A DNA stretch of 24,301 nucleotides. Source: a virus. The first letter of the stretch is position 1. The number at the start of each line of letters is the position of its first letter. The stretch lies in IMG/VR virus record IMGVR_UViG_3300008050_000308, positions 1 to 24,301 of that record; one strand, 5' to 3'. This document shows, in pieces, positions 1 to 24,301 of this stretch. The translations under genes and the position numbers were made by a program. The notes beneath the pieces are model-generated. The model was not told the DNA's origin. It did no database searches and saw only the letters and a program-made list of their open reading frames with translations.

Positions 1-390
1 AAGAACTCAGGAGACATGGTGAAGGCCCTCGCCGCTGGCGCCGATGCAGTAATGATCGGTTCCATGCTTTCTGGCACAGACGAAACCCCCGGCACAATTT
101 ATAGGGACAGTGACGGTCTTCAATGGAAGTCATATCGAGGCATGGCCAGCAAGGAAGCTCAAATCGAATGGCGAGGAAAGTACTCGTCTTTCGAAGGTGT
201 CGCGACCCGTGTTCCTTACCGCGGCCCCGTGAGCGCTGTTCTTGCGGACATTGAGCGAGGGATCCGTTCAGGACTCTCTTACTCCGGTGCTCGCGACATA
301 GCAGAACTTCAAGTGAAGGCAAGGTTTGTGCGCCAGACTACATCGGGGCTGTCCGAGAGCCGGACCCACATTTTAACGAGGAGTTGGTAA
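1..390 (+). CDS. IMP dehydrogenase / GMP reductase family protein, C-terminal part (5' end outside window)
   Basis: The frame is open from base 1 and ends at TAA 388-390. The visible ~129 residues match the end of the IMPDH/GMPR TIM barrel: NSGDMVKALAAGADAVMIGS (phosphate-binding region), SYRGMAS, VPYRGPV, GIRSGLSYSGA and the closing KARFV block. These enzymes interconvert IMP with XMP or GMP in purine synthesis. Between SYRGMAS and VPYRGPV there are only about 15 residues, and the Arg-Tyr flap pair typical of bacterial IMPDH is absent. The spacing (GMASKEAQ..W.GK) is closer to GMP reductase, although the usual catalytic Glu is shifted by one position. The catalytic Cys loop lies upstream and is not visible, so guaB versus guaC cannot be decided. 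The stop overlaps the next start (TAATG), which makes it part of the same operon rather than a host flank. Confidence 0.9.
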   Translation, partial: KNSGDMVKALAAGADAVMIGSMLSGTDETPGTIYRDSDGLQWKSYRGMASKEAQIEWRGKYSSFEGVATRVPYRGPVSAVLADIERGIRSGLSYSGARDIAELQVKARFVRQTTSGLSESRTHILTRSW

Positions 391-728
391 TGGACGCAGA
401 TTCAAAACTAGAGGTAGACTACGGTAAGCTAAATAAGCGAGTAGTGTTTACAGAGAATGAGCATCGACACGCTAAGTTTATCTTAAAACTTAAGCACGAT
501 GGCTTTAAACAGTCCCAGTTTTTCAGAACAGTGATCACCGCATATGTTGGCGATAACCCCTCCTTCCAGAGCTTTTTAGATGAAGTCACCCCCCAAGCAA
601 CCCGTCTTAAAAAGAAAACAAGGAAGATGCGCGATCGAGGCTCAGAACTTCTAAACGACATGGGCCTGAGCGAGAACGATGTCGAGAACATCTTCGATCT
701 GATAGAGCAGGAGCACCCAGAGCTATGA
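390..728 (+). CDS. hypothetical phage protein, 112 aa, charged and helical
   Basis: Start ATG 390 is chosen over TTG 384 because GAGGAG at 378-383 lies 6 nt upstream of the ATG, and the ATG shares a base with the preceding stop. The middle (residues ~16-60) reads as a helix-rich segment, LNKRVVFTENEHRHAKF followed by KQSQFFRTVITAYVG, loosely like a ribbon-helix-helix regulator. It is followed by a basic stretch (TRLKKKTRKMRDRG) and an acidic C-terminal helix (SENDVENIFDLIEQEHPEL). It overlaps the next gene by ATGA at 725-728, so the two are probably translationally coupled. I recognise no named family. The pairing with the small sigma-like protein downstream hints at a role in transcription, but that is inference only. 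Confidence 0.8.
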   Translation: MDADSKLEVDYGKLNKRVVFTENEHRHAKFILKLKHDGFKQSQFFRTVITAYVGDNPSFQSFLDEVTPQATRLKKKTRKMRDRGSELLNDMGLSENDVENIFDLIEQEHPEL

Positions 729-997
729 CACAAAATAACGATGGGCTCACAAAGTGCGCTCGACATTGCCAGAAGCATAACATCATGTGTCCTATTAAAG
801 ATTGTGATATGTGGATTGACTATAAAGGAGACCATAATTGTACGTACATAGCTATATACAATAACGATCAGAACCCGATGACGCTAAGGCAGATCGCTGA
901 GCGGCTTCACGTCTCTTTCGCGAGAGTAAAGCAGATTGAGACAAAGGCGTTTTCTAAGTTAAAAAAGCACTTACTTGATATGGGCGTCGATTTTTAG
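725..997 (+). CDS. small sigma-70 region-4-like protein with Cys-rich N-terminus
   Basis: This 90-residue protein has two visible parts. Residues ~51-83 (PMTLRQIAERLHVSFARVKQ followed by IETKAFSKLKKHL) match the helix-turn-helix of sigma factor region 4.2, which contacts the -35 element; the R-V-K-Q-I-E-x-K-A-x-x-K-L core is diagnostic. Residues 11-39 hold Cys11, Cys15, Cys22, Cys27 and Cys39 plus His14, His18 and His37, a likely zinc-binding module. There is no region 2, so it cannot be a complete sigma factor. It may act as a phage transcription regulator or an RNA polymerase appropriator. It starts at ATG 725, overlapping the upstream stop by four bases. Its length and layout are typical of a family in marine myophages (recollection, not searched). 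Confidence 0.85.
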   Translation: MTQNNDGLTKCARHCQKHNIMCPIKDCDMWIDYKGDHNCTYIAIYNNDQNPMTLRQIAERLHVSFARVKQIETKAFSKLKKHLLDMGVDF

Positions 998-1056
998 GCT
1001 TATTTGAAATGGAAGCACTATTTATTTGTGAGTTGAGATTTTAAGGAGATACTATA

Positions 1057-1725
1057 ATGGCTCGTAAGACTTTGTTAACAGAAAACGAACTTCGCCGCTT
1101 TATGACACTAGCTAACATGCGCCCCGTCGGGGATCGCAGGCTCCAGGAGATGGGAGAGTTTTCCGTCGAAGAGGAGATGGCAGGTGACGAAGAGGTCGAG
1201 GATCTAGAGGCCGCCTTTGGTGGTGATGAGTTGCCGGGAGAGCCCGATGACGCTCTGGCGCTCGATGCCGAGGAGGCTCCCGAGGAGCTTCCCATGGATG
1301 ATATGGCACTTGATGCCGATGCTGGCGCTGAGCCGGCCCTTGAGGAGAAGTTTACTGAGTTCATGACTCAGGTTGCTGCGGTAGCACAGGAAGTTCTCGG
1401 TATTGACGTCGCTGTTGAAGGCGACGAAGAGGCGGGTGAGTTGGATATGGCCCCCGAAGAGGATGAACTAGCTGTCGTAGACGACGTCGAAATGTCCGAG
1501 CCTACTGGCGAAGAGGGAGGTGAACTCGAAATGGACGCTGACGTCGAGGTAGAAGAAGAAGATCCCCCCGGTATGGGTGGGCTGCGCTACGAGGCTAATG
1601 CCAATGACGATGAGCTTGTTGCTGAGGTCGCCCGCCGTGTTGCGGCCCGCCTTCAGAAGGGAACACGTCAGGCAGAGGTTGTCGATCAGCTTGCTGAGCG
1701 CATCATGAAAAGATTAACAAAGTAG
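1057..1725 (+). CDS. very acidic 222-aa protein, candidate scaffold/core component
   Basis: The start is ATG 1057 with AAGGAG at 1042-1047. The N-terminus is basic and compact (MARKTLLTENELRRFMTLAN, then MRPVGDRRLQEMG). Residues ~35-175 are strikingly acidic and low in complexity, rich in Glu, Asp, Ala and Gly. The C-terminus (~180-222) turns into an amphipathic, basic helix (DDELVAEVARRVAARLQKG, then QLAERIMKRLTK). Acidic, coiled proteins flanked by short basic ends are typical of phage head scaffolds or core proteins, and a ClpP-like protease lies two genes downstream, which would fit head assembly. No named family is assigned. GC-rich acidic codons give strong antisense open frames here, which are shadows. 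A terminator follows at 1757-1788. Confidence 0.85.
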   Translation: MARKTLLTENELRRFMTLANMRPVGDRRLQEMGEFSVEEEMAGDEEVEDLEAAFGGDELPGEPDDALALDAEEAPEELPMDDMALDADAGAEPALEEKFTEFMTQVAAVAQEVLGIDVAVEGDEEAGELDMAPEEDELAVVDDVEMSEPTGEEGGELEMDADVEVEEEDPPGMGGLRYEANANDDELVAEVARRVAARLQKGTRQAEVVDQLAERIMKRLTK

Positions 1726-1754
1726 TTGACAAAGTAAAACGAGAGTGTTAATAT
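1726..1754 (+). promoter_or_regulatory. sigma-70 promoter TTGACA-17-TAATAT
   Basis: TTGACA 1726-1731 begins one base after the stop of the acidic protein gene; TAATAT is at 1749-1754 with a 17-bp spacer. The predicted start site near 1761 serves the genes from 1798 (membrane protein, ClpP-like protease, 566-aa protein). It overlaps the terminator hairpin. Confidence 0.75.
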
Positions 1755-1756
1755 AT

Positions 1757-1788
1757 AACCACTGGCAATCGCCGGTGGTTATTTTTTT
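1757..1788 (+). terminator. rho-independent terminator
   Basis: AACCACTGGC (1757-1766), loop AATC, GCCGGTGGTT (1771-1780) form a 10-bp stem with one T-G wobble, followed by ATTTTTTT. It ends the transcript of the acidic protein gene. Its left arm begins right behind the -10 box of the next promoter. Confidence 0.88.
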
Positions 1789-1797
1789 AGGGATACT

Positions 1798-2214
1798 ATG
1801 CAAGCTTTAATGATGTTTCTGGTATTTGTGCTGGGATACCTCACATGCAGAGTCGCTCATTATTTGTTAGCCGGCCGCCAAGTTACTGCAATGTTGGGGA
1901 TTGGACACCTCTACAGTCTATATCTTTTAACTCGCGCCCTAGAGTCCTATGAGCATTCACGCCAGCTTTTCCTAAAGGATCTTAAAAAGGGCGACATGTC
2001 TCAGGAAAACGTTTCCATTTATGAGCGCCATCTAGAAGAAGAAATCGAAAGATTTAAGACAAAGTCAATTCACTCATTGTTGGGGTCGCAACCTGAGATG
2101 TTTCATCATATGGCGCCCTATAAAGATTGGAAATCGGGAATGCTGTTTCTGGAGGAGAATAAGGGACTAATTACTACTGGCTATTTAAACCCGGAGGTCA
2201 GTGACGATGATTAA
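1798..2214 (+). CDS. hypothetical membrane-anchored protein, 138 aa
   Basis: ATG 1798 follows AGGGA (1789-1793). Residues 2-17 (QALMMFLVFVLGYLTC) form one N-terminal hydrophobic segment, with a second weaker one around residues 29-43 (VTAMLGIGHLYSLYL). The rest is soluble and helical: a charged coiled segment of ~50-90 with many Glu and Lys (RHLEEEIERFKTKS), then a C-terminal domain ending in acidic residues (PEVSDDD). The likely topology is a short anchor with a cytoplasmic domain. It is the first gene behind the 1726 promoter and overlaps the ClpP-like gene by 8 nt. No family is recognised. Confidence 0.8.
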   Translation: MQALMMFLVFVLGYLTCRVAHYLLAGRQVTAMLGIGHLYSLYLLTRALESYEHSRQLFLKDLKKGDMSQENVSIYERHLEEEIERFKTKSIHSLLGSQPEMFHHMAPYKDWKSGMLFLEENKGLITTGYLNPEVSDDD

Positions 2215-2845
2215 GAAGATTAAGAAGATTATCACAAGAGAAGATGATAATGCCCAGGCAGAAGCACAAGCAGAAGCCATAGCGGCGATGTTGTTGCAGC
2301 AGAAGAAGGAACCAGATCTAAGAGTTATTGGGCTTTTCGCTGAGGTTGAGGCTGAGAAGATCGCTGAAATCTGCCACGCGATGCTTTACTTGAATGAAGT
2401 AAACGCACTAGAGCCGATTGTTGAGCGCCGCCGCCCAATCATGTTTTACCTCTCCACGTATGGGGGGAATGCCGACGATATGTTCGCGCTATATGATCTT
2501 ATGCGGGTCATTCGCACCGAAACCCCAATCCAGACGGTTGGCCTTGGAAAGGTCATGTCCGCCGGCGTGTTATTGCTCGCGGCCGGAAGCAAGGGTCATC
2601 GCTACGTTGGAAAGAATTGCCGCGTCATGATCCACGCTGTAATGGGCGGAAACGCAGGTAGTCTCCACACCATGATAAACGAAATGGGAGCAATGGAAAG
2701 ATTGCAGGAATCATACAGTCGTTGCTTGGTTGAAGAGACAGATCTTACCACCACCAAGCTGAAAGAGCTATTAGAAAGTAAAGTTAACACCTATTTAACA
2801 GCAGAAGAAGCGGTTGAATACGGAATCGCAGACCACATAATTTAA
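2207..2845 (+). CDS. ClpP-like serine protease (S14 fold) with Asn at the catalytic Asp position
   Basis: The 212-aa protein follows the ClpP fold: MFYLSTYGGNADDMFALYDL (strand plus oxyanion Gly pair), GKVMSAGVLLLAAG with the nucleophile Ser118, MIHAV with His143, and a C-terminal TAEEAVEYGIADHI like ClpP's SAPEAVEYGLVD. The residue aligned with the third member of the triad (Asp171 of E. coli ClpP) is Asn194 (KVNTYLTAEEA), so activity may be altered. The start ATG 2207 is preferred over GTG 2201 because GGAGGT at 2193-2198 sits 8 nt upstream of the ATG. The first ~35 residues are charged and helical, and may be a propeptide or docking segment. Its neighbourhood fits a head-maturation protease, but a Clp decoy or partner subunit is also possible. 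Confidence 0.9.
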   Translation: MIKKIKKIITREDDNAQAEAQAEAIAAMLLQQKKEPDLRVIGLFAEVEAEKIAEICHAMLYLNEVNALEPIVERRRPIMFYLSTYGGNADDMFALYDLMRVIRTETPIQTVGLGKVMSAGVLLLAAGSKGHRYVGKNCRVMIHAVMGGNAGSLHTMINEMGAMERLQESYSRCLVEETDLTTTKLKELLESKVNTYLTAEEAVEYGIADHII

Positions 2846-2856
2846 AAGGAACCCCC

Positions 2857-4557
2857 ATGCCAGATCTACAGAAGATTTTAAACGAGGAATACGAGAAGAA
2901 GAACGAGGAGTGGCCACTGCTTACTCCCGAGTTCCTAATAAGGATGATCGAGGAAGCTATTGAGGATCCCCGAACCCTACTGAATGAAGGGACAGCAGGC
3001 CAGCCATCTGTTCGAACCTACCATGTATCAGAAATCCCGATGATTCCTATTTCGGAGTTGGGGTGGGCAAACGCAGATGACGATGCTAAGTCCGACGATC
3101 CAAATGTTCCGCCTTCACAGCGAGCAGCTTTGGAGCAATATTTGCGTAATATTCCTGGTACTGGATTTGATGATAAGCTAAATGCGGTATCGAACATCAT
3201 GCAAGAAGGAATTGGCTCTATTCCTAAAGAGAATCCTCGCGAGTTTATTCAGCAAGCTATGGCGTTTTTGGTTTTCTATAAGACTCTTACAATGGCAATT
3301 ACCAACTTTAATGCTTCCGCTGCCGGTTTTAACTTCGAAGCATTTCTAGCTGCCCTCATGGAAGGCAAGCAGATTCCGGCCTCCGGCGCTAACACGATTG
3401 CTGATATTACAGCCATGGTTGATGGTGAGAGAACCCCCATCAGCCTCAAGCTGTATGCTGAAGCTGGTTTGGAAGTCGGGGGCAGCTACTATGATCTGAG
3501 CAACGACCTGATAGAGCCGAACTCTGCATGGGAAAGTTGGGTGAAGTCTAATCCTCAGTTTGACGGCGGCGCCATGCGTTATATTGCTTGCACTAAAGAA
3601 TTATCTGGAGAAGGAGTGGAGCAAGAAGGGTACATTAACTTTTTCGAGTTTGATATTACAAGAGCAAATCTATTTGACGTTCTTTCAAAGACAACAAAGG
3701 GTCGCTCTTGTATTATGTCCAATCGGGCGTTCATGAACGCACTTACTCGCTATATGGAGACAGGAGAGTCCTCAGAGGCGCTTCAGTGGGCCGCCAACAT
3801 TCCCACGCGAAGTGACACTAGTGATTCAGCAGAAATGTCTAGTCTATGGTCAGATTACTTGGACAACACTGAACTTTCTGGCTTAAAAGAATTGGAGCTT
3901 ACCGATGAGGATATAGTCAACATCAAAGACGCTGTTCTTCGTAGTTACATTGATACGATTGAAAAAACTCAGTCTGCCAATGATTTGGCTAAACCCGCGG
4001 GTAATCTAAAGGTGGCCATCCTATCTGTTATTAATCCTGAGATTAGTGCTCGTGCTCGTCACCCCGATGCCCAGAAGGCCAACGTAGTAAGAGATCAGAT
4101 AGATTCTATCTTTAAGCAGTTTAAGAAAGAGGTGCTGCGCAAGCGCGATGCTCGTGCTATTTTCCTTGCCAATGTAGATGAGTGGGTGACTGGCGAAGAG
4201 GCCGCCGTATGGTATGGAGCGTTGACCCCCGAATTAAAAGCGCTCGCCATTAAAAACACGAGAGGCTATTTGGGCAACTTCCATTGGGTTATCCCTCGTC
4301 AGGCCACCAAGGCTCTTGGTGGCGGTGCGCCATTTGCTCGACTTCAAATTGGTGCGAAATATGTGGTCCAGATCCTTGAATCTGCCCGCGGCCAATTAAT
4401 GGATGAGGTGTTCTCTATCTTTGACCAGATGTCAAAAATGTCGGCAAAACTTAATTCTTTCTTTGCCCATGGGCTTGAACGACCGGAAGAGGCCAAAGCC
4501 GGCGCCGAAGCGGGTGAGACCGCGGCAGAAAAAGCCCGAAAGGTTGCCGGCCTCTAA
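2857..4557 (+). CDS. large hypothetical protein, 566 aa, possible nuclease-like motif
   Basis: ATG 2857 follows AAGGA (2847-2851). Residues ~155-215 contain FNFEAFLAALMEG, then SGANTIADITAM, then TPISLKLYAE and GGSYYDL. The order E161, D183, S-L-K198 resembles the acidic-acidic-x-Lys core of PD-(D/E)XK nuclease folds such as DNA-acting phage or restriction enzymes; this is suggestive, not proven. The central and C-terminal parts are helical, with a conserved-looking SARGQLMDEVFSIFDQMSKM segment before a low-complexity Ala/Glu tail. It could equally be a structural (virion) protein, since it sits between a ClpP-like protease and GroEL. The last gene of its transcript, it is followed by the groEL promoter. 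Confidence 0.85.
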   Translation: MPDLQKILNEEYEKKNEEWPLLTPEFLIRMIEEAIEDPRTLLNEGTAGQPSVRTYHVSEIPMIPISELGWANADDDAKSDDPNVPPSQRAALEQYLRNIPGTGFDDKLNAVSNIMQEGIGSIPKENPREFIQQAMAFLVFYKTLTMAITNFNASAAGFNFEAFLAALMEGKQIPASGANTIADITAMVDGERTPISLKLYAEAGLEVGGSYYDLSNDLIEPNSAWESWVKSNPQFDGGAMRYIACTKELSGEGVEQEGYINFFEFDITRANLFDVLSKTTKGRSCIMSNRAFMNALTRYMETGESSEALQWAANIPTRSDTSDSAEMSSLWSDYLDNTELSGLKELELTDEDIVNIKDAVLRSYIDTIEKTQSANDLAKPAGNLKVAILSVINPEISARARHPDAQKANVVRDQIDSIFKQFKKEVLRKRDARAIFLANVDEWVTGEEAAVWYGALTPELKALAIKNTRGYLGNFHWVIPRQATKALGGGAPFARLQIGAKYVVQILESARGQLMDEVFSIFDQMSKMSAKLNSFFAHGLERPEEAKAGAEAGETAAEKARKVAGL

Positions 4558-4574
4558 GAGAACAAAAATAATAC

Positions 4575-4603
4575 TTGACATTCATACAATAAGCGACTAT
4601 AAT
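4575..4603 (+). promoter_or_regulatory. consensus sigma-70 promoter upstream of groEL
   Basis: TTGACA (4575-4580), 17-bp spacer, TATAAT (4598-4603): both hexamers are perfect. The start site is expected near 4610, giving a 17-nt leader with GAGG at 4617-4620 before ATG 4627. This suggests strong expression by unmodified host RNA polymerase. Confidence 0.85.
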
Positions 4604-4626
4604 AACAATATAACTGTGAGGTTTTA

Positions 4627-6210
4627 ATGAGCAGAGCGTATGATGATAATCAAACTCTACAACAGAAGATTATCCACGGAGCCGATGTCTTAGCTGACAA
4701 TGTGGCTTCAACCCTAGGTCCGAGAGGCCGCAATGTTCTTTTACAAGAAAAGAACCAGCCGCCCTTTATTACGAAGGACGGCGTGACAGTCGCAGCATTT
4801 GTGGCTATGGACGATCCGTTCGAAAATGCCGGCGCCCAGATTCTGCGCCAAGCGGCGACAGAGACGAATAGCACCGCCGGCGATGGCACAACCACGTCTA
4901 TTGTATTAGCCCGCGCGATTCTCCGCGAATCCCAGAGGATCATTGTTTCAGGCGTGTCCCCTATTGAGCTTCAGAGAGGCATCGATACGGCAGTCCGAGA
5001 GGTTAAGTCCAATCTCAGCAGGATGTCTACACCGGTGATGAGCACCGAAGATATCGAGCACATCGCCACTATTTCAGCCAATAACGACAAGAGCATTGGT
5101 CACCTTATCGCGCTAGCGGTAGACCGTGTGGGTCAGGATGGCTCTATTACTATTGAGGAGTCTAGATCTCATGACACAACTTTGGATGTTACCGAGGGCT
5201 TTAAGCTTAATTCGGGCTATTGCGCCGGCGCCTTTATCACAGACGAGCGTAGAGCTTTTATGCATCACGACGATCCTCTATTCTTAGTTACAGACCACAA
5301 GATTAGCAACGTGGAACAGATTCTTCCCGTTCTTGAAATGGTTGCGCGAGAGTCGCGTCCTCTCGTTATTGTCGCTGAGGAGATCGAAGGACAGGCGCTA
5401 GCTGCCATGATCATGAACGCAATGCGCGGTAGTCTAAAGATTGCAGGCATCAAAGCCCCCGCTTATGGCGAGGAGCGACGAGAGACATTATCAGATTTGG
5501 CGCTATCTATCGGTGCGACATTCGTGACGCGCGAAAGCGGCAGCAAGCTTAAAGACACGCGCCTGAGTGATTTGGGCTCAGCCAAGTTTGTGGAAAGCTC
5601 CAAGTACAGCACCACGGTAGTCGGCGGCGCCTGTGACTTTGAAGCGGTCGAGAATACAATCTCAGCCCTTAAAGCACAGATAGAGCAGACCGATGACCTA
5701 AAGGCTTGTGAACGCCTTCAGGATCGGATTGTGAGGCTCTCATCGGGTGTTGCCGTCATTCATGTCGGCGGCTCAACAGAGGTGGAGATGACCGAGCGCA
5801 AGCATCGTATCGAGGATGCTCTCGAAGCAGTGCGCTCGGCCCAGGAGCAGGGCGTCGTCCCTGGAGGCGGTACAGCCCTCCTTCGCGCCTGTCGTTCGCT
5901 GTCTGTTCCGAATGATGGACTTGACACAAACGATGATCAGGCGCTGGGTGCAACCGTTGTTCAACGTGCTTGCGAGGCGCCTTTGCGTCAGATGGCTGCC
6001 AATGCCGGCATTTCGGCTGATATTGCTACCGCCAATGTCATGGCAGCCGATGACAACATGGGAGTCGATTTTCGAACTGGGGAGCTAATTAACATGCTCG
6101 ACGCCGGGATCATTGATCCGGTAAAGGTCACGTTGACGGCGCTCCAGAATGCAGCTAGCTGCGCAGGAACGCTGATCACCACTAACTACGGAATCATCCA
6201 AACAGACTAA
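4627..6210 (+). CDS. groL: phage GroEL-type chaperonin, 527 aa
   Basis: Collinear over its whole length with bacterial GroEL (548 aa in E. coli). Visible elements are STLGPRGRNV, ITKDGVTVA (Asp51), AGDGTTTSIVLA (Asp86, nucleotide-binding), the apical region EEIEGQALAAMIMNAMRG with hydrophobic substrate/GroES-binding positions, KAPAYGEERRETLSDLA, and the ATPase Asp397 in IEDALEAV followed by VPGGGTALL. It ends NYGIIQTD without the Gly-Gly-Met tail found in host GroEL. No groES-like gene is visible nearby, so it presumably uses host GroES, works without one, or pairs with a co-chaperonin encoded elsewhere. It has its own consensus promoter. Its probable role is folding of abundant virion or replication proteins. 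The sequence is clearly divergent from typical host copies (RESGSKLKDTRLSDLG region), as expected for a phage lineage. Confidence 0.98.
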   Translation: MSRAYDDNQTLQQKIIHGADVLADNVASTLGPRGRNVLLQEKNQPPFITKDGVTVAAFVAMDDPFENAGAQILRQAATETNSTAGDGTTTSIVLARAILRESQRIIVSGVSPIELQRGIDTAVREVKSNLSRMSTPVMSTEDIEHIATISANNDKSIGHLIALAVDRVGQDGSITIEESRSHDTTLDVTEGFKLNSGYCAGAFITDERRAFMHHDDPLFLVTDHKISNVEQILPVLEMVARESRPLVIVAEEIEGQALAAMIMNAMRGSLKIAGIKAPAYGEERRETLSDLALSIGATFVTRESGSKLKDTRLSDLGSAKFVESSKYSTTVVGGACDFEAVENTISALKAQIEQTDDLKACERLQDRIVRLSSGVAVIHVGGSTEVEMTERKHRIEDALEAVRSAQEQGVVPGGGTALLRACRSLSVPNDGLDTNDDQALGATVVQRACEAPLRQMAANAGISADIATANVMAADDNMGVDFRTGELINMLDAGIIDPVKVTLTALQNAASCAGTLITTNYGIIQTD

Positions 6211-6212
6211 CT

Positions 6213-6479
6213 ATGACGCCCATCTTTAAAACTGGAGATCTGTTACATATTCCGCAAGCTACGCGCTTGTGGCGGACCACCGGCGGTGATGTTAAGTTCT
6301 GGCGGTCTGATAGGCCTAAAACTGGCTTATATATTTCGCCCCATGACTCTGAGTCGTCTTGCCAGGATCCCGGACTTGATCGACGTATGGTCTACGTCGA
6401 CGGTCATTATTGGTACATCAGAGCTAGAGATATTTTTATTTACACCACAGACAAGCAGGAGAGTGCAAATGTTGGTTAG
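6213..6479 (+). CDS. hypothetical small protein, 88 aa, K-x-G-D-L type N-terminus
   Basis: ATG 6213 lies two bases after the groEL stop, so the gene is probably co-transcribed with it. The start MTPIFKTGDLLHIPQ resembles the K-V-G-D-L-V motif of the small-protein family that dominates the right end of the window. The remainder is rich in aromatic and basic residues (LWRTTGGDVKFWR, VYVDGHYWYIRARDIFIYT), consistent with a small beta-barrel (SH3-like). Its stop overlaps the next start region by 11 nt. Function unknown. Confidence 0.7.
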   Translation: MTPIFKTGDLLHIPQATRLWRTTGGDVKFWRSDRPKTGLYISPHDSESSCQDPGLDRRMVYVDGHYWYIRARDIFIYTTDKQESANVG

Positions 6480-6762
6480 ACTGACAGAAGTGTGTAGTAG
6501 TGGCGCTGTTACAGCGCACCCACAATATACCTTGAGGGAGATTTTTATCAATCCTTCGCAAGTAATAATGATTAGAGAAGATTTTCGCCTTCGTGAAGTA
6601 AACCAAAACGGGCTTCTTAAGGAAGGCTTAAACGAAGAACACAGATTTTCTAAGTTGACAATTAATCGAGGACAGTCAGGCTCCGAGGTTGTTGTTGTCG
6701 GCGCACCGTCGGCCATTGAAGAGCTTATTCATCGCGATGGTCCTGGGCTACTGAGGGGATAA
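6469..6762 (+). CDS. hypothetical 97-aa protein, FlbD-like layout
   Basis: Start ATG 6469 with GGAGAG at 6458-6463 upstream. The layout MLVRLTEV.., IFINPSQVIMIRED.., SKLTINRGQSGSEVVVVGAP, AIEELI is that of a small three-strand plus helix protein similar to FlbD (VTRLNG..F.VNPD.IE.IE..P.T...L..G....V..S..E). It has a longer loop (RLREVNQNGLLKEGLNEEHR) in the middle. FlbD proteins are flagellar regulators, but the phage versions have no known role. Overlaps the preceding gene by 11 nt. The family assignment is weak; the coding call is solid. Confidence 0.75.
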   Translation: MLVRLTEVCSSGAVTAHPQYTLREIFINPSQVIMIREDFRLREVNQNGLLKEGLNEEHRFSKLTINRGQSGSEVVVVGAPSAIEELIHRDGPGLLRG

Positions 6763-6763
6763 A

Positions 6764-7168
6764 ATGTCTAATAAGCGAGTATCGTTAACATATACAGTTG
6801 ATCTTGAAGATCTTGAATTTGAAGTTGGGCGCCTATCAACCCGCGCCGCCGAAGCCCTTCAGAATTGTACAACGGAAGCAACCACTGCTTTAGCTGGGTC
6901 TAAGCTTCTAACTTTTGAATGCGCTACTGGCATCGATGAGACAAGAAGAAGGCTAGCCAAGATCGATTGTATGTTGGCAGACGTCGGGAATATCATCGGC
7001 CACTATCTGTCGTATCAAGCCTCCGAACTTACAGAAACTCCAACATCGCCATCTCATACCGGCACGATGGGGGAGCTTTCTGAGAAACTAAACACTTTTA
7101 AGGAACTGATAGCTCAAAATGGTCTCCCCACTGAAGAACAAGATACATCCCCACCGAGTGATCACTGA
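6764..7168 (+). CDS. hypothetical 134-aa helical protein
   Basis: ATG 6764 follows a TAA at 6760-6762 and an upstream GGGG tract (6755-6759). Residues 5-80 start with a strand (RVSLTYTVDLEDLEFEVGRL) and continue as an amphipathic helix pair (STRAAEALQNCTTEATTALA; IDETRRRLAKIDCMLADVGN), likely a coiled-coil hairpin. The last 45 residues are polar with a Ser/Thr/Pro linker and one more helix. The 3' end overlaps the next gene by 50 nt, which is unusually long for this genome. No known function. Confidence 0.75.
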   Translation: MSNKRVSLTYTVDLEDLEFEVGRLSTRAAEALQNCTTEATTALAGSKLLTFECATGIDETRRRLAKIDCMLADVGNIIGHYLSYQASELTETPTSPSHTGTMGELSEKLNTFKELIAQNGLPTEEQDTSPPSDH

Positions 7169-7883
7169 GCTTGATAGACGAATTCCAGAAGATGCAGCAG
7201 TAAAAACTCTGTGGGCTTATTCTGGAGACGTAGAGATGGCATTAGCGCACTGCGGCGAAAGAAAAATAGACGCCTACACAACTCAGAAAGAGGTCTTTAA
7301 CTTTTGGGACGTCTTATCGGAGTCTTCAAGAGAAGTATATGAGCTTCTACTGTCAAAGCCGTTTCAGTTCGAATTCGATGATTACCACAGGCTACAGGAT
7401 GCATGGCATCGCTGGCCTTCTCCCACAGCCCGAGCCGCACTATTCTTTGTATTAAGCACGGCGTCTGAATTCGGACTTGCTTCGCGGGGGCCCCTGGACA
7501 CCACATATCTGAACGCTATTTCTTATAGTCGCATCATGACGTTTAAGAAGCTCCCAAACCTCGATTTCCATTTTATGGAAGACCCCGCGGTCAACTGGAA
7601 AGAGTTCACCAACCATGACGGCTACACTGTGCTGAATGCAGGCAGCTATCATTCTAATTTATTTGACTACGGCAAGCCCGTTGGCCCTGAAGAGGCGTTG
7701 ATTGATCATAAAGAGATACGCCAAGCTTGGTCTGGGCTGGGCCCAAATGTTTTAATGGTGTATAACTACAGCCCACAGCTTTTTGAAGACTATAAGGACT
7801 CGCGCATCACTATGATTAATGAATTTGGCAAGCCCACCATACATCAGCACATGTGCAAGGAAGTGATAATTGATAAGCGCTAA
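7119..7883 (+). CDS. D12/Dam-type DNA adenine methyltransferase homologue with degenerate active site
   Basis: The 254-aa protein follows the order of D12-class N6-adenine methyltransferases: LWAYSGDVEMALAHCG (residues 31-46) at the place of the FxGGGxxEL SAM-binding motif, then KIDAYTTQKEVFNFWDVL like the DxFxPLVNFWQ segment. It continues with a central helical part, a WKEF..HDGYTVLNAG segment (160-175) where active enzymes carry DPPY, and a C-terminal VLMVYNYSPQLFEDY..KEVIIDKR like the SYND..ELLI strand-end. Motif I has lost its Gly pattern and the D/N-P-P-Y box reads N-A-G-S-Y, so catalysis is unlikely. It may be a DNA-binding or regulatory pseudoenzyme. ATG 7119 gives a 50-nt overlap with the preceding gene; GTG 7158 is an alternative without a visible ribosome site. 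Confidence 0.75.
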   Translation: MVSPLKNKIHPHRVITELDRRIPEDAAVKTLWAYSGDVEMALAHCGERKIDAYTTQKEVFNFWDVLSESSREVYELLLSKPFQFEFDDYHRLQDAWHRWPSPTARAALFFVLSTASEFGLASRGPLDTTYLNAISYSRIMTFKKLPNLDFHFMEDPAVNWKEFTNHDGYTVLNAGSYHSNLFDYGKPVGPEEALIDHKEIRQAWSGLGPNVLMVYNYSPQLFEDYKDSRITMINEFGKPTIHQHMCKEVIIDKR

Positions 7884-7884
7884 G

Positions 7885-8220
7885 ATGGTGTTGGCATGCA
7901 GCCTGTTTGCGTTGGGGCAGATGCTAGCATGGTTTCAGATTAATTCACAGTTTGTATGGGATTGGTGGGCGGATAAGCCTATTTTAACTGTTGCAATCTA
8001 CTCGATTCCGGCATCCCTGTGTTTCTGGTATGGAGTAAGAATAGCATATTCGGAAATGAATGAAATTTGGGGCCCAAGGTTTCTCATATTTGGGCTCTCA
8101 TACGTGACTTTCCCCTTCTTAACGTGGTATTTTTTACATGAAAGCCCGTTCACGCCGCGCACAATGATGTGTGTCCTGCTTTCTTTTGTGATAATTGGGA
8201 TTCAACTTTTATGGAGATAA
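7885..8220 (+). CDS. small multi-pass membrane protein, 111 aa
   Basis: Four hydrophobic segments are visible at about residues 1-18, 33-52, 67-88 and 94-111 (MVLACSLFALGQMLAWF, LTVAIYSIPASLCFWYGV, FLIFGLSYVTFPFLTWYFL, MMCVLLSFVIIGIQLLW). Start ATG 7885 lies one base after the previous stop; TTG 7870, 5 nt behind AAGGAAG (7858-7864), would add five residues and cannot be excluded. It should sit in the host inner membrane. No lysis-protein signature (no holin-type charged tail) is evident, so it is left as unknown. Confidence 0.7.
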   Translation: MVLACSLFALGQMLAWFQINSQFVWDWWADKPILTVAIYSIPASLCFWYGVRIAYSEMNEIWGPRFLIFGLSYVTFPFLTWYFLHESPFTPRTMMCVLLSFVIIGIQLLWR

Positions 8221-8221
8221 T

Positions 8222-8560
8222 ATGAATCAAAGAATAGATAAGCCCTGGGGATTTGAAATCATTTGGGCCTTGACCGACAACTATGCAGCCAAATTGCTGC
8301 ACATTAACGCAGGCTGCCAGCTTTCTAAGCAGTACCATCAAGTAAAAGAAGAGTCTCTTTATGTTCTTAAGGGGGCACTGTACAACTACGATGCCGATAA
8401 TAAGATAACGCGCATCAATCCTGGCGAATCATTCCATGTTAGCCCACATCAGGTTCATCGTTTTGGGGCGCCCATGGGAACTGTCGAAGTAATTGAGGTA
8501 AGTACTCCTCATTTAGATGATGTGGTTCGCTTGGCAGATGATTATGGGCGCCAATCATAA
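8222..8560 (+). CDS. cupin-fold protein, mannose-6-phosphate isomerase type II-like
   Basis: 112 aa. N-terminal DKPWGFEIIWALT is the typical opening of single-domain type II phosphomannose isomerase cupins. It continues with AKLLHINAGCQLSKQYHQVK (Gln37/His39), EESLYVLKGAL (Glu44), INPGESFHVSPHQVHRF (His79) and VEVIEVSTPHLDDVVRL with the family's terminal S-T-P-x-x-D-D-V-V-R motif. The three-to-four metal-ligand pattern H-x(n)-E-x(n)-H is intact, so a metal-dependent sugar isomerase is likely. ATG 8222 has GGAGA at 8213-8217, and the previous stop is just before it. Such cupins appear in phages next to surface-sugar or nucleotide-sugar genes, but no such neighbour is visible here. Confidence 0.88.
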   Translation: MNQRIDKPWGFEIIWALTDNYAAKLLHINAGCQLSKQYHQVKEESLYVLKGALYNYDADNKITRINPGESFHVSPHQVHRFGAPMGTVEVIEVSTPHLDDVVRLADDYGRQS

Positions 8561-8595
8561 ATATACAACTATTTATTAGGTAGGAGTGTGTTTAA

Positions 8596-11500
8596 ATGAG
8601 TATTTCAAGTAGCAATTGGTTTAAGTATCTTAAAGAAGTCCGCCATGGCACCGACTTAGGGCCCGCCCCAGAGATGATAGCAGAAGGCCTGCGGGACATT
8701 GGCTTGCCCGAGTATGTTATCGACCGTATCGAAAGCGCCCTTCCGAATGCTCCTGAAAAGGCGAAGACGTTATTAGGCAATCTGTGGAAGAACTCCTCAA
8801 TTGGTCCCGGAGCGTCGGCACTGAGAGGGGCGTCCTCAGCGGCGGTCACTGCTGCACAGGAGGCCGCGCAATTCCAGTTAGTCGAGGCTCTCGCAGATGA
8901 GTACGGCAGCTATTTAGCCGCTCCCGATCTGGATCCTGAGAAAAAGAAGAAGATTACGCTCATTCTCAGCAACTTAAAGAACGTTGTAAGTAAGCCCTAT
9001 GGAGCTTGGCGCAAGGCTTTCATGAAAGCCCAAAAGGCCCTCAGTAAAGTTGGCGTCCCGTCGGAAAAAGTAGAACACACCAAAGAAACACTACAGGAGT
9101 TCCTTGAAGCTCACTGGGCTAAATGGTGGCGTATTTATGACGAGATCGGCACGTTTTTAAATGACGATTCCGCCAACTATAAATTGGCAGAAGATGCCAG
9201 GGAAGATGATACTGGCAAAATAGATATTTATGAACTACTCCAACTGGCCCAGGGGTATTTAGAAAACAAAGAAGATCCCGAACAGATCCTTCATACTTTT
9301 GACGATGGGTCATATTGGTATAATCTTGGAACTTCAGATTGTCCGATAGAGGCAGATCGCATGGGACACTGCGGCGCCGACAGTCGAGGCGTACTCGTGT
9401 CTCTCCGCAAGAAGAAAGGAAAGCGCCGCGAATCATCTTCCTACGTTACAATGACTTGGAACGACCATGAAGAGATCCTCTATCAGATCAAAGGCCGCTC
9501 TAACGACGCGCCACCAAGCGAGACATGGCCGCACATCAGATGGTTTATCGACGAGATGGAGATCAAGCGGGTAGAAGAAACAGGCGAACACTCTAATGAT
9601 TATGAGGGCTTCGTGGAGATGAACCAATATCTAGCTTCTCACACTTATGCCAAGTTTGCTGACGATATTGAAGAAAAGATACTAGAGATCGAACGAGAGG
9701 TGGAGCAAATCGAGTCTCGATTCCGTGACGCGCGTAATGAACTCGACGTCACAGATGTTGGCTGTTCTGTTGAGAGCGGTGAAGAATATGGCGGAGATCC
9801 GCATAGTGTCGTCCTGTCCATGTCGTGTGACGCTGAATTTGAAATGGACCTTGGGTGGCCCGGTTTTTATGAAGAAAACGGGTTTTATAGAGCGACAGAC
9901 GGACCTGACTCTGAGCGACCACTAGACTACGCAGAAATCCCTACCAATAGCTGGGGTTCCGAGGCCAGCGAGTTTGTAGGCGAGATAGAGATAGATGATC
10001 TTGCCCATGAACTTCCGGGCGAAGACCCAGAGACGGAATGGCGCATTATGATGATGGAGGGCGCCAGCGAGAAGATTACGGCTCATTTGGTCGTGAGATT
10101 AACCAATCGACATGTCGAGCACGTTTCCGACGGAGACGGCGCTGAAGAATATGACCACTATATTGATAGAGTCCTTGAATTCGACTCTGATTACCAAAGT
10201 TACCGAGAGAAGATCCGCCGCGGCTTAGTTGCTCGTGGTTCTATAGCCAAATCTCCATTCGATCATGCCGAACAAGAAATGAACGAGATGGAGTTGGGAC
10301 ACTTTGTGACCTATGACGATGACTCTGGCATCGAATTTTGGTTTAAACCCGACATCAGTGACGTCATGGCTGAAGGTAGTCTCGTCTACAGCGAGCAAAA
10401 GATCCCGCTCTTTGTGCCACAATACCTATTGGGCATAAGTGACTCTTACGGCTACGAGCAGACGAGTACTCTCTATAACAGGATGTTCGGTCCTGGGCCA
10501 CGACGCAAGACTGGCGAACATCTTAACAAAGCGATGGCTGCTCGCTTACAACTCGCATATAAGGAAAAGAACGCCCAGGCTGCTAAAGACCAGTTATCGT
10601 TTGATTTCGGACACGACTACACAGCTTCTGAGGCTGCTCTAGTATTGGCTGAAGATTCCCGATTTATTATTGAACCTCAAGACAAGGGCAACTACCATCA
10701 GTTGGGCTTTTCATGGCGTTATACTATCGGTGTGGGTCCCCAAGCTTCCCCCGAAGAAATACAAATTGTGCGGGACATAGTTGAGTACCTCGACAAGCAC
10801 CCACAAATGGTTGTCAATGCTGCGGAGGGAGTTATTGAGGAGGCCATGAAGCCTCTCGAACAGGCAGCGCAAAGACAACGTGAGCAGGTCCTGTCGCCGT
10901 CTTTCTTCGTCCAGGTCCTGTCGGAGATAGAGTGGCACGGCCTCGCCAGCGGCGCCTCGCCCGAGCATGCCAACTTCAGACAGATATTGGCATGGTTTGA
11001 AGACGCTTATGATAAGATGAGTGATATCGAAAAATACACTATGTTTAAACATTACTTGATCCCCGCTAGCGAAAGGCGCTATCGGCTCTTTGGACCACAG
11101 AACCAAGTGGATACCCCAGAGCACGGAGGAGGCCCCCGTAATTTTAAAGACCAAGTCTCCACCGAGATGCAGAATCTCGGGGCCCCTCACGCCGGCCGCC
11201 GATATACGGCACGCCAAAACGAAGGCGTCGAAGAGCAGATCTTAAGGATAGAAGAACTGTTGAACGAGTCCGATCCCACCTACGATCTCAGGATCTATAG
11301 CATGACAATCGGAGCAAATGTCAGTAACAAACTTGGAGGGACAGAAGCCGAGACAGCGGCCGAGATTCGCGGGATTAATGGTGTAACTACGGTTCGTCCG
11401 GTCCCTGCCAACAAGAGGCGCCTCACTCCCCACAGCGAATACATTCCATTTGAAATCAAGTTTGAGTTAGTGGGCGCCCTAAGCCGAGTTAATTATCGAG

Positions 11501-12063
11501 ACGCAGTGCTGTTTCCCGGTTTGCGTCGAATAAAGGGCTTGGAGATTGTAGATTGGACTCCGATGCACCGAATAAACCGGAAAGGCTCTGTCCGTCAGGT
11601 GCGAGAAGCACAAAAGAAACAACTAGTGAAGGTTCTTATGGAGGACGCTTATGGCGGCAGCATGGGCGGATTAGGTGGCAACATGGCCGCAGCCACAATG
11701 CAGACGCCCTCTCCGACGCGCCCCACCCCAACTCCTACGATTGATGACTTGATCGCAGATTGGGCAGAAGGAGGCGTCCAACTTTATGACGCGCCCACCG
11801 ATACAACCAACATGGCTTATCATGTTATGATGCCCGTTAGCGAACTTTGGCAATATGCCTCTACATACTATAGAGGAGACAAGCCAATGTTTGATGGGCA
11901 GTATCAGGCCTTCATTAAGGATGGTGCGACTGCGCCTGTCTATCTGGCTGTTGGCAAGAATGGTCTAGCAAAGATAACAGGGAATGAAGACATTGTTTGG
12001 TATGCAAAGAAAGCAGGTTTACAGGAGGTTCCGGTCTTTATTAGTTATCAGCGGCAAGTATAA
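8596..12063 (+). CDS. giant multidomain protein, 1155 aa, PcfJ-like segment and ParB-like C-terminus
   Basis: ATG 8596 is preceded by AGGAG (8582-8586). Regions in order are as follows. (1) 1-200: helical N-terminus. (2) About 235-320: DGSYWYNLGTSDCP, then MGHCGADSRGVLVSLR, YVTMTWN, LYQIKGRSN and WPHIRWFID, a pattern like PcfJ-type phage and mobile-element proteins. (3) 355-385: a coiled coil (EEKILEIEREVEQIESRFRD). (4) A long acidic central part. (5) About 885-985: an alpha/beta domain with ETAAEIRGINGVTTVRPVP, FEIKFELVG and FPGLRRIKGLEIVDW, ferredoxin-like. (6) About 1095-1155: FDGQYQAFIKDG, VYLAVGKNGLAKITGNED and ISYQRQV, reminiscent of the ParB/Srx fold. Its size suggests a virion-associated or injected protein, unproven. 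It is the largest gene in the window and has strong antisense shadows, which were ignored. Confidence 0.9.
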   Translation: MSISSSNWFKYLKEVRHGTDLGPAPEMIAEGLRDIGLPEYVIDRIESALPNAPEKAKTLLGNLWKNSSIGPGASALRGASSAAVTAAQEAAQFQLVEALADEYGSYLAAPDLDPEKKKKITLILSNLKNVVSKPYGAWRKAFMKAQKALSKVGVPSEKVEHTKETLQEFLEAHWAKWWRIYDEIGTFLNDDSANYKLAEDAREDDTGKIDIYELLQLAQGYLENKEDPEQILHTFDDGSYWYNLGTSDCPIEADRMGHCGADSRGVLVSLRKKKGKRRESSSYVTMTWNDHEEILYQIKGRSNDAPPSETWPHIRWFIDEMEIKRVEETGEHSNDYEGFVEMNQYLASHTYAKFADDIEEKILEIEREVEQIESRFRDARNELDVTDVGCSVESGEEYGGDPHSVVLSMSCDAEFEMDLGWPGFYEENGFYRATDGPDSERPLDYAEIPTNSWGSEASEFVGEIEIDDLAHELPGEDPETEWRIMMMEGASEKITAHLVVRLTNRHVEHVSDGDGAEEYDHYIDRVLEFDSDYQSYREKIRRGLVARGSIAKSPFDHAEQEMNEMELGHFVTYDDDSGIEFWFKPDISDVMAEGSLVYSEQKIPLFVPQYLLGISDSYGYEQTSTLYNRMFGPGPRRKTGEHLNKAMAARLQLAYKEKNAQAAKDQLSFDFGHDYTASEAALVLAEDSRFIIEPQDKGNYHQLGFSWRYTIGVGPQASPEEIQIVRDIVEYLDKHPQMVVNAAEGVIEEAMKPLEQAAQRQREQVLSPSFFVQVLSEIEWHGLASGASPEHANFRQILAWFEDAYDKMSDIEKYTMFKHYLIPASERRYRLFGPQNQVDTPEHGGGPRNFKDQVSTEMQNLGAPHAGRRYTARQNEGVEEQILRIEELLNESDPTYDLRIYSMTIGANVSNKLGGTEAETAAEIRGINGVTTVRPVPANKRRLTPHSEYIPFEIKFELVGALSRVNYRDAVLFPGLRRIKGLEIVDWTPMHRINRKGSVRQVREAQKKQLVKVLMEDAYGGSMGGLGGNMAAATMQTPSPTRPTPTPTIDDLIADWAEGGVQLYDAPTDTTNMAYHVMMPVSELWQYASTYYRGDKPMFDGQYQAFIKDGATAPVYLAVGKNGLAKITGNEDIVWYAKKAGLQEVPVFISYQRQV

Positions 12064-12069
12064 ACTATT

Positions 12070-12843
12070 ATGAAGAGAGTTATCAACAAGGCCGCTCGTG
12101 CCCTATTGGGCCCCCTGTTCGGGGGCGCACTTTGTCTATTAGCTTTCTCTTCAGTTAAGGCTCAACACACCGCTCCGCATGTAAACGATATCCGTTCCGC
12201 AGAGAATGTCGATAAAAAAGCGCTGCTACATGATGCGGCGGTGGCTTCTCGCTTAAGCGCTGTTAAAGTATTGTCGATTTCAACTGAAGAAATACAAATT
12301 CTAACCTCATCGGGGACATATGTTTCTCTCGACGACCGCTATTTTATTTTAACCACAGCGCATGGAATTAACAAAGATTGTAAGTTTATTAAATTTATTC
12401 CCGCTGCCGGTAACGGCGATCATGTCGACTGCCAGCAAATCATAGTTATCAACTCTTACATGGATTATGCGATTATTGAAGTTGAGAAGATAGGGGGCTC
12501 CAGGCCAATCCACATTGATAGAGAAGTCCCCGACAATCGAGAATGGGCAACAAGTTTTGCCGCGTTAAATGAGTTGGTTTACAGTGGCTATCCCAATAAC
12601 ATGGGGATTGTGACCGTCGAGGGGAAAGTTATGAGTTATGCTCATGGCGATATAGTTTTTCTTCATTCTTATGGATGGTCAGGGGCTTCCGGTTCAGGCG
12701 TTTTTAATCAGAATGGGCAATTGGTGGGCTACATCTCAGCGTTATTAGTAGGTGAATCAGAACACGGAATAGATGTTTTAGAAGACGTTGTAATAGTCGT
12801 GCCACTATTTAATATAAACTGGTCCATAATATATCATAGGTGA
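12070..12843 (+). CDS. exported trypsin-like serine protease
   Basis: 257 aa. Residues 1-31 form a Sec signal peptide: basic start MKRVINKAAR, hydrophobic core LLGPLFGGALCLLAF, cleavage site V-K-A|Q. The mature part has the chymotrypsin-like triad: His98 (ILTTAHGI), Asp132 (MDYAIIEV) and Ser207 (GWSGASGSGVF), the last in a G-x-S-G-S form close to glutamyl-endopeptidase/S1B types. A Cys pair (Cys104, Cys121) may be bridged. The enzyme should act in the periplasm or outside the cell, which is unusual for phage cargo; an entry-exclusion, surface-processing or lysis-related role is possible. No ribosome site is obvious before ATG 12070; the gene follows the preceding stop by 6 nt. Two small genes downstream overlap it. 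Confidence 0.88.
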   Translation: MKRVINKAARALLGPLFGGALCLLAFSSVKAQHTAPHVNDIRSAENVDKKALLHDAAVASRLSAVKVLSISTEEIQILTSSGTYVSLDDRYFILTTAHGINKDCKFIKFIPAAGNGDHVDCQQIIVINSYMDYAIIEVEKIGGSRPIHIDREVPDNREWATSFAALNELVYSGYPNNMGIVTVEGKVMSYAHGDIVFLHSYGWSGASGSGVFNQNGQLVGYISALLVGESEHGIDVLEDVVIVVPLFNINWSIIYHR

Positions 12844-12851
12844 AATACAAT

Positions 12852-13091
12852 ATGTCAGATAAAAAGCTAAAAAAAGAGTCTGCCGCAGGAGCACTTCTTC
12901 TTAAGGTAGCGAAGATGGATATGACGTGCGAAGAGATTCGCGCAGCCATCAGTCGTATTCGAGAGGCGTTAGGAGAGCCCGAAGAGGTGTGTCCCGATGA
13001 GGTAGCATCTGAACGAGCGCTGAATACGGCTGTCGAAGAGATGATACTGGTCGGAATGGCGAATCAAAATAAGAACAAAGGAGAGGTCTAA
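12852..13091 (+). CDS. hypothetical 79-aa helical protein
   Basis: ATG 12852 is chosen over GTG 12840 because AGGTGA (12837-12842) sits 9 nt upstream. The protein is charged and fully helical: MSDKKLKKESAAGALLLKVA, then MTCEEIRAAISRIREALGEP, then ERALNTAVEEMILVGMANQN. Two amphipathic helices separated by a short acidic turn suggest a small DNA- or protein-binding hairpin. The stop shares bases with the next start (TAATG at 13089-13093). Confidence 0.7.
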   Translation: MSDKKLKKESAAGALLLKVAKMDMTCEEIRAAISRIREALGEPEEVCPDEVASERALNTAVEEMILVGMANQNKNKGEV

Positions 13092-13453
13092 TGAGTAATT
13101 CTGAACAAGTTTCAGAATTGGCGACCGAACCTGAAGACCTAAAACCTAAGAAGCCTAGTAACCGGGCTCCCCAAGGAATTAGGGCGTTTACGGTTTGTCG
13201 CCAGCGTGATGAAACAGGTATTTCTGGAGAAGGGGTGGTGATCGAAGGTGTCATGTTCGCAACAGGGCACACTGTAATTCACTGGCTAACACCAAGTCCG
13301 AGAGGTTCAATCGCTTTCTTTGATGCTTTTGATGACTTCATGAAGATTCATGTTCTTTCTCACCCTGGGAACGGCACGATTCTTACGTTTGAAGACGGGG
13401 AACAAACTATTTACGAAGGCAAAGAAAAGTCGGAGACAACGGAAAATGGATGA
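13091..13453 (+). CDS. conserved-looking phage hypothetical protein, 120 aa
   Basis: ATG 13091 follows GGAGAGG (13080-13086). After a polar leader (residues 1-28), residues 30-110 form a predicted beta-rich domain: GIRAFTVCRQRDETGISGEG, VVIEGVMFATGHTVIHWLTP, SIAFFDAFDDFMKIHVLSHP, GTILTFEDGE. This resembles a small phage domain of unknown function that I remember from marine phages, usually beside structural genes. It overlaps the nucleotidyltransferase gene by 8 nt (13446-13453). Confidence 0.8.
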   Translation: MSNSEQVSELATEPEDLKPKKPSNRAPQGIRAFTVCRQRDETGISGEGVVIEGVMFATGHTVIHWLTPSPRGSIAFFDAFDDFMKIHVLSHPGNGTILTFEDGEQTIYEGKEKSETTENG

Positions 13454-14375
13454 ATGGCAAGAATTTATAATGAGAACCGAGGCGCAAGACACCCCCTCGC
13501 GTAAATCAGGCGCCGGCATCGAGCGCTCTCTTAAGTGGTTTCTCGATACAGGTCCACAGAAGAAAGGCGGCTATCCTAAAAAGCGCCGACCGAACTTCAA
13601 GCGCAAGAAGTTTAACGACATCTCCGCTCCTCCTGGAGCGCCCGGCGGACTAGAGGAAGATATTGATCCAGAGACCTTTGAAAAGCATTCGGAACTAGAG
13701 CCCAATATTTTCCGTGAAGGAGTCATGAAGCCCAAGATCCGCGAACGCCTATTGGAGATTGTGGCGGACTTCTTAGAGGGACTCCCGGCACTCAAAGGCG
13801 TGCAACCGGTAGATATTCGTCTTACGGGTTCTCTCGCTAACTATAACTGGTCGGAGTATTCGGATATAGACTTGCACATTATCATGGACTTTGAAGAGTT
13901 TGGTGACGATCCTGAGCTTATCAAGGGGTTCTTCGACAAAGCAAGAATGCAATGGAATGCTAATCATGATATTAAAATACACGATTACGAGGTTGAGATA
14001 TATGTGGAGAATGTACATGAGGAGCACATCTCATCCGGTGTATATTCGCTTATAGAACGACACTGGCTCTCGGAGCCGGATCCCACACAAGTGGAGATCG
14101 ATCACGCACTAGCTAGAAAGAAGAGCGATGATGTCGCAACGCAGATTAATCTCATTGAGAAATACGCATTAACGAAGCCCCGCGCCGCGCTCCGCGACAT
14201 AAAACGATTGAAGGCTAAAATTCGTCGACTTCGAAATGCTGGTCTTAAGTCCGAGAAAGCAGAGTTTTCAGCCGAAAACATCGCATTTAAGATCCTCCGC
14301 CGCGAAGGTTTCCTTGACAAATTGGGTGAACTGAGTCATACTGTATACGATAAAGCCATGTCCATGGATGATTAA
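13446..14375 (+). CDS. nucleotidyltransferase-fold protein, 309 aa
   Basis: The core at residues ~120-200 reads PVDIRLTGSLANYNWSEYSD followed by IDLHIIMDFEEFG, i.e. the Pol-beta-type nucleotidyltransferase motif G-S(128-129)...D140-x-D142. A later strand with acidic residues (DYEVEIYVEN, Glu182/Glu184) supplies the third carboxylate. Residues 1-70 are basic and Pro/Gly-rich (RRPNFKRKKF). The C-terminal part is helical and Arg/Lys-rich (RDIKRLKAKIRRLR), likely for RNA or DNA binding. Possible roles are tRNA end addition, RNA tailing or an antibiotic-NTase-like modification; the sequence does not decide. The start ATG 13446 gives an 8-nt overlap with the previous gene. Confidence 0.88.
   Translation: MDEWQEFIMRTEAQDTPSRKSGAGIERSLKWFLDTGPQKKGGYPKKRRPNFKRKKFNDISAPPGAPGGLEEDIDPETFEKHSELEPNIFREGVMKPKIRERLLEIVADFLEGLPALKGVQPVDIRLTGSLANYNWSEYSDIDLHIIMDFEEFGDDPELIKGFFDKARMQWNANHDIKIHDYEVEIYVENVHEEHISSGVYSLIERHWLSEPDPTQVEIDHALARKKSDDVATQINLIEKYALTKPRAALRDIKRLKAKIRRLRNAGLKSEKAEFSAENIAFKILRREGFLDKLGELSHTVYDKAMSMDD
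14314..14342 (+). promoter_or_regulatory. candidate promoter TTGACA-17-CATACT inside the nucleotidyltransferase gene
   Basis: TTGACA 14314-14319 and CATACT 14337-14342 (17-bp spacer) lie in the last 60 bases of the preceding gene, so a start site near 14349 would serve the 14376 gene. The -10 box matches only 4 of 6, so this is a moderate call. Confidence 0.4.
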
Positions 14376-14624
14376 ATGGAATTCCGCGAGATAGAAGAGA
14401 CGGATAAGATAACCCCAGGGGAATATCTCCTTCATAAGCCGACGAATCAAATTGTGATGTGTGGCGCTTTTATGCGAGAAGCCAGCAGGATTAAAGTCGT
14501 CGTCAATGGGCGTGTTATGATCGGCGCCACGAAAGACTTCCAGAAAATATATATGGACCGCGACGAGAAGACTAAACGCCCCGTCCGCACCTGCGGAGGG
14601 TGTAAGTCAGCCAGTAAACAATAG
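14376..14624 (+). CDS. hypothetical 82-aa phage protein with C-x-x-C
   Basis: ATG 14376 directly follows the previous TAA. The N-terminal 60 residues are a beta-rich unit: DKITPGEYLLHKPTNQIVM, CGAFMREASRIKVVV, GRVMIGATKDFQKIYM. The end TCGGCKSASKQ holds a single C-x-x-C pair. It resembles other short phage proteins with a P-G-E-Y-L-L type start, but I know no function. The domain order also recalls the small-barrel family in this window, with a weaker similarity. Confidence 0.72.
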   Translation: MEFREIEETDKITPGEYLLHKPTNQIVMCGAFMREASRIKVVVNGRVMIGATKDFQKIYMDRDEKTKRPVRTCGGCKSASKQ

Positions 14625-14648
14625 ATATATTTGAGACTAGTTATAGAC

Positions 14649-14924
14649 ATGGAAGATCGATCTACTCCCCCGTCGGACCCCCAGACACCGTTCAGCGAGG
14701 CTGAGTCTCGCGCTGTTAGCTTTGGTATCGGACTGCTCCAGGCAACGGCGGCCCTCAAGACTATCGAGGCTATAGAGGACGCACAGCGCCTTTACGACTT
14801 TGCCCTCGAAAATGGGGATTCGGACACCGCCGCAATAAAACAAGAGGAGATCGGTTATTTCCTGGAGGCCTTGCGGTTTAGTTCTCTTTCAGATCTGCTG
14901 GACGATAACGAGTATCTTTCATGA
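14649..14924 (+). CDS. hypothetical 91-aa helical protein
   Basis: ATG 14649 is taken as the start; TTG 14631 would add six residues (MRLVID) and cannot be excluded, since neither has a strong ribosome site. The sequence has a polar, Ser/Pro-rich start (EDRSTPPSDPQTPFSEAESR) and then two long helices (IGLLQATAALKTIEAIEDAQ; AAIKQEEIGYFLEALRF). It overlaps the next gene by ATGA at 14921-14924. Confidence 0.65.
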   Translation: MEDRSTPPSDPQTPFSEAESRAVSFGIGLLQATAALKTIEAIEDAQRLYDFALENGDSDTAAIKQEEIGYFLEALRFSSLSDLLDDNEYLS

Positions 14925-15184
14925 CTAAAATTTATATTTATTGTCTATTTGACAGGTACGATAAATTCTTGGGAGTGTACTCCTCATTAAAGTCGGTCCA
15001 CCGTGACGCCATAAGGTACTGTAATCGCGGCAACTCTGCGGTGTTTATGATCAGAGAGGGTTCAAGGTATCCCGCATCGCTTGTCAACTTACGCAATTTC
15101 TTTAAAGGGAAGTGCGATTATGAAATTATGTACGCCACCAATGTTTCGGGAGTGAAGATATTCAAAACACGCCTGACCGAGTAG
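14921..15184 (+). CDS. hypothetical 87-aa protein
   Basis: ATG 14921 overlaps the previous TGA by four bases. The fold looks alpha/beta: MTKIYIYCLFDRYDKFLGVY, then SLKSVHRDAIRYCNR, then SAVFMIREGSRYPASLVNLR, then CDYEIMYATNVSGVKIF. Its compact size and mixed aromatic content suggest a small single-domain protein. No family is recognised. It is followed within 8 nt by a member of the K-V-G-D-L-V family. Confidence 0.7.
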   Translation: MTKIYIYCLFDRYDKFLGVYSSLKSVHRDAIRYCNRGNSAVFMIREGSRYPASLVNLRNFFKGKCDYEIMYATNVSGVKIFKTRLTE

Positions 15185-15191
15185 TTACTAT

Positions 15192-15422
15192 GTGTTAAAA
15201 AAAGGTCAATTGGTGCGATGGGTGGTTGACTATGAGGTCTTCGCCGCGTATAGTGATAGCAGTGGGGTAAAAGGCATTGGGCCTATTTACAAGTATGGAA
15301 TAGTAATGGAAGTTGGAAAAGGCAATAAGTCTATAGTTGTTTGCTGCTATGAGAAAGAAGACGCCGGTTGGATATTGCTCCATTTGGTTCATGATAAAAT
15401 CGAGGTTGTAAGTGAAAATTAA
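15192..15422 (+). CDS. small K-x-G-x-L-V family protein, 76 aa
   Basis: GTG 15192 is the start; a nearby ATG at 15190 would hit TAA after two codons. The motif KKGQLVRWVVDYEVF opens the protein, followed by strands (YKYGIVMEVGKGNKSIVVCC, WILLHLVHDKIEVV) and the ending V-V-S-E-N. It belongs to the family of short barrel-like proteins that recurs at least ten times here. Its final codons overlap the next gene's start out of frame (GTG 15412), a feature repeated elsewhere in the window. Likely function is unknown. Confidence 0.75.
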   Translation: MLKKGQLVRWVVDYEVFAAYSDSSGVKGIGPIYKYGIVMEVGKGNKSIVVCCYEKEDAGWILLHLVHDKIEVVSEN

Positions 15423-15804
15423 AGTTGGCGATTTGGTTTGTCTGCCCCGTCGGAAGACGCCGGGTATGGGTCTAGTGTTGAAACATCTCACTGACGTATC
15501 TACGCTCATTGGCATAGAGGAGCCGCACCAACTACTATCAGAGGTGGGCAGTCATAATTGGTTTAAGCGAGAGGCCGCCATTGTTAAGGTCGCAGATGAG
15601 TGTGGACTACCTGAAGTCACAAGAGCCTTCTTTTATTATAATTCAGGGCCCTTCAAGAAGTACAAGAACAGCTTTACATTGGTTAAATGGTTTAACGCGC
15701 CCTCCGCATGGGTGAAGCAACCTACAAAGGTAACGGAGCAGTACGCCGGCCCCACCGACGTTGACCCTATGTGGTATCCTAGTGACTGGATAAAGGCTTA
15801 CTAG
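15412..15804 (+). CDS. K-V-G-D-L-V family protein, 130 aa
   Basis: Starts at GTG 15412, whose bases also encode the V-S-E end of the preceding gene. MKIKVGDLVCLPRRKTPGMG leads into a strand pattern (LVLKHLTDVSTLIG), a longer insertion (AAIVKVADECGLPEVTRAFF) and an aromatic C-terminus (VKWFNAPSAWVKQ; PMWYPSDWIKAY). It is nearly twice the usual family size, with an added domain after the barrel. The role is unknown; the stop at 15802-15804 leaves 26 nt to the next gene. Confidence 0.78.
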   Translation: MKIKVGDLVCLPRRKTPGMGLVLKHLTDVSTLIGIEEPHQLLSEVGSHNWFKREAAIVKVADECGLPEVTRAFFYYNSGPFKKYKNSFTLVKWFNAPSAWVKQPTKVTEQYAGPTDVDPMWYPSDWIKAY

Positions 15805-15830
15805 AGGCACCTCCTGCGTTGAAAAGGATT

Positions 15831-16469
15831 ATGAAGACACTTATTGGCGACATAGCAGAGGCTCTCAACAGGACAGTCTGTCAGGGCTGGGATCGCACTT
15901 TCCTGGAGTCCATGCACAGCCAGCTTATGCGGCTATCTCCTCCGACACCTCGTCAGCAAGAGGTTCTTTATAGGGTCTTGGATCGTTGTGGGGCCTTGCA
16001 AGAAGACAAGCATGCCGAATGGGCGCTCGTTTATGAGACAGAATACAAGGCCCAGGCGCTAGCACTTGCTCATTATCACGCTAGAAAGTCATATTTTCAG
16101 CAGATTGCCAGGACTATTCTCCATGGAGAAGTTCCACAGCGACGAAAGTTTATGCGAATGCTGAATAATAAGTATTCCCAAAAAATTTGGTGTATCTACA
16201 ACACGCCCCCTCGATTGGAGACTGGAACGCATGTCAAACCTAGGGCAGCCTTCAATAGGTATTCTCATGTAGAGTCGGTGGTCAAGGCGGACTATGAAAG
16301 AGAACGCTCCGCCGTCACTCGCTTTGAGAAATACGGCGCTTTTATCGTGGGGACTGAAAAATATGTGTATTCGGCTGCTCGTGGTGGCAAGCGATATCGT
16401 CTTTTGCCCCCCGGCACATCCATTGTTTTTATCACAGAGGAGAGATTTTTAAAGATAATGAGATCCTAG
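15831..16469 (+). CDS. hypothetical 212-aa basic protein
   Basis: ATG 15831 is taken as start (TTG 15819 would add four residues; AAAAGGA sits between them). The N-terminal half is helical (LIGDIAEALNRTV, LTPRQ-like RLSPPTPRQQEVLYRVL, DKHAEWALVYETEYKAQALA) with an Arg/Lys-rich middle (QRRKFMRMLNNKYSQKIW). The C-terminal half is beta-rich and ends GKRYRLLPPGTSIVFITEER. The mix of basic patches suggests nucleic-acid binding, but no family is recognised. A short inverted repeat (GAGG..CCTC) lies just upstream. Confidence 0.7.
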   Translation: MKTLIGDIAEALNRTVCQGWDRTFLESMHSQLMRLSPPTPRQQEVLYRVLDRCGALQEDKHAEWALVYETEYKAQALALAHYHARKSYFQQIARTILHGEVPQRRKFMRMLNNKYSQKIWCIYNTPPRLETGTHVKPRAAFNRYSHVESVVKADYERERSAVTRFEKYGAFIVGTEKYVYSAARGGKRYRLLPPGTSIVFITEERFLKIMRS

Positions 16470-16484
16470 CTCTATAGTTAGTGT

Positions 16485-16811
16485 GTGACCGCTCGCCTGC
16501 CAAGATTTAAAAGAGGCGATCTAGTAAGGTGCCGCTATGATTTCCATTCCTACTACGTGCATGGGGGCAGTCATGGATTTGTCGGAGACAACGAACACTA
16601 CATATTTTATGGGCTCGTAACGAAGATAGAAGATGGCCAAGAAGGTTTCTGGGGGTGGGGACACCCTTACGTAGGTCCATATTATTCGGTATTATGCACT
16701 GATGGGCGCACCCGATATTTCACAGAAGACGAAATGACAGACGCAACAAAAGCAGAAATAGAAAATAATCCCTTGACAGGGTCCCAGAAATCTGATAAAT
16801 TAGAGAAGTAA
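16485..16811 (+). CDS. K-R-G-D-L-V family protein, 108 aa
   Basis: Starts at GTG 16485; no ribosome site is evident. PRFKRGDLVRCRYDFHSYYV is the family opening. A Gly/His/Trp/Tyr-rich middle follows (FVGDNEHYIFYGLVTKIEDG; GWGHPYVGPYYSVLCTDG), ending with RYFTEDEM. It is one of the larger members of the small-barrel paralogue group. The region 16773-16801 inside its 3' part holds a promoter for the following tRNA. No function is known. Confidence 0.72.
   Translation: MTARLPRFKRGDLVRCRYDFHSYYVHGGSHGFVGDNEHYIFYGLVTKIEDGQEGFWGWGHPYVGPYYSVLCTDGRTRYFTEDEMTDATKAEIENNPLTGSQKSDKLEK
16773..16801 (+). promoter_or_regulatory. promoter TTGACA-17-TAAATT for tRNA-Leu
   Basis: TTGACA (16773-16778), 17-bp spacer, TAAATT (16796-16801), within the 3' end of the preceding gene. 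The predicted start site near 16808 is 19 nt upstream of the tRNA. Confidence 0.65.
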
Positions 16812-16826
16812 ACAAAGTGAGGTTAA

Positions 16827-16900
16827 GGTTCCGTAGCCCAACCGGTAGAGGCACAGCACTCAAAATGCTGACAGTGTCGGTTCGAACCCGACCGGAACTA
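16827..16900 (+). tRNA. tRNA-Leu(CAA), class I body
   Basis: The cloverleaf is complete: acceptor GGTTCCG/CGGAACT (one G-U at the end), D-stem GCC/GGC, anticodon stem CAGCA/TGCTG with loop CTCAAAA (anticodon CAA, codon UUG), T-stem GTCGG/CCGAC with TTCGAAC loop, and A73. CCA is not encoded (CCC follows). The variable loop is only ACAGT (5 nt), whereas bacterial tRNA-Leu normally has a long variable arm, so the identity rests on the anticodon alone. Confidence 0.85.
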
Positions 16901-16935
16901 CCCTTTCTTCACAACAAAGACAAAGGCAAGACAAT

Positions 16936-17196
16936 ATGAAAAAGCCAGGAGAGGTATGGCACTGGCTCGATCAAGGCCCGGTTATTCTTTTACAGCCGGT
17001 AGAGGTTCCCGATCCTATTACCATGGAAGAGCTTGAAGAAGTATATGGGACATTAGAAGAATTTCGAAAATCTGATTGGCCAACAGAGGCAGGGTGGACG
17101 ATTAAGCTCCTAACAACCGGAGAAATACTCGATGTCCACCTAGATACCCTGCACGCAGGAACAGATATTTCGTCAACGAATTGTCAAGCTGGTTGA
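16936..17196 (+). CDS. hypothetical 86-aa protein, K-x-G-E-V-W start
   Basis: ATG 16936 lies 35 nt after the tRNA and probably shares its transcript. MKKPGEVWHWLDQGPVILLQ is a distant cousin of the K-V-G-D-L-V start. A Glu-rich helix follows (TMEELEEVYGTLEEFRKSDW), then WTIKLLTTGEILDVHLDTL. The ribosome site is weak (AAGGCAAG at 16921-16928). Its 3' end carries the 17193-17221 promoter region. Function unknown. Confidence 0.68.
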   Translation: MKKPGEVWHWLDQGPVILLQPVEVPDPITMEELEEVYGTLEEFRKSDWPTEAGWTIKLLTTGEILDVHLDTLHAGTDISSTNCQAG

Positions 17197-17221
17197 CTTT
17201 GTGGCGCTAATGGTCTATAAT
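17193..17221 (+). promoter_or_regulatory. sigma-70 promoter TTGACT-17-TATAAT
   Basis: TTGACT 17193-17198, 17-bp spacer, TATAAT 17216-17221, start near 17228. A second hexamer-like TTGTCA lies 12 nt upstream (17181-17186), faintly like the triple arrays at the right end. It serves genes 17247 and 17480 and the tRNAs Ser and Arg. Confidence 0.75.
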
Positions 17222-17246
17222 AGATATATCTGATGGAGGATGAAGT

Positions 17247-17471
17247 ATGAAAGCGATGTTGTTCGTAGTGTTGACGCTGGGTGAAGTCCTGGCCATCACG
17301 TCTACAGACGCGACGGTGGTGATCTCTGTTGCTAGCGAGTGTGCTGATGAAGTGGAGCGTGTCAAGAAGACGTTATCTCTTGATGATTTTCCTTGCGATC
17401 CGTATCCGGGTATGCTATTCTATTATACGGAATTGGGTCACATGCGCTGCGGTGAACCAGAGCCAAGTTAG
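17247..17471 (+). CDS. hypothetical 74-aa protein, hydrophobic N-terminus
   Basis: GGAGG at 17235-17239 precedes ATG 17247. MKAMLFVVLTLGEVLAI looks like a short hydrophobic segment, possibly an export signal or anchor. The rest holds SVASECADEVERVKKTLSL, a Cys-Pro-rich stretch (FPCDPYPGMLFYY) and HMRCGEPEPS. Three Cys suggest an exported or disulfide-bonded peptide. First gene behind the 17193 promoter. Confidence 0.7.
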   Translation: MKAMLFVVLTLGEVLAITSTDATVVISVASECADEVERVKKTLSLDDFPCDPYPGMLFYYTELGHMRCGEPEPS

Positions 17472-17479
17472 GAGAACCT

Positions 17480-17695
17480 ATGACTTACACTGTGATTTTT
17501 GTAGACGACGATGGGCAGTATTCCCAAGAAATTCATATAGGCACCCACGATGTGCGCCGCACATGGCGTGATATTCAGTTGTTGGTAGACCAAGATGATG
17601 CCAACGGATGGTACGGCACTTCGATTCTTGCCATTATTCCAGGAAGGCACGAAGTTTATTTTGAGCGCACCGTGAGAGAAGGTAACTCTTCATAG
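17480..17695 (+). CDS. hypothetical 71-aa protein
   Basis: AGGAG (17470-17474) precedes ATG 17480. It is beta-rich: MTYTVIFVDDDGQYSQEIHI, then GTHDVRRTWRDIQLLV, then WYGTSILAIIPGRHEVYFE. The stop is only 8 nt from the tRNA-Ser, with which it likely shares a transcript. No family is recognised. Confidence 0.68.
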   Translation: MTYTVIFVDDDGQYSQEIHIGTHDVRRTWRDIQLLVDQDDANGWYGTSILAIIPGRHEVYFERTVREGNSS

Positions 17696-17703
17696 GGTGC
17701 AAT

Positions 17704-17789
17704 GGTGAAATGACCGAGTGGACGAAGGTGCTCGCCTGGAAAGCGAGTGAAGTTAATAGCTTCCGTAGGTTCGAATCCTACTTTCACCG
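17704..17789 (+). tRNA. tRNA-Ser(GGA)
   Basis: Acceptor GGTGAAA/TTTCACC (perfect), anticodon stem CTCGC/GCGAG with loop CTGGAAA (anticodon GGA, codon UCC), long class II variable arm GAAG/CTTC as expected for Ser, T-stem GTAGG/CCTAC, G73. CCA is not encoded (CCC follows). Confidence 0.93.
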
Positions 17790-17802
17790 CCCCTTCCCCT
17801 AT

Positions 17803-17880
17803 GCGCCCTTAGCTCAGTTGGAATAGAGCAAAAGCCTTCTAAGCTTTAGGTCGTAGGTTCGAATCCTACAGGGCGTACCA
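17803..17880 (+). tRNA. tRNA-Arg(TCT)
   Basis: Acceptor GCGCCCT/AGGGCGT with a terminal G-U, D-stem GCTC/GAGC, anticodon stem AAAGC/GCTTT with loop CTTCTAA (anticodon TCT, codon AGA), T-stem GTAGG/CCTAC, A73, encoded CCA. AGA is often rare in proteobacterial hosts but common in AT-leaning phage genes, e.g. the AGA-AGA-AGG run at 6941-6949. Confidence 0.93.
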
Positions 17881-17901
17881 TTATAAACCCAGGAGTCAAC
17901 A

Positions 17902-18120
17902 ATGAAGAAAGAAGCAGTTAGCCATCCACTGCATTATAACGCCACTAAAATGGAAGTTATTGATGCAATCGCTGGGCTAGGACATGCTGAGGGATTCTGC
18001 GTGGGCAACATTATTAAATACGTCACACGTTATAGGCACAAGGGAGGAGTGGAAGATTTAAAGAAAGCCAAGTGGTATATTGATTACATGATTGAGAATT
18101 GCGAAAACAAGGAACACTGA
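17902..18120 (+). CDS. DUF3310-type protein (T7 gp1.7 C-terminal-like), 72 aa
   Basis: The 72-aa protein is the whole small domain: SHPLHYN (residues 7-13), EVIDAIAGLGHAEGFCVGN, then IIKYVTRYRHKGGVEDLKKA, then KWYIDYMIE. This is the highly conserved phage DUF3310 pattern, the module found at the C-terminus of T7 gene 1.7, reported to have nucleotide kinase activity in full-length form. Whether the short version is active is open. AGGAG (17889-17893) supports ATG 17902. Confidence 0.93.
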   Translation: MKKEAVSHPLHYNATKMEVIDAIAGLGHAEGFCVGNIIKYVTRYRHKGGVEDLKKAKWYIDYMIENCENKEH

Positions 18121-18121
18121 T

Positions 18122-18421
18122 ATGAGAGATATGAAGCAACAGAAGAACAATACAATTTTGAACCCGTGGTGGATGAGCGTAGCTCTTCTGATCACAACGA
18201 CGGCAACCGCGGCCACCTACGTCAATGTAGTAAATATGACAGAGACGGTGGCAGAGCGCGATTACCTTATGGACGGAAAGGCACACTATCTTCCAGGAAA
18301 GGTGTGCATTATTGATGCAGACGCCGCGACAGCGCCCGAAGATATTGTGATGTTTGCGCGAGCATGCAGCAAGGCGCATGAGCAATGGATCGGGGGACCA
18401 GAAGAGCAGGAAGAGCTTTAG
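18122..18421 (+). CDS. hypothetical 99-aa membrane-anchored protein
   Basis: ATG 18122 follows AAGGAA (18109-18114). Residues ~16-36 (WWMSVALLITTTATAATYV) form one membrane segment after a short basic head (MRDMKQQKNN). The periplasmic or soluble part has two Cys (VCIIDADAATAPED; FARACSKAHEQW) and an acidic tail. Its stop (TAG 18419-18421) lies within the end of the opposite-strand gene at 18418. Confidence 0.68.
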   Translation: MRDMKQQKNNTILNPWWMSVALLITTTATAATYVNVVNMTETVAERDYLMDGKAHYLPGKVCIIDADAATAPEDIVMFARACSKAHEQWIGGPEEQEEL

Positions 18422-18435
18422 TAATCGCTCTTTTT
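18411..18435 (+). terminator. terminator between convergent genes
   Basis: AAGAGC (18411-18416), 10-nt loop, GCTCTT (18427-18432), followed by more T (TTTCTT). The hairpin spans the overlapping stop codons of the two convergent genes. It works best in the + direction; on the minus strand the T-tract is missing. Confidence 0.6.
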
Positions 18436-18714
18436 CTTGCTGAGAAGAACTCCATCAACGTATCCCGGCGGACACTTCGCAATAATAAAGCGCCAGCCCA
18501 TCCATTTGGGATTATGGAGGGCATCGCGTAAAAAAGGCTCTATCGGTAGATTGGGGTTTTCTACCTCAAGATAGAGAGTTACATGAGGCCCGCCATCATC
18601 AGAGGTTATTCTCGCGAGAAATCTCCCATCGAATAAACCAGCAACATGCTGCATTAATTTGGAAATCGCCTCTTCGCGAGGTGCCTTTTCGCCAGAAAAA
18701 TATTTATTTGCCAT
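18418..18714 (-). CDS. hypothetical 98-aa protein, the only minus-strand gene
   Basis: The coding sequence runs from ATG at 18712-18714 (complement) to a stop at 18418-18420. A ribosome site GAGGT lies about 9 nt upstream on the minus strand (complement of 18724-18728). The protein reads MANKYFSGEKAPREEAISKL, HVAGLFDGRFLARITSDDGG, PHVTLYLEVENPNLPIEPF, then WMGWRFIIAKCPPGYVDGVL, like a genuine folded protein of unknown type. It overlaps the convergent gene by four bases and is divergent from tilS, with ~100 bases between them. Confidence 0.8.
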   Translation of the reverse strand: MANKYFSGEKAPREEAISKLMQHVAGLFDGRFLARITSDDGGPHVTLYLEVENPNLPIEPFLRDALHNPKWMGWRFIIAKCPPGYVDGVLLSKKKSDY

Positions 18715-18762
18715 GCTTGATGTACCTCATTTAGTATATAGAGGACGATAGCGCTAAACCCC

Positions 18763-18791
18763 TTGACATCTAAGACGACATCGTCTATAAT
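18763..18791 (+). promoter_or_regulatory. tilS: consensus sigma-70 promoter for tilS
   Basis: TTGACA (18763-18768), 17-bp spacer, TATAAT (18786-18791), both perfect. The transcription start is expected near 18798 with ATG 18815 just downstream; AGAGAG precedes the start codon. Confidence 0.85.
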
Positions 18792-18814
18792 AGAAAAAGA
18801 TTAGAGAGAGCAGC

Positions 18815-19420
18815 ATGATTCACATTCTTGGACAGATTCCTCGACAAGTCGCTATCGCGGTGAGCGGAGGGGTAGACAGTATGGCTGTCTTGGATTTCCT
18901 GCGCCGTAGTCGCGATGTGACGGCTCTTCACTACAATCACGGGACACCCTACGCGCCAAAGGCAGAAGCTCTTGTGAGGGAATACTGCGCCGCTCAAGGG
19001 GTGTCTTTGATTGTAGGCAAGTGTGAAGAGGAGATGCCCGCGGGTGTGTCCCACGAGGCTTGGTGGAGACAGCAGCGCTATAAGTTTTTTAACGAAAGTA
19101 CCGAGCGAAAGATTATCACTGCCCATCATTTGGATGATTGTGTGGAGAATTGGGTTTTCACATCTATGCACGGCAACCCATTCTTGATTCCTTATGAGCG
19201 AGATCAGTTTATCCGACCATTTCTAACCACAGAGAAGCAGTCTTTTAACGACTGGTGCGAAAGGAAGAGTGTCCCGGTCATTACAGATCCCAGCAACACT
19301 AACACAAAGTATCGTAGAAACTACATTCGTCACGTAATGCTGCCGCATGTCCTGGAGATCAACCCAGGGATTAAAAAGACAATTCGACGTAAAGTCGTTG
19401 ACATGTATCCCGTAAAGTGA
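18815..19420 (+). CDS. tilS: tRNA(Ile)-lysidine synthetase, minimal N-terminal form
   Basis: The enzyme uses ATP to attach lysine to C34 of the CAU-anticodon tRNA(Ile), so that it reads AUA rather than AUG. Visible motifs: PP-loop SGGVDS (residues 17-22), HYNHG, TAHHLDD (102-108), IRPFL, then DPSNTNTKYRRNYIRHVMLP (158-177), the TilS-specific block. At 201 aa it lacks the C-terminal domains of the ~430-aa E. coli enzyme and is shorter than the ~310-aa Aquifex form. It lies immediately upstream of a CAT-anticodon tRNA, and AUA codons occur in the window (e.g. I29 of the 1155-aa protein), which makes the pair a coherent decoding module. The TilS assignment is firm; activity of so short a version is inferred. 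Confidence 0.95.
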   Translation: MIHILGQIPRQVAIAVSGGVDSMAVLDFLRRSRDVTALHYNHGTPYAPKAEALVREYCAAQGVSLIVGKCEEEMPAGVSHEAWWRQQRYKFFNESTERKIITAHHLDDCVENWVFTSMHGNPFLIPYERDQFIRPFLTTEKQSFNDWCERKSVPVITDPSNTNTKYRRNYIRHVMLPHVLEINPGIKKTIRRKVVDMYPVK

Positions 19421-19426
19421 TATTAT
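19398..19426 (+). promoter_or_regulatory. promoter TTGACA-17-TATTAT inside the end of tilS
   Basis: TTGACA 19398-19403 and TATTAT 19421-19426 with a 17-bp spacer. The -35 box is coding sequence of tilS; the -10 starts one base after its stop. It should drive tRNA-Ile and tRNA-Asn (start near 19433). Confidence 0.7.
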
Positions 19427-19447
19427 AGGATATAAACAAAACCTTAA

Positions 19448-19525
19448 TGCCCACTAACTCAATCAGGTAAGAGTGCCGTTCTCATAAAACGGAAGTTCTC
19501 GGTTCGAGTCCGAGGTGGGCTACCA
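19448..19525 (+). tRNA. tRNA-Ile(CAT), predicted lysidine-modified
   Basis: Acceptor TGCCCAC/GTGGGCT with a U1-U72 mismatch, D-stem ACTC/GAGT, anticodon stem CCGTT/AACGG with loop CTCATAA (anticodon CAT), T-stem CTCGG/CCGAG, A73, encoded CCA. The initiator features (three G-C pairs below the anticodon, purine at 11) are absent: position 11 is C and the lower stem is GTT/AAC. C4-G69 and C5-G68 are the pairs reported for tRNA(Ile2) recognition by TilS, while elongator tRNA-Met differs there. Together with adjacent tilS this favours Ile2 over Met. Confidence 0.88.
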
Positions 19526-19548
19526 TTTTTAAACAACAAAAACTTAAA

Positions 19549-19567
19549 CCTAAAATTTTCTTGCCCC
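19549..19567 (+). repeat. direct repeat copy 1, CCTAAAATTTTCTTGCCCC
   Basis: A 19-nt sequence immediately in front of tRNA-Asn (its last bases are in the acceptor arm), repeated with one mismatch at 19778-19796. Confidence 0.85.
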
Positions 19568-19638
19568 TTAGCTCAGTTGGTTAGAGCGCAAAATTGTTAA
19601 TTTTGATGTCCCCGGTTCAAGTCCGGGAGGGGCAGCCA
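19562..19638 (+). tRNA. tRNA-Asn(GTT)
   Basis: Acceptor TGCCCCT/AGGGGCA, D-stem GCTC/GAGC, anticodon stem CAAAA/TTTTG with loop TTGTTAA (anticodon GTT, codons AAC/AAU), T-stem CCCGG/CCGGG with TTCAAGT, G73, encoded CCA. Confidence 0.95.
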
Positions 19639-19645
19639 TTGAAAA

Positions 19646-19722
19646 GGGAGTAGGCGCAAAAACGGATCACTTGGAACGCCAACGTATATAGGCCAAGTCT
19701 CAAGTCCTGAGCGCCTACTCCC
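19646..19722 (+). ncRNA. strongly structured 77-nt RNA element of unknown family
   Basis: A perfect 12-bp stem GGGAGTAGGCGC (19646-19657) / GCGCCTACTCCC (19711-19722) encloses further helices: ACTTGG (19669-19674) / CCAAGT (19693-19698) and, as an alternative ending, CTCA/TGAG (19699-19702/19708-19711). A competing hairpin TTGG-AACG-CCAA (19671-19682) would break the middle helix, so a two-state fold is possible. It sits directly after tRNA-Asn in the tRNA operon, lacks a downstream U-tract, and no open frame in it looks coding. I recognise no known family (not a terminator, tRNA, hammerhead, tmRNA or preQ1 type by its visible features). Confidence 0.65.
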
Positions 19723-19777
19723 CCAAAGGGCGGCCATTTTAAAAAAGAATAGAGAGTTACAGACGGAAAGCCTTCCG

Positions 19778-19796
19778 CCTAAAATTTTCTTTCCCC
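19778..19796 (+). repeat. direct repeat copy 2, CCTAAAATTTTCTTTCCCC
   Basis: Second copy of the pre-tRNA 19-mer (one mismatch with 19549-19567), here not followed by a foldable tRNA. Confidence 0.85.
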
Positions 19797-19803
19797 ACCG
19801 CAC

Positions 19804-19821
19804 ACAACCGCGACAACCGCG
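19804..19821 (+). repeat. tandem 9-mer ACAACCGCG x2
   Basis: ACAACCGCG repeated exactly at 19804-19812 and 19813-19821 in the non-coding part in front of the 19851 gene. Confidence 0.8.
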
Positions 19822-19850
19822 CAAAAACCCACACATTTTAAAGAATTTTC

Positions 19851-20174
19851 ATGCCCTACATGCTCAACAAAGTTGTACAATGTGCCGACGGATTTGCCAT
19901 GTCTGTTCAGGCTAGCCAATTTTCATATTCTAACCCCCGCGTGGACGATGCCGACGAATACACACACGCCGAAGTCGGCATGCCGAACAAAGAAGACGAA
20001 CTTCTCATGCCATGGGCCGAAGACCATGAAACCCCAACAACAACCGTCTACCCATACGTGCCCCGGCAATTGATCATTAACGTCATCGCAAAGCACGGCG
20101 GAATGATTGGCGGAGATCTCCCCGCAGGATTTCCATATTTATATGCACCAGGAGCAAAAAAGCACCCTAGTTAG
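19851..20174 (+). CDS. widespread phage hypothetical protein, M-S-V-Q-A-S family, 107 aa
   Basis: ATG 19851 begins MPYMLNKVVQCADGFAMSVQ followed by ASQFSYSNPR; later parts are YTHAEVGMPNKEDELLMPW and TTVYPYVPRQLIINVIAKHGG. The combination F-x-M-S-V-Q-A, E-V-G-x-P, L-x-P-x-A-E-D and V-Y-x-Y-V-P recurs in many phage proteins of unknown role (from memory). It is thus a real, conserved gene despite the weak ribosome site (AAGAA, 19839-19843). Confidence 0.85.
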   Translation: MPYMLNKVVQCADGFAMSVQASQFSYSNPRVDDADEYTHAEVGMPNKEDELLMPWAEDHETPTTTVYPYVPRQLIINVIAKHGGMIGGDLPAGFPYLYAPGAKKHPS

Positions 20175-20180
20175 TATAGT

Positions 20181-20576
20181 ATGCTGATCAGCAAATCTTT
20201 GGTGCTTTTTCTACTTATAAGCTGTGGGTTCACCTCCGATGCTGCTTATGACTCATCAACGGGAACAACTGCTGCCAATTTTGCCGGTACGCTCCTGCAA
20301 TTTGACAAGCTTTACGCGGACCACTGCTTTATGCTGCTGTGCATGACCCCGGATTGTACGCAAAAAGGGACATACGTTATCCAAGAAAAAACCGGGTATC
20401 TAGAAGATAAAGGATGGGCGTGGAGTTACGACCCGCCGCATGACTATGTACTAGATGGACGAACACTAGAGATATACCCAAAGTCTAATGGATGCTGGGA
20501 TGTTTATGCGGACACTTTTATGGGCATAGAGACAGAAGCTTGCCCATGTACTTTAGACCTATACGAGGAAAAATAA
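20181..20576 (+). CDS. predicted lipoprotein, 131 aa, Cys-rich
   Basis: Residues 1-15 MLISKSLVLFLLISC form a lipoprotein signal: basic head, hydrophobic core and lipobox L-I-S-C15. After lipidation the mature protein would start at Cys15 and sit on the periplasmic face. The mature part carries seven further Cys (ADHCFMLLCMTPDCTQ, NGCWDV, TEACPCT), suggesting disulfides. Candidate functions are superinfection exclusion or envelope modification, but none is shown by homology. The start follows the previous stop by 6 nt with no clear ribosome site. Confidence 0.8.
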   Translation: MLISKSLVLFLLISCGFTSDAAYDSSTGTTAANFAGTLLQFDKLYADHCFMLLCMTPDCTQKGTYVIQEKTGYLEDKGWAWSYDPPHDYVLDGRTLEIYPKSNGCWDVYADTFMGIETEACPCTLDLYEEK

Positions 20577-20577
20577 A

Positions 20578-20871
20578 ATGAATTGGAAGTTTGCGATGAT
20601 TCTGGTAGAAATCGAAGAAATTACCGGCGAAGAAGTCTGTGAACTTGTAGAAATCTACAATTTTAATACCGAAGAGGCCGACAAGAGCCCTGCCTTTTGT
20701 AAGGCGCGAATCATGAGCCCTGAAGAATTAGCTGTCGCTCATTATGATGTTGATCGTGATGGCGTTAATCGCTGGTTTTATGAGAACGGGAGATTTACTT
20801 TTAAGTGGTCCATGCTCACGGGCGAACGTGAAGTTGATTGGATCGCGAATTCGAATTCGGACAAGGATTAA
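20578..20871 (+). CDS. hypothetical 97-aa acidic protein
   Basis: GAGG (20566-20569) precedes ATG 20578, which follows the previous stop by one base. It is acidic (EIEEITGEEVCELVEIYNFN, MSPEELAVAHYDVDRDG) with a C-terminal strand pair (WFYENGRFTFKW). No family is recognised. A small hairpin AACTG-GAG-CAGTT follows its stop but has no U-tract. Confidence 0.7.
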   Translation: MNWKFAMILVEIEEITGEEVCELVEIYNFNTEEADKSPAFCKARIMSPEELAVAHYDVDRDGVNRWFYENGRFTFKWSMLTGEREVDWIANSNSDKD

Positions 20872-20911
20872 ACTGGAGCAGTTCCCCTCTTGACCTGACT
20901 ACATAATTAAA

Positions 20912-21124
20912 ATGTCCAATTCCCGCATACAAGTTGGAGACCTAATCCGCAGTTGGTGGATTGACCATGTAGAGTGGGGGTTCGGGGTTGTTGTATCAGT
21001 ACCAGAATATGAAGACTACATATATGCGGCGTTTCCACATTATGGAGTTAATCTAGTTTATGTCGACGAAATTGAAGTTATCAGCAGTGAAGGTCGGATC
21101 TATCTTGAAGGCGTTGTGGGCTGA
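20912..21124 (+). CDS. K-V-G-D-L-V family protein, 70 aa, read-through end
   Basis: MSNSRIQVGDLIRSWWIDHV is the family start; strands follow (GFGVVVSVPEYEDYIYAAFP, VNLVYVDEIEVISSEGR). Where related members stop after E-x-R, this copy has GGATCT instead of GGTGAT and reads on for eight residues (IYLEGVVG) to TGA 21122-21124. It overlaps the following paralogue out of frame (GTG 21087). Confidence 0.78.
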   Translation: MSNSRIQVGDLIRSWWIDHVEWGFGVVVSVPEYEDYIYAAFPHYGVNLVYVDEIEVISSEGRIYLEGVVG

Positions 21125-21266
21125 CGGTCTGGAAGTTATCGGTGCTTATGAAAAAGAAGAGCGCGGCTATATTATTTTAAGATCGCTGGAAGATAACGAA
21201 AGAATTGTCTGCAACCGGCATCATGTCAGCTTCGAAGTGGTTTCTGAGCCCGACCCGGAGCCTTGA
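21087..21266 (+). CDS. K-V-G-S-L family protein, 59 aa, nested start
   Basis: GTG 21087 is chosen because it gives MKVGSILKALWADG, the family start, although ATG 21060 is open 27 bases upstream. The gene overlaps its predecessor by 38 bases. The ending FEVVSEPDPEP is again the V-V-S-E pattern. The protein is probably a single small barrel. Function unknown. Confidence 0.72.
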   Translation: MKVGSILKALWADGLEVIGAYEKEERGYIILRSLEDNERIVCNRHHVSFEVVSEPDPEP

Positions 21267-21316
21267 CGTCCTCTTGACAAAAAAGGCTTGACTTTCCTGG
21301 AGAAGTCGTCTATAAT
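21263..21316 (+). promoter_or_regulatory. triple TTGAC promoter array 1
   Basis: TTGACG (21263), TTGACA (21274) and TTGACT (21288), spaced 11 and 14 nt, with TATAAT at 21311-21316, 17 bp after the last. The first hexamer overlaps the end of the preceding gene. Same layout as arrays 2-4. Confidence 0.75.
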
Positions 21317-21339
21317 GTTTAGGAAGCTTGGAGAAGTGA

Positions 21340-21426
21340 GTGATCGATTTCTGCATCAAAGTGTTTTTGATTAAAGTAGGCTACTACAGCACCATATTTT
21401 TTATTATGCCGGCTGTTGGAGTTTAA
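21340..21426 (+). CDS. possible 28-aa hydrophobic peptide
   Basis: GTG 21340 with GGAG at 21330-21333 (6 nt spacing) opens MIDFCIKVFLIKVGYYSTIF, then FIMPAVGV, ending TAA 21424-21426. The peptide is mostly hydrophobic, like a membrane microprotein. Its stop lies within the ribosome site of the next gene, a typical coupling. The short length makes the call tentative. Confidence 0.35.
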   Translation: MIDFCIKVFLIKVGYYSTIFFIMPAVGV

Positions 21427-21427
21427 A

Positions 21428-21622
21428 GTGTCCCTGAAAAAGAATAACGCAACTCGTGTCGCACATATTAAAAAGAATATGCGGGCCCAAGCTAGTATTG
21501 ACCGAGAAAACTATTTCGCCAATGGAGGCGAAGCATCTCGGTGGAGAGGCCTTCGTCTTGTCACCACGGACAAGAAGAAGAAAACAAATAAACGCGCATG
21601 TCGCGGGAGGATGTGGACGTGA
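21428..21622 (+). CDS. very basic small protein, 64 aa, K-R-A-C-R-G-R end
   Basis: GTG 21428 is preferred over TTG 21416 because GGAG (21418-21421) lies 6 nt upstream. The protein is strongly basic (MSLKKNNATRVAHIKKNMR, DKKKKTNKRACRGRMWT) with an aromatic middle (RENYFANGGEASRWRGLRL). The R-A-C-R-G-R tail is seen in other small phage proteins (recollection). Nucleic-acid binding is plausible. The stop TGA overlaps the next GTG start. Confidence 0.7.
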   Translation: MSLKKNNATRVAHIKKNMRAQASIDRENYFANGGEASRWRGLRLVTTDKKKKTNKRACRGRMWT

Positions 21623-21825
21623 AGAATTTAAAGGTGGGGGATCTGCTGGAATGGCATGCCCCTAAGTCCAAGGTCCGCGCTGCGAAGGCCGCCGGCGACA
21701 GTCGATGGTACGCGCTTGTCGTTAAACTTGAGCAGCCACACATTTGGATTAAGTGGCTCGCCAATGGCGAGGTCGAGGATGCAATGCGCTCTTCGGCTAA
21801 TATTAGGGTCGTAAGCAGGAAGTAA
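21619..21825 (+). CDS. K-V-G-D-L-L family protein, 68 aa
   Basis: GTG 21619 is chosen over ATG 21598 because GGGAGG (21604-21609) is 9 nt upstream and the start shares bases with the preceding stop (GTGA). MKNLKVGDLLEWHAPKSKV, then RWYALVVKLEQPHIWIKWLA, then GEVEDAMRSSANIRVVSRK. The last part carries the R-V-V-S variant of the family ending. Function unknown. Confidence 0.76.
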   Translation: MKNLKVGDLLEWHAPKSKVRAAKAAGDSRWYALVVKLEQPHIWIKWLANGEVEDAMRSSANIRVVSRK

Positions 21826-21828
21826 ACA

Positions 21829-22023
21829 ATGAGAGTTGGTGATCTGGTTCGATGTACATATAGTGATATTGCCGGCGCTATGGCACCAGTCGTCGGCGTC
21901 ATCATTGCCTTGCAGCTTAAGCAAAACTCGTTTACACCGGCGGTTAGAGTGCATATCGGCTCTCAAAACAAGAAAGTTTGGTTTCTCGTCGAAGACGTAA
22001 AGGTGATTAATGAAGGTCGGTGA
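21829..22023 (+). CDS. R-V-G-D-L-V family protein, 64 aa
   Basis: AGGAAG (21817-21822) precedes ATG 21829. MRVGDLVRCTYSDIAGAMAP, then VVGVIIALQLKQNSF, then VRVHIGSQNKKVWFLVEDVK, ending V-I-N-E-G-R. The ending bases encode the next start (ATG 22010) in another frame, the family's chain arrangement. Confidence 0.8.
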   Translation: MRVGDLVRCTYSDIAGAMAPVVGVIIALQLKQNSFTPAVRVHIGSQNKKVWFLVEDVKVINEGR

Positions 22024-22189
22024 TTTGGTAAGACTCTCGATCCTTGATTATCCGCAGTACCGGGGGAAGATTGGAGTACTCGTGCGAGAGCATGGTGTTG
22101 ATCGTTGGCGTGTGTATATCGCAGGACGAACGCATCCGTACCTCGTTCATGGTGCCGCGGCGCTTCCCGTCGCGCCCCTTGCAGCTTAG
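22010..22189 (+). CDS. K-V-G-D-L-V family protein, 59 aa
   Basis: ATG 22010 opens MKVGDLVRLSILDYPQYRG, then KIGVLVREHGVDRWRVYIA, then TYPYLV-like THPYLVHGAAALPVAPLAA, ending TAG 22187-22189. The start overlaps the VINEGR end of the previous gene by 14 nt. It is a typical family member with an R-x-x-V core and a short Ala/Pro tail. Confidence 0.75.
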   Translation: MKVGDLVRLSILDYPQYRGKIGVLVREHGVDRWRVYIAGRTHPYLVHGAAALPVAPLAA

Positions 22190-22212
22190 CCATCATAGGG
22201 CATCTACCGCAC

Positions 22213-22267
22213 TTGACATTCGCTTTACAACTTCGTGCTTGACTTCTGCTCATGCATGTGGGATAAT
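22213..22267 (+). promoter_or_regulatory. triple TTGAC promoter array 2
   Basis: TTGACA (22213), TTTACA (22224) and TTGACT (22239), spaced 11 and 15 nt, GATAAT at 22262-22267 (17-bp spacer). Part of a repeated block shared with arrays 3 and 4. Confidence 0.75.
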
Positions 22268-22294
22268 ATAGCATATTCAAACGGGAGCATAAAC

Positions 22295-22486
22295 ATGTCC
22301 GAAGAACCTACCTCCTCTCTCGATGAGGATCGCTACCTTACTTCAATGGAAGCTGTAGCTCACCGCCTTGAAATGGCGATGACTATGCTGGTGTTGTGGC
22401 AGCAGGCGCACGAAGAAACCGGTTCTGAAATGACCGAACTCTTGGTCACTTCGTTTGCCGCATGCGCAATTCCAGCCGAGGCTTAA
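22295..22486 (+). CDS. hypothetical 63-aa helical protein
   Basis: GGGAGC (22283-22288) supports ATG 22295, 28 nt behind the promoter. MSEEPTSSLDEDRYLTSMEA starts it; the remainder is a long helix (VAHRLEMAMTMLVLWQQAHE) and an acidic end (GSEMTELLVTSFAACAIPA). It may be a small coiled-coil or membrane-associated protein. No family is recognised. Confidence 0.7.
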   Translation: MSEEPTSSLDEDRYLTSMEAVAHRLEMAMTMLVLWQQAHEETGSEMTELLVTSFAACAIPAEA

Positions 22487-22488
22487 CA

Positions 22489-22851
22489 ATGGGTTATCGC
22501 TCAGAAGTCATCCTGGCAATTGGCCCCGATATCGTGCCGCACTTTATGACTCTCATGGCTCGGTGTCCCCAAGCCCGCGAACTTTGCTGGTCGCAGTCAA
22601 GTGAACTGATCAAAGATTACGCGGCAATCGAGGGCGCCCTGTGCTTTAGATGGGCATCTATCAAGTGGTATGAATCTTATGTCGGAGTCCGCGCCATTCA
22701 GCAATTCCTTTCGTGGTGCGAAGACGAGGGCCCTGATGGTATCGATGCCACGGAACACTTCCGCTTTGTGCGTATCGGTGAAGAAATGGACGACACCACC
22801 TTGCTTGGCTATGGCTTTAGTATTCACGTCGAGCGTGTTATTTCTTATTGA
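22489..22851 (+). CDS. phage hypothetical protein, M-G-Y-R-S-E-V family, 120 aa
   Basis: CGAGG (22478-22482) precedes ATG 22489. MGYRSEVILAIGPDIVPHFM is a start shared by a broad family of phage proteins of unknown role (recollection). The rest is alpha/beta with several Trp (CWSQSSELIKDYAAIEGALC, FRWASIKWYESYVGVRAIQQ, FRFVRIGEEMDDT). It starts 3 bases after the preceding stop and ends just before promoter array 3. Confidence 0.85.
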   Translation: MGYRSEVILAIGPDIVPHFMTLMARCPQARELCWSQSSELIKDYAAIEGALCFRWASIKWYESYVGVRAIQQFLSWCEDEGPDGIDATEHFRFVRIGEEMDDTTLLGYGFSIHVERVISY

Positions 22852-22902
22852 CATTCTCTTAACAACTTTGCTGTTGACTTCTGCCGCGCGGCATGGTAAA
22901 TT
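22848..22902 (+). promoter_or_regulatory. triple TTGAC promoter array 3
   Basis: TTGACA (22848), TTAACA (22859) and TTGACT (22874), spaced 11 and 15 nt, TAAATT at 22897-22902 (17-bp spacer). The first hexamer overlaps the end of the preceding gene. Confidence 0.72.
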
Positions 22903-22928
22903 ATAAGGGTAATCAGCGAGGACCACAC

Positions 22929-23270
22929 ATGGCATATCTTAAGAAAAACGATCTTGTAATCATTCGTAATACGGACACAACCATCCAGGCGCGTGTTGTT
23001 GACATGCAGTTCCGGCGCTTTAAGCGCTCTTGGCAGGATAAGAAGACCGGTGAATGGAAGTACCGATGGAAGTCGGTGCCTTACGCGATCTGTGAGTGCT
23101 TCCTGGGTGCTCCGATGGGAACCGAATTTCTCATTCCTGGCTACAAGCTGAAGAATGAAACCAAGGACGGCGAGAAGCTCCTGGTTCTGCGTGATAAGTA
23201 CGCAGCAGAGTTTGATGGAAGCTGGGTGCGGCAGATGCTAGCAGACAGCAAGGAAAAGCGGAGCGCGTAA
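22929..23270 (+). CDS. hypothetical 113-aa protein, K-K-N-D-L-V start
   Basis: GAGG (22918-22921) supports ATG 22929. MAYLKKNDLVIIRNTDTTIQ is a divergent version of the K-V-G-D-L-V opening. A basic, aromatic loop follows (RRFKRSWQDKKTGEWKYRWK) and then PYAICECFLGAPMGTEFLIP and DGEKLLVLRDKYAAEFDGSW. It is the largest member near the right end and has a nucleic-acid-binding look. Its stop shares a base with the next start (TAATG, 23268-23272). Confidence 0.75.
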   Translation: MAYLKKNDLVIIRNTDTTIQARVVDMQFRRFKRSWQDKKTGEWKYRWKSVPYAICECFLGAPMGTEFLIPGYKLKNETKDGEKLLVLRDKYAAEFDGSWVRQMLADSKEKRSA

Positions 23271-23530
23271 TGACTGACGCTGAGTTATATAATACCGATA
23301 TCAGCTTGTCGCCTGAAGAAGTCGCTGTTGTCTTGGCAGCCCTTCGGACGGGGATTAACCACGCGGCCTCGCCCGTCGAGGTAGACATTCTGAAGCGCGT
23401 CGAGCTACGCCTGATCCGAGCGTGGCCCGGCCCGCATGCGCACCGGTGGCGTAATGAATCCGCGGAGGATGAAGAGGCTCCAGAGCCACGCTCGCCGCGG
23501 CTGACGATGCCGGAATGGGGAGGGTTTTAG
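23270..23530 (+). CDS. hypothetical 86-aa protein
   Basis: ATG 23270 overlaps the preceding TAA by one base. The first 55 residues are helical (MTDAELYNTDISLSPEEVAV, VLAALRTGINHAASPVEVDI, LKRVELRLIRAWPG) and the remainder is acidic and Pro-rich (WRNESAEDEEAPEPRSPRLT). The stop at 23528-23530 overlaps the GTG start of the SWIM gene. Higher GC than its neighbours. No family is recognised. Confidence 0.7.
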   Translation: MTDAELYNTDISLSPEEVAVVLAALRTGINHAASPVEVDILKRVELRLIRAWPGPHAHRWRNESAEDEEAPEPRSPRLTMPEWGGF

Positions 23531-23865
23531 TGGAGTTTCCGATCAAGACCCGCATTCCACCCATCCTAATGACATCCGTTGTCAATGGTCAGCGCTATGC
23601 AATTGCCGGGAGTCACTGGATTGAAGTGCCCCCGGAGACCACGCGCGAGGACTTAGACAAGTACTTCACCTGGGAGCCCTACAGACCGCCTGAGAGCGGC
23701 TCCAGCGGCTCCGACGGCTCCTGGACGGTCACAGGTAGCAAGGGCGCCCAATACACCGTCAGAAGGCGGCAGGAGGCTTGGACGTGCAGTTGTCCCGGCT
23801 TTGGCTTCCGCCGCCGCTGCAAGCATGTGACCAACATGAAGGCACAGCTTGAAGGCGCAGAATAA
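23530..23865 (+). CDS. SWIM zinc-finger protein, 111 aa
   Basis: GTG 23530 is chosen over ATG 23515 because GGGGAGGG (23516-23523) sits 6 nt upstream. Residues ~62-104 hold a strand pair (GSWTVTGSKGAQYTVRRRQE) followed by WTCSCPGFGFRRRCKHVTNM: the SWIM pattern C86-x-C88-x8-C97-x-H99. SWIM domains bind DNA or proteins. The N-terminal part (VVNGQRYAIAGSHWIEVPPE) is a small beta-rich unit of its own. This is the clearest named domain in the right third. Confidence 0.9.
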   Translation: MEFPIKTRIPPILMTSVVNGQRYAIAGSHWIEVPPETTREDLDKYFTWEPYRPPESGSSGSDGSWTVTGSKGAQYTVRRRQEAWTCSCPGFGFRRRCKHVTNMKAQLEGAE

Positions 23866-23869
23866 GCGC

Positions 23870-23924
23870 TTGACATTCACTTGACAACTTTGGGGTTGAC
23901 TTTAGCATCAGCATGTGGGATAAT
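23870..23924 (+). promoter_or_regulatory. triple TTGAC promoter array 4
   Basis: TTGACA (23870), TTGACA (23881) and TTGACT (23896), spaced 11 and 15 nt, GATAAT at 23919-23924 (17-bp spacer). It serves the last K-V-G-D-L-V genes. Confidence 0.75.
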
Positions 23925-23957
23925 GTATACATGATGAACCCTACCCCGGACAAATGT

Positions 23958-24167
23958 ATGAAAGTCGGTGATCTGGTAAAAATAACTGGAAGATGTGAAC
24001 CGGGCCGAATTATATTATTGCTCAAATCACATGGTAGAAGAAGCTACAATCTTGGAAAAGATGTAGGTGAGTTGTTTGCGGGTATTCCGCTGGGAGCATC
24101 GTTAGGCGTGGAAACTGATTACTTTGTTTTTGAAAATAATGCTGAGGTTATCAGTGAAAGTCGGTGA
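23958..24167 (+). CDS. K-V-G-D-L-V family protein, 69 aa
   Basis: ATG 23958 opens MKVGDLVKITGRCEPG. Earlier in-frame ATGs at 23931 and 23934 lie at or near the expected transcription start, so they are less likely. The core (RIILLLKSHGRRSYNLGKDV, DYFVFENNAEV) is barrel-like and ends I-S-E-S-R. These final bases carry the GTG start of the next gene. Function unknown. Confidence 0.76.
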   Translation: MKVGDLVKITGRCEPGRIILLLKSHGRRSYNLGKDVGELFAGIPLGASLGVETDYFVFENNAEVISESR

Positions 24168-24301
24168 TTTAGTAAAGCACACAAAGAGAGGACAAACCTT
24201 TATCGGTCTTATTACTAAGAAGATCGACTGGTCCCCGGATAGCAGTAAACTCGATAAGTGGGCTGTCCTGTACAACGGACAAGAGCGGAATTGTATCGCT
24301 C
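24154..24301 (+). CDS. K-V-G-D-L-V family protein, cut by the window end
   Basis: GTG 24154 overlaps the I-S-E-S-R end of the preceding gene out of frame and begins MKVGDLVKHTKRGQTFIGLI, then TKKIDWSPDSSKLDKWAVL, then YNGQERNCIA, still open at the last base. It is the last visible link of the overlapping family chain. Confidence 0.75.
   Translation, partial: MKVGDLVKHTKRGQTFIGLITKKIDWSPDSSKLDKWAVLYNGQERNCIA

Follow-up and report, generated by a model that had tools for sequence, protein, structure and literature searches.

Results

Organization of the tilS locus

The window, by which we mean the whole 24.3-kb stretch of DNA analysed here (an IMG/VR record), carries genes for a GroEL, a ClpP-type protease and five tRNAs. 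An open reading frame on the plus strand (18815..19420) encodes a TilS of 201 aa that consists of the catalytic N-terminal domain only. The gene for a tRNA with a CAU anticodon, most likely tRNA-Ile2 and with its CCA encoded, begins 28 bases past the tilS stop codon (19448..19525, plus strand). The next gene of the cluster is tRNA-Asn(GUU) at 19562..19638, and the upstream part comprises tRNA-Ser(GGA) and tRNA-Arg(UCU) at 17703..17880, all on the plus strand. Upstream of tilS, a sequence matching a sigma-70-type promoter at 12 of 12 consensus bases (TTGACA-17-TATAAT; 18763..18791, plus strand) is, jointly with that of locus L038, the best such match among phage tilS upstream regions. A candidate second promoter with 11 of 12 consensus bases and a TG before the -10 element (TTGACA-17-TATTAT; 19398..19426, plus strand) overlaps the end of tilS, just upstream of tRNA(CAU).

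The window comes from a large tailed phage. Around tilS it matches two contigs of 191 and 195 kb in gene content and gene order, and the 195-kb relative encodes terminase, major head protein, ribonucleotide reductase, PhoH and the alpha subunit of DNA polymerase III. The phage GroEL (4627-6210), which is 70% identical to that of the 195-kb relative, lies upstream of tilS near the ClpP-type protease (2201-2845). A protein of 1155 aa (8596-12063) is kept in relatives at up to 47% identity and gave no match in Pfam or PHROGs. About ten small proteins among the many small ORFs of 15192-24290 open with a similar K-V-G-D-L-V-R pattern (e.g., those starting at 15412, 16485, 20912, 21598, 21829 and 23913); they are perhaps a tandem family of small paralogues of KOW/SH3-like type.

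Gains and losses of tRNA genes distinguish even near-identical phages, which differ in the order and content of the cluster. The CAA-anticodon tRNA of the window (16827-16902) is a class I molecule of 76 nt without a long variable arm, a structure that is odd for leucine. At the same site (1214-1299), contig L004, from a phage otherwise about 97.5% identical, has a normal class II tRNA-Leu of 86 nt: one tRNA gene has been exchanged for another here. Similarly, the tRNA-Arg(UCU) of the window (17794-17889) is absent at the matching place in L004 (2190-2299). Just past tRNA-Asn, the segment 19646-19722 contains a perfect 12-bp stem, GGGAGUAGGCGC/GCGCCUACUCCC, around about 50 nt, followed by GGGCGGCCA. 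This element folds better than shuffled sequences (z -2.6), had no match in an Rfam search, and is possibly a small structured RNA or a degenerate tRNA-like element.

The encoded protein is a TilS by family and fold

The NCBI equivalog model for the N-terminal domain of lysidine synthetase (TIGR02432, lysidine_TilS_N) matches the window protein at 118.6 bits, above its cut-off of 93.6, and PF01171 matches at 117.7 bits. The score was 59 bits with the full-length TilS model and 28.9 bits with the TtcA model, far under the cut-off of 272 for the latter. The strongest sequence relatives in the PDB are all TilS (1wy5, 3a2k and 1ni5, from Aquifex, Geobacillus and E. coli). The PP-loop motif SGGVDS (residues 17-22, codons at 18863..18880, plus strand), HHLDD (104-108) and DPSN...RRN (158-169) can be read directly and are intact, and the TilS motifs HHxDDxxE and (D/E)xSN...RNxxR are both present. 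An AlphaFold2 model built with 48 phage sequences reached a pLDDT of 94.2 and a pTM of 0.89. By fold, the top five PDB structures are all TilS, with TM values of 0.80-0.84 over the query; A. aeolicus TilS ranks first (TM 0.83 over the query), and TtuA comes next after TilS. The protein has cysteines at positions 58, 70, 109 and 148 and no CXXC pair, which makes the iron-sulphur chemistry of TtcA and TtuA unlikely.

These results agree with the initial annotation, which had described a 201-aa TilS with intact motifs, had suggested a minimal, dedicated form of the enzyme, and had named a better fit to TtcA as an observation that would speak against it; the protein passes the TilS cut-off, fits TtcA no better and has the catalytic domain only. 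Phage-specific libraries were uninformative, as a search of PHROGs with the window protein returned nothing at E<=1e-3. PHROGs version 4 has no family for this phage TilS; the entries nearest to it, QueC and PAPS reductase, are weak matches, and pipelines for phage annotation may therefore give it a wrong name.

A uniform family of short TilS proteins in phages

A profile-guided scan found relatives of the window TilS on at least 398 IMG/VR contigs. We retrieved 80 of the 398 confirmed contigs, which gave 78 complete ORFs; 75 of these encode proteins of 196-209 aa and the other three proteins of 240 aa. TIGR02432 was matched at E<=1e-3 by all 48 phage relatives scanned. Among the 48 phage sequences, S17, G18, G19, D21 and S22 of the PP-loop are invariant, as are R85, R88, Y89, H104, D108, E111, R134, D158, N161, R168, N169 and R172. 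Between phage relatives dN is 0.16-0.32, and dS is either saturated or 1.46 and above, for which reason we report no dN/dS ratio. The protein is under purifying selection.

The closest bacterial TilS is at most 38% identical to phage TilS. Bacterial relatives have 291-668 aa, with the exception of one frame of 221 aa that is probably broken. In a maximum likelihood tree, the 46 phage sequences, which include PA5oct and two huge phages of 635 and 642 kb, fall on one side of a branch and the 28 bacterial sequences on the other (SH-aLRT 99, stem length 1.41). A recent acquisition of tilS from a host is rejected on this topology, with 46 of 46 phage sequences on one side at a support of 99. Short records labelled as Listeria, Staphylococcus, Salmonella or E. 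coli phage, with matches at 26-34% identity, resemble host DNA within phage assemblies, and we excluded them.

Phage TilS lacks both C-terminal domains

In type I TilS, the acceptor stem of the tRNA is read by a C-terminal domain, and essential residues sit about 60 Angstrom from the active site. To our knowledge, all characterised TilS distinguish tRNA-Ile2 from tRNA-Met, both of which have a CAU anticodon, through appended C-terminal domains. In the window TilS, CTD1 and CTD2 are both absent: Pfam detects PF01171 only, and the model closes with a helix at residues 186-197. The protein is roughly half as long as E. coli TilS, and its match to the type II enzyme of A. aeolicus (about 311-317 aa) spans about two thirds. 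Bacterial TilS are classified as type I, with CTD1 and CTD2, and type II, without CTD2 (PMC12514573). The catalytic domain, motifs and fold of both types are the same as in the window TilS, which nevertheless fits neither: type I has both C-terminal domains, type II has CTD1 only, and the phage enzyme has none. As residues of CTD2 were reported to be essential in type I TilS (PMC12514573), the domain-only enzyme might lack activity or depend on a partner. The mean net charge of the C-terminal stretch, at the place where a longer enzyme would run on into CTD1, is +2.6 in phage TilS and a slightly acidic -0.5 in the aligned bacterial stretch, which suggests that a basic C-terminal end may have taken over the contact to RNA.

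Identity of the adjacent tRNA(CAU)

The tRNA gene was found by ARAGORN and scores 56.4 bits with the Rfam tRNA model. Read directly, its 5' part is TGCCCAC TA ACTC AATCAGGTAA GAGT G CCGTT CTCATAA AACGG, and the rest is AAGTT CTCGG TTCGAGT CCGAG GTGGGCT A CCA. It has CAU in a CUCAUAA loop, A73, a U31-A39 pair, and the pairs C4-G69 and C5-G68 listed in the initial annotation. That annotation also saw no initiator features. This holds for the anticodon stem, CCGUU/AACGG, in which the GGG/CCC of initiators (29-31/39-41) is absent, and for a profile score that favours Ile2 over fMet by +46.6 bits; it overlooked a U-U mismatch at 1-72. A mismatch at this position is an initiator trait, and U1-U72 is unusual for an elongator.

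The profiles were made from 26 Ile2, 28 elongator Met and 33 initiator tRNAs of bacterial genomes, with classes anchored on E. coli genes annotated as tRNA-Ile and tRNA-Met, and the classifier had a leave-one-out accuracy of 86/87. The check with an Ile2/Met classifier that the annotation had called for pointed clearly neither to Met nor to initiator; it leaned weakly towards Ile2, at +6.4 bits over Met, when bacterial Ile2 tRNAs give +15 to +73. The tRNAs linked to tilS in four close relatives lean slightly towards Met (-1.5 to -4.9 bits), and that of L014 is clearly Met-like by profile (-26 bits). Firm Ile2 scores were obtained for other linked tRNAs (L085, +69; L077, +63; L066, +45; L090, +29; L032, +28 bits).

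A U31-A39 pair is present in 11 of 13 linked tRNAs and in none of 87 bacterial CAU tRNAs. It is likewise absent from the ten CAU tRNAs in reference phage records, T2 included, and occurs in one of 20 other CAU tRNAs of TilS phages, that one on a contig with a TilS of the window clade. The ambiguous tRNAs of the window clade have this pair, together with A15-U48, in common with the linked tRNAs of L077, L085, L090 and L032. It is chiefly because of the linkage and these shared features that we take the window tRNA(CAU) to be, most likely, tRNA-Ile2.

The dominant identity elements of E. coli TilS are C4-G69 and C5-G68 (PMC12514573). Of the 26 bacterial Ile2 tRNAs, 24 have these pairs; of the 13 linked phage tRNAs, 5 do (Fisher p = 0.0007, uncorrected for relatedness). 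In relatives with a TilS 70-75% identical to that of the window, the linked tRNA has G4-C69 with either A5-U68 or G5-C68. As the pairs of relatives differ in this way and the enzyme has no acceptor-contacting domains, the two pairs are not the basis of recognition in the family; as a family rule they are rejected, being lost in 8 of 13 linked tRNAs. An enzyme that has no domain for reading the acceptor stem would tolerate such a loss; the obvious candidate for a feature that phage TilS may read in its place is the anticodon arm with U31-A39.

Linkage of tilS and tRNA(CAU)

Clustering at 80% identity gave 42 clusters of phage TilS. In ten of them a tRNA gene follows tilS within 1 kb, and the first such gene is CAU in every case, 15-562 bases away; among all tRNAs of the TilS loci, 18 of 124 are CAU. 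A TilS gene directly upstream of a CAT-anticodon tRNA, as first described for the window alone, is thus a recurrent arrangement, and this recurrence argues that the pairing is not due to chance. The ten clusters are spread over about five deep lineages of the tree (the window clade, L066, L075, L077 and L085), so shared descent explains the linkage only in part. In many members of the family no CAU tRNA lies within 5 kb of tilS, and phages without close linkage mostly bear an Ile2-like CAU tRNA elsewhere (G013, G014, G019 and G025).

AUA usage

In the window, 12.5 of every 1000 codons are AUA; the two contigs of about 190 kb reach 14.1 and 20.3. The figure for E. coli is 4.9, presumably per thousand (Table 1, PMC12514573). 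The AUA share of isoleucine codons in the window is 21%, somewhat below the 29% predicted by third-position composition, and AUA is therefore a regular but not a favoured codon. Across 42 phage TilS loci (L019-L089), ATA is the most depleted codon in tilS, where it supplies 9.3% of isoleucine codons; its share in neighbouring genes is 25%, and none of 5000 resamplings gave so low a value. No such depletion was seen in bacterial tilS. A flanking ClpP-type family is as depleted as phage tilS (observed/expected 0.37 and 0.38, respectively), and we do not claim a self-avoidance of AUA specific to tilS.

Discussion

We propose, with a probability of roughly three in four, that the domain-only phage TilS lysidinylates the adjacent phage tRNA-Ile2(CAU), recognised by its anticodon arm, to boost the decoding of AUA. 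Both genes would probably be transcribed early by the host RNA polymerase from the predicted sigma-70-type promoters. Phage TilS would then adenylate the phage tRNA at C34 and join lysine to this base, and the host isoleucyl-tRNA synthetase would charge the lysidinylated tRNA with isoleucine, such that AUA is read. The expected benefit would be an increased capacity for AUA decoding during infection. Because CTD1 and CTD2 are missing, the substrate would be identified through the anticodon arm rather than the acceptor stem, perhaps with a contribution from the basic C-terminal helix. The description of the pair as a self-contained module in the initial annotation goes too far, as charging, the modification of A37, lysine and ATP would still come from the host.

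One alternative is that phage TilS mainly modifies host tRNA-Ile2, or any CAU tRNA, and that its neighbour is an ordinary elongator tRNA-Met which shares the tRNA cluster merely by coincidence. The weak profile call for the window tRNA, the undecided or Met-leaning calls in sister phages, the absence of the E. coli identity pairs from the sister tRNAs and the many TilS phages that have no CAU tRNA nearby would all fit such a scheme. It leaves the invariable position of CAU as first downstream tRNA in ten clusters from about five lineages without an explanation, and the linked tRNAs of other lineages are clear Ile2. The ambiguous tRNAs, moreover, share U31-A39 with these and differ in it from every bacterial CAU tRNA, and we regard this alternative as unlikely. 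Somewhat less likely still is a role in counter-defence, in which the phage supplies a modified Ile2 in place of a host tRNA that is destroyed or limited by host defences or by host shut-off, and TilS keeps the replacement decodable. Replacement of cleaved host tRNAs by phage tRNA sets is known, and the cluster has four further tRNAs whose order and content vary between near-identical phages. No nuclease directed against Ile2(CAU) is known to us, however; none was found in the window, and PADLOC returned no specific match there. Such a role would be compatible with the main explanation.

That the protein is a PP-loop enzyme of other chemistry, i.e., 2-thiolation as by TtcA or TtuA or a QueC-like base synthesis, could be argued from the rank of TtuA among the fold matches and from the weak PHROGs relatives. 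We consider this very improbable in view of the scores with the TilS and TtcA models, the strongest PDB sequence relatives, which are all TilS, the missing CXXC and the presence of the C-terminal TilS signature (D/E)xSN...RNxIR. The probability is slighter again that the 201-aa protein is the decaying remnant of a longer TilS, which its half-size and the loss of both C-terminal domains might call to mind; the narrow range of lengths among complete relatives, the invariant catalytic residues, the single clade with a long stem and the purifying selection led us to reject it.

Within the preferred reading, in which phage TilS modifies the adjacent tRNA-Ile2, a further and rather tentative possibility is that enzyme and tRNA are a co-evolved pair. 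Phage TilS may have dropped the reading of the acceptor stem and recognise the arm with U31-A39, which would leave the stem of the tRNA free to drift from C4-G69/C5-G68. If host TilS is unable to act on tRNAs with G4-C69 and A5-U68 or G5-C68, the phage enzyme would be obligatory in these phages and some members of the family would be orthogonal to host TilS.

Viral TilS for AUA decoding is a known idea. TilS has been reported from the Pseudomonas jumbo phages vB_PaeM_MIJ3 and PA5oct, and the passages of that paper considered here suggest a role in the maintenance of host viability and mention neither missing domains nor a cognate tRNA (PMC6892783). These proteins resemble that of the window in being about 203 aa long, 44% identical, of the same phage clade and restricted to the catalytic domain; in contrast to the window, about 5.6 kb separate their tilS from the nearest tRNA, and there is no adjacent CAU tRNA. 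The Ralstonia jumbo phage RsoM2USA similarly combines a TilS with a large tRNA set, but its TilS has 349 aa and Rickettsiella as the nearest named relative, and by the description in the paper is a longer, separate form (PMC8504454). The same logic has been proposed for chloroviruses, which, unlike the window phage, are viruses of algae: a TilS accompanied by tRNA clusters is transcribed very early and would aid a virus that uses more AUA than its host does (PMC7589089). In T4-like phages, as here, a phage CAU tRNA with Ile signatures is thought to be lysidinylated, though by the TilS of the host (PMC1524935), whereas in the window phage the enzyme travels with the tRNA. Lysidine has been reported in vivo on a tRNA(CAU) of a vibriophage (reported in PMC13191261). 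In the open-access literature searched, which leaves subscription papers outside, we came across no account of the missing domains, of how widespread the family is, of a linkage to a cognate tRNA or of the shared U31-A39.

In conclusion, a domain-only TilS with its tRNA is widespread in large phages, ordinary in kind and new in form. The short enzyme and the neighbouring tRNA make the minimal needs of Ile2/Met discrimination directly testable and, if the pair is orthogonal to the host, would offer a useful starting point for recoding of the AUA codon. Counting phage tRNAs solely by anticodon misses AUA decoding, because such tRNAs are annotated as tRNA-Met, and some phages bring the modifying enzyme together with the tRNA.

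Follow-up and report, generated by a model that had tools for sequence, protein, structure and literature searches.

Why should a viral promoter carry two further copies of a -35-like hexamer upstream of its own? The question is raised by the window (the whole stretch of 24,301 nucleotides that was analysed), where a preliminary description had placed four promoters built on arrays of three TTGAC-like hexamers, beginning at 21263, 22213, 22848 and 23870. We found the four arrays at these positions (Table 1; the hexamers are called R1, R2 and R3 in the 5' to 3' direction), and each of them has its three hexamers, although the middle one is TTTACA in array 2 and TTAACA in array 3 instead of TTGAC, a difference that proved to be informative. 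The hexamers had also been supposed to share one face of the DNA: this holds for R1 and R2, which are 11 bp or about 1.05 turns apart, but not for R3: the step from R2 to R3 is 14-15 bp, or about 1.4 turns, so that R3 faces nearly the opposite way. Arrays 2-4 match the pattern TTGACNTTNNNTTNACAACTTN5TTGACTT with 0 mismatches, 0 matches being expected by chance, and 100 dinucleotide shuffles gave no match within 3 mismatches. Array 2 has a near-identical copy in a relative (L014), and in another (L070) a relative of the 'MAYLKKNDLVI' gene also stands 3' of an R1-R2 promoter. ORF 21060-21266 ends with a TGA that falls within R1 of array 1, and the ORF ending at 22851 likewise has its stop codon TGA within R1 of array 3.

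Table 1. Positions of the arrays, of the genes that follow them and of the region-4-like protein in the window.
Feature	Positions	Strand	Elements or products	Steps R1-R2/R2-R3/R3 to -10
Array/promoter 1	21263..21316	+	R1 21263-21268 TTGACG; R2 21274-21279 TTGACA; R3/-35 21288-21293 TTGACT; -10 21311-21316 TATAAT	11/14/17
Small genes 3' of promoter 1	21598..22190	+	ORFs 21598-21825, 21829-22023, about 22014-22190 (ORF list); two are VGDLV-type paralogues	
Array/promoter 2	22213..22267	+	R1 22213-22218 TTGACA; R2 22224-22229 TTTACA; R3/-35 22239-22244 TTGACT; extended -10 TGG + 22262-22267 GATAAT	11/15/17
Genes 3' of promoter 2	22295..22851	+	22295-22486; 22489-22851, 'MGYRS' family, found too in relatives' blocks	
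Array/promoter 3	22848..22902	+	R1 22848-22853 TTGACA; R2 22859-22864 TTAACA; R3/-35 22874-22879 TTGACT; extended -10 TGG + 22897-22902 TAAATT	11/15/17
Genes 3' of promoter 3	22929..23865	+	22929-23270 'MAYLKKNDLVI' family; 23270-23530; 23515-23865 SWIM zinc finger	
Array/promoter 4	23870..23924	+	R1 23870-23875 TTGACA; R2 23881-23886 TTGACA; R3/-35 23896-23901 TTGACT; extended -10 TGG + 23919-23924 GATAAT	11/15/17
Likely first gene 3' of promoter 4	23958..24167	+	MKVGDLVKIT...	
Sigma-70 region-4-like 90-aa protein	725..997	+	Cys-rich N-terminus; PF04545, 37.5 bits	

A search for further copies in relatives had been named beforehand as a test, and such copies are plentiful: hundreds of promoters have the same architecture, with a conserved upstream control block, and the family as we define it counts 284 non-redundant promoters in relatives. 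The array-bearing relatives form a large clade: they are uncultured T4-like phages from the sea, about 200 kb long, whose capsid is gp23-like. Six near-complete genomes gave 68 strict array calls, of which 67 fall within a single block of 10-20 kb and on the same strand; none was made on the opposite strand. Such a gene block holds 9-14 promoters of this family, about a dozen similar ones. The lone call, at 50189 of G011, sits within a gene and is probably due to chance. Among 145 non-redundant arrays, the R1-R2 step is 11 in 143, the R2-R3 step is 15, 14 or 16 in 124, 18 and 3 arrays respectively, and the spacer between R3 and the -10 is 17 in 121, 18 in 17 and 16 in 4. The -10 is good, TGn is present in 191 of the 284 promoters (67%), the -35 is exactly TTGACA in only 11.6% of them (n=284), and a ribosome-binding site with a start codon, at a median of 32 nt past the -10, was identified for 255. 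By their sequence these are promoters of the sigma-70 type, with a TTGACA-like -35 and a TATAAT-like -10 which lie 16-18 bp apart beyond what chance would give and stand 5' of genes, and the third hexamer is the -35 element, as had been described. R1 stands at -61 and R2 at -50, and positions -62 to -44 read CTTGACATTYNCTTGACAA, in which C and G bases are fixed. The join between gene and promoter is compact, the box itself supplying the stop codon for the gene before it: the TGA of R1 plays this part in 144 of 253 promoters, against 24 of 232 for R2.

As to the phages, gp23 (PF07068) was found in 5 large records, in open frames of 587-639 aa, and the nearest capsid relatives are Mel-JY01, RM378 and immuto, at 34-45%. 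A cyanophage identity, sought through psbA, was rejected, as PF00124 is absent from 20 records.

The three hexamers are not equivalent: R1 and R2 form one module, with a rigid 11-bp step and an AC/ACA core, while R3 is the sigma-70 -35. When the conservation of each box is computed on promoters selected by other elements only, A4 and C5 of R1 and A4, C5 and A6 of R2 are present in 100% of them and G3 of R2 in only 83%; the TTG of R3 is conserved at 98/83/87%, its A at 79% and its C at 80%, and its sixth base is T in 54% and A in 23%. The information content amounts to 28.7 bits for R1R2, 8.5 for R3 and 12.0 for TGn/-10. The similarity of R1R2 is 0.839 within genomes vs 0.828 between them, and that of R3 is 0.725 vs 0.634; in one genome R3 is TAGACA in 8 of 8 promoters, with R1 and R2 at or near consensus. 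The spacers between the boxes are near random across divergent genomes, while R1R2, TTG and the -10 are kept. The idea that the arrays arose by duplication of a control block is supported in part, as duplication or homogenisation, since the spacers and R3 resemble each other more within genomes than between them.

The same phage genomes hold two classes of sigma-70 promoters, the R1R2-type and the solitary ones. In the six near-complete genomes, the -35 is TTGACA in 7 of the 39 R1R2 promoters which have TTGACN there vs 69 of 85 solitary promoters (Fisher p = 2e-11). R3 mostly differs from TTGACA, which the solitary promoters of the same phages retain, and a regulator of the R1R2 class would for this reason most likely be an activator, an argument which is weaker for the few genomes where R3 is often TTGACA (G057, 5/7; G045, 6/14; G010, 5/12). 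Promoter by promoter, the R1R2 score shows no correlation with the strength of R3 (rho 0.05) and a positive one with the -10; thus there is no simple compensation.

The reading which we hold to be probable, if only just, is that of a co-regulated family of two-module promoters, in which R1-R2 would be the putative two-subunit site of a non-sigma regulator. The first module would consist of YnCTTGACAWW in two direct tandem copies at an 11-bp step, in a position from which a regulator could contact the alpha or the sigma-region-4 parts of RNA polymerase. Two subunits of a single non-sigma DNA-binding protein, of phage or host origin, would most likely occupy it head-to-tail. The second would be a host sigma-70 promoter, in which R3 serves as the -35 and 17 bp separate it from an extended -10 (TGn-TATAWT); its start region is conserved and a ribosome-binding site follows closely. 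The activator would raise all the promoters of one gene block together. What the sequence itself shows is the architecture, the confinement to one block and almost wholly to one strand, the unlike constraint on R1/R2 and on R3, and the two promoter classes; the binding of a protein to R1-R2 and the activation are inferred from these, and the block would be early if one judges from its gene content only (many small genes of no known function, dense promoters). We put forward more tentatively, as a possibility on which we would not rely, that a dedicated co-activator of the host sigma-70 polymerase, carried or injected by the phage, would recognise the tandem 11-bp box and so turn on a block of host-takeover genes all together. 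In any case R1-R2-R3-TGn-10 is a 60-bp signature, precise enough to search with, which is proper to one clade of uncultured T4-like phages of the sea and marks their block of small genes. The family also shows two sigma-70 promoter classes in one phage genome, and it makes the start of the phage programme a testable question about one regulator.

Could the same module serve to silence the block? R1-R2 would then be the operator through which a phage repressor, once the early phase is over, shuts off the entire block, and the sigma-70 promoter would be active alone. The module does lie just 5' of the -35, uniformly across the promoters of the block and as a rigid 11-bp repeat, and the frequent extended -10 makes these promoters potentially strong unaided. 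However, repressor sites more often overlap the -35 or the -10, and a pure shut-off operator leaves unexplained why the -35 avoids TTGACA so often in this class only. We consider such an operator unlikely.

The module might also be contacted directly by RNA polymerase, as a sequence-specific equivalent of an UP element, touched by the alpha-CTD of the host enzyme or of a polymerase modified by the phage; a separate factor would then play no part. UP elements consist of A/T tracts and are recognised through the minor groove, whereas R1-R2 has an invariant C at fixed places, which is more like major-groove reading, and direct contact seems to us rather improbable, even though -61 to -44 is the place of an UP element and though T4 early promoters are of the UP/-35/TGn/-10 type (PMC2988021).

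It is very doubtful that R1-R2 is mainly the boundary of a mobile promoter cassette which spreads genes, conserved through homologous exchange and not through binding. The stop codon so often carried by R1, the likeness of spacers and start regions within genomes and the similar promoter stretches that front different genes would all suit this boundary; yet by exchange alone all of the 60 bp would have become uniform, and across divergent genomes the conservation is confined to the elements named above.

Finally, the earlier proposal that several sigma-region-4-like proteins, including the 90-aa protein of the window, bind three equivalent hexamers is highly unlikely and was given up: TTGAC is common to all three boxes and the phage does encode a Sigma70_r4 protein, which is conserved in several relatives, but the profile of R1/R2 (AC/ACA invariant, G3 of R2 variable) is opposite to that of R3 (TTG strongest), R3 changes from one genome to the next but R1/R2 do not, the protein was not detected (PF04545 profile and alignment A1) in the near-complete genomes G006, G045, G048 and G055, each of which carries 9 arrays or more (these genomes share about 75 genes with G011), and its conserved recognition helix SFARVKQIETKA carries F and A at the aligned positions which we take to be those of the -35-contacting residues R584 and E585 of sigma-70. 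As an obligate binder of R1/R2, the 90-aa protein was judged unlikely.

Which protein, then, could be the regulator? A phage-encoded one of the OmpR family was not found: at E 0.1, none of 10 records contains a winged helix of the OmpR/PhoB type (PF00486), and the controls were detected. The one conserved HTH-like candidate (G011 194552-194941) has only a sub-threshold Fis/HTH_28 match. On the host side, the full R1R2+R3 pattern has 0 matches in 84,980 prokaryote species genomes, and the R1R2 half-pattern, by exact search, has 12 sites there, 7 without promoter layout and 5 with it (a Marinimicrobia contig, a Bacteroidetes contig and three places in a WOR-3 'chromosome'). All five sit in stretches encoding homologues of these phages' proteins, and we read them as misbinned phage DNA. 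With no sign of a regulon in this search, R1R2 was rejected as the box of a host regulon.

We found no published description of this double-box promoter family. The boxes of OmpR/PhoB-family promoters are head-to-tail 11-bp direct repeats near the -35, with a T-n-ACA-like core, and R1-R2 resembles them in its step, its place and its core; however, its sequence is unlike the Pho box, CTGTCAT, and the phages lack the PF00486 protein in the records just mentioned. The PeSL cassettes of T4 are reportedly repeated early promoter stem-loop units that could allow gene shuffling; here too promoter units are repeated, but a cassette of this kind was rejected, as the 45 nt 5' of R1 have no excess of stem-loops (mean -7.5 vs -7.4 kcal/mol). 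The T4 late box TATAAATA is not enriched on the coding strand (3 vs 6-12 expected).

Far-T4 phages, for which longer capsids are reported (PMC4360716, where the word promoter does not occur), agree in this with the capsid frames of 585-639 aa found here, and RM378 and other non-canonical T4-like phages are among the nearest capsid relatives; they differ in that a pattern search found no arrays in RM378, immuto, Mel-JY01 and LR756508. No array was found in named phages by blastn, and the table for the T4-like phage pf16 has single -35/-10 promoters and no arrays (PMC5587285). Like the early promoters of T4, those of our family belong to phages of the T4 superfamily, have a -35 and a -10 of host sigma-70 type and an extended TGn, and occur many times per genome (PMC2988021); T4, however, has an A/T-rich UP element where we find a conserved 11-bp repeat, in tandem, whose C and G are fixed, and here the -35 is often sub-consensus and the promoters are confined to one block. 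The middle promoters of T4 (MotA, sigma appropriation) likewise combine an upstream box, TGn/-10 and a weakened -35, which would imply an activator in the sense proposed here; but the MotA box, a single one with its centre at -30, takes the place of the -35 (PMC2988021), whereas here the -35 is kept and the boxes are two, one at -61 and one at -50. If the dedicated co-activator exists, it would be a third strategy of the T4 superfamily, beside strong UP promoters and MotA/AsiA.

Re-reading of the window's sequence placed four promoter arrays at 21263, 22213, 22848 and 23870 on the + strand, in exact agreement with the preliminary description. In each of them two upstream hexamers, R1 (at -61) and R2 (at -50), precede R3, which is the sigma-70 -35 element, and a -10 element. 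Arrays 2-4 match TTGACNTTNNNTTNACAACTTN5TTGACTT with no mismatch, and 100 dinucleotide shuffles of the window gave no match within 3 mismatches of this shared pattern. Scanning 2.9 million viral contigs, we found 23 stretches with the exact pattern and 58 with a wider pattern including the -10. In 15 whole records the pattern matched 67 times, on one strand only within each record, and a reversed control pattern matched none of the same records. With open spacing, the 11/15/17 geometry (R1-R2 step, R2-R3 step, spacer to the -10) was by far the commonest (107 of 141 strong matches), five shuffles yielding 5 matches of any geometry; the R1-R2 step was 11 in 143 of 145 non-redundant arrays. The search for copies proposed in the preliminary description reached, in a set enlarged with more loci, 284 non-redundant promoters at 69 loci of relatives. 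No arrays were found in the named-phage collection by blastn, or by pattern in the four nearest capsid relatives (Mel-JY01, RM378, immuto, LR756508).

In the 205-kb viral genome G011, all 12 strong sites fall within 159,087-171,950. Over six near-complete array-bearing genomes, 67 of 68 strict calls lie in one 10-20 kb block, which spans the record ends in two of them, all on the gene strand; the sole call outside is inside a gene. A looser pattern adds a single reverse-strand copy in the block region of G048 and another in G053. Alongside many small, unknown genes, a MoxR-type AAA ATPase and a VWA/DUF2201 protein are encoded in the block, and from this content we infer early expression. As the window is a whole 24.3-kb record, the right end of its block is probably cut off. 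Small paralogues starting with VGDLV lie within 20912-24301 of the window (at about 20912, 21829, 22014, 23958 and 24157), and similar genes occur in relatives' blocks, e.g. G011 162136-162339.

Promoters and genes are closely joined: the TGA of R1 ends an upstream open frame of at least 55 codons in 144 of 253 promoters (arrays 1 and 3 in the window), against 24 of 232 for R2, 5 of 189 for R3 and 8% for all TGA on that strand. Stem-loops upstream of promoters show no excess. The preliminary description had also suggested duplication of a control block; spacers resemble each other within genomes, which is consistent with the unit having undergone some duplication or gene conversion.

To read each box without circularity, we picked promoters by their other elements only. 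R1 is (T/C)TGACA (A4 and C5 100%, A6 97%) and R2 is TT(G83/T13/A4)ACA (A4, C5 and A6 each 100%); C precedes both, so that the 11-bp repeat is YnCTTGACAWW. R3 is strongest at TTG (98/83/87%) and weaker at A and C, its sixth base being mostly not A. The information content is 28.7 bits for R1R2, 8.5 for R3 and 12.0 for TGn/-10. R1R2 likeness is nearly constant (0.839 within genomes, 0.828 between), whereas R3 drifts from genome to genome (0.725 and 0.634): it is TAGACA in 8 of 8 arrays of G019, where R1 and R2 are at or near consensus, and often TTTAC in G048. Given this opposite conservation, with drift of R3 only, whatever reads R3 appears to differ from what reads R1/R2.

Outside the block, the same six genomes have 85 solitary TTGACN-17-(T/G)ATAWT promoters on the gene strand. 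Their -35 is TTGACA in 69 of 85 cases, compared with 7 of 39 R1R2 promoters having a TTGACN -35 (Fisher p = 2e-11), a contrast first noticed in two genomes. The upstream box thus accompanies a weakened -35, as expected if a factor bound at R1-R2 compensated for it; this would point to an activator, short of proof. Against this reading counts the TTGACA -35 often present in R1R2 promoters of G057, G045 and G010. So does the fact that a promoter-by-promoter trade-off between R1R2 and the -35 was looked for and not found.

As regulator, a candidate from sequence is the 129-aa HTH-like protein (see the table): 6 of 6 near-complete array-bearing genomes encode it, and a search of Mel-JY01 did not find it. 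The R1-R2 binder may also be encoded by the host, as exact matching is of limited use for detecting a degenerate host box. A host regulon is made less likely by an exact search of 84,980 genomes, in which the full pattern had no match; the R1R2 half alone gave 12 sites in prokaryote genomes, about 15 being expected by chance. The promoter layout is missing at 7 of them. Of the other 5, three lie in a WOR-3 "chromosome", one in a Marinimicrobia contig and one in a Bacteroidetes contig; homologues of the array-bearing phages' proteins are encoded around them, so we take these stretches to be phage DNA that was misbinned into MAGs. The region-4-like protein of the window, proposed earlier as binder of the extra hexamers, is indeed a Sigma70_r4 protein whose relatives occur across many contigs (79 in viral contigs, invariant core RVKQIETKA), and its helix SFARVKQIETKA has F/A at positions aligned with what we take to be R584/E585 of sigma-70. 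Only some members of the array-bearing clade have it, and neither Pfam nor a 12-sequence profile detected it in G006, G045, G048 and G055, each with at least 9 arrays, which speaks against this role. An OmpR-type winged helix was searched for in 10 records of these phages and none was found.

Proteins and apparent phage pieces
Feature	Location	Remarks
Sigma70_r4 protein, 90 aa	window 725-997	Cys-rich N-terminus (C-x3-C-x6-C-x4-C) joined to sigma-70 region-4 HTH
ClpP-like protease	window 2201-2845	
Phage GroEL	window 4627-6210	at most ~44% to phage-collection records
PP-loop protein (IAVSGGVDSMAVLDFL)	window 18815-19420	resembles TilS N-terminal domain; near tRNA genes; PHROG match not found
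HTH-like protein, 129 aa	L083 19553-19939 (G011 194552-194941)	Fis/HTH_28-like C-terminus, Pfam match below threshold
MoxR-type AAA ATPase and VWA/DUF2201 metallopeptidase-like protein	L070 15842-18222 (G011 block)	own R1-R2 promoter each; in 6/6 near-complete genomes
Apparent pieces of these phages in prokaryote bins	L268, L271, L266/L272	Marinimicrobia MAG, Bacteroidetes MAG, WOR-3 "chromosome" (CP070664)

The capsid of the large array-bearing records is T4 gp23-like (PF07068; open frames of 587-639 aa), and its nearest relatives are in Microcystis phage Mel-JY01, Rhodothermus phage RM378 and Flavobacterium phage immuto (~34-45% identity). Nearly all genes of these phages run in one direction, and about 75 are common to the six near-complete genomes. 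The window's tRNA-Arg(tct) (17803-17880) shares 94% identity with a stretch of Proteus phage PM135 and 87-93% with Vibrio phage tRNA-Arg, which hints weakly at a gammaproteobacterial host. In Far-T4 phages capsids are reported to be longer and T4 transcription-regulation genes not to have been detected (PMC4360716), in a paper which does not use the word "promoter"; that the array-bearing phages belong to Far-T4 is a lead only. The open-licence papers searched gave no earlier description of the two-module promoter family. We conclude that this family is real and clade-wide, and that its novelty is that of a variant of phage sigma-70 promoters.
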